A DNA stretch of 64,000 nt from Streptomyces sp. JB150 (lineage in GTDB: Bacteria > Actinomycetota > Actinomycetes > Streptomycetales > Streptomycetaceae), in the NCBI RefSeq assembly GCF_011193355.1, contig NZ_CP049780.1:2580556-2644555 (forward strand), read 5' to 3'. Positions 1 through 64,000 of the stretch are shown in pieces. Each line of letters opens with the position of its first letter. Position 1 is the stretch's first letter. Below the pieces are notes generated by a model. The model was not told the origin of the DNA and searched no databases. It saw only the letters and a program-made list of their open reading frames with translations. The translations under genes and the position numbers were made by a program.

Positions 1-1
1 C

Positions 2-1045
2 GCGGACGCGGTCCTCCTCCAGCTCCGGGTGGGCGGCCAGGCGGCCCGCGAGCAGGACGAGACCTGGCCGCTGACCTGCGGCTGCGTCGGCCAGGAGACC
101 ACCGGCGCGGGGGGCCTGGCCAAGGCCCTGCGCACGGTCCCGGTGGTCCTGGACATCGCCGACCGCGTCCGCCGCGCCAACCCCGGCGCCTGGATCGTCG
201 ACTTCACCAACCCGGTGGGCATCGTCACCCGCGCCCTGCTCCAGGCCGGCCACAAGGCGGTGGGCCTGTGCAACGTCGCCATCGGCCTGCAGCGCAAGTT
301 CGCCGCGCTCCTCGGCGTACCGCCCGCGTCCGTCCACCTCGACCACGTCGGCCTCAACCACCTCACCTGGGAGACGGCCGTACGCCTGAACGGCCCCGAC
401 GGCGAGGACGTCCTGCCCCGCCTCCTCGCCGCCCACGGCGACACCATCGCCGCCGACCTGCGCCTGCCCCGCGCCCTCCTGGACCGCCTGGGCGTGGTCC
501 CCTCCTACTACCTGCGCTACTACTACGCCCACGACGAGGTCGTACGGGAACTGCGCACCAGACCCTCCCGGGCGGCCGAAGTCGCGGCCATGGAACGCGA
601 GTTGCTCACCCTCTACGCCGACCCCGCCCTGGACACCAAACCGGACCTGCTCGCCCGGCGCGGCGGCGCCTACTACTCGGAGGCCGCCGTCGACCTGGCC
701 GCGGCCCTCCTCACGGGCACCGGAAGCCCGTACCAGGTGGTCAACACGCACAACAACGGCACGCTCCCCTTCCTCCCCGACGACGCGGTCATCGAGGTCC
801 CCGCGACCGTGACCGGCACCGGCCCGACGCCCCTCCCCGTCGCCCCCGTCTCCCCCCTCTACGCGGGCCTGATGGCCGACGTCACCGCCTACGAGCACCT
901 GGCCCTCGAAGCCGCCCTCCACGGCGGCCGGGACCGGGTCTTCCAGGCCCTCCTCGCCCACCCCCTCATCGGCCAGTACGAGTACGCCGACACCCTCACC
1001 GACCAGCTGATCGCACACAACCGGGAGCACCTGGCGTGGGCCTGA
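2..1045 (+). CDS. GH4 family 6-phospho-beta-glucosidase, 5' end cut by window
   Basis: The frame is open from base 2, so the N-terminal NAD-binding part lies outside the window and about 347 residues remain. The visible part begins with the GH4 motif RVGGQAARxxDE, followed by GQET, DFTNPVGIVT, the CNVAIGLQ metal-cysteine region, the GLNHLTW histidine region and a C-terminal VVNTHNNG segment. GH4 enzymes cleave glycosides by an NAD- and divalent-metal-dependent oxidation-elimination route, usually on phosphorylated disaccharides. The downstream sugar-kinase gene overlaps its last 10 bases, so both belong to one carbohydrate operon, probably behind an ABC sugar importer outside the window. The exact sugar cannot be read from the sequence. 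Confidence 0.9.
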   Translation, partial: ADAVLLQLRVGGQAAREQDETWPLTCGCVGQETTGAGGLAKALRTVPVVLDIADRVRRANPGAWIVDFTNPVGIVTRALLQAGHKAVGLCNVAIGLQRKFAALLGVPPASVHLDHVGLNHLTWETAVRLNGPDGEDVLPRLLAAHGDTIAADLRLPRALLDRLGVVPSYYLRYYYAHDEVVRELRTRPSRAAEVAAMERELLTLYADPALDTKPDLLARRGGAYYSEAAVDLAAALLTGTGSPYQVVNTHNNGTLPFLPDDAVIEVPATVTGTGPTPLPVAPVSPLYAGLMADVTAYEHLALEAALHGGRDRVFQALLAHPLIGQYEYADTLTDQLIAHNREHLAWA

Positions 1046-2007
1046 CCGGACACGTCCTCGCCATCGACGCGGGCAACAGCAAGACCGACGTCGCCGTCGT
1101 CACCACCGACGGCGACGTCCTGGCCACGGCCCGCGGCGAGGGCTTCCGCCCACCCGCCGTCGGCCTCGACACGGCACTCGCCGCCCTCACCACCACGGTC
1201 CGCCAGGCCCTCGACACCGCCGCCCTCACCACCGTCACCCACGTCTCGGCCTGCCTCGCCAACGCCGACCTCCCCGTCGAGGAGAAGACCCTCACCGCCG
1301 CCCTGGGCGCCCGCGCCTGGGGCACCACCGTCGAGGTCCGCAACGACACCTTCGCCGTCCTGCGCGCCGGCGTCACCGAACCCCTGGGCGTCGCCGTCGT
1401 CTGCGGCGCCGGCATCAACTGCGCCGGCATGCGCCCCGACGGCCGCACCGCCCGCTTCCCCGCGCTCGGCCGCATCTCCGGCGACTGGGGCGGCGGCTGG
1501 GGCCTCGCCGAGGAGGCCCTGTTCCACGCGGCCCGCGCGGAGGACGGCCGCGGCGCGCCCACCCGCCTCGCCACCACCCTCCCCGCACACTTCGGCCTCC
1601 CCACCATGTACGCCCTCATCGAGGCCCTCCACCTCGGCCACATCCCACCCGCCCGCCGCCACGAACTCGCCCCCGTCCTCTTCGCCACCGCCGCCTGCGG
1701 CGACCCCGTCGCCCGCTCCCTCGTCGACCGCCTCGCCGACGAGATCGTCACCATGGCCACGGTCGCCCTCACCCGCCTCGACCTCCTCACCGAGCCCGCC
1801 CCCGTAATCCTCGGCGGCAGCATCCTCGCCGCACGGCACCCCCGACTCGACACCCGCATCCGCACCCTCCTCACCGACCGGGCCCCGCGAGCCGTCCCCC
1901 ACGTCGTCACGGCCCCCCCGGTCCTCGGCGCGGCCCTCCTCGGCCTGGACCACCTCCAGGCACCCCCGGAGGCCCAGTCCCGCCTGCAGTCCCACTTCAC
2001 CGGCTGA
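1036..2007 (+). CDS. N-acetylglucosamine kinase-like BadF/BadG/BcrA/BcrD ATPase
   Basis: This 323-residue protein of the ASKHA (actin/sugar kinase) fold probably phosphorylates an amino sugar or glucose inside the cell. It has the N-terminal phosphate loop DAGNSKTDVAV, the second loop VCGAGINCAGM, an SGDWGGGWGLA segment and the C-terminal LGGSIL and APPVLGAALLG motifs. The GTG at 1036 is chosen because GGGAG at 1023-1027 sits 8 bases upstream and the start overlaps the GH4 stop, suggesting coupled translation. Much longer open frames exist on both strands here but are GC artefacts. Paired with a GH4 glycosidase, it would prime released sugars for catabolism. Substrate is inferred from the family only. 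Confidence 0.88.
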   Translation: MGLTGHVLAIDAGNSKTDVAVVTTDGDVLATARGEGFRPPAVGLDTALAALTTTVRQALDTAALTTVTHVSACLANADLPVEEKTLTAALGARAWGTTVEVRNDTFAVLRAGVTEPLGVAVVCGAGINCAGMRPDGRTARFPALGRISGDWGGGWGLAEEALFHAARAEDGRGAPTRLATTLPAHFGLPTMYALIEALHLGHIPPARRHELAPVLFATAACGDPVARSLVDRLADEIVTMATVALTRLDLLTEPAPVILGGSILAARHPRLDTRIRTLLTDRAPRAVPHVVTAPPVLGAALLGLDHLQAPPEAQSRLQSHFTG

Positions 2008-2048
2008 CCAAGGCCCCGCGGAAAGCAACGCCCGGCAGCCGGAGACCG

Positions 2049-2408
2049 CTACGCGAGCCCGACCGGCCGCAGGCTCTCGTAGCGGGCGCACAGTTCACCG
2101 AGGGCGTACGCCAACTCGACGGCGTGCTCAGCCGCCCCCTCCGGCCCCGGCCCCACGGCGACGCTCAGCTTCTTGCGCGCCGCCCATACGGCGACCAGTC
2201 CGCCGTTGCGCAGCGGGTAGTACCGGGGCAGCTTCCGGGCGGCCTGCTCGACCACGGGCACGATCAGCTCGATGTGGCCGCGCAGCGCGCTGGTCAGCAC
2301 GTCCAGGTCCGCACCGCTCGGCGGCTGCGCACCGGGACCGATCACGCGGCGGACCGTGTCGCGCATCGTCACGAGGTCCACCGGAGGGATGCCGTCCGCC
2401 ACGCTCAT
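2049..2408 (-). CDS. DUF6415-like conserved hypothetical protein
   Basis: This is a 119-residue, mostly helical soluble protein and the last gene of a four-gene minus-strand mini-operon. It resembles the Streptomyces DUF6415 family as I remember it: an N-terminal helix with RDTVRRVIG, a central LRGHIELIVPVVEQAARKL stretch and a C-terminal LAYALGELCARYESL helix. No signal peptide, membrane segment or catalytic motif is visible. The ATG at 2408 overlaps the upstream stop as ATGA (2405-2408), which fixes the start although the open frame runs back to 2552. Function is unknown; the family is often labelled as linked to natural-product genes, a weak annotation that I would not rely on. Confidence 0.7.
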   Translation of the reverse strand: MSVADGIPPVDLVTMRDTVRRVIGPGAQPPSGADLDVLTSALRGHIELIVPVVEQAARKLPRYYPLRNGGLVAVWAARKKLSVAVGPGPEGAAEHAVELAYALGELCARYESLRPVGLA

Positions 2409-2590
2409 CGGAGCCCGCCCGCCTTCCCGTGGCAAGGACACCCGCACCGCAGTACGAGCAGGACGCGGCTGGAATGGGGCAGCGCAATGTCCTTGGTCCG
2501 GCGGCACTTGCCGTGCATGTCCCGGTAGTCGGGCCGCTGCGCCAGCGTGCACTCCGCCGACAGGCTGTTAGTGGTGGTGTCGACGGTCAC
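2405..2590 (-). CDS. 61-residue cysteine-rich conserved small protein
   Basis: This small protein is the third gene of the mini-operon. It carries a spaced cysteine set: ECTL near residue 14, GKCRR near residue 29, then CGCPC close to the C-terminus followed by histidine. That pattern suggests a small metal-binding knuckle. Similar short proteins with a YRDMHG...CRRT core accompany DUF6415-type genes in many streptomycetes (from memory). The GTG start at 2590 overlaps the preceding stop as GTGA, and its own stop overlaps the next ATG, so all three are probably translated by coupled ribosomes. Function unknown. It could be a cofactor or partner of its neighbours; no enzyme signature is present. 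Confidence 0.6.
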   Translation of the reverse strand: MTVDTTTNSLSAECTLAQRPDYRDMHGKCRRTKDIALPHSSRVLLVLRCGCPCHGKAGGLR

Positions 2591-2808
2591 GGCAGCTCAC
2601 CTCGCGACCGCGCATTGGCCACCGACACCCCGGCGCGCAGCGCCTCGCTCACCGCGACGGGCCGCAGCCGGCCCGGCTCCGCGTCCCACTCGCACCCACC
2701 GCCGACCGGCCGCAGCTGCACGTACGGCCCCTCGAAGCCCATCACCTTGCCGGTCTTCCCCACCCCGGTGTCCTCGACGAGGTCTCCGAGCCGCGGCTCA
2801 TAGGTCAC
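2587..2808 (-). CDS. 73-residue conserved small protein (GDLV...GPYVQLRPVGGG type)
   Basis: The second gene of the mini-operon encodes a short soluble protein with GDLVEDTGVGKTGKVMG followed by GPYVQLRPVGGGCEWD, which looks like a small beta-barrel (SH3- or KOW-like) repeat, then a helical C-terminus ending ARSRGELP. The GTG at 2808 is preferred over the GTG at 2814 because it makes a GTGA overlap (2805-2808) with the upstream stop, the same arrangement as the other two junctions. The fold comment is inference from hydrophobic patterning, and no function is known to me. Confidence 0.6.
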   Translation of the reverse strand: MTYEPRLGDLVEDTGVGKTGKVMGFEGPYVQLRPVGGGCEWDAEPGRLRPVAVSEALRAGVSVANARSRGELP

Positions 2809-3074
2809 CGCCACCGCTCACCCCCCGCAGGGCCCGCCTGGGCGGTCGCGTGGATGTCCGCCCCCAGGCAGGCCACGTAGGGCCGGACGAGGACGCCCGT
2901 CGGTTCCCACGGGGGCGGGGTGTACCGCTTCCGGCGGAGGCTGCGGACGGCAACGGGCCGCGCGCCCCGGACGTCCGGCGACGGCTGCGGAGAGGGGGTG
3001 GGCCGCACCCCGCACGGGCCGAGGGTGCGGCGATGCCGCCCAGGGACTCGCGGTCCGAACAGAATCGCCCTCAC
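2805..3074 (-). CDS. First gene of mini-operon, hypothetical protein ending in LVRPYV motif
   Basis: An 89-residue basic protein. The only recognisable part is the C-terminal GVLVRPYVACLGADIH segment, a pattern I associate with the lead gene of this four-gene arrangement in other streptomycetes. The N-terminal half is arginine- and proline-rich and low in information. The GTG at 3074 is a guess: the frame is open upstream to 3446 and no good ribosome-binding site decides it. A perfect 10-base palindrome lies 6 bases upstream of this start. It could be longer or shorter than given. Confidence 0.45.
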   Translation of the reverse strand: MRAILFGPRVPGRHRRTLGPCGVRPTPSPQPSPDVRGARPVAVRSLRRKRYTPPPWEPTGVLVRPYVACLGADIHATAQAGPAGGERWR

Positions 3075-3079
3075 CCATT

Positions 3080-3089
3080 CGAGTACTCG
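3080..3089. promoter_or_regulatory. Perfect palindrome CGAGTACTCG upstream of the mini-operon
   Basis: Ten-base perfect inverted repeat directly before the proposed first start codon of the minus-strand mini-operon, in the gap shared with the divergent SLOG/XRE genes. Its place fits an operator covering the ribosome-binding region. The neighbouring XRE/TPR regulator is the obvious candidate binder, but this is inference only; a palindrome this short can occur by chance. Confidence 0.35.
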
Positions 3090-3329
3090 TGGTAGGAAAA
3101 CCACTGTCGACGCTCCTCCATAGCGTTGGCCATGCCCCCCGGACCGTTGCACGCGGCCGCGGGGGTCCAGGGCTTGTGTGGACGGCCGGGACGTGACACA
3201 CGGCAGGGCACGATCGCCGTGCTTCCCGAGGAGACCGGCGAGCCGGCGCAGGTCGTCGGCGTCCGCACGCAGACGATTCCAAGAGTTCTGACCAGGCGGG
3301 ATCCGACAACCTATGACACGGAGTTGATC

Positions 3330-3782
3330 TTGACTCGTGCGGTGACGATCACAGGCACCCGCAGCACCGGGCACCGAGGCCCTGAGGAGTACGCGGCCCT
3401 TTTCGCCGGCTATCTGCGCCCGTTCGCCGACAGCGCTCACTTCCACATCGGCGGGGCCAAGGGCATCGATTCCCTCACTCTGCTGTGGATCGCCGACAAC
3501 ACGGCAGCGGACATCACCGTCGTCGTCCCCGGGACCGTGGATCAGCAGCCGGCCGAGGCGCGGCAGGCGATCGCCCGCGTCCGTGACCGCATCAGGGAGA
3601 TCGTCGAGCTTCGGGCGCCGGAACTCGGGTCACCGGCCTACCACGCGAGAAACCGCTGGATGGTCGACCGCAGCAGCATGACGATCGGCTTCCCCAAGGG
3701 TGAGGACCCCGCTTCGGGCACATGGCAGACCCTCAACTACACAGCCGATCAGGGGAAGCCCCGTCTGATCGTGCCCGTGTGA
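3330..3782 (+). CDS. SLOG-fold (DprA/LOG-like) nucleotide-binding protein
   Basis: A 150-residue protein with a Rossmann-like SLOG pattern: VTITGTRS near the N-terminus, then HIGGAKGIDSLTLLW (the GGAxGID phosphate-binding loop), ITVVVPGT, and a late RNRWMVDRSSMTIGFP segment that resembles the RN..M.D.S motif of DprA-type proteins. SLOG proteins bind or cleave nucleotides or bind single-stranded DNA. The TTG at 3330 is chosen because GGAG (3320-3323) sits 6 bases upstream and the fold begins at once; the open frame extends back to 3126 without SLOG sequence. An XRE/TPR regulator gene follows after 17 bases, so the two probably form one unit. Role unknown; a nucleotide sensor is one possibility. 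Confidence 0.7.
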   Translation: MTRAVTITGTRSTGHRGPEEYAALFAGYLRPFADSAHFHIGGAKGIDSLTLLWIADNTAADITVVVPGTVDQQPAEARQAIARVRDRIREIVELRAPELGSPAYHARNRWMVDRSSMTIGFPKGEDPASGTWQTLNYTADQGKPRLIVPV

Positions 3783-3799
3783 ACGTTTCTCGGAGCACC

Positions 3800-5152
3800 A
3801 TGGACGGCATGGACCGCATGGACGACAGGGCCGCAGGGGCGGCGGCGCTCAAGCGGTTGCGGAAGCGGCGCGGTCTGTCCCTCGCCGCCTTCGCCCGCGT
3901 CCTCATCACGATCGCCGAGAGCCTGCACCAGCCGCCGCTCCCCGCGGTCGCCAGCGTGCAACGATCCGTGGCCCGCTGGGAATCCGCCAAGCCGACGGTG
4001 CCCGACGAACGGCATCAGCTCCTCCTGGCACACCTCTACGCACGCACACCGGGCGGCGACCTCGCGCTCGGCGCCGGCTCCGACTTCGCTCAGTACCTGG
4101 AGGTGCTCGGACTTCTCGGCGAGAGCGAGCAGCGAGTCGCCGACCTGCGCACCACGGTGCTTCGCGCGGCAACTGACCCCGGCGGAAGCATGCTCGCCCT
4201 GCTGTCCCCGGAGGTCAACGCGGGCCTGGCCGCTGCTCTGCACGATCCGGCACGCACCGACGAACGGACCCTGGCCGGACTCGCCTCCGTCGTCGCCGAC
4301 GTCAACGCCCAAGTGGGCTCGCTGCCGATGGCGCGACTCCAACTGCTCCTCGCTCCAGCGGTGGAGGCTGCTCGGCGCCTCCTGAACGGACCGGTACCAG
4401 ACCCGCTCATGGCCCCTCTCCGCGAGGTGGCGGTCGCCGGCATGACGCTGGCCGCGCGGCTGGCGTTCGAGACACGGGACGACACCGCTTCGCGTGCCCT
4501 GTACGCAGAGGCGTCGCAGCAGGCGAGAAGACTCGCCGAGCCGTGGCGGCAAGCCGGCGTCCACATGAGCCACGCGCTGACCAGCCTGTATGCCAGGCAA
4601 GGGCTCGACGAAGCACGACGGCTCGTCGACGAAGCCGTTGGCGCCGCACGCACGGGGCAGAGCGCACTGGTGCGCGCCCGAGCCCACGCCCTCCAGGCCG
4701 AGCTGGCAGCGCGCGCCGGGCACAAGCGGCAGGCCCGGACCGCGCTCGGGCTCGCCTGGTACGACATGGAGGCCGATCACGCGGGGGACCCCGCGCCGAC
4801 CAGCTTCTCCCCCGGTCACCTGCGCGGCTTCGAGGGCGTGTGCGAGCTGTACGTCGGTGACCCGTCGGAGGCTCACGACCGGTTCGCCCGGTCGGCCTCC
4901 ACCCTCGCTGCTCCCAGGGAGCGGGTGCAGCAGGCGATCGTCAGAACCGACCAGGCACTCGCCCGCATCCGGCTCGGTGAACCCGAGGCTGCCGCCGACC
5001 TGCTGCACGACTGCGTGGACGCGGCGTCCGCTACGGGCGGTCGGGTACCGGCACTGCGCCTGAGAGGGGCACGGCAGGAGTTGGTGCCGTGGCGGCGGGA
5101 GGACTGGGTGGCCGACCTCGACGACCACATCATGGACGCGTTCGGCACCTGA
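3800..5152 (+). CDS. XRE-type HTH regulator with TPR-like helical C-terminus
   Basis: A 450-residue cytoplasmic protein. Residues about 10-70 form an XRE/Cro-type helix-turn-helix (ALKRLRKRRGLSLAAFARVL, then SVQRSVARWESAKP). The remainder is a long alanine-rich array of paired helices typical of TPR regulators that bind peptides or partner proteins. ATG 3800 lies 4 bases after GGAG (3792-3795); ATGs at 3809 and 3818 are alternatives. It follows the SLOG gene closely and is divergent from the mini-operon, so autoregulation and control of the 3080-3089 palindrome are plausible but unproven. Architecture resembles the many Streptomyces TPR regulators of development and antibiotic genes. Confidence 0.8.
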   Translation: MDGMDRMDDRAAGAAALKRLRKRRGLSLAAFARVLITIAESLHQPPLPAVASVQRSVARWESAKPTVPDERHQLLLAHLYARTPGGDLALGAGSDFAQYLEVLGLLGESEQRVADLRTTVLRAATDPGGSMLALLSPEVNAGLAAALHDPARTDERTLAGLASVVADVNAQVGSLPMARLQLLLAPAVEAARRLLNGPVPDPLMAPLREVAVAGMTLAARLAFETRDDTASRALYAEASQQARRLAEPWRQAGVHMSHALTSLYARQGLDEARRLVDEAVGAARTGQSALVRARAHALQAELAARAGHKRQARTALGLAWYDMEADHAGDPAPTSFSPGHLRGFEGVCELYVGDPSEAHDRFARSASTLAAPRERVQQAIVRTDQALARIRLGEPEAAADLLHDCVDAASATGGRVPALRLRGARQELVPWRREDWVADLDDHIMDAFGT

Positions 5153-5422
5153 CCGGCCGTCCACACCCGGGCCGCCCCCGCCAGGCACCGGCAGCACGCC
5201 ACCCCGCCTCCGACGGCACCCCCGGGCGCCCCACCTCGAAAGGGAACCGATCCACCCCCACCGGCGTATTCACTGCAGGGGGAGCGCCGCACGACCGCAC
5301 ACCACACCGCACCGCGCCACCGCACCACTTCGCGATCCGCTCAAGACCGAGCCGCACCCGGTGCGGATGTCACTCCGGGCAGCGATACTTGCGGCGACAG
5401 ATGACCATGGGGGAGGTCAAGC

Positions 5423-6829
5423 GTGAGCGTGACGACCACGCCGAACGGCGCCCGCGCCGCGGCACCACCGCCACAGCAGCAGTCACCGCCGCAGCAGCAG
5501 CCACCGCGCCGCACCGCCTTCGCGGAAGGCTGGGACCACCTCCGGGCCGCCGCCACCACGGAACCCGGCCGCCTGCGCATCATCGGTGCCGTCCTCGCCT
5601 CCCTCGTCCTCGCCTTCGGCACCGTCACCGCCTGGCAGACCACCACCCGCACCGCCGCCGCCGACGACGTCCTCCACAGCAGCCGACCCCTCACCTCCGC
5701 CGCGGCCGACATCTACCGCTCCCTCACGGACGCGAACACCGCCGCGTCCAGCGGCTTCCTCGCCGGCGGCCAGGAGTCCGAGGAGACCCGCGAGCGCTAC
5801 GAGAAGGACATCCGCACGGCCGCCGCCAAACTGGTCACGGCCGCGAACAGCAGCGACCCGGGCTCCCCCTCCGCCCGTACCATCGCCACGCTGAACAGAC
5901 TCCTGCCGGAGTACAAGGGCCTGATCGAACGCGCCCGCGCCAACAACCGCCAGGGCTACCCCCTCGGCGGTGCCTACCTGCGCCACGCGAACGACACGAT
6001 GCAGACCCGGATGCTCCCGGCCGCCGAGGCCCTCTACACCTCCGAGAGCCGCCGCCTGCGCGCCGACTACGCCGACGCCACCCCCTACCCCTGGGCCGCC
6101 ATCGCCCTGGGTGCCACCACGCTCGCCGTCCTCGCCTGGGCCCAGCACCGCACGTACCGCCGTACGAACCGGGTCCTGAACCACGGCCTGGTCGCCGCCA
6201 CCGCGGCCACCGCGATCGCCCTGCTGTGGCTGACCGTCGGCCACACCGTCGCCCGCGCCGGCCTGCACGACTCCTACGACCACGGCGTCCGTTCCCTCGA
6301 CGTCCTGCACGAGGCCCGCATCGCGTCCCTCAAGGCCCGCGGCAACGAGAACCTGACCCTGGTCAACCGCGGCGCGGAGACCGTCGAGGTCGCACCGGGC
6401 GAGTTCGACGACAAGTTCGACGTGGCGTACCGGGCGTCGATGAAGGACCTGGCCGAGGGCCTGGCGGAGGCCGCCGCCCTCGCCGACGACGACACGGGCA
6501 AGGCCCCGGTACGCGCCGCCACCGGCAACATGGACGTCTGGCAGGACCGTCACCGGCAGGCCCGCAAGGCCGACGACGCGGGTGACTACCAGACGGCCCT
6601 GGACAGGATCATCGGCGCGAAGAGCAAGCAGCCGACCGGCGAGTGCTTCGACAGCGTCGACCGTAACCTCCAGACGGCGATCGCCCACGAGGAACGGGAG
6701 TTCGAGCGGTCGGCCGGTGACGGCAGGGACGCGCTGACGGGCCTGGCGGCGGGCGCCGCGGTCCTCGCCGTGCTGGGCGCGGCCGGCGCGCTGCTGGGCA
6801 TCGGCCGCAGGCTGTCGGAGTACCGGTGA
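5423..6829 (+). CDS. GlnX-like four-helix membrane signalling protein
   Basis: A 468-residue membrane protein: a Gln/Pro-rich cytoplasmic start, a first membrane helix about residues 52-72, an extracytoplasmic helical domain (about 75-215), two central membrane helices (about 220-275), a second external domain (about 280-430) and a final helix (about 438-460). This layout and the neighbouring binding protein and PknG kinase match mycobacterial GlnX, which passes amino-acid binding by GlnH across the membrane to PknG. GTG 5423 is supported by GGGAGG at 5411-5416. The next gene starts at or beside the stop. Identity rests on topology and synteny, as sequence similarity could not be computed. 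Confidence 0.75.
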   Translation: MSVTTTPNGARAAAPPPQQQSPPQQQPPRRTAFAEGWDHLRAAATTEPGRLRIIGAVLASLVLAFGTVTAWQTTTRTAAADDVLHSSRPLTSAAADIYRSLTDANTAASSGFLAGGQESEETRERYEKDIRTAAAKLVTAANSSDPGSPSARTIATLNRLLPEYKGLIERARANNRQGYPLGGAYLRHANDTMQTRMLPAAEALYTSESRRLRADYADATPYPWAAIALGATTLAVLAWAQHRTYRRTNRVLNHGLVAATAATAIALLWLTVGHTVARAGLHDSYDHGVRSLDVLHEARIASLKARGNENLTLVNRGAETVEVAPGEFDDKFDVAYRASMKDLAEGLAEAAALADDDTGKAPVRAATGNMDVWQDRHRQARKADDAGDYQTALDRIIGAKSKQPTGECFDSVDRNLQTAIAHEEREFERSAGDGRDALTGLAAGAAVLAVLGAAGALLGIGRRLSEYR

Positions 6830-6840
6830 AGGGACCGACG

Positions 6841-7908
6841 ATGACCGGACGAACTGACACCGCCGCGAGCGCGGGACCGGACGCCGCGACCCGCCGCCCC
6901 CACCGCCCGCCGGCGGCCCTGAAGGGCTGGGGCGGTGTCACCGCGATGGCCGCGGTCTGCGTCCTGACCCTCGTCCTGGCCCTGCTCCTGCCGCACACGC
7001 AGAGCAGCCGCACGGACGCCGCCGTCACGGCCGGGCAGGGCGGCACGGAGGCGACCGTCGCCAGGGCCGAGGAGTGCGAGGACCCGGAGGACCAGAGCCT
7101 TTCCCCGTCCACCGCCGAGGGCGAAGCCGTCGCCGCCATCAAGCAGCGCGGCTACCTCTCCGTCGGCGTCGACCAGAACAGCTACCGCTGGGGCTACCGC
7201 AACCCGAACAGCACGGCGAAGACGGTCGAGCTGGAGGGCTTCGACATCGACCTCGCCCGCCGCATCGCGGAGAAGCTCCTCGGCGACCCGGACCGCATCC
7301 GCTTCAAGGCGATCCCGACCAACCAGCGCATCCCGGCGATCAGGAACGGCCAGGTCGACATGGTGGTCCGCACGATGACGATCACCTGCGCCCGGCTGAA
7401 GGAAGTCGCCTTCTCCGCGCCGTACTTCCTCACCGGCCAGCAGGTCCTGGCCCCCGTCTCGTCCACCGTGAAGGGCTACGACGACACCCTCGCCGGCAAG
7501 CGGATCTGCTCGGCGAAGGGTTCGACGGCGTACGAGAAGCTGGCCGAGGACCGCGCGAGCGGCGACCTGCCCGCGTCGGCCGACATCTCCACCACGGTCC
7601 CCAACCAGCTGGACTGCCTGGTCCGGCTCCAACTCGGCGAGGTGGACGCGGTGGTGACGGACAGCGCGCTCGCCGCGAGCCAGGCCGCGCAGGACCCGGC
7701 GGTGGAACTCAAGGGCAAGCGCTTCACGACCGAGTACTACGGGGTGGCGATGAAGAAGCAGTCCCCGGATCTGGTACGCCGGGTCAACCGGATCCTGGCG
7801 GACTACCGCGAAGACGGCGGATGGAAGACGTCGTACGACAAGTGGCTGTCGCCGACGCTGGGTAGGGACTCGGAGTCGGCTACCCCGCCGGCGCCGGATT
7901 ACCGGTAA
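6841..7908 (+). CDS. GlnH-like membrane-anchored family 3 solute-binding protein
   Basis: This 355-residue protein has a single N-terminal membrane helix (about residues 38-58) and no visible lipobox cysteine, then an extracellular family 3 binding domain: GYLSVGVDQNSYRWG, LEGFDIDLARRIAEKLL, IRNGQVDMVVRTMTIT, FSAPYFLTGQQVLAP, GKRICSAKGSTAYEKL. Such domains bind polar amino acids; aspartate/glutamate is the reported ligand class for mycobacterial GlnH. ATG 6841 follows GAAGGGA by 6 bases; GTG 6826, giving a GTGA overlap with the previous stop, is an equally credible start. There are no ABC permease or ATPase genes nearby, so it serves sensing rather than import. Likely partner of the upstream GlnX-like protein. 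Confidence 0.8.
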   Translation: MTGRTDTAASAGPDAATRRPHRPPAALKGWGGVTAMAAVCVLTLVLALLLPHTQSSRTDAAVTAGQGGTEATVARAEECEDPEDQSLSPSTAEGEAVAAIKQRGYLSVGVDQNSYRWGYRNPNSTAKTVELEGFDIDLARRIAEKLLGDPDRIRFKAIPTNQRIPAIRNGQVDMVVRTMTITCARLKEVAFSAPYFLTGQQVLAPVSSTVKGYDDTLAGKRICSAKGSTAYEKLAEDRASGDLPASADISTTVPNQLDCLVRLQLGEVDAVVTDSALAASQAAQDPAVELKGKRFTTEYYGVAMKKQSPDLVRRVNRILADYREDGGWKTSYDKWLSPTLGRDSESATPPAPDYR

Positions 7909-7953
7909 CGAGCCCCACCCGCCAACCCCCCATCAGCAAGCGAGAGGTGATCG

Positions 7954-9285
7954 ATGAGCGTCACGGGAACCTCCGGTCCGGTCATGGACAGGGACGAGGT
8001 AGACCGGGCGCTGGCGCGGCTCGGCGCCGAGCACGAGGCCATCGAGACCTCACTGCTCGCCCTCCAGGACCACGCGGGCCGCCGCCTGCTGGAGGGCGCC
8101 GAACTGACGGGCGTCACCAAGGAGCGCTGGGCGGCGACGGAGGCGTCGATCAGCCTGCTGTGGACGTGCTTCGACGCCTACACGGACGCGTTGCGCACCG
8201 CCCGCGAGATCCGCGCCCGCCGCCGCTGGTCCAGCCGCGAGGACCTGGTGGCCCTGACGGAGCTGCTGCGCGGCGAGTCCGTCACGGTCGCGGGCGGCGA
8301 GGCGGCCCGCCTCAGCACCCGCTACTCCCTGGCCGCGCTCGTGGACCGGATGAACGAGCTGTACGCGGCCTCGCTGGACATGGTGGTGGCCGCCGACGCG
8401 GTCTGGTCGGCGCTGCCCGCCCGGATCGACCTCCTGGCCGCCGAGCTGCAACGCACCCGCACCCTGGCCCACTCGGTGGGCGTCCGCCCCGGCGAGCACC
8501 CGGCGGGCGACGACCTGGAGCGCATCACCCGCACTCTGACGGCCCTGCGCGCGCAGGTGATCTCCGACCCGCTGGCCTTCTGGCGGCCCGCCGAGGGCAG
8601 CAGCGCGCCCGGCGGCGGCAAACCGGACACCACGGTGTACGACCGGGAGGCGCGCGCCCTGGAGGACGTGCGCCGGGAGATCGACGCGGTCCTCACCGTC
8701 CGGCAGGACGCGGAACAGCGCCTGATCAGGCTGCGGGACGTGCTCTCGCGCGCGGACCGCACCTTCGCCGAGGCCCGCATCGCGCGCGGGGAGGTCCTGG
8801 CGAAGATCGCCGCGACGGAGGTCCCGGTGGTCAGCGGCCCGCCGACCGTGCTGCAGGAGCAGCTGGCGACCGCCGCCGAGTACCGCAGGACCGCGCAGTG
8901 GCACCGTCTCTCCCCGCTCCTGGAGTCCCTGGAGCAGAAGGCGGAGGACGAACTGCTGCGCGCCCGCGAGTCGCTGACGGCGGTCACCGCGCCGCTCGCG
9001 GTCCGCGCGGAGCTGCGCGGCCGGCTCGACGCGTACAAGGCGAAGGTGGCCCGGCACGGCCTGGCGGAGGACCCGCTGCTGGTGGAGCGGTACGACGCGG
9101 CGCGCCGCATGCTGTGGAGCGCGCCCTGCGACCTGCGGGTCGCCGAGCAGGCGGTGCTGCGCTACCAGCAGGCGGTGGCGGAACTCCTCGGCACCCCGCG
9201 GATCCCGTCGCAGGGCGGCCCCGCGCAGGATGCCGCGCCGCACGGCCGCGAAGCGGGGACACACAGGGGGGATTCCTCGGCATGA
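7954..9285 (+). CDS. Helical, coiled-coil-rich protein of unknown function in PknG cluster
   Basis: This 443-residue soluble protein is almost entirely alpha-helical by composition, rich in Ala, Arg, Glu and Leu, with coiled-coil-like stretches around residues 20-110 and 225-330. There is no signal peptide, membrane helix or catalytic motif. It begins ATGAGC after GCGAGAGGTG and ends with its TGA overlapping the PknG start as ATGA (9282-9285), so its translation is coupled to the kinase. The position between the membrane sensor and the kinase suggests a scaffold or adaptor. Not a family I recognise by name. Confidence 0.75.
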   Translation: MSVTGTSGPVMDRDEVDRALARLGAEHEAIETSLLALQDHAGRRLLEGAELTGVTKERWAATEASISLLWTCFDAYTDALRTAREIRARRRWSSREDLVALTELLRGESVTVAGGEAARLSTRYSLAALVDRMNELYAASLDMVVAADAVWSALPARIDLLAAELQRTRTLAHSVGVRPGEHPAGDDLERITRTLTALRAQVISDPLAFWRPAEGSSAPGGGKPDTTVYDREARALEDVRREIDAVLTVRQDAEQRLIRLRDVLSRADRTFAEARIARGEVLAKIAATEVPVVSGPPTVLQEQLATAAEYRRTAQWHRLSPLLESLEQKAEDELLRARESLTAVTAPLAVRAELRGRLDAYKAKVARHGLAEDPLLVERYDAARRMLWSAPCDLRVAEQAVLRYQQAVAELLGTPRIPSQGGPAQDAAPHGREAGTHRGDSSA

Positions 9286-11870
9286 CCGGAACACCGAGCA
9301 CCTGTCAGCGCCCCGGCTGCGGCGGCGCGTACGAGGACGTCGGCGGCGGCGAGCTGTACTGCGACACCTGCGGGCTCGCCCCGGTGGTGTCGCCGACCGG
9401 CTCGGTCGGCTCGCCGCCCACCGGGGTGACCGGCGGCGGCAACGCCCCGGCGGGCAGCCGCAGCGCCCGCTCGGCCGGCGGCCGGGGCGGCTCCCGCACG
9501 TCGGCGCGGTCGTCGGCGCAGTCGGCGCGGTCGTCGGCGCAGTCGGCGCGGTCGTCGGCGGGGTCGTCGCGGTCGGCGCAGTCGTCGCCGTCGTCGAGGT
9601 CACGCCGCTCGGTCTCGGGCCGCCTGTCGCGTTCCGTGCCGGGCAGCGCCTCCAACCGCTCGGTGTCGGTGCGGGGTTCGGCCTCCGGGTCCACCTCCAG
9701 CGGGCGGGGGCGGCTGGGCGCGGGCCTGGTGCAGGTCCCGCAGGTGCCGCGGCCCGACCCGCGCGCGATGGTGCTGGCGAACCCGGAGGTGCCGGAGCGC
9801 AAGCGGTTCTGCTCCCGCGCCGACTGCGGTGCCCCGGTGGGCCGTTCGCGGGGCGACCGTCCGGGCCGCACGGAGGGCTTCTGCACCAAGTGCGGCCACC
9901 CGTACTCGTTCGTGCCCAAGCTGCGCGCGGGCGACATCGTGCACGGCCAGTACGAGGTGGCGGGCTGCCTCGCGCACGGGGGCCTGGGCTGGATCTACCT
10001 CGCCGTGGACCGCGCGGTCGCCGACCGCTGGGTGGTCCTCAAGGGCCTGCTGGACACCGGCGACCAGGACGCGATGGCGGCGGCGATCTCCGAGCGCCGC
10101 TTCCTCGCGGAGATCGAGCACGCCAACATCGTGCGGATCTACAACTTCGTCGAGCACCTGGACCAGCGCACCGGCTCCCTCGACGGCTACATCGTCATGG
10201 AGTACGTCGGCGGCAAGTCCCTCAAGGAGATCGCCAACGCCCGCCGCACCCCCGACGGCCGCCGCGACCCGCTGCCGGTCGAACAGGCCTGCGCGTACGG
10301 CATCGAGGCCCTGGAGGCCCTCGGCCACCTCCACAGCCGCAACCTGCTCTACTGCGACTTCAAGGTCGACAACGCCATCCAGACCGAGGACCAGCTCAAG
10401 CTGATCGACATGGGCGCGGTGCGCCGCATGGACGACGACGAGTCCGCGATCTACGGCACGGTCGGCTACCAGGCGCCCGAGGTCGCCGAGACGGGCCCGT
10501 CGGTGGCGTCCGACCTGTACACGGTGGGCCGCACCCTCGCCGTCCTCACCCTCGACTTCCAGGGCTACACCAACGTCTACGCCGACTCGCTGCCCGACCC
10601 CGACACCATCGAGGTCTTCCGGCGGTACGAGTCCTTCTACCGCCTCCTGGTCCGCGCCACGGACCCGGACCCGGACCGCAGGTTCACCTCCGCGCAGGAG
10701 ATGGCGGAGCAGCTGACGGGTGTGCTGCGCGAGGTCGTCTCCCTCCAGACCGGGCGGGCCCGCCCGGCGCTGTCGACGCTGTTCGGCCCGGAACTGCGGG
10801 CCACCGACACGGAGTTGTTCCCGCCGCCGGCCGGGGAGGTGTCGCGTCTGGGGGCGCGCCCGACCGGCCCGCGCGCCGCCGCGCCGCCGCCCCCGCTCCC
10901 GCCCGTCCCGGGGGGTACGCCGTCCCTGGTCAGGCCGGTGCCGACGGCCGCCGCCGCGCTCGCGCTGCCCGTCCCGCACGTGGACCCCGCCGACCCCAAC
11001 GCCGGGTTCCTGGCCGGTCTGCTGACGTCCGCGTCGGCCGAGCTGATCGCCGCGCTGACCGCCGTACCGGCGCAGTCGGCGGAGACCAGGCTGCGGCAGG
11101 TGCGCGCGTGGCTGGAGAGCGGGGACACGGCGACCGCGCTGACCGTGCTGGCCGCGCTGGAGGAGGAGCGCCCCGACGACTGGCGGGTGGTCTGGTACCG
11201 GGGCGTCGCCTCGCTGGTGACCGGCGACCACGAGGGCGCGGCGCTCGCCTTCGACGCGATCTACGACGCGTTCCCCGGTGAGACGGCGCCCAAGCTGGCC
11301 CTCGGCCTGTGCGCGGAGGTGCTGGGCCAGCTGGACAACGCCGCCGAGTACTACCGCCTGGTGTGGTCGACCGATCCGAGCTGTGTGAGCGCCGCGTTCG
11401 ACCTGGCCCGCGTCCAGCTCGCCGCCGGCGACCGGCGGGCCGCCGTCCGCACGCTGGAGTCGGTCCCGGAGGCGTCCATCCACTACACGGCCGCCCGCGT
11501 GGCCGCGGTCCGGGCCCGGCTGCGGCAGCGCACGGCCACCGCCGCCGACGTACCCTTCCTGGAGGACCTGACGGCCGCCGCGGGGCAGGTCGAGGCGCTC
11601 GACGCGTACGGTCTGGACCCGACGCGGCGCGAGCAGTTGGCCACGGAAGTGCTCGGCAGCGCGTTGGACTGGATACTCTCCGGGGGCCAGGGTTCCGTCC
11701 CTCCCGCCGCTGGGGGACGGACGCTGCTCGGCAGCGACCTGGACGAACGGGGCCTGCGCTTCGGGCTGGAACGTTCGTACCGCACGCTGGCACGGCTGGC
11801 GCGGAGCGGCGAGGAGAGGATCGACCTGGTGGAACGTGCCAATCGTTACCGCCCCCGGACGTGGGTGTAG
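9282..11870 (+). CDS. pknG: PknG-type serine/threonine protein kinase with zinc ribbon and TPR domain
   Basis: An 862-residue soluble kinase. N-terminal zinc ribbon (CQRPGCGG...CDTCG), a Ser/Arg-rich linker with a 21-base tandem repeat, then a second cysteine pair set (CSRADCG, CTKCGHPY), as in the rubredoxin-like module of mycobacterial PknG. The kinase domain has the glycine-rich AHGGLGWIYLAVD, Lys254 in VVLKG, catalytic Asp359 in YCDFKVDN and the metal Asp376 in LIDMGAVRR (DMG instead of DFG). After about residue 490 comes a Pro-rich linker and a helical TPR region. PknG controls the 2-oxoglutarate node through FHA proteins in mycobacteria. The start overlaps the upstream stop. Regulation by the GlnH/GlnX pair is inferred. 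Confidence 0.9.
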   Translation: MTGTPSTCQRPGCGGAYEDVGGGELYCDTCGLAPVVSPTGSVGSPPTGVTGGGNAPAGSRSARSAGGRGGSRTSARSSAQSARSSAQSARSSAGSSRSAQSSPSSRSRRSVSGRLSRSVPGSASNRSVSVRGSASGSTSSGRGRLGAGLVQVPQVPRPDPRAMVLANPEVPERKRFCSRADCGAPVGRSRGDRPGRTEGFCTKCGHPYSFVPKLRAGDIVHGQYEVAGCLAHGGLGWIYLAVDRAVADRWVVLKGLLDTGDQDAMAAAISERRFLAEIEHANIVRIYNFVEHLDQRTGSLDGYIVMEYVGGKSLKEIANARRTPDGRRDPLPVEQACAYGIEALEALGHLHSRNLLYCDFKVDNAIQTEDQLKLIDMGAVRRMDDDESAIYGTVGYQAPEVAETGPSVASDLYTVGRTLAVLTLDFQGYTNVYADSLPDPDTIEVFRRYESFYRLLVRATDPDPDRRFTSAQEMAEQLTGVLREVVSLQTGRARPALSTLFGPELRATDTELFPPPAGEVSRLGARPTGPRAAAPPPPLPPVPGGTPSLVRPVPTAAAALALPVPHVDPADPNAGFLAGLLTSASAELIAALTAVPAQSAETRLRQVRAWLESGDTATALTVLAALEEERPDDWRVVWYRGVASLVTGDHEGAALAFDAIYDAFPGETAPKLALGLCAEVLGQLDNAAEYYRLVWSTDPSCVSAAFDLARVQLAAGDRRAAVRTLESVPEASIHYTAARVAAVRARLRQRTATAADVPFLEDLTAAAGQVEALDAYGLDPTRREQLATEVLGSALDWILSGGQGSVPPAAGGRTLLGSDLDERGLRFGLERSYRTLARLARSGEERIDLVERANRYRPRTWV
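9501..9562 (+). repeat. 21-bp in-frame tandem repeat in the PknG linker
   Basis: Three near-perfect copies of a 21-base unit beginning tcggcgcggtcg encode SARSSAQ, SARSSAQ, SARSSAG in the serine-rich linker between the two cysteine clusters of PknG. Being in frame, copy-number changes would alter linker length only. The linker offers many Ser residues that could be autophosphorylated. Confidence 0.8.
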
Positions 11871-11873
11871 TTG

Positions 11874-13478
11874 ATGTCGCAGATGCCGCCCCGGCAGGCC
11901 GCCGTGACGCAGTGCCCGAGCTGCGCGGAACCGCTGGAACAGGGGGACCGTTTCTGCGGTGCCTGCGGATACGACCTGTCGGCCGTACCGCCACGCCCGC
12001 GTGAGGTCCCGCCGCCGGCCGTACCCGCACCGCCGGGACTCGCCGGCACCTCGCTGCCTCCGGGGTACGCCCCGCAGCCCGGCGCGGAGGCCACGCTGCC
12101 GCCGGAGTACGGCCAGGCACCGGCCGCCCACCCCGCCACCCCCGTCGTACCCGCGCCCGCGCCCCCGCCCGCGCCGTACGCCAACGGCCCGATGCCGTAC
12201 GGGAACACGCCGCCCCCGCCCTCCGTCCCGGCGCCCCCGGCCCCCCCGGCTCCCCCGGCTCCCCCGGCCCCGCCCGCACCCCCGGCGCACGCCCCGGCGT
12301 CTCCGGCGCCCGACGCGCCCCCGTACGCGCCCGCGCCCGCCCCGGCCCCCGGCGTCCGCTTCGCCCTGCGCGCCACGGACCGGTCCGGCGAGTCCGGCAC
12401 GCCGGCCCCCCTCCACGGACCGGCCGGTACCCCCGCGCCCGAGCCGGCCGTGCCCGCCGCGCCCGCCGCGCCCGCCGCGCCCGCCGCGGCCGACGAGTAC
12501 CCGCTCCAGGCCCCGGACCCGCGGATCGCGGAACGCGCCGCCGCCGCGCCGCCCGCCGGCCCCGCCCGGCTCTGCGTCGCCTGCCGGGCCGGCCGGGTCG
12601 ACGACGACGGCTACTGCGAGAACTGCGGCCACGCCCAGCCCCGCGAACGCGACCACCTGGAGGAGGAGTCCGGCCCCGTCGCCGCCGTCAGCGACCGCGG
12701 CCTGCGCCACCACCGCAACGAGGACGCGTTCGCCATCGGCACCACCGCGCTGCCCGACGGGTCCCCCGCCGCCGTGGCGGTCGTCTGCGACGGCGTGTCC
12801 TCGGCGACCCGCCCGGACGACGCCTCCCTCGCCGCGTCCCGCGCGGCGAGCGCCGCGCTGCTCGCCGCGCTGCCGCACGGCACCCACCCCCAGCAGGCCA
12901 TGCACGAGGCGATCGTCGCCGCCTCGCAGGCGGTGAACGCCCTGGCCCACGAGCCCGCCACGGCCCGCGAGCACGCCCCGCACCAGAACGCCCCGGCGTG
13001 CACCCTGGTCGGCGCGGTGGTGACGAACGGTCTGCTGGTGGTCGGCTGGGTCGGCGACAGCCGCGCCTACTGGGTCCCCCTGGACCGCACCGCGCCCGCG
13101 GCCCGCCTCACCGAGGACGACTCCTGGGCCGCGCAGATGGTCGCCGCGGGCCTGATGAACGAGGCCGAGGCGTACGCCGACGAGCGCGCCCACGCGATCA
13201 CCGGCTGGCTCGGCGCGGACGCCTACGAACTGGAGCCGCACACCGCCTCGTTCAAGCCGGACCGCCCCGGTGTCGTGATCGTCTGCACGGACGGCCTGTG
13301 GAACTACGCGGAGGCCGCCGAGGAGATGGCCGGCGTCCTCCCGCCCGACGCCGCCGACCGGCCGCTGCACAGCGCCCGCGTCCTGGTCGGGCACGCGCTC
13401 GACGGCGGGGGCCACGACAACGTAACAGTGGCCGTCCTGCCGTTCCCCGCCCCGCCGCAAGGGGCAGGATCCGCCTGA
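11874..13478 (+). CDS. PP2C-type protein phosphatase with two zinc ribbons
   Basis: A 534-residue cytoplasmic protein. Zinc ribbon 1 at the N-terminus (CPSCAEPLEQ...CGACG), about 150 residues of Pro/Ala-rich linker, zinc ribbon 2 (CVACRAGRVDDDGYCENCG), then a PP2C catalytic domain from about residue 260: RNEDAFAIG, VVCDGVSSATRPDD, VGWVGDSRAYW, ICTDGLWNY and GGHDNVTVAV, holding the metal-binding aspartates. It should remove phosphates placed by the adjacent PknG-type kinase. ATG 11874 is used; the frame also allows TTG 11871. It lies 3 bases after the kinase stop, so the two are cotranscribed. Confidence 0.88.
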   Translation: MSQMPPRQAAVTQCPSCAEPLEQGDRFCGACGYDLSAVPPRPREVPPPAVPAPPGLAGTSLPPGYAPQPGAEATLPPEYGQAPAAHPATPVVPAPAPPPAPYANGPMPYGNTPPPPSVPAPPAPPAPPAPPAPPAPPAHAPASPAPDAPPYAPAPAPAPGVRFALRATDRSGESGTPAPLHGPAGTPAPEPAVPAAPAAPAAPAAADEYPLQAPDPRIAERAAAAPPAGPARLCVACRAGRVDDDGYCENCGHAQPRERDHLEEESGPVAAVSDRGLRHHRNEDAFAIGTTALPDGSPAAVAVVCDGVSSATRPDDASLAASRAASAALLAALPHGTHPQQAMHEAIVAASQAVNALAHEPATAREHAPHQNAPACTLVGAVVTNGLLVVGWVGDSRAYWVPLDRTAPAARLTEDDSWAAQMVAAGLMNEAEAYADERAHAITGWLGADAYELEPHTASFKPDRPGVVIVCTDGLWNYAEAAEEMAGVLPPDAADRPLHSARVLVGHALDGGGHDNVTVAVLPFPAPPQGAGSA

Positions 13479-13522
13479 GGCGTCGGGCGACACGGAAAAG
13501 CCGCGCGCGACGGGGAAGCCTC

Positions 13523-13548
13523 GCCGGACCGGAGGGGACCGGTCCGGC
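13523..13548 (+). terminator. GC-rich hairpin between phosphatase and VWA genes
   Basis: A perfect 10-base stem (gccggaccgg with its complement) around the 6-base loop agggga in the 120-base gap. No T-run follows, as is usual in Streptomyces. It could act as a partial terminator or an mRNA-stability element that sets the level of the VWA and FHA genes below that of the kinase/phosphatase genes. Confidence 0.45.
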
Positions 13549-13598
13549 CACAGCCGTGACCCCGCTCCGGCGGGGCACCAAGGGGGAGTCGAGTACGC

Positions 13599-14945
13599 AT
13601 GGCCAGACTGTCGAAGTCGAACGTGCCCCGGTTCTCGGTGGACGTGTACCAGAACGAGTTCCTCCCGGAGGGCGGCCGGGAGGTCAACGCGATCGTCACG
13701 GTGACCGCGACCGGCGGCGGCACCCTCGGCAGCGCCGTCACCGCACCGCAGGTGTACGCGCCCGGCCAGGGCCCGTCCGCCGCCGTGGCGATCATGGTCG
13801 ACTGCTCGGGGTCGATGGACTACCCGCCGGCCAAGATGCGCAACGCCCGGGACGCGACCGCCGCCGCGATCGACACCCTGCGCGACGGCGTGCACTTCGC
13901 GGTGATCGGCGGCACCCATGTGGCCAAGGAGGTCTATCCGGGCGGCGGGCGGCTCGCGACCGCGAGCCCCACCACCCGGGAACAGGCCAAGCAGGCGCTG
14001 CGCAGGCTGAGCGCGGGCGGCGGCACCGCCATCGGCACCTGGCTGCGCCTCGCCGACCGGCTGCTGTCCTCCGCGGACGTGGCCATCCGGCACGGCATCC
14101 TGCTCACCGACGGCCGCAACGAACACGAGTCGCCGGAGGACCTGAAGGCCTCCCTGGACGCCTGCGCCGGACGTTTCACCTGTGACGCGCGCGGCGTCGG
14201 CACCGACTGGGAAGTGAAAGAAGTCACAGGCATCGCCTCGGCGCTGCTCGGCAGCGCCGACATCGTCGCCGATCCGGCCGCTCTCGCCGCCGACTTCACG
14301 CGGATGATGGAGACGGCGATGGGCAAGGAGGTCGCGGACGTCGCGCTGCGGCTGTGGACGCCGGTCGGCACGACCATCACGTTCGTCAAGCAGGTGGCGC
14401 CCACGGTCGAGGACCTGACCGGCCGCCGCACCGAGGCCGGCCCGCGCGCCGGTGACTACCCCACCGGTTCCTGGGGGGACGAGTCCCGTGACTACCACCT
14501 CTGCGTGGAGGTTCCCGCCGCGGACCTCGGCCAGGAGATGCTGGCGGCGCGGGTCTCGCTGGTGATCCCGCAGCCCGACGGCGGCGCGCACAACCTCGGC
14601 GCCCAGGGTCTCGTACGGGCCGTGTGGACCGACGACATGGCCGCGTCGACGTCGATCAACCCCCAGGTCGCCCACTACACCGGGCAGGCCGAACTCGCCC
14701 AGGTCATCCAGGAAGGGCTCGATCTGCGCAAATCCGGAGACATCGATGGAGCAACGGCCAAACTGGGGCGCGCCGTTCAGCTCGCCGGCGCCTCGGGGAA
14801 CGCGGATACTGCGAAACTGCTTGCGAAGGTGGTGGACGTGGTCGACGCCGCGACAGGTACTGTGCGACTGAAGGCGAAGGTCGCGGAGGCCGACGAGATG
14901 ACTCTCGAGACTCGGTCCACCAAGACTGTTCGTGTAAAGAAGTGA
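13599..14945 (+). CDS. VWA-domain protein of the PknG cluster
   Basis: A 448-residue protein with a von Willebrand factor A domain from about residue 55: [11 protein letters not shown] carries the MIDAS DxSxS motif, followed by [12 protein letters not shown] (the conserved Thr region) and [11 protein letters not shown]. Downstream is a beta-rich region and a helical tail around [25 protein letters not shown]-like. No signal peptide, so it acts in the cytoplasm. AGGGGGAG at 13581-13588 supports the ATG. VWA proteins usually act as metal-dependent scaffolds; here it may hold the phosphatase, kinase or FHA protein together. Same strand as its neighbours on both sides. Confidence 0.88.
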
Positions 14946-15027
14946 CGTAAACAGGAACGAGCCTGACCCCTTGGGGTTGGAGAAATCCGGTCGAAGCGAC
15001 CGGAAAAGGAGAGGGGGAAGCGCCGAC

Positions 15028-16491
15028 ATGCCGACCTGCCCGAACGGACACCAGTCGGGTTCCGACGACTGGTGCGAGGTCTGCGGTCACCGCATGGCCG
15101 GAGCCGTGCCCCCGCCCCCGCCTCCGCCGCCGCCCGGCGGTGGCGGATACGGCTTCCCGCCGCCCGCGCCCGGCGCGACCGGCCGGCCGGCCGCCGCGCC
15201 CAGCCCGCAGCCGGAGCTGTGCCCGCAGTGCCGCACGCCCCGCGAGGGCGGCGCGCCGTTCTGCGAGGAGTGCCGGTGGAACTTCCTGACCAACACCGCG
15301 ACCTCGTACACCCCGGCCGCGCCGTCCCCCCCGCGCCCGCCGGCACCCGGCCCCGGCCAGGGCCCGGGCCCCGACCCGCGCTTCCAGCGGCCGCCCGGCC
15401 CGCCGTCGTACGGCGGCACGGACCAGTACGAGTACCAGGGCTCCCGCCCGTCACAGGTGAACCGTCCCGCGGAACCGATCCCTCCGGGCGGCCCCGGCTT
15501 CGGCGGTGAGCCCGGTGGCCCCGGCGGACACGGCGCTCCCGGCATGCCGCCCAGGCCCGGCGGACCCGGTGGTCCCGGTGGACCCGGTGGACCCGGTGGT
15601 CCCGGTGGTCCCGGCGGCTTCCCCGGCCCCGGCGGCGGTCCGGGTCAGCCCGGCGGCCCCTTCGGCGAGCGCCCCGGCGGTCCCTCCCCCGTGCCCGGCC
15701 AGGCGGGTCCGCCGCCCGGTTACGGCGCGGACCCCTCGCGTCCGGTCCCTCCGCCGCCCGGCCCGCCCGGCGGCCCCGGTGGTCCGGGCGGTCCCGGTGC
15801 GCCGGGTGGCGCCCCGCAGGCCTTCCACCGGCCGGGCCCCGGTGGTCCCGGCGGCCCCGGTGGTCCGGGCGGTCCCGGTGCCCCCGGCGGCCCGTCCTAC
15901 GGCGGCGGTGACGACTGGGTGCTCTCCCCGCCGTCCACCGGCCCCGGCGGCCCCCACGGCCACGGCGGGCCCCAGACCCACGGCGGCCCCGGCGGCCCGG
16001 GTGCCCCCGCGCAGCCCGGCGGCGGCTACGGCTACCCGCACCCCGGCGCGAACCAGGCCCCGCCGCCGCCCGCCCCGCAGGGCCCGGCGACCTGGACGGC
16101 GACGATCGGCCCGGACCGCGAGTACTTCATGGCGATGATGCAGCGCTCCGGCCCCGAGGCCGCGGGCCTGAACCTGCCCGCGTACTCACCGGAGCAGCGG
16201 CGCACCCTCACCGGCAACCAGGTCACCATCGGCCGCCGCCGCCACTCCACCGGCGACACCCCCGACATCGACCTGTCGGTGCCGCCGGAGGACCCGGGTG
16301 TCTCGCACCAGCACGCGGTGCTGGTCCAGCAGCCGGACGGCAGCTGGGCGATCGTCGACCAGAACTCGACCAACGGCACCACGGTCAACGGCGCCGAGGA
16401 GCCGATCCAGCCGTTCGTGCCGGTGCCGCTCCAGGACGGCGACCGGGTGCACGTGGGCGCCTGGACGACGATCACCATCCGCCGCGGCTGA
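15028..16491 (+). CDS. FHA-domain protein with zinc ribbons and collagen-like linker
   Basis: A 487-residue protein. Two short zinc ribbons at the N-terminus ([17 protein letters not shown] and [11 protein letters not shown]...CEEC), then about 270 residues dominated by GPGGPGG repeats, and a C-terminal FHA phosphothreonine-binding domain from about residue 405: [32 protein letters not shown]. The start ATG follows GGAGAGGGGG. In mycobacteria the PknG substrate GarA is a small FHA protein; here the FHA domain sits on a much larger scaffold, a likely PknG substrate or reader of phosphorylated partners. The homologous N-terminal phosphorylation motif of GarA (ETTS-like) is not visible. Confidence 0.88.
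15556..16020 (+). repeat. GPGGPGG-coding low-complexity tract in FHA gene
   Basis: Short imperfect repeats of the type ggcccn ggtggacccggt code for glycine-proline runs, densest at 15556-15650 and 15770-15900. The product segment is collagen-like in composition but with many broken Gly-X-Y triplets, so a flexible spacer is more likely than a triple helix. Confidence 0.75.
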
Positions 16492-16521
16492 CCGCCGGGG
16501 CGGACCGCCGGACGGGACGGC

Positions 16522-17508
16522 TCATCCCGGAAGGGGCCAGGCATACGGCCCCTCCGGGTCGTCCAGCCACGCCCACTCCCCCTCGCCGGTGACCGTGATG
16601 CCGTAGCGGTCGCGGCGCGGCCGGCCCTCGCGCTCCCACAGCGCGTACGCCTCCTGCGGGTCGAGGCTGCCGCGGGTCAGCGCGGACAGGAACCGGAACA
16701 GGTCGTCCTCGCGGCCCCGGCGCGGCACGGCGCCCAGCCCCGCCGGCTCGGCATCGCTCGGGCCGGCGCCGCGCAGCGGCACGAAGTAGGCCGGGGAGTC
16801 CAGGAACCGTCCCTCGGCCTGCCCGCCGGCGCCGGCCGTCAGCAGGATCAGGCCGGTGGCGAGCGGGGTGAGGATCCGGCCGCCGGGGCGGCACTGGGCG
16901 AGCCAGGCGCGCGGGATCGTGGGCAGCGCGCAGGTGGCGATGATCCGGTCGAACGGCGCCCGCTGCGGCACTCCGCGCGCGCCGTCCCCGGTGACGACCA
17001 CGGGGTGGTAGCCGGCGGCGTCCAGATGCCGCCGCGCGGACTCGGTGATCTCCGGGTCGAGATCGATGGTGGTGACGAGGTCGCCGTCGCCGAGCCGGTG
17101 CGCGAGCAGGGCCGCGTTGTAGCCGCTGCCGGCGCCGATCTCCAGCACCCGGTCGCCGTCCTCGATCCCGAGCGCGGCCAGCATCAGCGCCATGAGGGAG
17201 GGCTGGCTGCTGGAGGAGAGCAACTGGCCGTCGCGCAGCCGGGTGGCCAGCGGCTCGTCGGCGTACGCGCCCTTCATCCAGCGCTCCCGCGCCCGCGGGT
17301 CGGGGTGTTCGCCCCAGCGGCGTTCGTATCCGCCGAGGACGCCGACGTAGTAGTACGGCACGAACAGGTGCCGCGGCACCGCGGCGAACACCTCCCGCCA
17401 CACCGGGTCCGCGGCCCAGGCGCCGCTCGCCTCGATCTCCCGCACCAGCGCGGCCCGCGCGGAGACGGCGAGTTCCTCCAGGTCCTTGTCGAGAGCGTGG
17501 GCACCCAT
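16522..17508 (-). CDS. Protein-L-isoaspartate O-methyltransferase-like protein
   Basis: A 328-residue SAM-dependent methyltransferase. It shows FVPYYYVGVLGGY, a QLLSSSSQPSLMALML segment typical of the PCMT substrate loop, and motif I VLEIGAGSGYNAALL for SAM, then VVTGDGARGVP and FDRIIATCALPTIPRAWLAQ. PCMTs repair isomerised aspartate; longer actinobacterial versions like this may modify other proteins or peptides. The start ATG 17508 is chosen because upstream sequence adds nothing to the fold, though its GGAGG lies only one base away. It converges with the FHA gene and is divergent from the globin gene. Confidence 0.8.
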   Translation of the reverse strand: MGAHALDKDLEELAVSARAALVREIEASGAWAADPVWREVFAAVPRHLFVPYYYVGVLGGYERRWGEHPDPRARERWMKGAYADEPLATRLRDGQLLSSSSQPSLMALMLAALGIEDGDRVLEIGAGSGYNAALLAHRLGDGDLVTTIDLDPEITESARRHLDAAGYHPVVVTGDGARGVPQRAPFDRIIATCALPTIPRAWLAQCRPGGRILTPLATGLILLTAGAGGQAEGRFLDSPAYFVPLRGAGPSDAEPAGLGAVPRRGREDDLFRFLSALTRGSLDPQEAYALWEREGRPRRDRYGITVTGEGEWAWLDDPEGPYAWPLPG

Positions 17509-17621
17509 ACCTCCACTGTGCTGCGCATCACAGCCAGAGGCGAGCACCCCAGGTGGGGAGGGAGCGGGGGGTCCGCGGGCGGGTCCTAGGCCTTCCGTCC
17601 TCGGTCACGGTGTCTGAGAGC

Positions 17622-18035
17622 ATGGAGGGCGTGAGAGAGATTCGGCGTGGCACGCTTCAGGAGCAGACCTTCTACGAGCAGGTCGGCGGGGAGGAGACCT
17701 TCCGTCGGCTCGTCCACCGTTTCTACGAGGGAGTCGCCGAGGACCCGATCCTGCGGCCGATGTATCCCGAGGAGGACCTGGGCCCCGCGGAGGAGCGGCT
17801 CGCGCTCTTCCTGATGCAGTACTGGGGCGGTCCGACGACGTACAGCGAGAACCGCGGCCACCCGCGGCTGCGGATGCGCCACGCCCCGTTCACGGTCGAC
17901 CGCGCGGCGCACGACGCGTGGCTGAAGCACATGCGGGTCGCCGTGGAGGAGCTCGGCCTGTCCGAGGAGCACGAGCACACGCTGTGGAACTACCTGACGT
18001 ACGCGGCGGCGTCGATGGTGAACACCCCGGGCTGA
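17622..18035 (+). CDS. glbO: Group II truncated hemoglobin (GlbO type)
   Basis: A 137-residue globin with the group II signature: FYEQVGGEETFRRLVHRFYEGV, PMYPEEDLGPAEERL, LFLMQYWGGP, and HPRLRMRHAPF containing the proximal histidine region, ending NYLTYAAASMVNTP. These 2-on-2 globins bind oxygen or NO and help in oxidative or nitrosative stress. The start is uncertain: ATG 17622 and GTG 17631 are both in frame without an ideal ribosome-binding site, and homologs begin near VREIRRGTLQ. Single-gene unit. Confidence 0.9.
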   Translation: MEGVREIRRGTLQEQTFYEQVGGEETFRRLVHRFYEGVAEDPILRPMYPEEDLGPAEERLALFLMQYWGGPTTYSENRGHPRLRMRHAPFTVDRAAHDAWLKHMRVAVEELGLSEEHEHTLWNYLTYAAASMVNTPG

Positions 18036-18083
18036 GCCCGCGCCGAAGAGGGGGCGGCAGGGACCCTGTGTCCCCGGCCGCCC

Positions 18084-18779
18084 TCAGCTCGTCGAGCGGA
18101 CGCTGACGCCCAGCAGTCCCAGCCCCTCCGGCCGGGACCGGCGTACGGCGATCGACCCGTAGGGCGTGCGCAGCCGCAGCCAGGGCCCGGAGGACAGCAG
18201 CGCCGGCGCCTCGGCGCCGGGCACGGGCCGCAGGAAGCCCAGCGACTGGGCGGCGTGCACCGCCCGCACCGGCAGGCCGGTGGCCGCGACGGTCCGGGAC
18301 CAGATCTCCCGGCCGATCCGGTCCAGCTCGGCCCGCGTTCGCGCCTCGGGCGCCAGTTCCGCGGTGCGGGAGCGGAACTCGGCGACCCCGGCGGCGACCA
18401 TCGCGCGCAGCGCGTCCGTCGCCGGCAGTCCGGGCTCCGGCTGCCAGCCGCCGCGCGGCGGCAGCACCCCGGCCCACGGCGGCCCGGTCACCGCGGCGGG
18501 CACGGCGGCCGTGGCCGCCTTCTCGTCCACGGACTCCAGCAGTTCGCCCGCGGAGACGGTGACGTCCAGGGTGACGTCCAGCCCGTGCTCGTACGGCTTG
18601 GCGAGCCGTACGGCGCGGATCGCCAGCACCTCGAAGGACGGCGGCCGTCCGAAGACGGCGAGCGCGGTGCCCGCCGCCTGGAGGCGCACCGCGGCCCCAC
18701 GGTCGTAGTGGAGCAGCCGGGAGAGGAAGGCGGCGAGGTCCGCCGCCTCCCTCTCGTCGGCGAGGTGCAGCTCCGTCAT
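18084..18779 (-). CDS. Conserved actinobacterial hypothetical protein
   Basis: A 231-residue soluble protein with no domain I can name. It is composed of alternating hydrophobic strands (PSFEVLAIRAVRLA, LDVTLDVTVSAGELL) and helices, and ends in a beta-rich segment WLRLRTPYGSIAVRR. No signal peptide. Its ATG overlaps the thioesterase stop as ATGA (18776-18779), so it is translated together with that gene and follows EttA in the same direction. Similar proteins sit beside this thioesterase in streptomycetes (from memory). Function unknown. Confidence 0.7.
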   Translation of the reverse strand: MTELHLADEREAADLAAFLSRLLHYDRGAAVRLQAAGTALAVFGRPPSFEVLAIRAVRLAKPYEHGLDVTLDVTVSAGELLESVDEKAATAAVPAAVTGPPWAGVLPPRGGWQPEPGLPATDALRAMVAAGVAEFRSRTAELAPEARTRAELDRIGREIWSRTVAATGLPVRAVHAAQSLGFLRPVPGAEAPALLSSGPWLRLRTPYGSIAVRRSRPEGLGLLGVSVRSTS

Positions 18780-19192
18780 GCCGCGCCGGCTCCCCGCTCG
18801 GCGGCGTCGTCCATGTACTCCTTGAGGAACGCGCGTTCCTCGTCGGTGATCCGGCGCGGCCGCTGCCGTTCGAAGTCGAACGGCACGATGACGGTCGACG
18901 CCCGGACGTAGACCTGGTCGCCGTCCTTCACCTCGTAGGCGATGGTGAAGGAGGCGGCCCGGATCTCGGTGACCCACAGCTCGATGGTCACCGGCTCGTG
19001 CCGGTGGACGAGCTGCCGCTTGTAGTCGATCTCGTGGCGCGCCACCACGGACCCCTGCTGGAAGTCCTTCTCCGGGCGGAAGAGGAAGTCGATACGGGCT
19101 TCCTCCAGGTAGCGCAGGAACACCACGTTGTTGACGTGGCCGTACGCGTCCATGTCCGCCCAGCGCAGCGGGCAGCGGTAGATGTGCCGCAA
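18776..19192 (-). CDS. Acyl-CoA thioesterase, 4-hydroxybenzoyl-CoA thioesterase-like hotdog fold
   Basis: A 138-residue single hotdog domain. The N-terminal CPLRWADMDAYGHVNNVVFLRYLEEAR holds the catalytic Asp and the long central helix, followed by VARHEIDYKRQLVHRHEPVTIELWV, the usual second half. It should hydrolyse acyl- or aryl-CoA esters in the cytoplasm. The start is TTG 19192, only 6 bases beyond the EttA stop, so it probably forms an operon with ettA and the downstream conserved gene. Substrate cannot be told. Confidence 0.88.
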   Translation of the reverse strand: MRHIYRCPLRWADMDAYGHVNNVVFLRYLEEARIDFLFRPEKDFQQGSVVARHEIDYKRQLVHRHEPVTIELWVTEIRAASFTIAYEVKDGDQVYVRASTVIVPFDFERQRPRRITDEERAFLKEYMDDAAERGAGAA

Positions 19193-19198
19193 GACCGA

Positions 19199-20863
<1,665 letters not shown>

Positions 20864-21149
20864 GAGAAACCGTCCGGCAGCTTGAATCTGGCAGTGGGCA
20901 GATACAGCCCATCTTGCCTGACGGCTACCCCCTGGGGGAAACCCGTATGGAGGGGGGCGTCTGACCTGCAAATTCGCCGATGCGGCTCGGGCTCCACGGT
21001 CACTGCGGGGCGTCCTCGATCAGTCTCTGGCGCCCTCGCTGATCAGGAGCTGGCGCCTTCGCTCAACCGCGGGACGGGCCCGGCTGAGCGGGCGAAACGC
21101 GTCGCCTTCGTTGTCCGTGCCTGCCGCTATGGTGCGCCCGCCATCACGG

Positions 21150-21982
21150 GTGACGTTTCGGGGAGGGGCTTCGGGAGCCAAGACGGGACTGCTGGTGTAC
21201 GCCGACGGCGACGTGCCGGCCATGCTGCGCCGAGCGGGGGCGGCGGACTTCGACCGGACGGCAGCCATGATCAGGCGGCTCTGTCCGGGCTCCGAGATCG
21301 AGGCGTGCGACGGCTCGAGCCTCGGGGACGGGGTGTACCCGCCGAAGGGCACGGTTTACGCGGCCAGCTGGCCGGGCGTGGAGCTCGTCGGCGATCAGGA
21401 CGTGATGATCGATGCCCCCTCCAGCCTTCCGGGACACCTCGTGGCGGCAAGCGCCGGCCGGCGCCTCCTCCTGCACGCCATGCACAGCGTCGTCGACTGG
21501 CTGGCGTTCGCCGTGTGGGAGGACGGTCGTCTCGTCCGGTCCCTGAGCCTGTCTCCGGACAGCGGCATCATCGAGAACATCGGCGAACCGCTCCCCTTCG
21601 AGCTGCCCTACTGGGCCGGAGACGGCCCGGCCGACGTCATTCCCTGGCCGGACGAGGACGAAGAGCCGTACCCGCTGCCGTTCCACCCCCTGGACTTGGG
21701 CGAAGGCGCACTGCGAGCGCTCTGCGGCTTCGTCCAGGAGGGCCGTCCCGAGCCGGAGGACGTCGACGCGAACAGCATCCGACTGCACGGCTTCCATGTG
21801 CGGGGCCCGCGGCGGACCGACCCCGCAGAGCACGAAGCGCAGGTGCGAAGGGCCGTGGAAGCCATGAGCCCGCCACGGGTGTACACGTTCGCTCCCGACG
21901 GCTCGCTGATCGAGCGCGACGGTCTTCAGCACCTGGACACGCTTCGTGGGCTGACCGGCCGGAGACGAGCTGGAGACACTGA
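21150..21982 (+). CDS. DUF6928-like protein with no normal stop codon (probable frameshift)
   Basis: Reads as a DUF6928-type protein: AKTGLLVYADGDVPAMLRR, GDGVYPPKGTVYAASWPGVELV, LHAMHSVVDWLAFAVWEDG, SLSPDSGIIENIGEP, PYPLPFHPLDLGEGALRAL. Family similarity fades after PDGSLIERDGL near 21925, yet the same frame stays open to 23702, running antisense through the whole next gene. The end given here (21982) is the first stop met in the +2 frame and is only a working boundary. The 5' end is odd too: where homologs start with MGAKT this gene reads SGAKT, so GTG 21150 (or ATG 21129) is used. Likely a degraded or frameshifted gene; role unknown. Confidence 0.55.
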
Positions 21983-22196
21983 CACTCCGGCCGCGCGGTC
22001 ACCTCATGCCGGCCATCCCGGCCGTCGAGGGGTTGGCCTGCCGGTTTCCCGAGGACGCCGGACCGCGTGCCCGCGCGCACGCTGTGAGACGATGTCACCT
22101 CGGGCGGGCACGGCCTCGTACCGCCATGACCGGCCGTGCCAACGCGTGCCGGTCCCGTCCGACCAGTGGCGGACGAGGCCCCTCGGGCCTCTCCCG

Positions 22197-23612
22197 TCAG
22201 TCCTGAGCCTTGCGCTTGCGGACCAGCACCAGTGCCGCCCCACCGATCACCACCAGGCCGATGGCCACGCCGCCGATCAGCGGGGTGGTGCCGGAGCTGC
22301 CGGTCGCGGCGAGGTTGACGTCTTCCGTGGGGGCGCCGGCCGTGGCGGGGGTGGGTTCGGTGAGGGTCTGGGTGGAGACGCTGGTGTCCTCGGACTCTGC
22401 GGCCTGGGTGCGGCAGTCGAGGACACCGGTGAAGCGGTGTTCGAGGCCGGCGGGGCCGGTGATCGTGAAGTCGTAGGCCTGGTCCTCCTGGAGGGGCACC
22501 GTCACCGTGCGGGTCTCGCCCGCGGCGATGGTGTGTTCCATGCCCATCAGCTCGAAGGTGAACGGCGCGTCGCCCGTGTTCACGGCCGTGATGTCGACGC
22601 CGCCCTCGGCGCAGTTCTCCGCCGCGGAGAGGGCCGGTACGGCACCGGCCTCCGCCCAGGTCGCGGTGGCCGTCGCGGACACGGTCGACTCGCTGGAACC
22701 GGCGAGGATCTGCGTCTGGCTGCGGCTTTCGGAGGCGAAGGCGCGGCCCACCGGCACGGTGGTGGAGGCCTGTACGGTCAGCTCGGTCGAGCCGTCCGCC
22801 GCGTCCGCGGGCACGTCGAAGAAGAGCTGGGTGCCGTCCTGCGCCGCGGTCACCGGCTTGCCGTCCTTCCCGACGACCCGTACGCCGCTGGTGGCGGCGT
22901 CGGCCGGCGGGGTCACCCGGACGCTGTCCGCGTTGGTGTTCACCGTGACCGGGCCGAGGAGCGCGCCGGGGCGGCCGGAGAGCGCGGGCGGGTCGAGGGT
23001 GAGGGAGGCCTCGGGCTCCGTGGTGTCGCGGGCGCTGTCCTGAAGGTAGTCCGCGAGCTTCTCGGCCTGCGGGTCGACGGCCTCGACGTCCACGCCGTCC
23101 GAGTAGCGCCAGATCGCGACCTGGGTGCCCGCCGCGGCGTCCTGCTCGCTGAGGCCGCCGCTCACACCGGCCTTGCGCGCGAGCGCCGCCAGGTCGTTGA
23201 CCTGCGGGTAGGAGTTCTGCAGGATCCAGCGGATACGGCCCGCGTCCTCGTTCGCGCCGAGCGACGTGCCGCTCCACGGCGTCTCGTGGTACTTGGCGTC
23301 CTTCTGCGTGGGGTTGTGGATGTCGACGCAGTAGGTCTGCAGGGTGCCGCCGCCCTCGACGGACATCTCGAACAGCCCCGCCGACAGCTCCTGGTCGCCC
23401 GCGTCGCTGTGCACCACGGCGGGGCCGTACGTCTTCAGGCCGCCGATGGTGGCGGTCGCGCCACCCTGGGCCCGGCCCGCCGTCTCGTCGGCCGCGGCCC
23501 GTCCGGCGGTGGCCGTCAGGGTCGCCACGGTCAGTCCGGACACCAGCGTCGCGGCGGCGATACCGGCCGCCCCTCGCCCGCACACGGACCGTGCGGAGAA
23601 CGAAGCAAACAC
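22197..23612 (-). CDS. Thioester-domain (TED) surface protein with LAxTG sortase signal
   Basis: A 471-residue exported protein: signal peptide about 1-42, then a thioester domain with TYCVDIHNPTQ (Cys95) and GTQVAIWRYSDG (Gln163), the residue pair that forms an internal Cys-Gln thioester in Gram-positive adhesins and lets them bind host or substrate amines covalently. Two beta-sandwich repeats follow (about 200-400), then NLAATGSS, a class E-like LAxTG sortase motif, a hydrophobic helix and the RKRKAQD tail. GTG 23612 has GAAGGGGA 6 bases upstream. The open frame to 23807 is not needed. Role: covalent attachment of the hypha to a surface (inferred). Confidence 0.85.
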   Translation of the reverse strand: MFASFSARSVCGRGAAGIAAATLVSGLTVATLTATAGRAAADETAGRAQGGATATIGGLKTYGPAVVHSDAGDQELSAGLFEMSVEGGGTLQTYCVDIHNPTQKDAKYHETPWSGTSLGANEDAGRIRWILQNSYPQVNDLAALARKAGVSGGLSEQDAAAGTQVAIWRYSDGVDVEAVDPQAEKLADYLQDSARDTTEPEASLTLDPPALSGRPGALLGPVTVNTNADSVRVTPPADAATSGVRVVGKDGKPVTAAQDGTQLFFDVPADAADGSTELTVQASTTVPVGRAFASESRSQTQILAGSSESTVSATATATWAEAGAVPALSAAENCAEGGVDITAVNTGDAPFTFELMGMEHTIAAGETRTVTVPLQEDQAYDFTITGPAGLEHRFTGVLDCRTQAAESEDTSVSTQTLTEPTPATAGAPTEDVNLAATGSSGTTPLIGGVAIGLVVIGGAALVLVRKRKAQD

Positions 23613-23845
23613 AGAATTCCCCTTCGAGCAGGACCGGTTGACGTGGGGCGCGGTCCCGCCAGCAGAGTGGTCAAGCCCCAGGAGCCATGTCCGGCATCCT
23701 AGGTAGGCGCGCGTACCGCCTTTCCCGGTGATCCCTTCAGAGCGGTGATCCGACTCGTAATCGTTATCGCGCGGACCGACTTGAGCTGGGCTTACCGACA
23801 AATCCACGGGGTGTTTCAGGCATTCGTCGATAAGCCAGCACTTCG

Positions 23846-23868
23846 GTCAGGTGGGGGCGTCACCTGAC
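23846..23868 (-). terminator. Hairpin just after the ssb stop
   Basis: An 8-base perfect stem (gtcaggtg/cacctgac) with a 7-base loop lying immediately downstream of the minus-strand SSB stop codon. Likely an intrinsic terminator separating ssb from the surface-protein gene. Confidence 0.5.
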
Positions 23869-23869
23869 A

Positions 23870-24397
23870 TTACGTCACCAGCGCTGCTCGCGGCCGCTGT
23901 TGCCCGGCGACCGCGTCGGCGCTGGACGAATCGTCCGCCGGTGTCTCCCAGTCGGGCTCCGGGCGCGGTGACGAGGAGGTCGGCTCCCCCGCCGTATCGG
24001 CCGGCCCCGCCGGTCCCGTCGCGCCCGCTGCTCCCTCCGCACGCCCCGTGCGGCGGAACGCCGCCGTGCCCCGTGCCAGATCGTGGCCGATCGCCACGGC
24101 GTCGATGTCCGCCCAGGTGCGGCTCTGTCCCTCCCGCATGTCGGTGCGCACCTTGAGGCGGCCCTGCACCACCACCGGCTCCCCCAGGTTCAGCGAGGAC
24201 ATCACATTCGTGGCGAGCTGGCGGTTGGCCCACACGGTGAAGAAGTTGGTGTGGCCGTCCGTCCACGCGTTCTTCTCACGGTCCAGATAGCGCGCGGTCA
24301 CCGCCAGCCGGAACCGCGCCGACGCTCCCGTCGGCGTCTCCCGGTAGACCGGCTGGGTCGCCACGTTCCCGACCGCGCAGATGATCGTCTCGTTCAT
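23870..24397 (-). CDS. ssb: Single-stranded DNA-binding protein, SsbB type
   Basis: A 175-residue protein with one OB fold (residues 1-110): NETIICAVGNVATQPVYRE, SARFRLAVTARYL, FFTVWANRQLATNVMSSL, EPVVVQGRLKVR. The tail is Ala/Gly/Pro-rich and ends PRAALVT, lacking the acidic DDxPF tip that recruits replication partners. This fits SsbB, the second Streptomyces SSB reported to act in chromosome segregation during sporulation, rather than the replicative SsbA. GAGGGAGGGG precedes ATG 24397. It is monocistronic, bounded by hairpins on both sides. Confidence 0.93.
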   Translation of the reverse strand: MNETIICAVGNVATQPVYRETPTGASARFRLAVTARYLDREKNAWTDGHTNFFTVWANRQLATNVMSSLNLGEPVVVQGRLKVRTDMREGQSRTWADIDAVAIGHDLARGTAAFRRTGRAEGAAGATGPAGPADTAGEPTSSSPRPEPDWETPADDSSSADAVAGQQRPRAALVT

Positions 24398-24542
24398 CGT
24401 CAGCCCCTCCCTCGTACGGGCCCTCCCGTACGCGGCGTCGTCTGGTCCGGCGACCGCGTCCGTCGCGGTCGCCGCGCCCCCAGACTGCCCGCCTTCCGCC
24501 GGGCCCGCCGCGGCCTGTGGACCCGCCCCCGGGATGTGGAAA

Positions 24543-24570
24543 ACCCCGCCACCCACACGGGTGACGGGGT
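24543..24570 (-). terminator. Terminator hairpin downstream of the GTPase pair
   Basis: Stem of 11 paired bases out of 12 (accccgccaccc with gggtgacggggt) and a 4-base loop, about 34 bases past the minus-strand GTPase stop at 24604. It isolates the GTPase pair from ssb. Confidence 0.6.
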
Positions 24571-24603
24571 ATGCCCCGCCCCTCCCCCCTACATGCACCA
24601 CCT

Positions 24604-26817
24604 CTACGGCGCCCCCGCCCCGATGACCCTCCCGTACTGCTCCCGCACCTCCCGGTACCGCAGCAGCTCCGCCGCCACCGGATCCAGCACCCGGGCCCGC
24701 CCGCACCCGGCGGCCGCCTCCCGCAACCGCCGTTCCGCCTCCATCCCGTACCGCCGGGCAGGCCCCCGCGCCGCCAGCCGGCAGCTCCACTCCACCAGCG
24801 GCCCGCCGACGATCCCGGCCACCATCAGCAGCACCGGCACCCCGAGGTTCGGCGACATGACCCCGACGATCTGCCCGACCAGCCACAACCCGCCGATGAC
24901 CTGGAGGATCGTCATCGACGCCTGCGCGAGCACCGCCACCGGCCACCAGCCGGGCCGCGGCGGACGCCCCGCGGGCAGTGCGGTCCGCGCCGCCAGCTCG
25001 TCCAGCGCCTCGGGCAGTCCCTGCGCGCCCCGTACGGCCGCCTCCCGCACCGCCTGCGCCCAGGGCGCGGGCAGCCCGGCCGCCGCGCGGTCGGCCACCG
25101 TCCGCACCGCCTGCTCGACCCGCTGCCGCGCGGTGGCCTCCTCGTCGGCCTGCGCCCGGACCGGCATACGACCCGTGGACGGTTCCCGCCGGCCGTGGCA
25201 CCACCGCCACAGCCGCAGCCACGGCGTGCCGCACGCGCGGTTGGCGTTGCGCAGCCAGGCCCGCTCGGCGGCCTCCCCGGCGGCGGTGGCGCCCACCGCG
25301 TCAGCGAGCCGCGCGGAGAACTCGTCCCGCGCCGCCTCGCTGAGCCCGGCGCGCCGGCCGGTGGCGTAGACGGGCCGCAGCCGCCACGCGGCGGCGTCCA
25401 GGTCGGCGGCGATACGCCGCGCGGGGGCGGCGCGCTCGGCGACGAACTGGCCGAGCGCCTCGCGCAGTTCACCGACGCCGTCCCCGGTCAGCGCGGACAG
25501 CGCCAGCACGGTCGCGCCGGGCTCGCCGTACTCCCCGAGGGCGATGCCGTCCTCGTCGAGCAGCCGCCGCAGGTCGTCGAGGACCTGCTCGGCGGCCTCA
25601 CCGGGCAGCCGGTCGATCTGGTTCAGGACGACGAACATGATCTCGGCGTGCCCGGCCATGGGCCGCAGATAGCGCTCGTGCAGCACGGCGTCGGCGTACT
25701 TCTCCGGGTCCACGACCCAGATCACCGCGTCGACCAGGGCGAGCACCCGGTCCGCCTGCTCGCGGTGGCGCACGGCCGCCGAGTCAAGGTCGGGCAGGTC
25801 CACCAGGACCAGCCCGCGCAGCTGCCCGTCGACGTCCGCGTGCTGCGCGGGGCGGCGGCGCAGCCGGGGCGGGATGCCCAGCCGGTCGATGAGGGGCGCC
25901 GCCCCGTCGCTCCAGCTGCACGCGATGGGCGACGACGTGGTGGGGCGCCGTACGCCGGTCTCCGAGATGGTCACTCCGGCCAGCGTGTTGAACAGCTGTG
26001 ACTTGCCGCTGCCGGTCGCGCCCGCGAGGGCGACGACGGTGTGCTGCCCGGACAGCCGGCGCCGCGCGGCCGCCTCGTCGAGCACGCGGCCCGCCTCGGC
26101 GAGCGTCCGGCTGTCGAGCCGGGTGCGGGAGAGCCCCACGAGTTCCCGCAGCGCGTCCAGCCGCGACCGCAGTCGCCCGTCGAACACCGGCGTGGGCGGC
26201 TCGCCGTGCGCCCCGCCCAGCCCGCCGATGCGGGTCTCGGACACGGTGACCGGCTCGGCCGTGACGGCCCCTTCGGTGACCCGCCGCGCGATCAGCCCGT
26301 CGTCCCAGGCGATGCCGGACTCCGGACGGCCGGTACGAGCCCCAGGGGCACCGCCGCCCTTCCCACGCGTGCCGCCCTTCCCCGCGCGGCCGTTCCCCTC
26401 TCGGTCCTCCCCTCCGCCGTCCTTGCCTCCGCCGTCCTTTTCTCCGACGCCTTTCTCCCCGCCACGCGTGTCCCCCGCCATGCCGCCCGTCCCGCTCCCC
26501 TTCGCACCGCGCCCTTCGACATCGCCCTCCACGCGGGATCCGCCCTTCCCATCGCCCTCCACACAGGAGGTGCCTTTCCCGTCGTCCTCCGCGCGAGCGG
26601 CGCCCGTCTCCTCACTCTCCGCGCGCACACCTGCCTCCCCTGGCTCCCGGCCCTCGCCGGCGGCCTGCTCCTCCGTAGCGCGTCGCTCGGTGTGACGGGA
26701 GTTACCAGCGTGAGCGGAGTGACTGGCGTGACCTGAGTGGCCCACGCACCCCTCACGGTCCGAGCGACCCCCCTGATCAGCGTGCTCGGTGTGGTCCTGG
26801 TCCGTGACGGCGGTCAC
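24604..26817 (-). CDS. Large membrane-associated GTPase with acidic low-complexity N-terminus
   Basis: A 737-residue YfjP/dynamin-like GTPase. Residues 1-165 are low complexity, rich in Gly, Glu, Lys and Asp, with repeated EGDGKG-type units. The G domain has the P-loop GATGSGKS (266-273), switch region RPTTSSP, DLPDLDS as G3, NQID as G4 and a SALTGDG G5. Two hydrophobic segments near residues 605-650 (PGWWPVAVLAQASMTILQVI, MSPNLGVPVLLMVAGIVGG) suggest a membrane hairpin. GTG 26817 follows AAGGAGAGG and lies 3 bases from the stop of the partner GTPase, so the two are coupled. Paired GTPases of this kind may remodel membranes as hetero-oligomers; the biological role is unknown. Confidence 0.82.
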   Translation of the reverse strand: MTAVTDQDHTEHADQGGRSDREGCVGHSGHASHSAHAGNSRHTERRATEEQAAGEGREPGEAGVRAESEETGAARAEDDGKGTSCVEGDGKGGSRVEGDVEGRGAKGSGTGGMAGDTRGGEKGVGEKDGGGKDGGGEDREGNGRAGKGGTRGKGGGAPGARTGRPESGIAWDDGLIARRVTEGAVTAEPVTVSETRIGGLGGAHGEPPTPVFDGRLRSRLDALRELVGLSRTRLDSRTLAEAGRVLDEAAARRRLSGQHTVVALAGATGSGKSQLFNTLAGVTISETGVRRPTTSSPIACSWSDGAAPLIDRLGIPPRLRRRPAQHADVDGQLRGLVLVDLPDLDSAAVRHREQADRVLALVDAVIWVVDPEKYADAVLHERYLRPMAGHAEIMFVVLNQIDRLPGEAAEQVLDDLRRLLDEDGIALGEYGEPGATVLALSALTGDGVGELREALGQFVAERAAPARRIAADLDAAAWRLRPVYATGRRAGLSEAARDEFSARLADAVGATAAGEAAERAWLRNANRACGTPWLRLWRWCHGRREPSTGRMPVRAQADEEATARQRVEQAVRTVADRAAAGLPAPWAQAVREAAVRGAQGLPEALDELAARTALPAGRPPRPGWWPVAVLAQASMTILQVIGGLWLVGQIVGVMSPNLGVPVLLMVAGIVGGPLVEWSCRLAARGPARRYGMEAERRLREAAAGCGRARVLDPVAAELLRYREVREQYGRVIGAGAP

Positions 26818-26820
26818 CGG

Positions 26821-28428
26821 TCACCTCTCCTTCTGCAGTACGGACAGCGCGGCGATGAGTTCGGCCTGCGGCTCGGGGTGGACGTCGAGGGCGTCGAGCG
26901 GGGCGAGACGGCGTTCGCGCTCGGCGTGGATCACGCGGTCCAGGTACTCGGCGAGCAGCCGCCCGCCCCGGTCCCGCAGTCGCAGCGCCCCGTGCGCACC
27001 GATCCGCTCGGCCAGGCCCTCGCCCGCCGACCGGGCCCGGCGGCCGCCGAGCAGCGCGGTGGCGACGAGGGCGGCGACCACCTCGGGGTCGGGCGCGGGG
27101 GTGCGGTCGAGCTCGCGCACCTCCTCCTCGGCGTACTCCTCCAGCTCGCGCCGCCACCGCCGTACGGCCATCCCGATCCGGTGTTCGGCGCAGTCCGGCC
27201 CGGTGTCGGGGTCGGCGAGTTCGGGGGCGCCCGCGGCGGGTTCGCGCCGCCAGGCGTCGTGGACACGCTCGTCGGCGGCGGTGACGGCGCACAGCAGCAG
27301 GTCGCCGAGGCTGTCCACGAGCGCGTCCAGCAGTTCCCCGGCGGTGCAGTCGAGCGGGAAGGCACGCCACCGCTTGAGGGCGTTGCCGGCGAGTACGGCC
27401 CCGGACTGGAGGCGGCTGCGCACGCGCGCGTGCTCGCTGTCGTAGGCGGTGTCGACGGCGGAGGTGAGGCGCAGGGCGGCGGAGTACTGGGCGGCGGCGG
27501 CGCTGGCCAGCTCGGGCATCCGGGACTTCAGGGAGTCGAGGACGCCGTACGCGGTGCGGGCCATGGCGTGCTGGCGGGCGGCGGGGTCCTGGGCCTGGTG
27601 GACGAGCCAGGTGCGCAGCGGTGCGACGGCGGTGGCGGGCAGCAGTCCGCCGCCCCAGGCGGACTCGGGCAGCTCGGGCACGGTGAACCGGGGCACGTGG
27701 CCGAGGCCGGCCTTGGTGAGCAGGGCGCCGTACTGCCGGGAGACCTCGGAGACCACCTGGTGGGGCACTCGGTCGAGCACGGTGACCAGCGTCACCTGGT
27801 ACTCCTTGGCGGTGCGCAGCAGATGCCAGGGGACGGCGTCGGCGTAGCGGGCCGCCGTGGTGACCATGACCCAGACGTCCGCGGCGCAGAGCAGCTCGGC
27901 GGCGAGGACGCGGTTGTCGGCGACGAGGGAGTCGATGTCGGGCGCGTCGAGCAGGGCGAGGCCGGGCGGCAGGGTCTCGGCGGTCTCGATGCGCAGTACG
28001 CGCGCGGGGTTCTCGCCGGGGAGCAGCAGGTCGTCGCTCGCCTCCTGCTGGGGTACCCACACGCGCGTGAGGTCGGGCAGCACCCGCATGCCGCTGAACC
28101 AGTGATGGTCCTCCGGGTGGCAGACCAGCACGGGCGTCCGTGTCGTCGGCCGCAGCACACCCGCCTCGCTGACCCGCCGCCCCACGAGCGAGTTGACGAG
28201 CGTCGACTTCCCGGCCCCGGTGGATCCCCCGACGACGGCGAGCAGCGGTGCTTCCGGCTGTCTCAACCGGGGCACCAGGTAGTCGTCGAGCTGGGCGAGC
28301 AGTTCGTCGCGGTTGGCACGCGCGCGTGGGGCCCCCGCCAGGGGCAGCGGGAAGCGTGCGGCGGCGACGCGGTCGCGCAGCGCGGAGAGTGCGTCGAGCA
28401 GCTGAGGCCGTACGTCCAAGGTCACCAC
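26821..28428 (-). CDS. Dynamin-like/ABC-regulatory GTPase, partner of the next gene
   Basis: A 535-residue soluble GTPase: P-loop [30 protein letters not shown] as switch [11 protein letters not shown] as G3, VTVLDRVPH near G4, then about 300 residues of helices resembling a dynamin stalk. No membrane helix. Homologs I know of in Streptomyces begin [13 protein letters not shown], which places the start at GTG 28428 or 28425; no clear ribosome-binding site is present, so the message may be nearly leaderless. It heads a two-gene operon with the membrane GTPase at 24604-26817. Function not established. Confidence 0.82.
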
Positions 28429-28749
28429 ATGCGAAGAATGCCCAATTTTATGGGATTTCTGAAGCATATGAGCATGTCTGCGCGCCGACAGGACACAAGG
28501 GACGGAAGGGACGACCGGGACAGGACGGCAGCGCAGGCATAACGAGTGCACAACACCCGGTGCGCGAGGCGTCAAAAGCGCTGCACGATTCGTACCTGCC
28601 TGCGATTATCAGGACCGCTTCACCGAACCTCCACATCGAGCCACGGAGGCGAAGCAACAGGGTCAAGGATCCGGGAGCCCTATCCTTGTCCCCGGCAACG
28701 TCACGGATCAGCCCACACCCGGGCACCACGACAGAGGCCACCACACCCG
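28429..28749. other. 321-base intergenic region between GTPase operon and tRNA
   Basis: No gene seen. It holds the divergent promoters of the GTPase operon and the tRNA. A locally AT-richer patch (28438-28475) lies just upstream of the GTPase start. A 7-base inverted repeat (caaggat/atccttg, 28664-28670 and 28682-28688) stands about 60 bases before the tRNA; its meaning is unclear. Confidence 0.5.
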
Positions 28750-28825
28750 GCCCCCGTAGCTCAGTGGATAGAGCAGGCGCCTTCTAAGCGCTTGGCCGCA
28801 GGTTCGAGTCCTGCCGGGGGCGCCA
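28750..28825 (+). tRNA. tRNA-Arg (anticodon TCT)
   Basis: A complete cloverleaf: acceptor gcccccg/cgggggc, D arm gctc...gagc, anticodon stem ggcgc/gcgct with loop cttctaa giving anticodon TCT (reads AGA/AGG), T arm gcagg-ttcgagt-cctgc, discriminator G. The CCA end is encoded in the DNA (28823-28825). AGA and AGG are rare codons in this GC-rich genome, so this is a low-demand tRNA. No integrase or att repeat is seen next to it. Confidence 0.95.
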
Positions 28826-29125
28826 GTCTCCACCCTCCGTCCGGGGGGGTTTTCGGCCGGTGCCGGTCGGTGGCGCTCGGCACACGCCAGCCCTGTGATC
28901 TCGTCGCCGCGCGCGCAGCGAGCCCAGCCGTGCGCCGCCACCGCCGTCGCCCGCCGTCCGGCTCAGCGATGCGCTTTTCGTACCCCCACGACGCCCACCC
29001 GCGCGGCCTTGTTCAAGACGGGTGATCCCGGTCCGATCCGCGTGACCCGCCATGTTCCGCCGCGTTGAACGGGGAGTGCGACGGCGCGACCGGCCGTCGC
29101 GTTCCCCGAATCTAAGGAGAACGAG

Positions 29126-29446
29126 ATGTCTCGCATCACAAAGGCAACCGGTGTTGCGCTGGGCACGGGCGCCATGGTCCTCAGCGGGGCGGGTCTGGCC
29201 ATGGCCGACGCCGGCGCGAAGGGCGCTGCCGTCCACTCGCCGGGCGTGCTGTCGGGCAACCTCGTCCAGGTCCCGGTTCACGTGCCGGTCAATGTGTGCG
29301 GCAACACCGTCAACATCGTCGCCCTGCTGAACCCCGCCTTCGGCAACGCCTGCGCCAACATCGACGAGGACAAGGGCGAGAACAGCGACAAGAACGCGGC
29401 CAAGAAGAAGAACGCCGAGAAGAAGGACACCGGCTACGGCAGCTGA
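29126..29446 (+). CDS. chpG: Short chaplin with Lys/Glu-rich C-terminal tail
   Basis: A 106-residue secreted amphipathic protein. Signal peptide about residues 1-28 (ends AMADA), chaplin domain 31-77 with HSPGVLSGNLVQVPVHVP, VNVCGNTVN and LLNPAFGNAC, holding Cys58 and Cys76 which form the usual disulfide. Chaplins assemble into amyloid-like fibrils that coat aerial hyphae and lower surface tension. The 29-residue tail IDEDKGENSDKN... is highly charged and Lys-rich, longer than in usual short chaplins. AAGGAGAA lies upstream of the ATG. The chpG symbol rests on position next to the tyrosinase pair, as I recall from S. coelicolor, not on alignment. Confidence 0.88.
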   Translation: MSRITKATGVALGTGAMVLSGAGLAMADAGAKGAAVHSPGVLSGNLVQVPVHVPVNVCGNTVNIVALLNPAFGNACANIDEDKGENSDKNAAKKKNAEKKDTGYGS

Positions 29447-29457
29447 CGCGTCCATGG

Positions 29458-29491
29458 CAGAGCCCCGGCACCCCCGAGCGCCGGGGCTCTG
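29458..29491. terminator. Bidirectional terminator between chaplin and tyrosinase genes
   Basis: A perfect 12-base stem (cagagccccggc/gccggggctctg) with a 10-base loop in the 66-base gap between two converging genes. It can serve both strands. Confidence 0.85.
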
Positions 29492-29512
29492 GCGCGTCCG
29501 CGCCGCACCGGA

Positions 29513-30379
29513 TCACGCGTACCGGTAGATGCTCGCGTGGTCCTCCAGGTCGTTCGGCGTCACGTCCCAGGGCGGCAGTTTCTCGTGCCGTGCCACGATC
29601 CGGCCCCGCTGCGGGTCGCCGGGCCCCGGCTGTTGTGCCGGCAGATAACGGTGCTCGCGGTGCCTGCGCTGCCAGCGCGACCACACCAGGTCGACGAAGG
29701 CGTGGTGCAGCCAGAACGCCGGGTCGTTGACGGACGCGCCGCCGACCATCACCCCACCGACCCACCGGTGCACCCGGTTGTGGTTGTGCCACGAGGCGCT
29801 GCCCCGGCCTGCGCCCCAGCCTTCCAGCTTGTTGCGGAAGCCTTTGGTGACCCTCGAGTCCCAGGGCGAGGCGTCGTAGACGGGGTCCTTCATCGCCCAT
29901 TCCAGTTCGTCCCTGGTGGGCAGGTCGATGGGATCGCGGGCCCGGCCGAGGTCGCGCGTCAGGAACTCGCCGTCGGTCACACCGACCTTCAGCTTCCAGT
30001 TGCCCCGTGCGTAGGCGAACGGCCCGGTCATCACCTGCCGGTCGGAGGGCCGCCCGTTGCCGCCCAGCAGGTCCTCGGTCCACGGCACGGAGGACGGTGC
30101 GCGGTTCCGGGTCCAGTCCCAGTACGGCACGGACACCGAATCGTCGATCCGGCGGAGCGCCTTCTCGAGCTCCAGCAGGAACTTCCGGTGCCAGGGCAGG
30201 AAGGAGGGCGCCATGTGCGCCGTACGCAGGCCCCGTTCGCCGTCGGCGACGTAGTACTCGATGTGCATCCGCACGAACTCGTCGTACTCGCCGCGGCGTT
30301 TGAGTTCCAGCAGTGCCATGACGAACCGGCGCCGCTCGGTGCGGGTCAGTGTGCTGACGTCCTTACGCGTGTACGCCAT
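29513..30379 (-). CDS. melC2: Tyrosinase (copper monophenol monooxygenase)
   Basis: A 288-residue type 3 copper enzyme that oxidises tyrosine to dopaquinone, giving melanin. CuA ligands are His39 (MHIEYY), His55 (RTAHMAPSF) and His64 (LPWHRKFL); CuB ligands lie in WHNHNRVHRWVGG and FWLHHAFVDLVW. It has no signal peptide and is exported with its caddie protein. ATG 30379 is preceded by GAGGAGGAG and overlaps the caddie gene by 17 bases. It may correspond to the second tyrosinase locus (melD2) of S. coelicolor because of its chaplin neighbour; sequence alone does not decide. Confidence 0.95.
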   Translation of the reverse strand: MAYTRKDVSTLTRTERRRFVMALLELKRRGEYDEFVRMHIEYYVADGERGLRTAHMAPSFLPWHRKFLLELEKALRRIDDSVSVPYWDWTRNRAPSSVPWTEDLLGGNGRPSDRQVMTGPFAYARGNWKLKVGVTDGEFLTRDLGRARDPIDLPTRDELEWAMKDPVYDASPWDSRVTKGFRNKLEGWGAGRGSASWHNHNRVHRWVGGVMVGGASVNDPAFWLHHAFVDLVWSRWQRRHREHRYLPAQQPGPGDPQRGRIVARHEKLPPWDVTPNDLEDHASIYRYA

Positions 30380-30893
30380 GACGCTCCTCCTCGTGGTGGC
30401 CGGCGGCGGGGTCCACGTAGCGCAGTCGCTGGGCCGGCCCCAGTTCGTCGACGGCCGCGCGGGCGGCTTCCAGCGGGGTCGGGTACGAGCAGTAGTGGTC
30501 GACCATGCTGAGCCAGCCACCGTCGGCGCGGCGCATCAGGTGCAGAGGGCGGCCGTCGACGGTTACCTGCCACGATCCGGCGCCGAAGGCGGGGCCGGCG
30601 GTGCCGACGGGCATGCCACGGATGCGCCGGCTCCGGTAGACCTCGTCGAAGGCGAGGTCCGCGCGGTCCCGGGGGTTCGCCGGGTCCACGAGGTTCGCGG
30701 GTGGTTCCTCACGGCGCGCGGGGAGGGACGCCACCGCCAGGGGGGCGACACCCAGGATGGCGGCCGAGGCCACCAGGCCGCGCACCAGGTCGCGCCGGGA
30801 CGCGCACGTGGCGTCCGGTCCCGGCGGTCCGGTGCCCGCGGAAGCCGGTCCGCCCTCCGTGTCCGTCGTGGGTCCGCCGACGCTGACGACCAT
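30363..30893 (-). CDS. melC1: Tyrosinase co-factor/caddie protein with Tat signal
   Basis: A 176-residue MelC1-family protein that loads copper into apotyrosinase and carries it out through the Tat route. The N-terminus has SRRDLVRGLVASAAILG, a twin-arginine signal ending near ALA/ASLPA. The mature part has FDEVYRSRRIRGMP, LHLMRRADGGWLSMVDHYCSYPTPLEAARAAV with the Tyr that mimics substrate and the Cys/His used in copper transfer. GAGGAG precedes ATG 30893. It is the first gene of the operon and overlaps melC2. Confidence 0.93.
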   Translation of the reverse strand: MVVSVGGPTTDTEGGPASAGTGPPGPDATCASRRDLVRGLVASAAILGVAPLAVASLPARREEPPANLVDPANPRDRADLAFDEVYRSRRIRGMPVGTAGPAFGAGSWQVTVDGRPLHLMRRADGGWLSMVDHYCSYPTPLEAARAAVDELGPAQRLRYVDPAAGHHEEERHGVHA

Positions 30894-31404
30894 CGTGTGC
30901 TCCTCGTCCGGTTCGGTTGTCCGTACGGGACTAACCGGCCGCCCCTCCCGCCGGTCACCGTCCCGGACCGCGACACGCCCGCGAACAGGCGAAAGGCGGC
31001 TCGGGCGGAGGGCTCCACACCACGCCCGGTCCCTGCCCTCCGCTCCCCGGGGTGACGCGGCGACCGGCGTCCGGCCGGTCAGCGTCCGATGGCAGTCGTC
31101 GGTCGTGCGTTTGTCAGCCGTCGGCTGTCAGCTGGTCCAGACGTCCCCCCATGAAGGGATGGGAGCCGTGGCCGTTGGGGGTGGTGGTCACCGCGCGCCC
31201 TCTCGGCGGACCGAAGCCTCGCCGGGGGTGTTCCCACCCCTGCGGGCGTTGGCCGGTCGGGTCTCCGCACGGGCGAGGGACGGCGTCTGCGCGCCGGTTC
31301 GACAGCGGGGCCGGGCGGGGGCCGGTTCCCGGTACGGCGGAAACGGCCGCGGCCGGTTCCTGGTGGGGGAGGACCGGCCGCGCGGGACGTCGTGGAGGGG
31401 CCCG
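30894..31404. other. 511-base intergenic region without a convincing gene
   Basis: It lies between the melC1 start and the stop of the small secreted-protein gene. It contains the melC promoter and, at its other end, the terminator of the next gene. Open frames here have no family features or ribosome-binding sites. Nothing else could be supported. Confidence 0.5.
31348..31382 (-). terminator. Terminator downstream of small secreted protein gene
   Basis: A 10-base stem (cgcggccggt/accggccgcg) extended by 3 more pairs after a bulged T, starting about 20 bases past the minus-strand stop at 31405. Confidence 0.55.
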
Positions 31405-31695
31405 TCAGGCCTGCAGCGGCATGCCGCCGAGCAGGCTGCCCCTGTCGTTGAGCGTGTCGGAGGTGTCGTTCACGGTGTGCAGCAGGGAGTTCTTGTTCTT
31501 ACTGTCGAGCACGCGCGACTGGTGCTGGAACGGCATCGCGTCCGCGAGCGTCACGCGGTCGCTGGTCAGCGTGTGCCAGCCGCCGTTGCGGCTGTTCGGC
31601 GTGCGGTCCCCGGTGTCGTGGGCGAACGCGGGCGAGGCGGCACCGGCGAGGACCATGGATCCGGCGACGACAGCGGCGGCCTTCAGGGATTTCAT
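31405..31695 (-). CDS. Small secreted protein of unknown function
   Basis: A 96-residue precursor. Signal peptide MKSLKAAAVVAGSMVLAGA with cleavage near PAFA-HD, leaving about 70 residues: DTGDRTPNSRNGGWHTLTSD, SRVLDSKNKNSLLHTVNDT and a C-terminal GSLLGGMPLQA. No cysteines, no anchor. The ATG at 31695 follows GAGAGGAAA. The location between tyrosinase and chaplin genes suggests a spore- or aerial-hypha-surface role, but it is neither a chaplin nor a rodlin by sequence. Not recognised. Confidence 0.75.
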   Translation of the reverse strand: MKSLKAAAVVAGSMVLAGAASPAFAHDTGDRTPNSRNGGWHTLTSDRVTLADAMPFQHQSRVLDSKNKNSLLHTVNDTSDTLNDRGSLLGGMPLQA

Positions 31696-31861
31696 CGTGT
31701 TTCCTCTCTTCGGCAACTGATGTCGCCGGGGCATTGCGGACGCCGTGCCCAACGATGCCCGGGGCGGCTCGGACACTCCGCGCCCCGAAGACATATGAAC
31801 GGTCGCCCGGCCGCCGCGTGGACGGCCCGGTGACTCGGCCGGTGCCGGAGAGGCCGGGGGA

Positions 31862-32638
31862 TCAGGAGGTGGACGTCGACAGGCTCGTCGACAGGGACGT
31901 CGTCGACAAGGACGTCGTCGGCAGGGGTGGGAGGGCCACGGGCAGCGAGAGCGTGGCGGCGGACAGGTCGGTGAGGGCGGGCTCGGCCGGTGTGGTGTCG
32001 ACCAGCGTGGTGGTCAGGGCGTCGACCAGCTGGTCGAGCACCTCGTCGGAGGCCGGGACCACCAGCTCGGTCTCGTCGGAGGTGGCGGCCACGAGCAGCT
32101 CGTCGACGGCCTTTTGCAGGGCGTCCAGCAGCTCGTCCAGGAAACCGGTCGTGACGGCCTCGTCCTCGCTGTCGGCGAGGGAGGTCGGTGCCGGGAGCGC
32201 GGCGGGTGGTGCGGAGGACACGGGGGCCGCGGGCACGGCCGGGGAAGACGACGCCGCCGGGGAGGGGGCGGCCGGCACGAGGGGGGCGGCCGGGGAGGCG
32301 TCGGGGACCGGCGTCGCGGAAGGCAGGGCGGTGGCCTGGGCGAGGGACTCCTTCACGGCCACGGCGAGCTTGTCGGCCTCAGCGTCGGTGAGCCGGCCGG
32401 CGTCGGCCTCGAGCACGGTGGTGAGCACGTCGGTGACCGGGTCGAGCACGGTACCGAGGTCGCCGAGCGCTGCCGTACGGGCGAGCAGCTCCTCCGCACC
32501 GGGAAGACCCGTTCCGGACGCGGCTCGGACACGTGCGGTGTCCTGATCGGCCGCCAGCGCGGACGGTCCGGCGATCCCGATGACAACGGTGGCGCAGAGG
32601 GCGGTGCAGGCGATGCGCCGAACGGACAGACCGCGCAT
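31862..32638 (-). CDS. Secreted Pro/Ala-rich protein with Ser/Thr tail
   Basis: A 258-residue exported protein: signal peptide 1-29 (RRIACTALCATVVIGIAG...ALA), a helical segment LTDAEADKLAVAVKESLAQA, a Pro/Ala/Ser-rich spacer about residues 105-155, a second helical acidic segment GFLDELLDALQKAVDELLVAA, and a C-terminal TSLSTTSLSTSLSTSTS. No cysteines after the signal and no sorting signal. GGAAGGAA precedes ATG 32638, ruling out the longer frame to 32713. The tail could be O-glycosylated. No family recognised. Confidence 0.75.
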   Translation of the reverse strand: MRGLSVRRIACTALCATVVIGIAGPSALAADQDTARVRAASGTGLPGAEELLARTAALGDLGTVLDPVTDVLTTVLEADAGRLTDAEADKLAVAVKESLAQATALPSATPVPDASPAAPLVPAAPSPAASSSPAVPAAPVSSAPPAALPAPTSLADSEDEAVTTGFLDELLDALQKAVDELLVAATSDETELVVPASDEVLDQLVDALTTTLVDTTPAEPALTDLSAATLSLPVALPPLPTTSLSTTSLSTSLSTSTS

Positions 32639-32818
32639 GAGTGTTCCTTCCGGTTGCGTCGGACTTTGCGTCCACGGTGCGAGCGGACATCGCTGCCTGC
32701 AACCGGCACACACGCACCGCGCGCATCGGCTTCGTCGGCATCATCCCTGCTGAGGGGGCTCGTGGAGCACCACGCACCAAGCGGCACCCGCACCCCTCCA
32801 TTCGGGTCGGCGCACACG

Positions 32819-32851
32819 GGCCGGCCGCCCTCCAGGGGAGGGCGGCCGGCC
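32819..32851 (-). terminator. Strong terminator after the second chaplin gene
   Basis: A perfect 15-base stem (ggccggccgccctcc and its complement) with a 3-base loop, starting 19 bases past the chaplin stop on the minus strand. Confidence 0.85.
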
Positions 32852-32869
32852 TCATGGGGTGATGCGACG

Positions 32870-33109
32870 TCAGTCGTTGACGCAGACGTTGCCGAACGCC
32901 GGGTTCAGCGCGGCGATGACGTTCACGGTGTTGCCGCACACATTGACCGGCACGTGAACCGGGACCTGGACGACGTTGCCGGACAGCACGCCCGGGGAGT
33001 GGGCGGCCGCGCCCTTGGCGCCGGCGTCGGCTGCGGCCGCACCGGCGGTGCCGGCAACCGCGGCAACGGCGGCGGACGTCAGAACCAGGCCCTTCGCGAT
33101 ACGCGACAT
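32870..33109 (-). CDS. chpF: Short chaplin
   Basis: A 79-residue precursor: signal peptide 1-28 and a single chaplin domain with HSPGVLSGNVVQVPVHVP, VNVCGNTVN, NPAFGNVC and end VND; Cys58 and Cys76 match those of the other chaplin. The mature domain differs from the 29126-29446 protein at only a few positions but lacks its charged tail. Surface-active fibril former of aerial hyphae and spores. GGAGCATTTCTCC precedes ATG 33109, and the frame upstream to 33229 is unrelated. The chpF symbol is by position, from memory. Divergent from the exopolysaccharide operon. Confidence 0.88.
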   Translation of the reverse strand: MSRIAKGLVLTSAAVAAVAGTAGAAAADAGAKGAAAHSPGVLSGNVVQVPVHVPVNVCGNTVNVIAALNPAFGNVCVND

Positions 33110-33340
33110 GGAGAAATGCTCCTTGGGTTGACACACACCCGGGCGGATGCCCGGCGCTGTGTCAACGCGCGGGAGGCGCCCGGGTTCCGCCTCCGAAGGA
33201 GTGATCTCACCGAGAGAGCACTCCACCATTTCGACACACTTGTCTCGTTTCGCCGGATTAATTCGGACAATGACTAGAGTTGCGGATCACTCGACGCACC
33301 CGTAGTGCCAGCCGATCGCACGAAAGGGCCACAGCCGGTC

Positions 33341-33583
33341 ATGCGCAACTCCCTGGGCGAGCGGAAGCCGACGCAGGACGACGGGTGGGCCCCGACCGCG
33401 GAACCCGGCGGCCGGCGGCGGCTCGTCCGCCGTCACCGGACGGGCACCCGCCGTCGCACCCCGGACACCTCCGTTCTCGGTGAGGCCTTGGGCAACGGTC
33501 GTAACCAGCCGGGCGTCCGGCTCGTTCCACAGGCCGACGCGGCGAGGGCCGACGTGCTGTTCGCCGCCGGCTCACGGAAATGA
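33341..33583 (+). CDS. Possible small basic protein before the exopolysaccharide operon
   Basis: An 80-residue frame with high G/C at third positions and an AAAGGG 12 bases upstream of ATG 33341, which makes it more gene-like than most short frames here. Composition is Arg-rich (GRRRLVRRHRTGTRRR) with no signal or domain. It ends 50 bases before the first glycosyltransferase. It may be a true small gene, a leader peptide or noise. Confidence 0.3.
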   Translation: MRNSLGERKPTQDDGWAPTAEPGGRRRLVRRHRTGTRRRTPDTSVLGEALGNGRNQPGVRLVPQADAARADVLFAAGSRK

Positions 33584-33632
33584 GGAGCGTTCCCGCCCGT
33601 ACCGAGCACCGTCCGTGAGCGAGGAACCGCGC

Positions 33633-34877
33633 ATGCACCAGTCAGCACCCGACCCCTGGCCACGGGTCCTTCATCTCACCCAGCCCGTCGACGGCGGCGT
33701 GGCCCGGGTCGTCGCCGACCTGGCGGCAGCTCAGCTCGCGGCCGGCATGCGGGTGACCGTCGGCTGCCCCGAGAGCCGCTTCGCCGACCGGTTGCGGTCG
33801 GCGGGCGTCGACGTCCGGACGTGGCGGGCCACCCGGGCGCCCGGGCCCTCGCTCGTGGGTGAGGTACGGCGGCTGGCCCGCCTCGTCGCCGAGGTGCGGC
33901 CCGACTTGGTGCACGCGCACAGTGCCAAGGCGGGACTGGCCGGGCGGCTGGCGGTGCGCGGGCGCATTCCCACCGTGTTCCAGCCGCACGCCTGGTCGTT
34001 CGAGGCGGTCGGCGGGGTCACCGGGGCGCTGGCGCTCCGGTGGGAGCGGCACGGGGCCCGGTGGGCGCACCGGACGGTGTGTGTGAGCGAGGCGGAGCGG
34101 GAGACCGGGCTGCGTGCCGGGATCGACGGGCGCTGGTCGGTGATCCCCAACGGCGTCGACCCGCACCGCTTCCGTCCCGCCCCCGACCCCTTCTCCGCCC
34201 TCGACTGCGAATCCTCCTCCGGCCCCCGCTCCGGCCCCGGCCATGGGGCCCGCTCCGACGCCGGTGCCGTACGCGCCGCGCTGCTGCCGGGCACCGGTCC
34301 GCGGGTCCCGCTGGTCGTCTGCGTCGGCCGGCTGTGCCGGCAGAAGGGGCAGGACGTCCTGCTCGACGCCTGGGGGGCGGTCCGCGCCCGCGTGCCGGAC
34401 GCACGGCTGGTGCTGGTCGGCGACGGCCCGGATCGTGACCGGCTGAAGCCTCCCGCGTCCGTACGGCTCGTCGGTGCCGTCGCCGATGTCGTCCCCTGGT
34501 ACCAGGCGGCCGATCTGGTCGTCCTGCCGTCGCGCTGGGAGGGCATGGCACTGGCTCCGCTGGAGGCGATGGCCTGTGGCCGGCCGGTGGTGGTGACGGA
34601 TGTGGACGGCGCCCGGGAAAGCCTGCCGCTCGCGCTGCGCCCGCACTGCCTGGTGCCCGCGGGCGACCCGGCGGCGCTCGCCGCGGCCGTCGTCCGGCTG
34701 CTGCTCGACCCGCCGCTGCGCGCCTCGCTCGGCCGGCGGGCGCGCCGTCACATCCAGTCCGCGCACGACGCGCGGCACACGGCCGCGGCGGTCGCGGACC
34801 TCTACCGTGACCTGCTCGGCAGGGGCCCCGGGGCACGTGTCGTGCCCACCGAGTACAGGGAGTCCATCCACTCGTGA
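33633..34877 (+). CDS. GT4 family glycosyltransferase, first gene of exopolysaccharide operon
   Basis: A 414-residue GT-B enzyme. N-terminal acceptor half: HLTQPVDGGVARVVADLAAAQ, VHAHSAKAGLAGRLAV; C-terminal donor half: CVGRLCRQKGQDVLLDAW, LVGDGPDRDRL, VVLPSRWEGMALAPLEAMACGRPVV with the EX7E-type motif. It transfers a sugar from a nucleotide donor to a lipid-linked intermediate in the cytoplasm. ATG 33633 has GAGGAA upstream; GTG 33615 is possible. Its end overlaps the next start as GTGA. Together with the seven following genes it forms a Wzx/Wzy-like exopolysaccharide pathway. Confidence 0.88.
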   Translation: MHQSAPDPWPRVLHLTQPVDGGVARVVADLAAAQLAAGMRVTVGCPESRFADRLRSAGVDVRTWRATRAPGPSLVGEVRRLARLVAEVRPDLVHAHSAKAGLAGRLAVRGRIPTVFQPHAWSFEAVGGVTGALALRWERHGARWAHRTVCVSEAERETGLRAGIDGRWSVIPNGVDPHRFRPAPDPFSALDCESSSGPRSGPGHGARSDAGAVRAALLPGTGPRVPLVVCVGRLCRQKGQDVLLDAWGAVRARVPDARLVLVGDGPDRDRLKPPASVRLVGAVADVVPWYQAADLVVLPSRWEGMALAPLEAMACGRPVVVTDVDGARESLPLALRPHCLVPAGDPAALAAAVVRLLLDPPLRASLGRRARRHIQSAHDARHTAAAVADLYRDLLGRGPGARVVPTEYRESIHS

Positions 34878-36310
34878 GTACGGAAAGTACTGCCGAAAGC
34901 ACGGTGCCCTCCCCCGGGGCCCAGCCCTGGGGCAAGGGATACCGGCCCGTCTCGGTGCTGCCGGCCCGCCGCCGGGGTCCCGGCTTCCGGTTCCCGGCCC
35001 GGCGTCCCCCGGCGCGGCCCGGCGCGCCGCTGCCGCTGCTCCTCGCGGACCTGCTGGCCGCCCTGCTGGGCTGCCTCGCCCTCGCCGGACACCACCGTCC
35101 GGTCCTCATGGCGCTCCTGGTCTCCGCCGCGCTGCTGCTGCGCCCGCACCGGCCGCCGCGCCGGACGCAGGGCGTGCTGGACGAACTGCCCTCCGTGTGC
35201 GGCAGGATCGCGGTGGCCTGGCTGGCGCTGGCCGCGCTGGTCGCGGCGTACGCCCCGCACCACGCGCTGTCCGCCCGCACCCTCGCCGCCGGCTGCGCGA
35301 CGCACTGCGCGGCCGCTCTCACCGGGCGGGCCGTCGTGCACTGGCGGCGGCGCGCCGCGCTGCTGCGCCGGCCGCGGGCCGCGCTGGTCGTCGGTCCCGC
35401 CCGGACCGCGCAGCGGGTGGCCGCCGCGGTGCTGCGGCATCCGCGCTGCGGGGTGCGCCCGGTGGGGATCGTGGCCGAGCGGCTGGACGACGTCGACGGG
35501 CTGCCGGTACTGACCACCGTCGGGGAGGTCCAGCGGGCGCTGATCCAGAATTCCGTACGGGACGTCCTGGCCGTGCATCCGTCGGTGCGGACCGAGCAGG
35601 GGCCGCTGCTGCGGCAGCTCGCCGAGTCGGGGTGCGCGGTGTGGGAGATCGACGCGGACTCGCCGTCGTACGCGGCCCCCGACCGGATCGCCGGATTCGC
35701 CTGCCGACGCCTGGAGCCGGGGCCCGGGTGGCGCGGCAGCGCCGGCAAGCGGCTCCTGGACGTCGTCGTGTCGGGGCTGCTGCTGGTGGTGGCGAGTCCG
35801 CTGCTGCTGGTGTGCGCGACGGTGCTGCGGCTGGGCGACGGGCCCGGTGTGGTGTTCCGGCAGGAGCGCATCGGCAAGGACGGGCTCCCCTTCACCCTGC
35901 TGAAGTTCCGCACCCACCGGCCGGCCGACGCGCGTGAGGCGGCGACCCGGTGGAGCGTGGCGAACGAACGGGACATGCCGTGGTTCTGCCGCTTCCTGCG
36001 CCGCACCTCGCTGGACGAGCTGCTCCAGCTGTGGAACGTCTTCCGCGGTGACATGAGCCTGGTCGGTCCGCGTCCGGAACGCCCCTACTTCGTCGGCCAG
36101 TTCAGCCAGGCGTACCCCGGCTACGCGGCCCGTCACCGGATGCCGACCGGCATCACCGGCCTCGCCCAGGTCAACGGGCTGCGCGGGGACACCTCCATCG
36201 AGGACCGGGCCCGCTTCGACAACGCCTACATCGACGACTGGTCGCTGTGGCAGGACGTGTGCATCCTGCTGCGCACCGCGGCGGCGCTGGTCCGGCCGAC
36301 GGGGAGCTGA
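34874..36310 (+). CDS. Polyprenyl-phosphate sugar phosphotransferase (WcaJ/CpsE type)
   Basis: A 478-residue membrane enzyme that starts the polymer by moving a sugar-1-phosphate onto undecaprenyl phosphate. The N-terminal half has several membrane helices and a CoA-binding-like Rossmann part (ALVVGPARTAQRVAAAV). The C-terminal bacterial sugar transferase domain has KRLLDVVVSGLLLVV, VVFRQERIGKDG, FTLLKFRTH, LDELLQLWNVFRGDMSLVGPRP and GITGLAQVNG. The start GTG overlaps the previous gene. The usual histidine of KxRSM is seen here as KFRTH. Confidence 0.92.
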   Translation: MSTESTAESTVPSPGAQPWGKGYRPVSVLPARRRGPGFRFPARRPPARPGAPLPLLLADLLAALLGCLALAGHHRPVLMALLVSAALLLRPHRPPRRTQGVLDELPSVCGRIAVAWLALAALVAAYAPHHALSARTLAAGCATHCAAALTGRAVVHWRRRAALLRRPRAALVVGPARTAQRVAAAVLRHPRCGVRPVGIVAERLDDVDGLPVLTTVGEVQRALIQNSVRDVLAVHPSVRTEQGPLLRQLAESGCAVWEIDADSPSYAAPDRIAGFACRRLEPGPGWRGSAGKRLLDVVVSGLLLVVASPLLLVCATVLRLGDGPGVVFRQERIGKDGLPFTLLKFRTHRPADAREAATRWSVANERDMPWFCRFLRRTSLDELLQLWNVFRGDMSLVGPRPERPYFVGQFSQAYPGYAARHRMPTGITGLAQVNGLRGDTSIEDRARFDNAYIDDWSLWQDVCILLRTAAALVRPTGS

Positions 36311-36315
36311 GCCGG

Positions 36316-37689
36316 ATGAGTCACGCTCAGCCACCCGCCGGGTGGCGCGCCCCTCGCCCGCTGTCGCCGGTGCTGCCGGTGGTGGCCGTGGTCGCGCTGC
36401 TCGCGCTGCCCGTCGCCCCTGGCGACGAGGGCGGAGCCGGTCCCGCGGACGTGCTGTCCGCGCTGGTCGTCGTCTTCTGCGGGGTCCGGCTGCTGCGGCA
36501 ACGGCGGCGCCCCCTGACCCGGACCGCGGCCGTCGTGCTCGGAGCGCCGGTCGTCGGGCTCGCCTTCGCCGCGGCGGGTGCGGCCTCGCCGGGCGGCGGG
36601 CTCACCGGCCTCAGCCGCTACCTCCAGGTGTTCGTCCTGGTCCCGGCCGCCGTGGCCCTGCTCATCCGCGACCGGCGCGACTTCCGGCTGCTCGCCTGGT
36701 CGCTCGTGGGACTCGCGGTGTGGCAGGGGGCGGTCGGTGTGCACCAGTACGTGACCGAGACCGGCGCCTCCTACCAGGGCCGTCCGATCCGCGCGGTCGG
36801 CACCTTCGGTCCGCAGGACATCATGGGGATGGCGACCGTGGTGTCCCTCGGACTGGTGTGCGCGGTCGGGCTCGCCCTCGGCCGCGACCGCGCCGTACGG
36901 CACCGCGTCTGCGCCCTCGCCTGCGCCCTGGGCCTGCTGCTGCCGCTCGCCCTCTCCTTCAGCCGGGGCGCCTGGATCGCCACGGCGGTGACCTGCCTGA
37001 CGCAGCTGGTGATGGCCGGACTGCGGCGGGCGCTGCGGGTGGCGGCCGTGGTGGTGGCCGCGGGGGTGGTCCTGGTCGGCGGGTTCGGCGTCGGCACGGC
37101 CATGCTGCAGGAGCGGCTCGCCAGCATCACCCAGGTCACGGAGGCGCCCGACCAGTCGGTCACCGACCGGTACACGCTGTGGGCGGCGGCCGCCGGGATG
37201 TGGCACGAACGGCCGCTGACCGGGGTCGGGCTGAAGGGCTTTCCCGAATACCGGGACACGCACGCCTCGCTGGCGCTGTCGGCGGGCAGCGACACGGAGG
37301 GCGCGGGCGCGGCCTTCCGCAAGCAGCCGCTGCTGTCCCCGCACAACATGTACCTGCTGGTGCTCAGCGAACAGGGGATCATCGGCCTGTCGGCATTCGT
37401 GGGCAGCTGGTGCGTGCTGCTGGTGTGCGCGCTGCGCGGGCTGTGGCGGGTGCGGGCGGGCTGGCCCCGCAGCACCGGGCGATCGCGGGGAGCGGGCCTG
37501 GACTGTGCGTCGGTGGCCTGCGGGCTGCTCGTGTGGCAGCTCACCGACTTCCTGTACGCCGACATCGGCGGCCCCTCCGCCGTCCTGACCGCCGTCTGCT
37601 TCGGACTCGTCGCGTGGTGGGCGCTGGCCGGGGCCCCCGCGGGGGGCACGCCGGCCGGGATCCGCCCGGAGGAGGCACCCGCGCGATGA
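36316..37689 (+). CDS. O-antigen ligase/polymerase-like membrane protein (Wzy candidate)
   Basis: A 457-residue protein with about 10-12 membrane helices and one large external loop about residues 260-350 that contains RYTLWAAAAGMWHERPLTGVGLKGFP and LSPHNMYLLVLSEQG, the H-N pattern of the Wzy/WaaL fold. It should polymerise repeat units or ligate sugars on the outer face. It starts 5 bases after the phosphotransferase gene and its stop overlaps the next ATG. Confidence 0.85.
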   Translation: MSHAQPPAGWRAPRPLSPVLPVVAVVALLALPVAPGDEGGAGPADVLSALVVVFCGVRLLRQRRRPLTRTAAVVLGAPVVGLAFAAAGAASPGGGLTGLSRYLQVFVLVPAAVALLIRDRRDFRLLAWSLVGLAVWQGAVGVHQYVTETGASYQGRPIRAVGTFGPQDIMGMATVVSLGLVCAVGLALGRDRAVRHRVCALACALGLLLPLALSFSRGAWIATAVTCLTQLVMAGLRRALRVAAVVVAAGVVLVGGFGVGTAMLQERLASITQVTEAPDQSVTDRYTLWAAAAGMWHERPLTGVGLKGFPEYRDTHASLALSAGSDTEGAGAAFRKQPLLSPHNMYLLVLSEQGIIGLSAFVGSWCVLLVCALRGLWRVRAGWPRSTGRSRGAGLDCASVACGLLVWQLTDFLYADIGGPSAVLTAVCFGLVAWWALAGAPAGGTPAGIRPEEAPAR

Positions 37690-39734
37690 CGGTGACACCG
37701 CCCCGGGTGCCCCGGCCGGACAGCCGTGGGGACACCGGTCACCGGGAAGCCCAGGGGGTCCAGGAGTCCCCGGGTCCCGTCCCTGCCCCGGTGACCGCGG
37801 ACCCGCCCGCCGCCCCGAACGCCCCGAACGCCCTGAGCGCCGCAGAGGCCGCGATGCCCACGAGTGACCCGGGCGCCGCGGCCCCGGAGACCCCGGAGAC
37901 CCCGGAGGTCCCGGGCATCCCGGAGGCCCACGGCGCGGACACCCCGGAGGGCCCGGCGGCCCCCGTCATGCCGGAGGATCCGGAGGCCCCACGGGCCCCC
38001 GTGCCCTTCACCATCCCCCTTGTTCGCACGACCGCCACCCGCCATGAGGATCCCCGGCGGATCGGAACCCCGCCCGGGCCGGACAGCCGCAGCCGGCCGG
38101 ACGCCTCCCGTGATCCGAAGGCCCCCCGGGAGTCCGGAACCGGCCAGGACCTCACGAAGGAGGTGCGGGAGTCCGGGGGCTTCCTCGCCAGGGCCGCGCT
38201 GCTCACCGCGGTGCTCTCGATCGCCGGATCGGTGCTGGGGCTCGCCCGGGACCAGGCGCTGGCCCGGCTGTTCGGCGCGGGCAGCGACACGGACGCGTTC
38301 CTGGTGGCCTGGACGGTCCCGGAGTTCGCCGCCACCCTGCTGATCGAGGACGGGCTGGCCTTCGTGCTGGTCCCGGCGTTCAGTCTGGCCCTGGCGCGGC
38401 GGGCACGGGGCGCTTCCGGCGACCCGGTGCGCGCCCTGATCGCTGCGACCGCGCCCCGGCTGCTGCTGACGCTGGCCGCCGTCGCGGCACTGGTCGTGGC
38501 CGTCGCGCCGTACCTGGTGGAAGCACTGGCGCCCGGCCTGCCCGACCCGGCCCTGGCCGTCGACTGCACCCGCCTCACCGCGACCTGTGTGCTGACCTTC
38601 GGCCTCGCCGGGTACTGCAGTGCCGCCCTGCGCGCCCACCGCCGCTTCCTCGCCCCGGCGTCGATCTACGTCGCCTACAACACCACGATCATCGCGGGGA
38701 TGTCGGTGCTCGGCGGGCGCTGGGGCGTGCGCTCGGCGGCGGTCGGCGTCGCGGCCGGAGGCTGCCTGATGCTCGCCGTACAACTGCCCTCGCTGCTGCG
38801 GCAGCTCGGCAGGCGCCCGGCGCCCGGCCCGGGCGGGCAGCCCGGCCACAGCGCCCGGCCGGTGGCCCTCGCGCTGGTCGCGACCGTGCTGCTGTTCGCG
38901 CTGTGCCGCCAGTCGCAGGTGCTCATCGAGCGGTTCCTCGCCTCCCACCTGCCCGCCGGGGCGATCTCCCACCTCAACTACGCGCAGAAGGTGGCGCAGA
39001 TCCCGATGACACTGTCGCTGATGCTGTGCACGGTCACCTTCCCCGTGGTCGCGCGGGCGCTGGCCGACGGCGACACGGCGCGGGCACGCGCGCGTGTCGA
39101 GCGCGACCTGGCGCTGGCGGCGAGCGTGGTGCTGCTGGGCACGGCGGCGGTGGTGGCGTGCGCGCCGCAGATCGTCGACGTGCTCTTCCAGCGCGGCGCG
39201 TTCACCGCGGGGGACACCGCGGCCACCGCGCGGGTGATGCGGGTGTACGCGCTCGGGCTGCTGGGCCAGACGCTGGTGGGCGCGCTGATCCGCTCGTACT
39301 TCGGGGCGGGCCGGCCCACCTGGTACCCGGTCGTGGCGATGACGCTGGGGATCGTGGCGACCTCCTGGATCGGCGCCTGGACCGTGGGCCCCTGGGGCAC
39401 CTGCGGCATCGCCGCCGCCAACGCGGCCGGCATCTCGCTGACCGCCGCCCTGCTCCTGGCCGGCACCCGCCGACGCGGCGTGGTGCCGATCCGGGTCCGG
39501 CCGGTGCTCGAGGAACTGAGCCGGCCACTGCGGGCGGCGCTGGTGGCCACGCTCGCGGGCGCGTTCGTCGCGGACCGCCTGGCCGCTCCGGGACCGGCGC
39601 TCGCCGCCGGACTGCTGACCGTGACCGTCGTCTTCGCCCTGCTCGGCCGGTTTCTGGGCGCGCAGGGCGTCGCGCCCGCTTTCCGTTCCGTACGCTCCGT
39701 GACCCGAAGGCTCGCACATGGCCGCTTCCGTTGA
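37686..39734 (+). CDS. MurJ/MviN-like lipid-linked oligosaccharide flippase with disordered N-terminus
   Basis: A 682-residue MOP-superfamily flippase. Residues 1-165 are Pro/Ala/Glu-rich (repeated PETPE, PEAP, PEDPE units) and predicted disordered. Then about 14 membrane helices: ESGGFLARAALLTAVLSIAGSVLGLARDQALARLFGAG opens the transport domain, followed by LIEDGLAFVLVPAFSLAL and RFLASHLPAGAISHLNYAQKV. In this operon it probably moves the exopolysaccharide repeat across the membrane (Wzx role) and is not the housekeeping lipid II flippase, though the latter cannot be excluded. ATGA overlap with the polymerase gene fixes the start; 17 bases overlap the next gene. Confidence 0.85.
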   Translation: MTVTPPRVPRPDSRGDTGHREAQGVQESPGPVPAPVTADPPAAPNAPNALSAAEAAMPTSDPGAAAPETPETPEVPGIPEAHGADTPEGPAAPVMPEDPEAPRAPVPFTIPLVRTTATRHEDPRRIGTPPGPDSRSRPDASRDPKAPRESGTGQDLTKEVRESGGFLARAALLTAVLSIAGSVLGLARDQALARLFGAGSDTDAFLVAWTVPEFAATLLIEDGLAFVLVPAFSLALARRARGASGDPVRALIAATAPRLLLTLAAVAALVVAVAPYLVEALAPGLPDPALAVDCTRLTATCVLTFGLAGYCSAALRAHRRFLAPASIYVAYNTTIIAGMSVLGGRWGVRSAAVGVAAGGCLMLAVQLPSLLRQLGRRPAPGPGGQPGHSARPVALALVATVLLFALCRQSQVLIERFLASHLPAGAISHLNYAQKVAQIPMTLSLMLCTVTFPVVARALADGDTARARARVERDLALAASVVLLGTAAVVACAPQIVDVLFQRGAFTAGDTAATARVMRVYALGLLGQTLVGALIRSYFGAGRPTWYPVVAMTLGIVATSWIGAWTVGPWGTCGIAAANAAGISLTAALLLAGTRRRGVVPIRVRPVLEELSRPLRAALVATLAGAFVADRLAAPGPALAAGLLTVTVVFALLGRFLGAQGVAPAFRSVRSVTRRLAHGRFR

Positions 39735-40491
39735 CTCCGCCGTTCCCGGCACCCGTGCCGCCCCGGCGTCCCGTACCACCCCGGTCCCGTGGGTGGCGAT
39801 GTACCACTCCGTGGGCGACTGCTCCGACGACCCGTACCGGATCACCGTCACGCCCGCCCGGCTGGACCGGCAGCTGGGCTGGCTGCGCCGGCGCGGGCTG
39901 CGCGGCGTGTCCGTCACCGAGTTGCTGGCGGCCCGCGCCGACGGGACGGGCCACGGGCTGGTCGGGCTGACCTTCGACGACGGGTACGCCGACTTCGTCG
40001 ACCACGCCCTGCCCGTGCTGCGCCGCCACGGCTTCGACGCGACCCTGTTCGTGCTGCCGGGCCGGCTCGGCGGCGACAACGCCTGGGATCCGCTGGGCCC
40101 GCGCAAGCCGCTGCTGACCGCGGAGGGCATCCGCGAGGCCGCCGCTGCCGGTGTCGAGATCGCCTCGCACGGACTGACCCACGTGGATCTGACGAAGGCG
40201 GACGACACGGTGCTGAGGGCCGAGACGGCCGGGAGCCGGGAGCTGCTGGCGGAGCTGGCGGGTGCTCCGGTCGCCGGGTTCTGCTATCCGTACGGCGCGA
40301 TCGACCGCCGCGCCGTTGACGCCGTGCGCGCCGCCGGGTACCGCTACGCCTGTGCCATCGACCCCGGCCCGCTCGCCGGCCCGCACGCCCTGCCCCGCGT
40401 GCACATCGGGCAGAACGACACCGCCGTGCGCCTCCACCTGAAGTACCGGCTGCACCGGTTGCGCCGCCGGCCCGTGGAGGGGCCGCTGTGA
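39718..40491 (+). CDS. Polysaccharide deacetylase (NodB/CE4 domain)
   Basis: A 257-residue enzyme with a CE4 domain: WVAMYHSVG, the catalytic LTFDDGYADF (motif 1, metal Asp), EIASHGLTHVDLTK (motif 2, metal His pair) and FCYPYGAID (motif 3). No signal peptide, so it appears cytoplasmic or follows an unusual route. It would remove N-acetyl groups from the polymer or a precursor, giving it positive charge. Embedded in the operon by overlaps at both ends. Confidence 0.9.
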   Translation: MAASVDSAVPGTRAAPASRTTPVPWVAMYHSVGDCSDDPYRITVTPARLDRQLGWLRRRGLRGVSVTELLAARADGTGHGLVGLTFDDGYADFVDHALPVLRRHGFDATLFVLPGRLGGDNAWDPLGPRKPLLTAEGIREAAAAGVEIASHGLTHVDLTKADDTVLRAETAGSRELLAELAGAPVAGFCYPYGAIDRRAVDAVRAAGYRYACAIDPGPLAGPHALPRVHIGQNDTAVRLHLKYRLHRLRRRPVEGPL

Positions 40492-41639
40492 AGGCGCTGC
40501 ACGTCATCACCGGTCTCGGTGTCGGCGGTGCCGAGCAGCAGTTGCGGCTGCTGATCCGGCACCTGCCCGTCGAGTGCGACGTGGTGACCCTCACCAACCC
40601 GGGCGCGGTCGCCGACGGGCTGACCGCCGACGGGGTGCGGGTCGTCCACCTGGGCATGACCGGCAACCGCGACCTGTCCGCCCTCCCCCGCCTGGTCCGG
40701 ATCATCCGCGACGGCGGCTACGACCTCGTCCACACCCATCTGTACCGGGCCTGCGTCTACGGGCGGATCGCCGCCCGGCTCGCGGGTGTCCGCGCCGTCG
40801 TCGCCACCGAGCACTCCCTCGGCGAGTCCCAGATGGAGGGCCGCCCGCTCGGCGCGGGGGTGCGCGCGCTCTACCTCGCCGGCGAGCGTCTCGGCCGTGC
40901 CACGGTCGCCGTCTCCCCCACGGTCGCCGACCGCCTCAGACGCTGGGGGGTGCCCGCGCCGCGCATCGAGGTGGTGCCCAACGGCGTCGACCTGTCCCGG
41001 TTGCGCTTCGACCCGCGGCGGCGGCACCGCACCCGGCAACGGCTGGGCCTGCCCGAGGGGGCGTACGTCATCGGGGGCGTCGGACGGCTCACCGCCGCCA
41101 AGCGCTTCGACGTCCTCGTGCACGCCCTCGCCCTGCTGCCCGGCGACCCCTGGCTGCTGCTGGTCGGCGGGGGCCCCGAGGAGAACGTGCTGCGCCGCAC
41201 CGCCCACGAGGCGGGCGTCGCCGCACGGGTGCTGTTCACCGGCGAACGCCCCGCCGTTCCCGATGGCTCCCCCGGCCCCGATCTGCCCTCGCTGCTCTTC
41301 GCGATGGACGTGCTGGCCTCGCCGTCCCCCGAGGAGTCGTTCGGCCTGGCGATCGTGGAAGCTCTGGCGTCCGGGCTGCCGGTGCGTTACGCCGCCTGCC
41401 CCGCGCTCGAGGACCTGCCCCCGCACAGCGCCCCGGCGGCCCGCCGTGTCACCGGCGGAGCGGATGCCTTCGCGCAGGCCCTCGCCGAGGCCCGCGCGGC
41501 CGGTCCGGCGCCGCGCGCCGCCCCCGAGGCGGCCCGCCACTACAGCATCACGCGCAGCGCCGCCCGGCTGATGGACGTGTACGCGCGCATCGCCTCTCCC
41601 GCCCTGTCCCCGTCTCCGCAGGAAGTCACCGCCTCATGA
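40488..41639 (+). CDS. GT4 family glycosyltransferase
   Basis: A 383-residue GT-B enzyme: HVITGLGVGGAEQQLRLLIRHL, YDLVHTHLYRACVYGRIAARL, VPNGVDLSRL, IGGVGRLTAAKRFDVLVHAL, LLVGGGPEENVL, LASPSPEESFGLAIVEALASGLPV. It adds a later sugar to the lipid-linked unit. GTGA overlap with the deacetylase and ATGA overlap with the Wzz-like gene show coupled translation. Confidence 0.9.
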   Translation: MKALHVITGLGVGGAEQQLRLLIRHLPVECDVVTLTNPGAVADGLTADGVRVVHLGMTGNRDLSALPRLVRIIRDGGYDLVHTHLYRACVYGRIAARLAGVRAVVATEHSLGESQMEGRPLGAGVRALYLAGERLGRATVAVSPTVADRLRRWGVPAPRIEVVPNGVDLSRLRFDPRRRHRTRQRLGLPEGAYVIGGVGRLTAAKRFDVLVHALALLPGDPWLLLVGGGPEENVLRRTAHEAGVAARVLFTGERPAVPDGSPGPDLPSLLFAMDVLASPSPEESFGLAIVEALASGLPVRYAACPALEDLPPHSAPAARRVTGGADAFAQALAEARAAGPAPRAAPEAARHYSITRSAARLMDVYARIASPALSPSPQEVTAS

Positions 41640-42325
41640 CCGAGCATCCCACCGGCGACCACGTCCCCGGATCACACCGGGCGCCCGCACCGCGCCGCGG
41701 GTCGTCCGCCCTTTCCCGCGCCCGCAAGCTGCCACCCTGGTCGCTGCTCGCCGCCGGGGTGCTGGCCGGCGGGCTGCTGGGCGGCGGGTACGGGGTGGCC
41801 AGGACACCCACGTACACGGCCACCAGCTATGTCGTCGCCGTGCCCACCGAGCGGTCCGACCCGGCCACGGCGCTCGGCTTCGCCCAGGCCTACGGCCGGG
41901 CCGCCACTCAGCTCGCGGTGCTCGGTGACGCCCAGGTGTGGGCGGGCGTCCCGGTCTCGACGCTCCGGTCCAGCGTGCGGACGGCCACCTCCCCGGACGT
42001 GCCGATGGTCGCGGTGACCGCCACCTCCGCCCGTCCGGACCTCGCCGCCGACATGGCCAACGCGGTGGCCCGCGCGCTCACCCGGCACGCGGGCGACACC
42101 GCCGAGGTCACCCATGTCGAGCTGGAGCAGTTCGCGCGCGCCACCGAACCCGCGGAGCCGTCCTCGGCGTCCCCGGCCGTGACCGGGCTGGTCGGCGCCA
42201 GCGCGGGCGGGCTGCTGGGTGGGCTGGCGCTGCTGGTGCGGCCCAGGCGCGACCCGGACGAGCTGGGCCGTCCCCCCGCGCTGCCGAGTCCGGCCCTGGC
42301 CGGTGACACCCACGGTGCGCTGTGA
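41636..42325 (+). CDS. Wzz/CapA-like chain-length protein
   Basis: A 229-residue protein with two membrane helices: one about residues 36-53 (SLLAAGVLAGGLLGGGYG) and one near the C-terminus (TGLVGASAGGLLGGLALLV), enclosing an external domain with YTATSYVVAVP and VPMVAVTATSARPDLAADMANAVARAL. That is the layout of polysaccharide co-polymerases, which set polymer length. The tyrosine-kinase partner (Wzc/CapB) usual in such systems is not encoded nearby. Confidence 0.8.
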   Translation: MTEHPTGDHVPGSHRAPAPRRGSSALSRARKLPPWSLLAAGVLAGGLLGGGYGVARTPTYTATSYVVAVPTERSDPATALGFAQAYGRAATQLAVLGDAQVWAGVPVSTLRSSVRTATSPDVPMVAVTATSARPDLAADMANAVARALTRHAGDTAEVTHVELEQFARATEPAEPSSASPAVTGLVGASAGGLLGGLALLVRPRRDPDELGRPPALPSPALAGDTHGAL

Positions 42326-43467
42326 ACGCGGCGGACACCGCGCTCGCCGCGCCCGTCTCCGGCCCGGCGTCCGGCTGCGCGTCGGAGGTCGTCACCGACG
42401 AAACCGCCTTCGCCGCGCTGGGCCCCGCCTGGACGCGGCTGTACCGGCGGTGCGGCACGGCGACGCCGTTCCAGACCCACGCCTGGCTGCACTCGTGGTG
42501 GCGGTCGTACGGCAGGCGGGGGCGGCTGCGGCTGGTGCTGGTGCGGTCCGGTGACGACCTCGTCGCGGCGGCCCCGCTGATGCGCGCGGGCGGTCCGCTG
42601 CCCGCGCTGGTGCCGCTCGGCGGGGCGATCTCCGACTACGCCGACGTGCTGCTGGACGACGCCCTCGGTGACCGGGCGGTGGCCGCGCTCACCGGCGCCC
42701 TCGCCCGGGAGGCCCGCGGCGCGCTGCTCGACCTGCGCGAGGTGCGGCCCGGCGGCGCGGCGGAACGGGTCTACGAGCAATGGCGCGGGCCGCGCCGCCG
42801 CCTCGACGACTCGCTCTGCCTGGAGCTGCCGCCGCTGCCGCTGGCCGAGCTGGCCGCCCGGCTGCCGTCGGCCAAGGCCCAGCAGCGGGTGCGGGCCAAG
42901 CTGCGCAGGCTGGCGGCGCTCGGCATCGAACGGCGCGCCGTCGCCCCGGCCGGGGTGGAACGGACCGTGGACCGGCTGCTGGAGCTGCATCGGCTCCAGT
43001 GGCAGGGGCGGAAGGTGACGCCGGAGCATCTGCGCCCCCGGTTCCGCGACCATCTGGTGCGGGCGGTCGGGCCGATGGTGGCGTCGGGGGACGCGGTGGT
43101 CACCGAGTTCCTGCTGGACGGCGCGGTGGTCGCCGTCGATCTGACGCTGCTGTCGCCGTGCCTCACCGGCGGCTATCTGTACGGTGCCCACCCGGGTCTG
43201 CGGGAGCGCAGGGCGGACGTGGCGGTCATGCTGCTGGACGCCGCCACCGAGCACCTGGCCGGGCGCGGCGCGCTGAGCCTGTTGCGCGGCGACGAGCCGT
43301 ACAAACACCACTGGCGCCCGGACGCGGTGGTGAACCGGCGGCTGCTACTGGCCCGGCGGCGCACCGCCCCGCTGCTGGCGGCGGCACTGTGCCAGGCGGC
43401 CCTGCGGGACCGGGGCCGGGAACTGGTCCGGCGGCGACAGGAGCCTGACGGTGGCGGCGGGTCCTGA
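42322..43467 (+). CDS. GNAT/FemAB-like acetyltransferase (BioF2-like)
   Basis: A 381-residue protein of the CelD/BcsL type: FQTHAWLHSWWRSYGR near residue 50, a central helical part, KAQQRVRAKLRRL, and a C-terminal GNAT-like half with VVTEFLLDGAVVAVDLTLL, GGYLYGAHPGLRERRADVAVMLLDAATEHL and LLRGDEPYKHHWRP. Proteins of this group acylate polysaccharides. It closes the operon, starting with a GTGA overlap, and converges with the GH26-like gene. Confidence 0.82.
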   Translation: MNAADTALAAPVSGPASGCASEVVTDETAFAALGPAWTRLYRRCGTATPFQTHAWLHSWWRSYGRRGRLRLVLVRSGDDLVAAAPLMRAGGPLPALVPLGGAISDYADVLLDDALGDRAVAALTGALAREARGALLDLREVRPGGAAERVYEQWRGPRRRLDDSLCLELPPLPLAELAARLPSAKAQQRVRAKLRRLAALGIERRAVAPAGVERTVDRLLELHRLQWQGRKVTPEHLRPRFRDHLVRAVGPMVASGDAVVTEFLLDGAVVAVDLTLLSPCLTGGYLYGAHPGLRERRADVAVMLLDAATEHLAGRGALSLLRGDEPYKHHWRPDAVVNRRLLLARRRTAPLLAAALCQAALRDRGRELVRRRQEPDGGGGS

Positions 43468-43495
43468 GCGAGCCCGCCGCCTTCGGCGTGCCGGG

Positions 43496-44983
43496 TCAGT
43501 CGAATCGCGTCCACCAGTCGGCGCGCACGCACAGCTGCCCGCCGAGCCAGTGCTCGACCCAGTCGCCCAGGTCCAGCGCCGTGCAGTCGGCCGACGGCTG
43601 CGGGGCGGGCTCGGTGGAGGGCGGGTCGGCGGGCTCGGTGACGGGCGGGCTCACCGGCGGGGCGTCCGGCTGCCCGGTGCGACCGGACAGCACGCTGCGG
43701 TACACCTCGGCCGCCTCGGGGTTCTGGTCGCACTGCCACACGCCGTGCGGGCAGTAGTCGGTCAGCGTGTTGTAGAGCGGCCTGTGTTCGTCCATCCAGG
43801 CGAGCATGCGCCGCATGTACTCGGCGTTGTCACCGTTGCGGAAGAGGCCCCACTCGGGATAGGAGATGGCCTTGCCGTGCTTGCGGGCGAATTCCACGTG
43901 GTGGCGCAGCCCATAGGGCTCACTCACCTGTTCGTCGAACGACATTCCGGCCGGCTGGTCGTAGGAATCCATGCCGATGATGTCGACCACCTCGTCCCCG
44001 GGATAGCACTCCGTCCAGGCGACGGCGTCCTTCCCGCGGCTCGGCGTGAAGTCGAAGCGGAATTCCTGTCCCGGCACCGAACGCATGGTGGTGACGATCC
44101 TGTTCCAGTACCTCTTCCAGGACTCCGGGTCCGGGCCGCAGCGATGGGTGTAGGTGATGCCGTTCATCTCCCAGCCGAGCACCAGCACCGTGTCCTGCGC
44201 CCGCAGCGCGACCAGCCGCTCGGCCAGGGCCCGGAAGTGGTGATCGAAGCGCCCGGCGGCGCCCTGCCGCAGCAGCTCCCGCACCTCGGTGTCGGGGACG
44301 CCCTCCTCGTTGCGCTCCAGCATGGGCACGTTGAGGACGAGGATCCGGTCGGCACGGCCGTTGCGCCAGTCCGCCCACGCGGCGAGGAAGCCGGGGCGGC
44401 CCTCGATGTTGCTCCAGCGGTCACCGGGCAGGTAGGTGTGGCCGACGCGCACGTCGGCTCCGCCGAGCCACCGGCTGAACTCCGCCATGCGGGTGATCCC
44501 GCGCGGGCCGTAATCCAGGTAGGCGCCGAAGGCGGGCGCGTCGTCCGCGGGTGCCGCGACGGCGGGCGGCGCGGAGGCGGCCGAGGTCGCCGGGACCAGG
44601 GGGACCGCCGGAGCGGGCGAGCCGGCCGGGACGGGCCCGGGCTGGGTCGCCGGGACCGACGGGTTCGCGGGAACCGGCGGCTTCGGGGAGACCGGTGGGC
44701 TCACGGGGACCGGTGGGTTCGCGGGGATTGGCGCAGCCGTGGGGACGGACGGGCTCGCGGGAGCGGCTGGTGCCGTCTGCCGTGGCGGCGGCGCCAGGGC
44801 GGCGGGCGGTCCGGTCGCCTCTGGTCGCGGTGCCGCCGGGGGCACCGGCGGCGGATCGGCGACCACCACCACCCCCAGTCCGGCGGCGAACCCCGGACCC
44901 GCGGCCAGGGCTGCCGTCGCGGCGACCGTCGCCGCCACGCATGCCAGCCGCCGGGACCGGGCCCGTCGCTGCTGTGGGGTCAT
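43496..44983 (-). CDS. Secreted GH26-like glycoside hydrolase
   Basis: A 495-residue exported protein: signal peptide about 13-38, a Pro/Ala-rich linker to about residue 150, then a TIM-barrel with FGAYLDYGPRGI, LVLGWEMNG (candidate general acid Glu), YPGDEVVDIIGMDSYDQPAG and ISYPEWGLFRNGDN (candidate nucleophile Glu). This fits GH26-type beta-mannanase/xylanase folds. A short Pro-rich tail with two cysteines and DWVEHWLGGQLC ends the protein. Placed next to the exopolysaccharide operon it may trim that polymer. GGAAGGAG supports ATG 44983. The substrate is unknown. Confidence 0.78.
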   Translation of the reverse strand: MTPQQRRARSRRLACVAATVAATAALAAGPGFAAGLGVVVVADPPPVPPAAPRPEATGPPAALAPPPRQTAPAAPASPSVPTAAPIPANPPVPVSPPVSPKPPVPANPSVPATQPGPVPAGSPAPAVPLVPATSAASAPPAVAAPADDAPAFGAYLDYGPRGITRMAEFSRWLGGADVRVGHTYLPGDRWSNIEGRPGFLAAWADWRNGRADRILVLNVPMLERNEEGVPDTEVRELLRQGAAGRFDHHFRALAERLVALRAQDTVLVLGWEMNGITYTHRCGPDPESWKRYWNRIVTTMRSVPGQEFRFDFTPSRGKDAVAWTECYPGDEVVDIIGMDSYDQPAGMSFDEQVSEPYGLRHHVEFARKHGKAISYPEWGLFRNGDNAEYMRRMLAWMDEHRPLYNTLTDYCPHGVWQCDQNPEAAEVYRSVLSGRTGQPDAPPVSPPVTEPADPPSTEPAPQPSADCTALDLGDWVEHWLGGQLCVRADWWTRFD

Positions 44984-45184
44984 GCCTGCTCCTTCCGCCA
45001 CGCTCGCACTGTTCTTCGAACGCTCTTCTCGCGCTGTGCCGTGGAGATCCACTGACACTCAGTCACACGGCCGGGCCTGCCGCCAGCGCGGTTGCGGCTT
45101 TCGAGTGCCCCGCTCGTCCGCGCGGGTGAGAAACCTGTGCCGCGCGCTTCGCGCGCGCACACCGACCGAATGGAAAGAACCACC

Positions 45185-46480
45185 GTGCCGATGTTCGACA
45201 CCGGGGTCCCCGCCGTTCTGCTGCGGACCGACCGGAACCCCTTCCACCACGGAACTCTGGGAGCCGTGCGCTCGCTCGGCCGGACCGGGGTGGAGGTGCA
45301 CGTGGTCGCCGACTGCGCGGGCAGTCCCGTCGGCCGGTCCCGATTCGTACGGCGACTGCACGCGCCGCCGGCCGCGGACGCCGGCCCCGACGAGATCGCC
45401 GCCGTCCTGCGCCGGGTGGCCGCCACCCTGCCGGGGCCGGCCGTACTGGTGCCGATGGACGACGCGGGCGCCGTCGCCGTCGGCCGCCTGCGTGGCGCAC
45501 TCGCATCCGACTATCTGCTGCCCGGCCCCTCCCACGTGCTGCCCGAGCACGTCGCCGACAAGGCGGAGCTGGCCGGGGTGTGCGCGGCCCTGAACGTGCC
45601 GCATCCGGTGACCATGGTCCCGGACAGCGCCGCCCGGGCCGCGTCCGCCGCCTGGCGCCTGGGGCTGCCGGTGGTGGCGAAGTGGAGCCGCCCCTGGCTG
45701 CTGCCGGCCGGGTCCGGACTGCGCAGTACCGTCCTTGTGCGGTCCGCCCAGGAGGCCCGCGAGCTGTACGCGCGGACCCCGGAGGCCGGAAGTCCGCTGC
45801 TGCTCCAGGAGTTCCTGCCGCCCGGCGAGGACCGCGACTGGTTCGTGCACGGTTACGCCGACCGATCAGGCACCCTCGTGGCCGGCGGCACGGGGCGCAA
45901 GCTGCACTCCTGGCCGCGCGGCGCGGGCCTGACCGCGGTCGGGGCGTGGGCGGACCGGCCGCAGCTGTGGCGGCTGACCGCCCGCCTCGTCGCCGAGCTG
46001 GGCTACCAGGGCATCCTCGACCTGGACTTCCGCCGCTGCGCCACGACCGGCCGCTACCACCTGCTCGATTTCAACCCACGTCCCGGCGCCCAGTTCCGGC
46101 TCTTCACCGACACCGCGGACCTGGACGTCGTCCGCGCGCTCCACCTGGATCTGACCCAGCGTCCCCTGCCGGACGGGGAACCGCGGCCGGGCCGGACCTT
46201 CGTGGTGGAGAACTACGCCCCCCTGACCGCCCTGCGCCCGGCCGCCTCCGCCGGCCGGGAACTTGCCTGGCACGCCCAGGACGACATCGCACCGGGTCTG
46301 GCCATGTGGAGCCTGTGGAGCGCCCATGTCTCGCGCCGGCTGCGCGGACGGCTGCGGCCCACCGCGCCGGTCCCGGCCCGTCCGCACGTCCCTCCGGCGC
46401 GCCACGCGGACGTGCCGGCCGCGGCGACCGCACCGACCGCACCGGACCTGTCCGGCGACGAGAAGGCGGGCAGCCGCTGA
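45185..46480 (+). CDS. ATP-grasp ligase (carboxylate-amine ligase type)
   Basis: A 431-residue cytoplasmic ATP-grasp enzyme: an N-terminal pre-ATP domain (AVLLRTDRNPFHHGTLGAVRSLG), LGLPVVAKWSRPWLL, PLLLQEFLPPGEDRDWFVHGY, and the metal-binding GYQGILDLDFRR with HLLDFNPRPGAQFRL. It should form an amide or peptide bond with ATP. GTG 45185 has GGAAAGA 7 bases upstream; ATG 45170 and the frame to 45092 are alternatives. It is divergent from the GH26-like gene. It may modify the polymer or make a small peptide; not determinable. Confidence 0.8.
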   Translation: MPMFDTGVPAVLLRTDRNPFHHGTLGAVRSLGRTGVEVHVVADCAGSPVGRSRFVRRLHAPPAADAGPDEIAAVLRRVAATLPGPAVLVPMDDAGAVAVGRLRGALASDYLLPGPSHVLPEHVADKAELAGVCAALNVPHPVTMVPDSAARAASAAWRLGLPVVAKWSRPWLLPAGSGLRSTVLVRSAQEARELYARTPEAGSPLLLQEFLPPGEDRDWFVHGYADRSGTLVAGGTGRKLHSWPRGAGLTAVGAWADRPQLWRLTARLVAELGYQGILDLDFRRCATTGRYHLLDFNPRPGAQFRLFTDTADLDVVRALHLDLTQRPLPDGEPRPGRTFVVENYAPLTALRPAASAGRELAWHAQDDIAPGLAMWSLWSAHVSRRLRGRLRPTAPVPARPHVPPARHADVPAAATAPTAPDLSGDEKAGSR

Positions 46481-46605
46481 GGCGGCACAGGGGCGCTCCG
46501 GCAACTCGCGCACCAACCACCGGCTCCGCAGGACCTGTCGTTTCCGTCGTCCCCACGCGGGTTTCCGGCCCACCCCCGGACCAGGCCGACCCACACCGGC
46601 ACCCC

Positions 46606-47532
46606 CTAACGGCGGGAGGCGCCCCGGCCTCGCCGGTACAGCAGGGCACCGCCCGCGATCAGCACGGCACCGACACCCGAGGCGGCCAGGAGGACCACGC
46701 CGCGGGTGCCGGTCTCCGGCAGGCTGGGCGGATGCTCGTGGCCGGGCGGCGGGGTGTGGGCCGGCGGGGGCGTGTGGGTGGGCGGCGGGGTGTGGGTGGG
46801 CGGCGGGGTGTGGGTGGGCGTAGGCGTGTGCGCAGGAGGCGGGGTGTGCGTGGGCGGCGGGGTGTGGGTGGGCGTAGGCGTGTGCGTAGGAGGCGGGGTG
46901 TGGGTGGGCGGCGGGGTGTGTGTAGGAGGCGGGGTGTGCGTGGGCGGAGGATTCTCGCCGTATCCCGGGGGCGTCTCCCCGTATCCGGCCGAAGGGTCCC
47001 TGTAACCCGAGGGCTTCTCGTCTCCGTGACTCGACGGCGTCTCCCCATAACCGCCGTTCGAGTCGTCCCCCGAGTCGTGGGCCGGGGGCGTCTCCCCGGT
47101 GTCCGCACCCGCGTCGGGCGAGCCCGCAGCCCTGTCATCAGCCGCGGGCTCGGTGGAAGGTGCCCCGTCGCTGCCGTGTCCGGACTCGTCATCGCCGCCG
47201 ATGTCGCCGTACGCGTCCCCGGACAACGTGCCGGAAGCGGCCTCCCCGTACGAGCCCTCGGACGGCGCTTCCGAACCGACACCGCCGTACGACCCGTCGT
47301 GACCCGTGTGCCGGTCACCGTCGGCGGTGTCCGAGGCGCCGGCACAGGTGTCGTCGCAGGCGGTGTCCGGGACGACCGACGGGGCCTGGGCCTCCTTGCC
47401 CGCGACCACACCGGGCGCGCCCTTGGCGCCTACGCCCGCCGCCGAGTCGGCGAGGGCGTAACTACCGCACAAGGACAGAATTCCTGTCGCGGCGGCAGCC
47501 GCGACCACTCCCTTGCTCAGAATCTGTCGCAA
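46606..47532 (-). CDS. LPETG-anchored surface protein, probable degenerate long chaplin
   Basis: A 308-residue exported protein. Signal peptide MRQILSKGVVAAAAATGIL...YALA-DS is of the long-chaplin type. The mature start GAPGVVAGKEAQAPSVVPDT with two nearby cysteines recalls a shortened chaplin domain (SPGVLSGN.VQVPV...C). Then Gly/Tyr/Ser-rich repeats (SYGE, GYGETPP), a PPPTHTP repeat block, and SLPETGTRG, a hydrophobic helix and RRGRGASRR: a class E-like sortase signal. TTG 47532 follows AGGAAGA by 8 bases. In S. coelicolor, chpA/chpD lie in this neighbourhood (from memory). It may anchor short chaplins or act only as a wall spacer. Confidence 0.75.
   Translation of the reverse strand: MRQILSKGVVAAAAATGILSLCGSYALADSAAGVGAKGAPGVVAGKEAQAPSVVPDTACDDTCAGASDTADGDRHTGHDGSYGGVGSEAPSEGSYGEAASGTLSGDAYGDIGGDDESGHGSDGAPSTEPAADDRAAGSPDAGADTGETPPAHDSGDDSNGGYGETPSSHGDEKPSGYRDPSAGYGETPPGYGENPPPTHTPPPTHTPPPTHTPPPTHTPTPTHTPPPTHTPPPAHTPTPTHTPPPTHTPPPTHTPPPAHTPPPGHEHPPSLPETGTRGVVLLAASGVGAVLIAGGALLYRRGRGASRR
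46735..46953 (-). repeat. PPPTHTP-coding tandem repeats
   Basis: About ten imperfect 21-24 base units of the type gggtgggcggcggggtgt, read on the minus strand as PPPTHTP, PTPTHTP or PPPAHTP. They make a stiff proline-rich stalk just before the LPETG motif. Copy number is expected to vary between strains. Confidence 0.85.
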
Positions 47533-48001
47533 TCTCGTTGTCTTCCTGCTTGGCGAAGTGGGAAACGCCGGCCTTGGAAAGGGAAGGGGCCGCCGAGACC
47601 GGGCGAGCACCATGACCGGCAGCTGCAGGACGAGGCATAGACATCCGGAGGGAGCAAGGAACGTGACTCATCGGGTTATTCACCCGAACGTATTGGCCGA
47701 ATGGCCGTCAGAACCGCTACCCAGGGCGGGGGTCGAGGCGTCACAGCCTCGACTGCGACCCGGGTCGTCTTGGTCGGCCGTCGGCGTGTCGGCCGAGAAG
47801 AACGGAGGCCGCTCGGCGGCCACCGTGGTTGACGGACAGTCACCTCGCCGCCGAGGACACGGCCGTCCCGCCCCCTTCGCGTCCGCCTGTGTCCGCGACC
47901 GTGACGGAAGGGGGCCGGAACGGGCGTTGCGGGTGGCCTTGAGGGGAGGCACGGATGGGGGTCGGTCCGCCCGAGACGTAGGTGATCCTCCGCCGGACCG
48001 G
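47533..48001. other. 469-base region without a convincing gene
   Basis: It lies upstream of the LPETG gene and downstream of the ABC permease gene. It must hold the promoter of the former and the end of the latter transcript. A short inverted repeat cgggt-tattc-acccg occurs at 47672-47686. The frames here have weak codon bias and no ribosome-binding sites; nothing more is supported. Confidence 0.5.
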
Positions 48002-48865
48002 CTAGGAAACGATGTCCTTGCGGGCGAAGCCCCGGAAGGCCAGCGCGAAGAGCACCAGGGCGTACGTCACGGAGACGGCCGCGCCCTGGATCATGCCGGA
48101 CCACTCGGGGCGGGGCTGGACGGCGTCCGCCCAGGCGAACTGCCAGTGGACGGGCAGGAAGTGCCGCCAGTCGCCGAGGGCGGTCACCGCGTCGAGGACG
48201 TTGCCGACGATGGTGAGGCCGACCGCGCCGCCGACGGCGCCCAGCGGGGCGTCGGTGCGGGTCGACAGCCAGAACGCGAGCCCGGCGGTGACCAGCTGGG
48301 ACACGAAGACGTACGCCACGACCACCACGAGCCGCTGGGCGGCGGTGCCCGCGTCGAGCGAGCCGCCGGTGGGGATGGCCAGGGGCCCCCAGCCGTAGGC
48401 GGCGGTGCCGACGGCCAGCGCGACCACGGGCAGCAGCACCATCGCCGCCAGGCTCAGGCCGAGTCCGACGGCGAGCTTGGACCACAGCAGCCGGGCACGT
48501 GGCACCGGGGCGGCGAGCAGGTAGCGCAGCGAGGACCAGTTGGCCTCCGAGGCGACCGTGTCGCCGCAGAACAGGGCGACCGGGACGACGAGCAGGAAGC
48601 CCGCCGAGACGAACAGGTTGACGGCGGCGAAGTTCGCGCCGGACGCGGTCGCGGTGTCCATCAGGGTGACGCGGTCGCCGCGGCCGTCCGGCTCGCCGCC
48701 CACGGCGAAGGCGACGGCCAGGACGAACGGCAGGGCTGCGAGGATGCCGAACATGACCATCGTGCGGCGGCGCTTGAGCTGGCGGACCAGCTCGACGCGC
48801 AGGGGCAGGGTGCGGGCCGCGCGGTAGCCGGGGGCCACGTCGGCGAGCGTCGCGGGGCTGCTCAC
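48002..48865 (-). CDS. ABC transporter permease (ABC-2 type)
   Basis: A 287-residue membrane protein with six helices: a first after RRRTMVMFGILAALPFVLAVAF, then AAVNLFVSAGFLLVVPVALF, LAVGLGLSLAAMVLLPVVALAVG, RLVVVVAYVFVSQLVTAGLAFWL, AVGGAVGLTIVGNVL and a last one before FRGFARKDIVS. The motif DTVASEANWSSLRYLLAAPVPRARLLWSKL is typical of ABC-2 exporters of the NatB type. GTGA overlap (48862-48865) couples it to the fused ATPase gene. Cargo unknown. Confidence 0.87.
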   Translation of the reverse strand: MSSPATLADVAPGYRAARTLPLRVELVRQLKRRRTMVMFGILAALPFVLAVAFAVGGEPDGRGDRVTLMDTATASGANFAAVNLFVSAGFLLVVPVALFCGDTVASEANWSSLRYLLAAPVPRARLLWSKLAVGLGLSLAAMVLLPVVALAVGTAAYGWGPLAIPTGGSLDAGTAAQRLVVVVAYVFVSQLVTAGLAFWLSTRTDAPLGAVGGAVGLTIVGNVLDAVTALGDWRHFLPVHWQFAWADAVQPRPEWSGMIQGAAVSVTYALVLFALAFRGFARKDIVS

Positions 48866-51516
48866 GCGGAGCCTCCGATCAGGGTGAGGAAGGCGTCCTC
48901 CAGGCGGCGGTGCGGGCCGACGGAGTGGACGGGCACCTCCAGGCGGACGAGTTCGGCGACGAGCCGGGTGGCGCTGCCGTCGGCGTCGAGGCGGACCAGC
49001 AGCCCGTCGTCGGTGCGGACGGCGGAGGCGACGCCCTCCAGCGCGGCGACCTTCTCCACGACCGGTTCCTCCAAGGGCAGGGCGGTGCCGACGAGCAGGG
49101 TGTCGCCGGAGCCGGTGATTGCCCCGACGGGGCCCGCCTGGACGAGCCGGCCGCGGTCCATCACCACGAGGTGGGTGCAGGACTGCTCGACCTCCGCGAG
49201 GAGATGGCTGGAGACGATCACGGTGCGTCCGGCGGCGGCGTACCGGATCATCACCTCGCGCATCTCGCGGATCTGGGGCGGGTCGAGTCCGTTGGTCGGC
49301 TCGTCGAGGATGAGCAGGTCGGGCAGGCCGAGCATGGCCTGGGCGATGGCGAGGCGCTGGCGCATGCCCTGGGAGTAGGTGCGCACCGCGCGGGCCAGGG
49401 CCTCGCCGAGCCCGGCGATCTCCAGGGCCTCGTCGAGGTGGGCGTCCTCGGCGGGGCGGCCGGTGGCCTTCCAGTACAGCTCCAGGTTCTCCCGGCCGGA
49501 CAGGTGCGGCAGGAAGCCCGCGCCCTCGACGAAGGCGCCGACGCGGGAGAGGACGGGGGCGCCGGGGCGGATGGCGTGTCCGAAGACGCGGATCTCGCCG
49601 TCGTCCGGGGTGATCAGGCCCATCAGCATGCGCAGGGTGGTGGTCTTGCCCGCGCCGTTGGGGCCGAGCAGGCCGAGGACCTGGCCCTTCTCCACGCGGA
49701 AGGAGAGGTCCTTGACCGCGTACCGGTCCGCCGACTTGGCGTACCGCTTGCTCAGGCCGGTGATCTGGAGGGGGACGTCCGCGAGCGCCGGGTCGGGCGG
49801 GGGGCTCGTGGTGCGGCGGCGGGCGGTGAGCAGCAGGGCGGCGGCGATCAGCGCGCCGGTCGGCGGCAGCCACCACACCCAGGACGGCAGCGGGGCGGCG
49901 GCCGTGGTGACGCCGGGGGCGGTCGGCACCGTCAGGTCGCCCTTCAGGGAGACCCTGTACGTCGCCGGGGCGGCCGGGGAGGCGTAGCCGAGGTCGGTGG
50001 CGGCGAGCACCAGGCTCAGCCGGTGGCCCCGCTCCACCTCGTGGTCGATCGCCGGGAGGGTGAGGGTGACGTCCTTGCCGGACCGGGCGTCCTCGACGCG
50101 CACCGGTGACACGAGCTGGGCGGGCAGCACCTGCTGCCGGCCGTCGGGGCCGACGTCGTACAGCTTGGCGAAGAGGACGGCGTCCTCGCTGGTGGATTCG
50201 ACGTGGACGGTGGCCGTCGGGGAGCCGGTGATCCGCAGGTCGTCACCGAGCGGCGCGGAGCCGAAGCGGGCGTGCTGGCCGGGGAAGTCCAGTGAGACGC
50301 CGACGCCGAGCGAGGACAGCTGGGCGAGGCCGCCGCCGGCGCCGAGGCCGGGCAGGGCGGAGACGGCGGGCGGGTTCGCGCCGGGCGGGTTGGCGAAGGC
50401 CTGCTCGCGTCCGGTGAGCGTGACGGACGTGCCGCCGCTGGCCAGGCCCGGGTAGCGGTCGGCGCTCGCGCCGCGCAACTGGGCCTCGCCGTCGGTGGAG
50501 TCGACGCCTCCGGTGCGGGTGACGCGGAAGGCGGGGCCGGTGCCAGCGCTCTTGTCGCCCTTCAGATAGCGGTCGAACCAGGCGGTGACGCGGGCCTGGA
50601 CGCGGTCGGTCTCCAGGTCGCCGCCGTCGTGGCCGCCCGCGATCCAGTCGACGGCGACGGGGGCGCCGTTCGCGCGGATCGCCCGCGCGGCGGCGTCGGC
50701 CTGGCCGAGTGGGAAGAGGGAGTCGGTCTGGCCCTGGACGAGGAGGGTGGGCACCTTGACGCGGTCGCCGACGGCGGACGGTGAGCGTTCCTCCAGCAGG
50801 GCGCGGGCCTTCGCGTCCGGGACGCCGGTCTCGGCGACCCGCTCGTACATCCGGCAGATCGCCGTCTCGAACGCCCGGCAGCCGCCGCCGGTGGTGACGA
50901 AGACGCCCGCCCACAGCTTCTTGAAGACGCCGTCCGGGAACAGCGCGTCCGCCAGGTTCCAGTAGGTGACCGCGGGGGCGATGGCGTCCACGCGCGGGTC
51001 GTGCCCGGCGGCCAGCAGGGAGACCGCGCCGCCGTAGGAGCCGCCGGCCATGCCGACGCGCGGGTCGCCCGCCTTGTCGAGCCGGACCTGCGGCTGCCGC
51101 GCCAGCCAGTCGAGGAGCTTCGAGACGTCGGCGACCTCGCCGTCCGGGTCGTTCAGCCCGATCTTCCCGGTGGACCTGCCGAAGCCGCGCGCCGACCAGG
51201 TCAGCACCGCGTACCCGTCGCGCGCCAGCTTCTCCGCCTGCTGCCGGACGTCGTTCTTGCTGCCGCCGAAGCCGTGCGCGAGGAGCACGGCGGGGCGGCG
51301 GCCGTCGTCGCCGGCGGTGAAGTACGAGGTGTCCAGGCGCACCCCGTCGCCGACGTCCATGACCCGGTCGGCGCGGTGCACCGCGGGCGGGTCGTCGGAG
51401 GCGACGGCCGTCCAGGTGCCGGCACAGGCGAGGACGGCGACGGCCGCGCCGGCGGCGAGCAGCCGCCTCGGCCCCCGCGACCGGGCCCCGCGTATTCCGG
51501 GCAGTCGAAGATCCAT
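48862..51516 (-). CDS. Fusion of extracellular alpha/beta hydrolase and ABC ATPase
   Basis: An 884-residue bipartite protein. Residues 1-40 give a membrane signal; 50-330 form an alpha/beta hydrolase with GGSYGGA (Ser160 nucleophile), GQTDSLFP (Asp265) and GGHDGG (His296), related to the CocE/X-Pro dipeptidyl-peptidase group; 360-530 is the beta-rich C-terminal domain of that group. A membrane helix (about 545-566) follows, then a cytoplasmic ABC ATPase: Walker A GPNGAGKTT near 618, YSQGMRQR signature, LLILDEPTN Walker B, and a switch His in SSHLL. So the hydrolase lies outside and the ATPase inside. Start ATG 51516 is set by the signal sequence. The next gene is its permease. Confidence 0.88.
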   Translation of the reverse strand: MDLRLPGIRGARSRGPRRLLAAGAAVAVLACAGTWTAVASDDPPAVHRADRVMDVGDGVRLDTSYFTAGDDGRRPAVLLAHGFGGSKNDVRQQAEKLARDGYAVLTWSARGFGRSTGKIGLNDPDGEVADVSKLLDWLARQPQVRLDKAGDPRVGMAGGSYGGAVSLLAAGHDPRVDAIAPAVTYWNLADALFPDGVFKKLWAGVFVTTGGGCRAFETAICRMYERVAETGVPDAKARALLEERSPSAVGDRVKVPTLLVQGQTDSLFPLGQADAAARAIRANGAPVAVDWIAGGHDGGDLETDRVQARVTAWFDRYLKGDKSAGTGPAFRVTRTGGVDSTDGEAQLRGASADRYPGLASGGTSVTLTGREQAFANPPGANPPAVSALPGLGAGGGLAQLSSLGVGVSLDFPGQHARFGSAPLGDDLRITGSPTATVHVESTSEDAVLFAKLYDVGPDGRQQVLPAQLVSPVRVEDARSGKDVTLTLPAIDHEVERGHRLSLVLAATDLGYASPAAPATYRVSLKGDLTVPTAPGVTTAAAPLPSWVWWLPPTGALIAAALLLTARRRTTSPPPDPALADVPLQITGLSKRYAKSADRYAVKDLSFRVEKGQVLGLLGPNGAGKTTTLRMLMGLITPDDGEIRVFGHAIRPGAPVLSRVGAFVEGAGFLPHLSGRENLELYWKATGRPAEDAHLDEALEIAGLGEALARAVRTYSQGMRQRLAIAQAMLGLPDLLILDEPTNGLDPPQIREMREVMIRYAAAGRTVIVSSHLLAEVEQSCTHLVVMDRGRLVQAGPVGAITGSGDTLLVGTALPLEEPVVEKVAALEGVASAVRTDDGLLVRLDADGSATRLVAELVRLEVPVHSVGPHRRLEDAFLTLIGGSA

Positions 51517-51692
51517 GCGTCCACGGTACGGGGCCCACCTGTCGGTGGCAGACAGCTTGTGGACGGAGGCCCGCCCCCTCCTCGGGGAGTACGTCGCGAG
51601 GGGCGCGTACCGCACCCGTCGTACGGACGGCTGTCAGTGCGGCCCGCTAGAGTCGCGCTCGTCAATGACACACGGCTTTGGGGTGGGAACAC

Positions 51693-52538
51693 ATGAACGT
51701 TCGGCACACCGCTGCCTGGGTGGGGGTCACCGCGGCGGCACTGCTGGCGACGACCGCCTGTGGTGCGGACTCGACGAAGACGGCGGCCGAGGCGGCGCAG
51801 AACGCGGACCAGATCCTGGCGGCGCTCACCCGCGCCACCGACCGGACCGAGGAGCTGGGCTCGGCGCGGATCGAGACGACGACCGAGCTGGACGCGACGG
51901 GCGGCGAGCCGATCGCGATGGACGGCACGTACTCGTGGGGTGACGGCCCGGCGATGGACGTCGAGATGGACACCGCCGCGGCGCAGATGACCGCCCTCCA
52001 GGACGACGCGACGACGCGGGTCATCATGGTCGACGGCGCCTACTACTACGACATCGATCCCCAGCCCAGCGGTCCGCTGCGGGGCAAGGAGTGGATGCGG
52101 ATCGACGTCTCGGCGGTGCTGGGCGACGCGGGCGTCGAGAACATGGCGGCCACCGCGGACCCGACGGCGACGCTGCGCTACATGACCGCCGCGACGCAGG
52201 TGAAGGACCTCGGCGAGGAGACGGTCCTCGGCAAGAAGACCACTCACTACCGGGGCAGCGTGGGCGCGGACCACATCAACAAGTCCAAGCTCACCGAGGC
52301 GGAGAAGAAGGCCGCCCTCGCCGCATTGAAGGCGGACGGCGGGAAGCTGACGGCGGACATCTGGGTCGACGGCGACGACCTGCCCGTGCGCATCTCGCAG
52401 ACCGGTGCCGGCATGACCGTGACCATGGACTTCGTGAAGTTCGGGGGCACCGAGCGGATCACGGCGCCGCCCGCCGCCGAGACCGGCGACCTCACCGAGC
52501 AGGTCAGGGAGCAGCGGGACTCGGCGATCGGCCAGTGA
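51693..52538 (+). CDS. Lipoprotein, LppX/LprG-like
   Basis: A 281-residue precursor with a signal ending [11 protein letters not shown], a usable lipobox with Cys23. The mature part has the LppX_LprAFG-like pattern: alternating strands ([67 protein letters not shown]). Such lipoproteins bind lipids or sense wall state at the outer membrane face. ATG 51693 is preceded by GGGTGGGA. Divergent from the hydrolase-ABC operon and convergent with mmsA. Confidence 0.82.
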
Positions 52539-52593
52539 CACACCGGTGCCCCGGTCCGCCGTGTCGCGCGGCGGGCCGGGGCACCGGGCCGGC

Positions 52594-54096
<1,503 letters not shown>

Positions 54097-54110
54097 GCCC
54101 GGTTACTCCT

Positions 54111-55988
54111 TCACAGATGGCGGCGTCGCGTCGAGACGTGCCGTTCGTACAGCTCACGTGCCTTGACCGCGGACGGCCGGGTCGCGGTCTCGGCCACAGG
54201 TACATCCCACCAGGCCTGCGCCTCGGGCGCGCCCGACACTGTGTCTGCCGTTTCGGTCTCCACGTAGACACATGTGGGAGTGTCGGCGGCCCGCGCCTCC
54301 GCGAGGGCGGTGCGCAGGTCACGGACGGTGCGGGCGCGCAGCACCCGCATGCCGAGGGACTCGGCGTTGGCGGCGAGATCGACCGGGAGCGGGGCCCCGG
54401 TGTAGGTGCCGTCGCCGGCCGGGAAGCGGTAGGCGGTGCCGAACCGCTCGGCGCCGACGGACTCGGAGAGCCCGCCGATGGAGGCGTAGCCGTGGTTCTG
54501 CACCAGCAGGACCTTGATCGCGACGCCCTCCTGCACGGCGGTCACGATCTCCGTCGGCATCATCAGATACGTGCCGTCGCCGACCAGCGCCCACACCGGC
54601 CGGTCCGGCGCGGCGAGCTTCACCCCGATCGCGGCGGGGATCTCGTAACCCATGCAGGAGTAGCCGTACTCCAGGTGGTACTGGTCGTGCGACCGGGCCC
54701 GCCAGAGTTTGTGCAGGTCGCCGGGGAGGGACCCGGCCGCGTTGATGATGACGTCCCGTTCGTCGACGAGGGCGTCGAGCGCGCCGAGCACCTGGGTCTG
54801 GGTGGGCCGGGCGTCCGGGTCGTGGGCGGCGTAGGCGGAGTCGACGCGCTGCTCCCAGCGCTCCTTGGCCTCGGTGTAACCGGCCCGGTAGGCGTCGGTG
54901 ACGCGGTGGCCGTGCAGCCGCAGCGCGTCCGTCAGCTCGGTCAGGCCGCTGCGGGCGTCGGCGACCAGCGCCAGGCCGGCCATCTTGTGGCCGTCGAGGG
55001 GCGCGATGTTCAGGTTGACGAAGCGGACGTTCTCCCCGGCGAAGAGGGTGTTCGACGCGGTGGTGAAGTCGGTCCAGCGGGTGCCGACGCCGATCACCAG
55101 GTCGGCGGCGCGGGCCAGCTCGTCGGCGGTGGCGGTGCCGGTGTGGCCGATGCCGCCGACGTCCTGCGGATGGTCGTGGGGCAGGGAGCCCTTGCCCGCC
55201 TGGGTGGAGGCGACGGGGATGCCGGTGGTCTCGGCGAACTCGGCGAGGGCGGCCTCGGCGCGGCTGTGGTGGACGCCGCCGCCCGCGACGATCAGCGGCC
55301 GGTGCGCGCCGCGGATCACCCGTACGGCCTCCGCCAGCTCGGTCGGGTCGGCGCCGGGCCGGCGTACCACCCAGGTGCGGTCGGCGAAGAACTCCTCCGG
55401 CCAGTCGTACGCCTCGGCCTGCACGTCCTGCGGCAGGCCGAGGGTGACGGCGCCGGTCTCGACGGGGTCGGTGAGCACCCGCACGGCCTGCAGGGCGGCC
55501 GGGATCAGGGCTTCGGGGCGGGTGATCCGGTCGAAGTAGCGGGACACCGGGCGCAGGGTGTCGTTGACGGACACGTCGCCGGCGTACGGCACTTCGAGCT
55601 GCTGGAGGACCGGGTCGGCGGGGCGGGCGGCGAAGACGTCGCCGGGCAGGAGCAGGACCGGCAGGTGGTTGATGGTGGCGAGGGCGGCGCCGGTGACCAG
55701 GTTGGTGGCGCCGGGGCCGATGGAGGTCGTGACGGCGTGCGTGGACAGGCGGCCCGACTGCCGTGCGTAGCCGACCGCCGCGTGCACCATGGCCTGTTCG
55801 TTGCGGCCCTGGTGGTACGGCATGACGTCGGCGTACTCGACGAGCGCCTGGCCGATCCCGGCGACGTTGCCGTGGCCGAAGATCCCCCAGGTCGCGCCGA
55901 TCAGCCGGCGCCGCTCGCCGTCGCGTTCGGTGTACTGGGCGGCGAGGAAGCGGACGAGTGCCTGGGCGACGGTGAGCCGGACGGTCAT
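54111..55988 (-). CDS. iolD: 3D-(3,5/4)-trihydroxycyclohexane-1,2-dione acylhydrolase (IolD)
   Basis: A 625-residue thiamine-diphosphate enzyme that opens the ring in myo-inositol breakdown. It has TVAQALVRFLAAQY, GIFGHGNVAGIGQAL, the Glu-containing ThDP N-terminal region, GLPQDVQAEAYDWPEEFF and the C-terminal VGDGTYLMMPTEIVTAVQEG with the GDG...N ThDP motif, plus NHGYASIGGLSESVG. The length fits the family. Its ATG overlaps the iolB stop (ATGA), and mmsA follows 14 bases after its own stop. Confidence 0.95.
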   Translation of the reverse strand: MTVRLTVAQALVRFLAAQYTERDGERRRLIGATWGIFGHGNVAGIGQALVEYADVMPYHQGRNEQAMVHAAVGYARQSGRLSTHAVTTSIGPGATNLVTGAALATINHLPVLLLPGDVFAARPADPVLQQLEVPYAGDVSVNDTLRPVSRYFDRITRPEALIPAALQAVRVLTDPVETGAVTLGLPQDVQAEAYDWPEEFFADRTWVVRRPGADPTELAEAVRVIRGAHRPLIVAGGGVHHSRAEAALAEFAETTGIPVASTQAGKGSLPHDHPQDVGGIGHTGTATADELARAADLVIGVGTRWTDFTTASNTLFAGENVRFVNLNIAPLDGHKMAGLALVADARSGLTELTDALRLHGHRVTDAYRAGYTEAKERWEQRVDSAYAAHDPDARPTQTQVLGALDALVDERDVIINAAGSLPGDLHKLWRARSHDQYHLEYGYSCMGYEIPAAIGVKLAAPDRPVWALVGDGTYLMMPTEIVTAVQEGVAIKVLLVQNHGYASIGGLSESVGAERFGTAYRFPAGDGTYTGAPLPVDLAANAESLGMRVLRARTVRDLRTALAEARAADTPTCVYVETETADTVSGAPEAQAWWDVPVAETATRPSAVKARELYERHVSTRRRHL

Positions 55989-56806
55989 CGGTAGCCCCCT
56001 GTGCTTTCTGTGTGGTCCGGGTGGAAGCAGATCCGCCACTCCCGGGTCTCGCCCGGGCCGGCCATGACGTTCAGGTAGTACATGTCGTGGCCGGGCTGGG
56101 CGACGGACGGGCCGTGCCAGCCGTCCGGCACGAGGACGGTGTCGCCGGAGCGGACCTCGGCGAGCACGTCGGCGCCGCCCTCGCGGGAGGGGAACACCCG
56201 CTGGTAGCCGAAGCCGTGCGGGCCGGCGATCTCGAAGTAGTAGATCTCCTCCAGCTGCGACTCCTCGCCGGGCCGGTGCTCGTCGTGCTTGTGCGGCGGG
56301 TACGACGACCAGTTGCCGCCCGGTGTGATCACCTCGACGGCGATGAGCCTGTCGCAGTCGAAGGCGTCGGCGGAGGCGAAGTTGCGCACGGTGCGGGCGC
56401 AGGTGCCGCTGCCGCGCTGCTCGACGGGGACCTCCGGCGCGGGGCCGTAGCGGGCGGGGAGTCGTCGCTCGCACTTCGCTCCTGCCAGGGCGAAGCGGCC
56501 TCCCGCGCCGGAGGCGATCTGTGCCCGGGTGTCCCGGGGGACGTACGCGAAGTCCGTGACGGACGCGAACACGTCCTGGCGGCCCAGGAGTTGGAACACC
56601 TGGTCGTCGACCTGCACCGTACAGCCACCGCTGAGGGGCAGCACGATCCACTCGCTGTCCCCGGCGAGCAGGGTGTGGCCGCCGCCGGGCGGGAGTTCGA
56701 CGACGCGCAGGCTGCTGTAGGTCCAGCCGGCCCGCTTCGGGTCGATGGCGAGGATGTGGTGCGCGTCCGCGGTCGTGCCCTTGGGCAGGTACAGCTCGTC
56801 GTTCAT
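55985..56806 (-). CDS. iolB: 5-deoxy-glucuronate isomerase (IolB)
   Basis: A 273-residue bicupin enzyme that turns 5-deoxyglucuronate into 2-deoxy-5-keto-gluconate. It shows LPLSGGCTVQVDDQVFQLLGR in cupin 1, the metal region SSYPPHKHDEH with two histidines and a later Glu in EEIYYFEI, and WHGPSVAQPGHDMYYLNVMAG with a further His. ATG 56806 is chosen because the upstream frame to 56932 is low complexity. Overlaps iolD by 4 bases. Confidence 0.95.
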   Translation of the reverse strand: MNDELYLPKGTTADAHHILAIDPKRAGWTYSSLRVVELPPGGGHTLLAGDSEWIVLPLSGGCTVQVDDQVFQLLGRQDVFASVTDFAYVPRDTRAQIASGAGGRFALAGAKCERRLPARYGPAPEVPVEQRGSGTCARTVRNFASADAFDCDRLIAVEVITPGGNWSSYPPHKHDEHRPGEESQLEEIYYFEIAGPHGFGYQRVFPSREGGADVLAEVRSGDTVLVPDGWHGPSVAQPGHDMYYLNVMAGPGETREWRICFHPDHTESTGGYR

Positions 56807-56814
56807 GCGGGCCC

Positions 56815-57861
56815 TCACAGCAGTCCTACGGCGGTGTCCACGGCGGCGGCCACGTCGCCGTCCGCCGGGTAGAGCAGCGACCGGCCCACCACCAGGCCGC
56901 GCACGGTGGGCAGTTGGAGCGCGGCGTGCCACTTCTCGTACGCGCCGTCCTGATCGTCCCCCACCTCACCGCCCAGCAGCACCGCCGGGAGGGTGGAGGT
57001 GGCCATGACCCGGTCCATGTCGCCGGGGTTCTCGGTGACCGGGACCTTCAGCCAGGTGTAGGCCGAACTGCCGCCCAGGCCCGAGGCGATGGCGATGGAG
57101 CGGGTCACGGCCTCGGCGGACAGATCGTTGCGCAGCCGTCCGTCCGGGTCGCGACGGCTGATGAACGGCTCGACGAACACCGGAAGCCGGCGGGCCGCCA
57201 TCTCGTCGATGGCGCGGGCGGCGGACTCCAGGGTGGTGAGGGAGCCCGGGTCGTCGTAGTCGATGCGCAGCAGCAGTTTCCCGGCGTCGAAGCCGAGCCG
57301 CTGGATGTCCTCGGGGCGGTGGCCGGTGAAGCGGTCGTCGAGTTCGAAGCGGGCGCCCTGGAGGCCGCCGCGGTTCATCGAGCCCATGACGACCTTGCCG
57401 TCGAGCGCGCCGAGCAGGAGCAGGTCGTCGAGGATGTCGGCGGTAGCGAGGACGCCGTCCACGCCGGGGCGGCCGAGCGCCAGGCACAGGCGGCCCAGCA
57501 GGTCGGCGCGGTTGGCCATGGCGAGCTTGCGGTCGCCCACGCCGAGCGCGCCGCGCGCCGGATGGTCGGCGGCCACGATCATCAGGCGGCCGGTGTCCTT
57601 GAGCAGGGGCCGGCGGGTGCGGCGGGCGGCGGCCTCGGCGACTGCCTCGGGGTGGTGGGTGCGGAGGCGGACCAGCTCGGGGACGTCGATGGCGGGGATG
57701 CCGGCGGTGGGGGTGCCTTCGCCGGCGGTGGGGATGCCCTTCGCGACGGCGGGGGCTTCGGTCGCCGCGGTCGCCCCGGATGCCTCAAGCGCCCCGGACG
57801 CTGCGGACGCCGCGAAGGCGCCCTCCTCGTGGCGAGCGCCCGTCACCCGGCCCGCCCTCAC
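56815..57861 (-). CDS. (beta/alpha)8 aldolase of inositol catabolism (Cgl0159-type)
   Basis: A 348-residue class I-like aldolase of the actinobacterial family found between iolB and iolC, probably cleaving 2-deoxy-5-keto-gluconate-6-phosphate to malonate semialdehyde and DHAP (the IolJ step). It shows LMIVAADHPARGALGVGDRK, VDGVLATADILDDLLLLGAL, GSMNRGGLQG, KLLLRIDYDD and LKVPVTENPGDM containing a candidate Schiff-base lysine. The first 60 residues carry an odd Ala/Thr/Gly-rich insert with the repeat PTAGEGTPTAGIPA. GTG 57861 overlaps the iolC stop (GTGA). Function assigned by family and operon. Confidence 0.85.
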   Translation of the reverse strand: MRAGRVTGARHEEGAFAASAASGALEASGATAATEAPAVAKGIPTAGEGTPTAGIPAIDVPELVRLRTHHPEAVAEAAARRTRRPLLKDTGRLMIVAADHPARGALGVGDRKLAMANRADLLGRLCLALGRPGVDGVLATADILDDLLLLGALDGKVVMGSMNRGGLQGARFELDDRFTGHRPEDIQRLGFDAGKLLLRIDYDDPGSLTTLESAARAIDEMAARRLPVFVEPFISRRDPDGRLRNDLSAEAVTRSIAIASGLGGSSAYTWLKVPVTENPGDMDRVMATSTLPAVLLGGEVGDDQDGAYEKWHAALQLPTVRGLVVGRSLLYPADGDVAAAVDTAVGLL

Positions 57862-58808
57862 AGCACCGCCCCCGCGCTCAGCGCCGCCTCGATCTCGTCC
57901 GGTACCGGCATCGCGGAGGAGCACTCCAGGCGGGAGGCGACGATCGCGCCGGCGGCGTTGGCGTACCGCATGATCCGCTCCAGGTCCCAGCCCGCGAGCA
58001 GGCCGTGGCAGAGGGCGCCGCCGAAGGCGTCACCGGCGCCGAGGCCGTTGAGGACCTTCACCGGCAGCGGCGGGATCTCGGCGACATCACCCTGCCGGTC
58101 GACGGCGAGGACACCCTTGGGCCCCTGCTTGACGACGGCCAGCTCGACCCCGGCGTCCAGCAGGGCACGGGCGGCGGCACGCGGCTCGCGCACGCCGGTG
58201 GCGACCCGCACCTCGTCGAGGTTGCCGACGGCGACGGTGGTGTGTTTCAGCGCCTCCGCGTAGAAGGGGCGGGCGGCGTCGGGGTCCTGCCAGAACATGG
58301 GCCGCCAGTCCAGGTCGAAGACGGTGGTGGCCGCCCTGGCGCGGTGGGCGAGGGCGGCGAGGGTCGCCGTACGGCTGGGCTCCTCGCTCAGGCCGGTGCC
58401 GGTCACCCAGAAGATCCGGGCGTCGCGCAGGGCGTCGAGGTCGAGTTCGTGGGCGTCGATCTCCAGGTCGGGGGCCTTGGGCTGCCGGTAGAAGTACAGC
58501 GGGAAGTCGTCCGGCGGGAACACCTCGCAGAAGGTGACCGGGGTGGGCAGTCCGGGCACGGCGGTGACCCAGCGGTCGTCCACGCCGAAGTCGCGCAGCG
58601 CCTGGTGGAGGTAGGTGCCGAACGGGTCGTCGCCGGTGCGGGTGACCACGGCGGTGTGCCGGCCGAGCCGGGCTGCGGCGACCGCGACGTTCGTCGCCGA
58701 CCCGCCGAGGAACTTGCCGAACGACGACACCTGGGCGAGCGGGACACCGGTCTGCAGCGGGTACAGGTCCACTCCGATCCGCCCCATGGTGATCAGGTCG
58801 TAGGCCAT
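57858..58808 (-). CDS. iolC: 5-dehydro-2-deoxygluconokinase (IolC), PfkB family
   Basis: A 316-residue ribokinase-fold kinase: MGRIGVDLYPLQTGVPLAQV and FGKFLGGSATNVAVAAARLG (PfkB motif 1), EVRVATGVREPRAAA, VKQGPKGVLAV, and NGLGAGDAFGGALCHGLL with the catalytic Asp (motif 2). It phosphorylates 2-deoxy-5-keto-gluconate. GAAGGGA lies 6 bases before ATG 58808. It is the first gene of the operon iolC-aldolase-iolB-iolD-mmsA; the inositol dehydrogenase (iolG), iolE and transporter genes are not in the window. Confidence 0.95.
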   Translation of the reverse strand: MAYDLITMGRIGVDLYPLQTGVPLAQVSSFGKFLGGSATNVAVAAARLGRHTAVVTRTGDDPFGTYLHQALRDFGVDDRWVTAVPGLPTPVTFCEVFPPDDFPLYFYRQPKAPDLEIDAHELDLDALRDARIFWVTGTGLSEEPSRTATLAALAHRARAATTVFDLDWRPMFWQDPDAARPFYAEALKHTTVAVGNLDEVRVATGVREPRAAARALLDAGVELAVVKQGPKGVLAVDRQGDVAEIPPLPVKVLNGLGAGDAFGGALCHGLLAGWDLERIMRYANAAGAIVASRLECSSAMPVPDEIEAALSAGAVL

Positions 58809-59146
58809 CGGCTTCCCTTCGTCGTGGCTCTCCCCGGCTTTCTAGCCCCGCGCACCGAGCCCTGTCAATAGTTTGTCCAGACATTCGGACCAGCCAACCG
58901 GAGCCGTGGTCCGCCCGGCCCGCGATCCCCTCGTCACCGTTTATGTCCAATGCGTCACAAATACCTCCTCCCTGTCACACATGTCGCACCTGCGCGAGCC
59001 CGCGGTCACACCTGGTCGACAAGCGGCCACGCGGTGTCACTCGCCGTCGTTCATCGAGCACAGCATTGGTGATGCCAGCGCAGCGCCCGGTCCCCCCGGC
59101 GGCCGTCCCGGTCTCCGCCGCGGTGCGCGCAGGGAGGTGCACCCCC
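58809..59146. other. 338-base divergent promoter region
   Basis: It contains the promoters of the iol operon (minus) and of the small HTH gene (plus). No gene is seen; the frame from 58943 in phase with the HTH gene has no ribosome-binding site and no conserved sequence. A GntR-like half-palindrome is described separately. Confidence 0.5.
58874..58883. promoter_or_regulatory. Possible GntR-type operator TGTCCAGACA before iolC
   Basis: An inverted TGTC/GACA pair spaced by CA lies 66 bases before the iolC start, in the promoter region. The core GTCCAGAC differs at one base from GTCTAGAC, the centre of sites bound by HutC-subfamily GntR proteins such as DasR. Inositol operons in actinobacteria are commonly repressed by GntR- or LacI-type proteins. 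No such regulator is in the window. Confidence 0.35.
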
Positions 59147-59347
59147 ATGACCGACCGAAGGCTCTGGTCCTACAAGGACATCGCGGCGCACATCCGAGTG
59201 CAGCCGGACACCGTGCGGTCCTACCGCAAGCACGGACTGCTGCCCCCGCCCGACCACGTCGAGGCCGGCAAGCCGTACTGGTACTCCGACACCATCCGCG
59301 CCTGGGTCGCCTCCCGGCCCGGCAACCGCCCACGCAGAGACAGCTGA
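59147..59347 (+). CDS. Small helix-turn-helix DNA-binding protein (MerR/excisionase-like)
   Basis: A 66-residue protein consisting only of a winged-helix unit: WSYKDIAAHIRVQPDTVRSYRKHGLLPPPDHV, then KPYWYSDTIRAWVASRPG. The pattern matches MerR-like or AlpA/excisionase DNA-binding domains without any effector domain. AGGGAGGTG is 8 bases before ATG 59147. It lies divergent from the iol operon and could act on that promoter. Such mini-HTH proteins are also common at former element borders, but no integrase or att site is seen. Confidence 0.8.
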   Translation: MTDRRLWSYKDIAAHIRVQPDTVRSYRKHGLLPPPDHVEAGKPYWYSDTIRAWVASRPGNRPRRDS

Positions 59348-59568
59348 TCGCCGCCCCGCCGGCGGCCGGCTTCACCTGCGCGCCCCGGGCAGGGCGACGC
59401 GATCCCGACACCCGACGGCGGACACGGCGTCCGGTCACCGCCGGTGGTGGATCGCTTCGTCGTTCGAGGCATCACACATCACGCTGAAAAACCGGCGACA
59501 CAGCGCCCACCGACCGCGCGCGGCCCACCCTTGATCAAGCTGGTGTCTTCTGCGAAGGAGACGCCACT

Positions 59569-60981
59569 GTGCGAATTTCTGACATTCAGCGCTGCGAGGT
59601 CCGGCCCGGACGGCTCGTCGAGTGGACGTTCAGCCCGGCGACCATCGCGGCGGCGGCAGTGCTGCCACCCGACCCGCGGCCGCCCGCGTACATCCAAGAG
59701 TCGCACGTGAGAACGGCCCGATCGGTACGTGACGACGGGCTGTTCGTCCCGACCTGGCTGGGCACGGCGTTCGACCTGCCGGGCCGCGCCGACCTCGGCG
59801 CGCTGGAACGGGCCCTGCGCGAGTGGACCTTGCGCCACGAGACGCTGCGCAGCGGCTTCCGGTGGGTCGGCGACGACATGCACCGGTTCACGCTCGCGGA
59901 GAAGGACGTGTCCCTGCAGCGCGAGGAGGTCGGCGACTTCACCGACGCGGACACGCTGATCCGGTACCTGCAGGACCGGTTCGACGTCGCGGCGGACGCG
60001 CTCGACTGGCCGAACCTCATCTACGCGGCGGTCCTGCGGGACGAATCCACCAGTGTGTACATGGCCTTCGACCACACCAACGTCGATGCCTACTCCCTGC
60101 AGCGCATCCCGCAGGAGATCCACGACCTCTACCTGGCGGGCGTCACGGGCCGGCCCGTCGCCGGCCCGCCCGTGGGGAGTTACGTCGACTTCTGCCACCA
60201 GGAGCGGGCGGACGCCGACGGGATCGACGACACGCACACCATCGTGGCGCGCTGGCGTGAGTTCATCCGCCGGTGCGACGGGCGGCTTCCGCAGTTCCCC
60301 GTCGACCTCGGTCTGCAACCCGGTGGTGTGCTGCCCACCCAGAAGCTGATGTGCGAGCCGCTGCTCGACGCGGACGCGGCCGCCGCGTTCGAGGAGCACT
60401 GCCGGCCCTACGGCGGCAGCCTCGTGGGCATCCTCGCCGCGACCAGCCTGATCGTGCACGAACTCGGCGGGCAGCCCTACTACCGCACGGTCGTCCCGTT
60501 CCACACCCGGCTGAAGTCCGCCTGGTCGGATTCCGTGGGCTGGTACGTGGGCGGCGCACCGATCGAGGTGCCCGCGACGCGGGACTTCGGCAGCGCGCTC
60601 ACCGCCGTCCGCTCGGAACTGCGGGCCAACCGGTCACTGGCCCGCATCCCGCTGGCGCGCGTCCTGCGCCTGCTCGGTTCGGACTTCCGTCCGACATCAC
60701 CCGACATGCACTCGATCGTCTCGTACGTCGACGCCCGCCTCATTCCGGGCGCGGCCCGCTGGGCCGAGAAGAAGGCGTACGGGCTGATCCGGGTGTCGTA
60801 CGGCGATCAGGTGTGCGTCTGGGTCAACCGGCTCCACGAAGGCTTGTGGCTCGCCTGCCGCTACCCGGACACCGACGTCGCCTACCGGAACGTACGGCTG
60901 TACGTCGAGGGACTGCGGGACCTGATCGCCTCCGCACCGGCCCGCGACCGTCTCCGGACCTCGGAGCCGACCTTCTCCTGA
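59569..60981 (+). CDS. Stand-alone condensation-domain protein
   Basis: A 470-residue protein of the NRPS condensation/acyltransferase superfamily, with no adenylation or carrier domains beside it. The HHxxxDG motif appears as DHTNVDA: the second (catalytic) histidine His169 and Asp173 remain while the first His is Asp and the Gly is Ala. Other signs are ERALREWTLRHETLRSGFRW near residue 85, and YYRTVVPFHTRL...VGWYVGG in the C-lobe. GTG 59569 has AAGGAG 8 bases upstream. It could acylate an amine or hydroxyl using a CoA or carrier thioester made elsewhere, as PapA-type proteins do. Single-gene unit; product unknown. Confidence 0.82.
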   Translation: MRISDIQRCEVRPGRLVEWTFSPATIAAAAVLPPDPRPPAYIQESHVRTARSVRDDGLFVPTWLGTAFDLPGRADLGALERALREWTLRHETLRSGFRWVGDDMHRFTLAEKDVSLQREEVGDFTDADTLIRYLQDRFDVAADALDWPNLIYAAVLRDESTSVYMAFDHTNVDAYSLQRIPQEIHDLYLAGVTGRPVAGPPVGSYVDFCHQERADADGIDDTHTIVARWREFIRRCDGRLPQFPVDLGLQPGGVLPTQKLMCEPLLDADAAAAFEEHCRPYGGSLVGILAATSLIVHELGGQPYYRTVVPFHTRLKSAWSDSVGWYVGGAPIEVPATRDFGSALTAVRSELRANRSLARIPLARVLRLLGSDFRPTSPDMHSIVSYVDARLIPGAARWAEKKAYGLIRVSYGDQVCVWVNRLHEGLWLACRYPDTDVAYRNVRLYVEGLRDLIASAPARDRLRTSEPTFS

Positions 60982-61241
60982 GACAACTGTTCGCCGGCTC
61001 CCCCGTGTTGGTGGCGGCGTCACCCCGCACCCGACACCGCCGCCCGACACGCGACGGCACGCGCCGCACCGCAACTGCGGCGTTTGGAACGCCATTTCGC
61101 GACTGATCGACACATCCGACACCTCTTGCCACTCTCACGACACAGATGTCCGACATGAAGCAACCCGCCCCTTACTGATAGTGTTCGTGCAGTAACGCTA
61201 GGCAACAGACTCGTCTTGACGAGCGAAGAACCGAGGGTTCC

Positions 61242-61484
61242 ATGCGCAAGCTTCAGCAGGTCGTGATCGCAGCAGTGGCCGCCGGCGGACTGTCGGCCAT
61301 CGGCGCCGGCACCGCCACCGCCGGCACCTCCGACGAGGGGCCGCAGGTAGCCAACCTCTTCCGCCCGTACCAGGAGTGCAGCCCGCAGACGGTGGTCGAG
61401 AACAACATCCCGATCGGAGTGCTCGGCCTCGCCGGCACCCTGGACACCACCTGCGACCAGTACAACGACGCCTTCAACGGCTGA
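61242..61484 (+). CDS. Small secreted two-cysteine protein
   Basis: An 80-residue precursor: signal peptide MRKLQQVVIAAVAAGGLSAI...TATA-G, then about 53 residues with two cysteines (YQECSPQTVV and DTTCDQYNDAF) enclosing NNIPIGVLGLAGTL. The hydrophobic centre between two cysteines recalls the layout of chaplins, but the sequence is different. No anchor. It has a strong own terminator, so it is monocistronic. Family not recognised by name; similar small exported proteins are common in Streptomyces. Confidence 0.8.
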   Translation: MRKLQQVVIAAVAAGGLSAIGAGTATAGTSDEGPQVANLFRPYQECSPQTVVENNIPIGVLGLAGTLDTTCDQYNDAFNG

Positions 61485-61515
61485 GTTCCACAGCGCCATT
61501 CGCGCGCGACGCCCG

Positions 61516-61555
61516 GAACGGGGCCCTTCGAGCCACGGCTTGAAGGGCCCCGTTC
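61516..61555 (+). terminator. Terminator after the 61242-61484 gene
   Basis: A perfect 14-base stem (gaacggggcccttc and complement) with a 12-base loop, 32 bases past the stop. Confidence 0.85.
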
Positions 61556-61657
61556 GGCCGACCGGCCGCCCGGGCGTCCGAAACGGGCCCGGCACGGCGA
61601 CGTCCGGGCGCGCGGTGCCCGGAGGGTCCGGGCACCCTACAGAGGGAAGCGCATCAC

Positions 61658-61975
61658 ATGTTCAGCACGAGAAAGGCCGCGGCCCTCTCGGGCCTCGTCG
61701 GTGGCCTGGTCCTGGCCTGCACCGGCATCACCCAGGCACACGCCGGGAATCCGGGCACCTGCACACGAGACGCACAGGGCAACATCACCTGCGTCCAGCG
61801 GATCACGGGCGTCATTCCCGAGGGCGGCACCATCCCCCACCAGGAGACCTGCCGGCCGGTGGAGCCCGTGACACTGCCCGTCACCCCGGGCGGCGGCACG
61901 ATGCGAGTCGGCCCCAGGGTGACCTGCTCCCCGGAGACTGGGCGCGTACTCGGAACGGTCGACGACAGGCCGTAG
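61658..61975 (+). CDS. Small secreted protein, paralog of the 62804 gene
   Basis: A 105-residue precursor with signal peptide STRKAAALSGLVGGLVLAC...QAHA-G and about 76 mature residues holding four cysteines (GTCTRD, ITCVQR, ETCRPV, VTCSPE). The arrangement G-P-C-x-A-Q-G-C-V is shared with the protein at 62804-63148, which has the same length and cysteine order, so the two are paralogs. Two disulfides are likely. GAGGGAAG stands upstream of ATG 61658. No known family. Confidence 0.8.
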   Translation: MFSTRKAAALSGLVGGLVLACTGITQAHAGNPGTCTRDAQGNITCVQRITGVIPEGGTIPHQETCRPVEPVTLPVTPGGGTMRVGPRVTCSPETGRVLGTVDDRP

Positions 61976-62161
61976 CCCCAGACCCACCCCTCCGGACGCC
62001 ACGACCGGAGTCGTCCGCTCTCCGCCGCCGCGCGCCCGTACGACATAGGAGGGGCCGTTGCGACATGGGGGTGTAGATACCGGAGTTACTACCCCACGTA
62101 TGTATAGGCTCACGTTCAGTAGTCGACCCAGGTGGTCAACCTGGATGAGAAAGGGTCAAAT

Positions 62162-62578
62162 ATGCGTACGTTTCAGCGCGCGGCAGTCGTAGCGGCGACG
62201 GTCATGGGGCTGTCCGGCCTCGGTGCCGGTGTCGGTTTCGCCTACGAAGGGCACGACGCGGCTCCGGCGGTCGTCGCCGTGGCCAACTCGTCGGCGAACG
62301 CCGTCGCCGTCGGCGGCGGTTTCTACGCTCAGCCGCAGGCCCACCACCCCGAGCTCCAGCCGGTCGCCCAGCCGCAGGCCCAGCCGGTCGCCCAGCCCAT
62401 CGCCCAGCCGCAGGCCCAGCCGGTCGCCCAGCCGCAGGCCCAGCCGGTCATCCTGCCCGCGGCCGAGCCGCAGGCTCAGCCCGAAGGCCAGCCGGTCGCC
62501 CAGCCGGAAGGCCAGCCGGTCGCCCAGCCGCAGGCCCAGCCGGAGGGGCCGCAGTACGCCGGATACCAGGGCGAGTAA
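62162..62578 (+). CDS. Secreted protein with QPVAQPQAQ repeats
   Basis: A 138-residue precursor: signal peptide 1-27 (RTFQRAAVVAATVMGLSGL...GFA-Y), a short Ala/Val-rich part, then about 60 residues of QPVAQPQAQ-type repeats and a YAGYQGE end. No cysteines and no anchor. The Gln/Pro repeats suggest an extended or self-associating polymer, perhaps a transglutaminase substrate. GAAAGGG precedes ATG 62162. An AT-rich patch with tgtatag at 62100-62110 may be its promoter. Confidence 0.8.
   Translation: MRTFQRAAVVAATVMGLSGLGAGVGFAYEGHDAAPAVVAVANSSANAVAVGGGFYAQPQAHHPELQPVAQPQAQPVAQPIAQPQAQPVAQPQAQPVILPAAEPQAQPEGQPVAQPEGQPVAQPQAQPEGPQYAGYQGE
62358..62545 (+). repeat. QPVAQPQAQ-coding tandem repeat
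   Basis: Repeats of the 12-base half unit cagccggtcgcc and its variant cagccgcaggcc, in frame throughout, make up most of the mature protein. Variants carry Glu-Gly or Ile in place of Val-Ala. Confidence 0.85.
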
Positions 62579-62640
62579 CGACTTACCGACGGTCCGTCCC
62601 TCGGCGCCCAGGGCGCGTCGAGTGACGCCGGCGGTGAGGA

Positions 62641-62682
62641 CAGCCCGGACGTGCGGCGATCAGACAGCACACGTCCGGGCTG
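62641..62682 (+). terminator. Terminator after the Gln/Pro-repeat gene
   Basis: A perfect 13-base stem (cagcccggacgtg/cacgtccgggctg) with a 16-base loop, 63 bases past the stop. Confidence 0.75.
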
Positions 62683-62803
62683 CCGCCATCCCGCCTCCGC
62701 ACGCAGCCAGGCGCAGGATGCACTGTTTCGACCTTCTCGGGCCCGGGCGCACGCCGATCGTCGGCACAGGCGCCCGGGCCTCCGTCGTAAAGGAAAGCAG
62801 CAC

Positions 62804-63148
62804 ATGTTGACTCTGCAGAAGATCGTCACCGTCTCGGGACTCGTAGGAAGTCTCGCCATGGTGTGCGCCGGTGCCGGACACGCGTACGCGGTCGGAGACC
62901 CGGCCGAATGCCGGATCACGGCACAGGGGGGCACCGTCTGCGTCCGTGAGAGCGAGACCCTCGTCGAGAAGGACGGCACGTACACCATCAAGCAGGAGCA
63001 GAGCTGCACGGTGGTCGACCGGCCGCACGTGGTGCTCCCGGAGGAGCGGCCGACGGACGGCGGCTCGGTCAGCGTCGGGGAGAACGTCGAGTGCTCCAAC
63101 AGGGTGGAACTGCCCGAGGGATTCAAGAAGCCGAGCGTCAAGCGCTGA
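62804..63148 (+). CDS. Small secreted four-cysteine protein, paralog of the 61658 gene
   Basis: A 114-residue precursor: signal peptide MLTLQKIVTVSGLVGSLAMV...HAYA-V, then AECRITAQGGTVCVRES, QEQSCTVVDRP, ENVECSNRVE and a basic PSVKR end. The four cysteines are spaced like those of the 61658-61975 product, and both begin with a SGLVG-containing signal peptide. AAAGGAAAG precedes ATG 62804. Exported, likely disulfide-bonded, unknown role. Confidence 0.82.
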   Translation: MLTLQKIVTVSGLVGSLAMVCAGAGHAYAVGDPAECRITAQGGTVCVRESETLVEKDGTYTIKQEQSCTVVDRPHVVLPEERPTDGGSVSVGENVECSNRVELPEGFKKPSVKR

Positions 63149-63163
63149 GAAAACGTCCGGCAC

Positions 63164-63195
63164 ATGCCGGGCCGGGACAGATCCCGGCCCGGCAT
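63164..63195 (+). terminator. Terminator after the 62804 gene
   Basis: A perfect 14-base stem (atgccgggccggga/tcccggcccggcat) with a caga loop, 15 bases past the stop codon. Confidence 0.88.
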
Positions 63196-63304
63196 CGCTG
63201 TTTCCTCCGCGGTGGTCCGTCGCGGGAAAACGGAAATTCCCGGCGCCCGGCGCATGTGCCGGACACCGGGAAAGGCAGTCGCCTCACGCGAAGTCACTGA
63301 GGAT

Positions 63305-63341
63305 CACCACCCGTGCGGTCATGAGGACCGCACGGGTGGTG
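63305..63341. terminator. Long perfect hairpin between converging genes
   Basis: A 16-base perfect stem (caccacccgtgcggtc and complement) with loop atgag. It lies between the plus-strand gene ending at 63148 and the minus-strand gene ending at 63423, and can stop both. A shorter form of it recurs in the tandem repeat at about 63747-63771. Confidence 0.75.
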
Positions 63342-63567
63342 CACGCGGATGGCCCCGGCACCTACCCGATACCCGGTGCCGGGACCATGCGTTGTTTCAG
63401 CGCCTGTGCGCCGAACAGGCTCTTAGAAGGCGCTGTTGTTGCAGCCCATGGTCGAGCCGAGCTCGGTCAGCTGGGCACCCGGGTTGCCCTCGCCGTTCAG
63501 CAGGTTGCCACCCAGGCCGTTGAGGATGCCGACGTTGCCGAGGACGTCGACGTTGGCGTCGTGCGAC
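63314..63567. repeat. Direct tandem repeat, copy 1 (gene 3' half plus terminator region)
   Basis: This stretch matches 63747-64000 at a constant offset of 433 bases. About 150 bases across the shared terminator and gene 3' end are almost identical (mismatches near 63341-63344); divergence rises inside the coding part. The repeat is probably longer and cut by the window edge. Confidence 0.9.
63354..63383 (-). terminator. Hairpin downstream of the 63423 gene, also present in second copy
   Basis: A 9-base perfect stem (cccggcacc/ggtgccggg) with a 12-base loop, 39 bases past the minus-strand stop. The identical hairpin occurs 433 bases later (63787-63816) downstream of the paralogous gene. Confidence 0.6.
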
Positions 63568-63695
63568 TTACACACGCTGCTCTGCTTGATCTGGAACTCG
63601 TCGCCGCCCGTGCCGGCGTGGGCAGCGCCCGCGCCCAGGAGCCCGACGCTGCCGAGTGCCGCGACGAGGACGGCGGCCGTGCGAAGCTTGCGCAT
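63423..63695 (-). CDS. Small secreted two-cysteine protein (tandem copy 1)
   Basis: A 90-residue precursor: signal peptide MRKLRTAAVLVAALGSVGLL...AHA-G, then DEFQIKQSSVCKSHDANVDVLGNVGILNGLGGNLLNGEGNPG and a C-terminal GSTMGCNNSAF. One cysteine at each end of a hydrophobic Gly/Asn/Leu-rich core, which is chaplin-like in general plan only. GGAG lies 5 bases before ATG 63695. A second copy follows at 63856. Function unknown; probably a surface-active or structural secreted peptide. Confidence 0.82.
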   Translation of the reverse strand: MRKLRTAAVLVAALGSVGLLGAGAAHAGTGGDEFQIKQSSVCKSHDANVDVLGNVGILNGLGGNLLNGEGNPGAQLTELGSTMGCNNSAF

Positions 63696-63746
63696 GTCAT
63701 CTCCAGTGAGGTGAGGTGGACGCGATGCGTCCGGAATCGCGGTTCA

Positions 63747-64000
63747 TGCGGTCATGAGGACCGCACGGGTGGTTCATGCGGATGGCCCCGGCACCTACCC
63801 GATACCCGGTGCCGGGACCATGCGTTGTTTCAGCGCCTGTGCGCCGAACAGGCTCTTAGAAGGCGCTGTTGTTGCAGCCCATGGTCGAGCCGAGCTCGGT
63901 GGACTGGGCGCCCGGGTTGCCCTCGCCGTTCAGCGCGTTGCCCAGCAGGCCGTTGAGGATGCCGACGTTGCCGAGGATGTCCAGGTTCAGGTCGTGCGAC
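63747..64000. repeat. Direct tandem repeat, copy 2 (cut by window edge)
   Basis: Second copy of the 433-base-spaced duplication, holding the end of a second small secreted-protein gene and the same downstream hairpin. Near-identity outside the coding part suggests a recent duplication or ongoing gene conversion. Confidence 0.9.
63856..64000 (-). CDS. Small secreted protein (tandem copy 2), 5' end outside window
   Basis: The last 47 residues of a paralog of the 63423 gene: SHDLNLDILGNVGILNGLLGN..., ending GSTMGCNNSAF like copy 1. Differences are mostly conservative (Leu/Val, Ser/Leu, Ala/Leu). The window cuts the signal peptide and the first cysteine. The stop is at 63856-63858. Confidence 0.85.
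   Translation of the reverse strand, partial: SHDLNLDILGNVGILNGLLGNALNGEGNPGAQSTELGSTMGCNNSAF

Follow-up and report, generated by a model that had tools for sequence, protein, structure and literature searches.

Within the window, the whole stretch of 64,000 nucleotides of Streptomyces sp. JB150 that was analysed, seven genes lie on the forward strand between positions 5423 and 16491. All seven had been named in a preliminary description, and we refined their spans as follows:

5423..6829, + strand: GlnX-family membrane protein (NF058618), with two predicted periplasmic helix bundles and the tail RRLSEYR
6841..7908 (or from a GTG start at 6826), + strand: GlnH-like amino-acid-binding protein (SBP_bac_3, 1.6e-29; 6h1u, E 1.2e-46)
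7954..9285, + strand: hel, an all-alpha protein of no named family (model pLDDT 91.5)
9282..11870, + strand: PknG (PknG_TPR, 1.3e-85; PknG rubredoxin, 7.5e-31; 2pzi, E 3.4e-170)
11874..13478, + strand: PP2C-type phosphatase (PP2C_2, 2.1e-13; Zn_Ribbon_1, 7.5e-07)
13599..14945, + strand: VWA-domain protein (VWA_3_C, 1.2e-22, C-terminal; DxSxS...T...D motif)
15028..16491, + strand: FHA protein (FHA, 6.6e-17, residues 399-477)

Depending on the start chosen for GlnH, its gene either overlaps that of GlnX by 4 nt or follows it after 11 nt. A gap of 45 nt separates glnH from hel, the hel stop codon overlaps the start of pknG by 4 nt, and the remaining gaps are 3 nt (PknG to PP2C), 120 nt (PP2C to VWA) and 82 nt (VWA to FHA). 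A scan of the block for promoters and terminators, which has low power in a GC-rich genome and for which 0.1 and 1.6 chance matches were expected, found none.

The relationship of GlnX, GlnH and PknG to the mycobacterial and corynebacterial set, proposed earlier, is borne out by the 2pzi match of PknG, by the match of GlnH to the M. tuberculosis protein (6h1u), and by a GlnX score of 498 bits against NF058618 (cut-off 250); against the narrower equivalog NF041460, GlnX scored 182 bits, below the cut-off of 780. A simple hydropathy threshold picks out three membrane segments in GlnX, where four are expected, and the C-terminal tail of the protein is conserved. Its predicted structure consists of tandem helix bundles, the second of which matches a sensor domain whose partner is a solute-binding protein; no kinase domain was matched in GlnX. 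GlnH carries a hydrophobic segment near its N-terminus (residues 32-50) with a Cys inside, and reading the N-termini by eye revealed no clear lipobox in the window protein and LxGC-type sites in other families. The side-chain contacts of GlnH to aspartate and glutamate are Arg147, Thr162 and Trp232. Arg147 and Thr162 are retained here, Lys161 is replaced by Arg, and Trp232 is replaced by Gln, so that one ligand contact is lost in the Streptomyces protein. The two proteins make a likely sensor of amino acids outside the cell, as previously suggested; with Gln at position 232, specificity for glutamate or aspartate is insecure.

Zinc ribbons recur among the downstream proteins. PknG consists of an N-terminal zinc ribbon (assigned by eye), a Ser/Arg-rich linker, a rubredoxin domain, the kinase domain with its catalytic Lys and Asp, and TPR; the PP2C protein has an N-terminal ribbon, a Pro/Ala-rich linker, a second ribbon (by eye) and conserved phosphatase motifs; and the FHA protein has two ribbons (by eye) and Gly/Pro repeats ahead of a C-terminal FHA domain with its GR, SxxH and NG residues. 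For hel, searches of Pfam, NCBIfam and PADLOC gave no family match at E<=0.01. The FHA protein is not GarA: it scored 22.7 bits against the OdhI/GarA model (cut-off 200) and lacks the ETTS motif. We also rejected it as the type VI secretion protein TagH (TIGR03354, 35.9 bits; cut-off 120.25).

The real GarA of this genome, which matches the OdhI/GarA model with 188 bits and carries ETTS, is encoded 1.5 Mb from the block. GarA is thus encoded elsewhere in the mycobacterial fashion, and the terms "complete" and "self-contained" that had been applied to the block are not supported. The accompanying picture of writer, eraser and reader beside the sensor survives in part, in that the genes adjoin and the key residues of kinase, phosphatase and FHA domain look intact, but the reader is not GarA. 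That picture also included the VWA and helical proteins, which are indeed present, without giving them a role.

The conservation of gene order, which the preliminary description had proposed as a check, extends across families: the block is common in Streptomyces and also present in related families. With an FHA-domain profile for the last gene, 60 of the 80 Streptomyces loci have the complete seven in the order of the window. The other 20 all end no more than 3,995 nt past pknG, and the FHA domain in the window begins 4,352 nt past it. We use this count in place of an earlier one of 72 complete loci, because the tblastn search behind the latter had accepted partial matches to the repeats of the FHA protein. 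The hel gene is present in 60 of 61 Streptomycetaceae genomes. Smaller sets occur elsewhere: half of the eight PknG places in Streptosporangiaceae have no VWA match at the cut-off, one of four main loci in Frankiaceae (L113) has no hel, VWA or FHA match, and mycobacteria-like relatives keep just three of the seven genes together. Related PP2Cs are also encoded apart from PknG, and in one genome (G344, L129) hel, PP2C and FHA adjoin in a 20-kb stretch in which PknG, VWA, GlnX and GlnH were not matched, which suggests that these three may function independently of the kinase. A PknG tree, midpoint-rooted for drawing only, has open forks and long branches for second copies, and fails to separate gene loss in the mycobacterial operon from gene gain in the block. 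We found no description of the seven-gene block in the literature library searched, although the portion of PMC6069109 concerned with operon conservation (Fig. 2B) may show some of its neighbours.

This genome has a further operon of this kind, shared with three other genomes of the genus, in which a trypsin-like domain fused to the hel C-terminal domain is followed by PknG and VWA. The 20-kb stretches around the second operons gave no GlnX, GlnH, PP2C or FHA match except one GlnX match of 28 bits (L105). The recurrence of the hel C-terminal domain, PknG and VWA beside a trypsin-like fusion is new.

We favor, with some reserve, the reading that the seven genes form one signalling unit with an output through GarA and a local output through the FHA, VWA and hel proteins. 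GlnH, probably membrane-anchored and with a partly conserved pocket, would bind an amino acid outside the cell and, judging from the fold match, may then contact the periplasmic helix bundles of GlnX. By analogy with the published model for other species, in which the GlnX tail engages the TPR domain of PknG, the conserved tail seen here could switch the kinase. PknG would phosphorylate Thr/Ser targets, and the adjoining PP2C, given its key residues, would probably remove the marks. The local FHA protein may read phospho-Thr, perhaps the autophosphorylated Thr47 of the PknG linker, and together with the VWA and helical proteins may keep the complex together. One branch would thus lead to the distant GarA, whose ETTS is found in every Streptomyces genome checked, and the other to the local set; the mycobacterial three-gene operon would be the same sensor-kinase front end minus this second branch. 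Several observations count against this reading: the first Thr of GarA does not follow PknG across the class, with mixed patterns within families; hel, PP2C and FHA adjoin in G344 with no PknG matched; related PP2Cs are encoded apart from PknG; and VWA is unmatched at half of the Streptosporangiaceae PknG places, as are hel, VWA and FHA at L113 in Frankiaceae.

It is possible, though we think it rather unlikely, that only the canonical route operates, from GlnH, GlnX and PknG through GarA to 2-oxoglutarate dehydrogenase as in Corynebacterium, with PP2C, VWA, FHA and hel just tuning PknG. GarA occurs in 188 of 197 genomes, the nine others all lacking PknG as well, and its ETTS is present in each of the 16 Streptomyces and 14 mycobacteria-like PknG genomes checked. 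However, the block is retained in Frankiaceae, where GarA lacks the first Thr in all 10 PknG genomes, which suggests another output, and TQA/TRA-like Thr motifs, seen by eye in the N-termini of four of five mycobacteria-like PknG rows, are mostly missing from block-type PknGs (present in 2 of 80 Streptomyces). The first Thr of GarA does not itself track PknG as a general rule: a trend that was promising on 31 loci failed on 131, our survey having covered 131 of the 188 GarA-bearing genomes (31 + 100 loci). Read by eye in part, the residue was present in 34 of 55 PknG genomes and in 12 of 75 PknG-less ones; ten of these 75 have no script-readable motif, and some of the ten hold TT in another setting. 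Frankiaceae GarA has Gln at this position with or without PknG, family f71 is mixed in both directions, and one genome with a weak PknG_TPR match only and a GarA with TT (G247) was counted in neither group. Motifs were called by regular expression, except that the mycobacteria-like family (VETTSV/AETTSV) and 11 f71 sequences were read by eye.

We give a smaller chance to a kinase-PP2C-VWA machine of the kind that neighbours GAP1-N2 GTPases, serving assembly, proteolysis or stress, for which amino-acid sensing is one possible front end. The second operon in four genomes of the genus speaks for it, as do the neighbourhoods with zinc-ribbon kinase, PP2C and vWA described in PMC7159879. Against it, all 49 GlnX genomes have PknG, 14 mycobacteria-like ones among them having no PP2C or VWA near it, and the two genes scanned on the flanks of the block, one of no family and one PCMT, included no identified GTPase or Ter gene. 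That the genes are chance neighbours or an annotation artefact is very improbable: VWA-PP2C pairs do occur apart from PknG in Frankiaceae, but reading frames overlap within the block, and the explanation is contradicted because gene order is conserved across families and in the 60 Streptomyces loci, the other 20 stopping short of the FHA domain.

A broader generalization, which we offer tentatively and would not yet bet on, is that the hel C-terminal domain, PknG and VWA constitute a reusable actinobacterial kinase core, given amino-acid input with GlnX, GlnH, PP2C and FHA and another input or output with the trypsin-like domain. Beyond mycobacteria-like bacteria, the partners of PknG would then be at least as much these proteins as GarA, and the three-gene operon would be a reduced form. 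Work on PknG has mostly centred on GarA, in mycobacterial and corynebacterial species. Should a phosphatase, a phospho-reader, a VWA protein and a helical partner prove to be part of many PknG loci, the amino-acid sensor and its on/off/read set would be one deletable unit in Streptomyces, a harmless genus in which what activates and resets PknG would become tractable.

With the GlnX-GlnH-PknG cascade of Corynebacterium and Mycobacterium the block shares homologous GlnX, GlnH and PknG genes, the order of these three, the GlnX tail and a GarA encoded elsewhere, and its PknG has the rubredoxin-kinase-TPR architecture of the mycobacterial protein. It differs in having hel between glnH and pknG, and PP2C, VWA and FHA downstream; in the N-terminal zinc ribbon and Ser/Arg linker of PknG; and in GlnH, where Gln replaces Trp232 and a clear lipobox is missing. 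Like GarA/OdhI, the window FHA protein combines an FHA domain with a link to a PknG-type kinase; it shares an N-terminal zinc ribbon with this genome's GarA, but has a long Gly/Pro region and no ETTS. LytS is a histidine kinase. Its solved complex with XylFII shows the four-helix sensor-domain fold predicted for GlnX and a binding-protein partner such as GlnX may have; GlnX differs in having two bundles and no matched kinase domain. The TerY-P triad places kinase, PP2C and VWA side by side. For GAP1-N2 GTPases in actinobacteria, PMC7159879 (eLife 2020) describes neighbouring genes for a kinase with zinc ribbon, PP2C and vWA, and the block has the same adjoining zinc-ribbon kinase, PP2C and standalone VWA, with key residues present. 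Relative to the triad and to the neighbourhoods described there, the kinase of the block is a PknG with TPR, and its neighbours include the periplasmic GlnX-GlnH sensor pair as well as the FHA protein.

Seven same-strand genes, proposed in the preliminary description of this DNA, are indeed present on the plus strand of the window, and family searches gave names to six of them:

5423-16491, + strand: the seven-gene block (reading frames and family searches)
within 5423-16491, + strand: GlnX-family membrane protein (family search)
within 5423-16491, + strand: GlnH-like family-3 solute-binding protein (closest PDB match 6h1u, the M. tuberculosis GlnH, 1.2e-46)
within 5423-16491, + strand: PknG kinase (2pzi, 3.4e-170)
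within 5423-16491, + strand: PP2C phosphatase (family search)
within 5423-16491, + strand: VWA protein (family search)
15028-16491, + strand: FHA protein (family search)

The seventh gene, hel, encodes an all-alpha protein between glnH and pknG, and matched no model in Pfam, NCBIfam or PADLOC at E<=0.01. From glnX through the PP2C gene, neighbouring frames overlap or lie at most 45 nt apart. The genome is a single contig of 7.3 Mb. We favour the reading that the block is one sensing-and-phosphorylation unit, in which the controlled kinase would have two outputs: GarA, encoded elsewhere, and a local branch of FHA, VWA and hel proteins. The observations behind this reading are the genes present, their order and distribution, the intact motifs, the GlnX fold match and the distant GarA gene; the ligand, the docking, the control of the kinase and the local output are inferred.

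The preliminary description had singled out gene order as a point to check, and the order is conserved. The best 80 pknG relatives retained after scanning species genomes were all from Streptomyces; domain profiles placed all seven genes on one strand and in order at 60 of these loci, and full sets occur also in Frankiaceae and in families f56 and f71. Each complete locus reaches at least 9,997 nt past pknG. At the remaining 20 the sequence stops no more than 3,995 nt past pknG; the window's FHA domain starts 4,352 nt past it. The FHA gene (15028-16491) contains Gly/Pro repeats, which may cause assembly breaks, and 20 of the 80 loci terminate between pknG and the FHA domain.

hel was present in 60 of 61 Streptomycetaceae genomes, covering all 17 genera; a single-sequence search across the phylum reached 4 of 149 genomes, all from the window's genus. 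Profile searches of 14 Streptomycetaceae stretches (L125-L138), mostly selected through their hel match, found the complete set in 11, with VWA partial in one (L135) and PknG split over two frames in another (L137). L131 is truncated by a contig end. In L129 (G344:C1:4112000-4131900) hel, PP2C and FHA adjoin one another, and PknG, VWA, GlnX and GlnH were not found in that 20-kb stretch. L138 (G290:C25), from the window's genus, holds a block in decay: PknG, VWA, GlnX and GlnH match as fragments only, hel, PP2C and FHA score highly, and GarA still carries its ETTS phosphorylation motif.

Across the class, PknG_TPR was above cut-off in 55 of 197 genomes, with a weak match in one more. We compared 72 above-cut-off PknG places, leaving out four below-cut-off matches, with VWA, PP2C and GlnX places within 12 kb. 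All three lay near PknG on the same strand in 16/16 genomes of the window's genus (in G290 in broken form), 5/5 of f71, the one f56 genome and 7/10 Frankiaceae. Near PknG in Streptosporangiaceae, PP2C was found in 8/8 genomes, VWA in 4/8 and a scored GlnX in 3/8; the single f72 genome has PP2C alone, and its contig stops there. In f3, which we infer from GarA scores to be the mycobacterial family, GlnX was near PknG in 14/14 genomes, and PP2C or VWA within 12 kb in 0/14. Within the class set, all 36 genomes with VWA at E<=1e-15 and all 49 with GlnX at E<=1e-6 also have PknG. In Frankiaceae alone, seven VWA places adjoin PP2C away from PknG; one such VWA-PP2C pair, G318:C259, may be the block's own, separated by a broken contig.

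Forty stretches (L105-L144), picked by hand from PknG or hel matches, were profile-searched. Three of four main Frankiaceae loci (L111, with a protein that matches a Frankia entry exactly, L115 and L116) hold the seven genes in order, and the fourth, L113, only GlnX, GlnH, PknG and PP2C. The set is complete in L119 (f56) and L117 (f71); L118 (f71) has six genes, with hel unscored at first and emerging on profile iteration. In Streptosporangiaceae, L107 (its protein and a Planomonospora entry share 100% identity over 92%) and L110 have the order hel-PknG-PP2C-VWA-FHA, then GlnX and GlnH; hel has no score in L109, the VWA match is weak in L108, and L106 stops past PP2C. We also observed a second PknG in the Frankiaceae stretches L112 and L114, with GlnX and GlnH matches on the opposite strand; five more Frankiaceae places have a second PknG with an opposite-strand GlnX match, and VWA-PP2C pairs apart from PknG.

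The window's own genome contains another PknG operon:

L105:6799-12849 (G000:C1, about 2.08 Mb): second PknG operon (trypsin-like/hel fusion, PknG2, VWA)

Here a 575-aa protein joins a trypsin-like domain to a C-terminal region matching hel profile positions 248-408 (E 3.1e-13, with a profile built without that sequence), and the next genes encode the second PknG and a VWA protein that ends in a zinc ribbon. A gene with a trypsin-like domain also adjoins PknG and VWA in L139, L140 and L143, from three further genomes of the genus. Their hel matches were weak at first, 3.3e-6 for L139 (two-sequence search) and 3.7e-4 for L143 (first profile), with L140 not among the matches listed, and became strong only after iteration, with a profile that includes these sequences. 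Hence hel, PknG and VWA co-occur in two operon types. Profile searches of two stretches with second PknG copies, L141 and L142, found neither hel nor VWA.

The block has an FHA gene, but this protein scores only 22.7 bits against the OdhI model, and GarA itself lies 1.5 Mb away:

G000:C1:1087194-1087532, - strand: GarA (OdhI model 188 bits, cut-off 200)

This GarA carries SETTSTISI and an N-terminal zinc ribbon. Of the 197 class genomes, 188 have GarA; the nine that do not also lack PknG. Among 131 GarA loci read for the motif, ETTS was kept in 16/16 genomes of the window's genus and 14/14 of f3; judged by this motif, the GarA route is therefore available in Streptomyces. In Frankiaceae PknG genomes the first Thr is Gln in 10/10, and so its phosphorylation cannot be what keeps the block there. 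It is kept in 2/8 PknG genomes of Streptosporangiaceae and 1/5 of f71. Outside the mycobacteria-like family a zinc ribbon often precedes the Thr motif (L009 and loci read), and ribbons occur also in the block's FHA, PP2C and PknG proteins.

By eye, block-type PknG mostly begins with a CxRPxC...CxxC zinc ribbon and then a Ser-rich linker, and f3 PknG instead has Thr-containing TQA or TRA stretches in 4/5 rows. The Streptomyces sample comprised 80 N-termini, from the window and 79 loci, selected by a pattern that demands part of the ribbon; 94% of them keep linker Thr47 and 81% keep Thr50, and TQA/TRA occurs in two. In the known enzymes, autophosphorylated N-terminal Thr residues of PknG recruit GarA or OdhI (PMC8546545). 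Our guess is that the local FHA protein might dock on Thr47.

Where aligned, the families agree in the PknG catalytic Lys/Asp, PP2C motifs, VWA metal motif and FHA phospho-Thr residues, with several rows gapped owing to split matches; L113 PknG diverges at the catalytic loop. M. tuberculosis GlnH contacts its ligand through Arg147, Lys161, Thr162, Ser164, Arg169, Trp232 and Asp250 (PMC6069109), and the window's GlnH has, in the same order, Arg, Arg, Thr, Thr, Arg, Gln and Asp. Position 232 stays Trp in the four f3 rows and in two further genera of Streptomycetaceae; the other rows of that family have Gln, those of Streptosporangiaceae Tyr and those of Frankiaceae mixed residues. An amino acid is therefore the likely ligand, with Asp/Glu specificity a possibility. 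By eye, the window's GlnH has a hydrophobic N-terminal segment and no clear lipobox; most rows from other families differ.

The GlnX family name was already established, from family models. We observed a GlnX fold match, and a simple hydropathy scan detected three of four expected membrane segments. The C-terminal RRLSEYR is invariant in 49/49 aligned Streptomyces sequences and recognisable in most other families. The short tail or cytoplasmic parts of GlnX have been proposed to meet the PknG TPR domain (PMC6069109, PMC9769921), interactions so far undemonstrated in the known system according to PMC9769921.

Elsewhere in the window, 33480-43467 encodes two glycosyltransferases, a bacterial sugar transferase, a Wzy_C ligase, a MurJ-like flippase and a GNAT protein, possibly a surface-polysaccharide cluster. 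A single frame at 48862-51615 (-) combines an S15 (X-Pro dipeptidyl-peptidase) hydrolase with an ABC-transporter ATPase domain, 59569-60981 encodes a Condensation-domain protein, and the second half of a 454-aa frame at 23870-25234 (-), whose start is possibly further in, contains a single-strand-binding domain.

Our literature search found no paper on the seven-gene block. Already described are the three-gene glnX-glnH-pknG operon and its role (PMC6069109, PMC9769921, PMC8546545), the conservation of that operon across actinobacteria including Streptomyces (PMC6069109), and kinase-PP2C-vWA neighbours in actinobacteria (PMC7159879).
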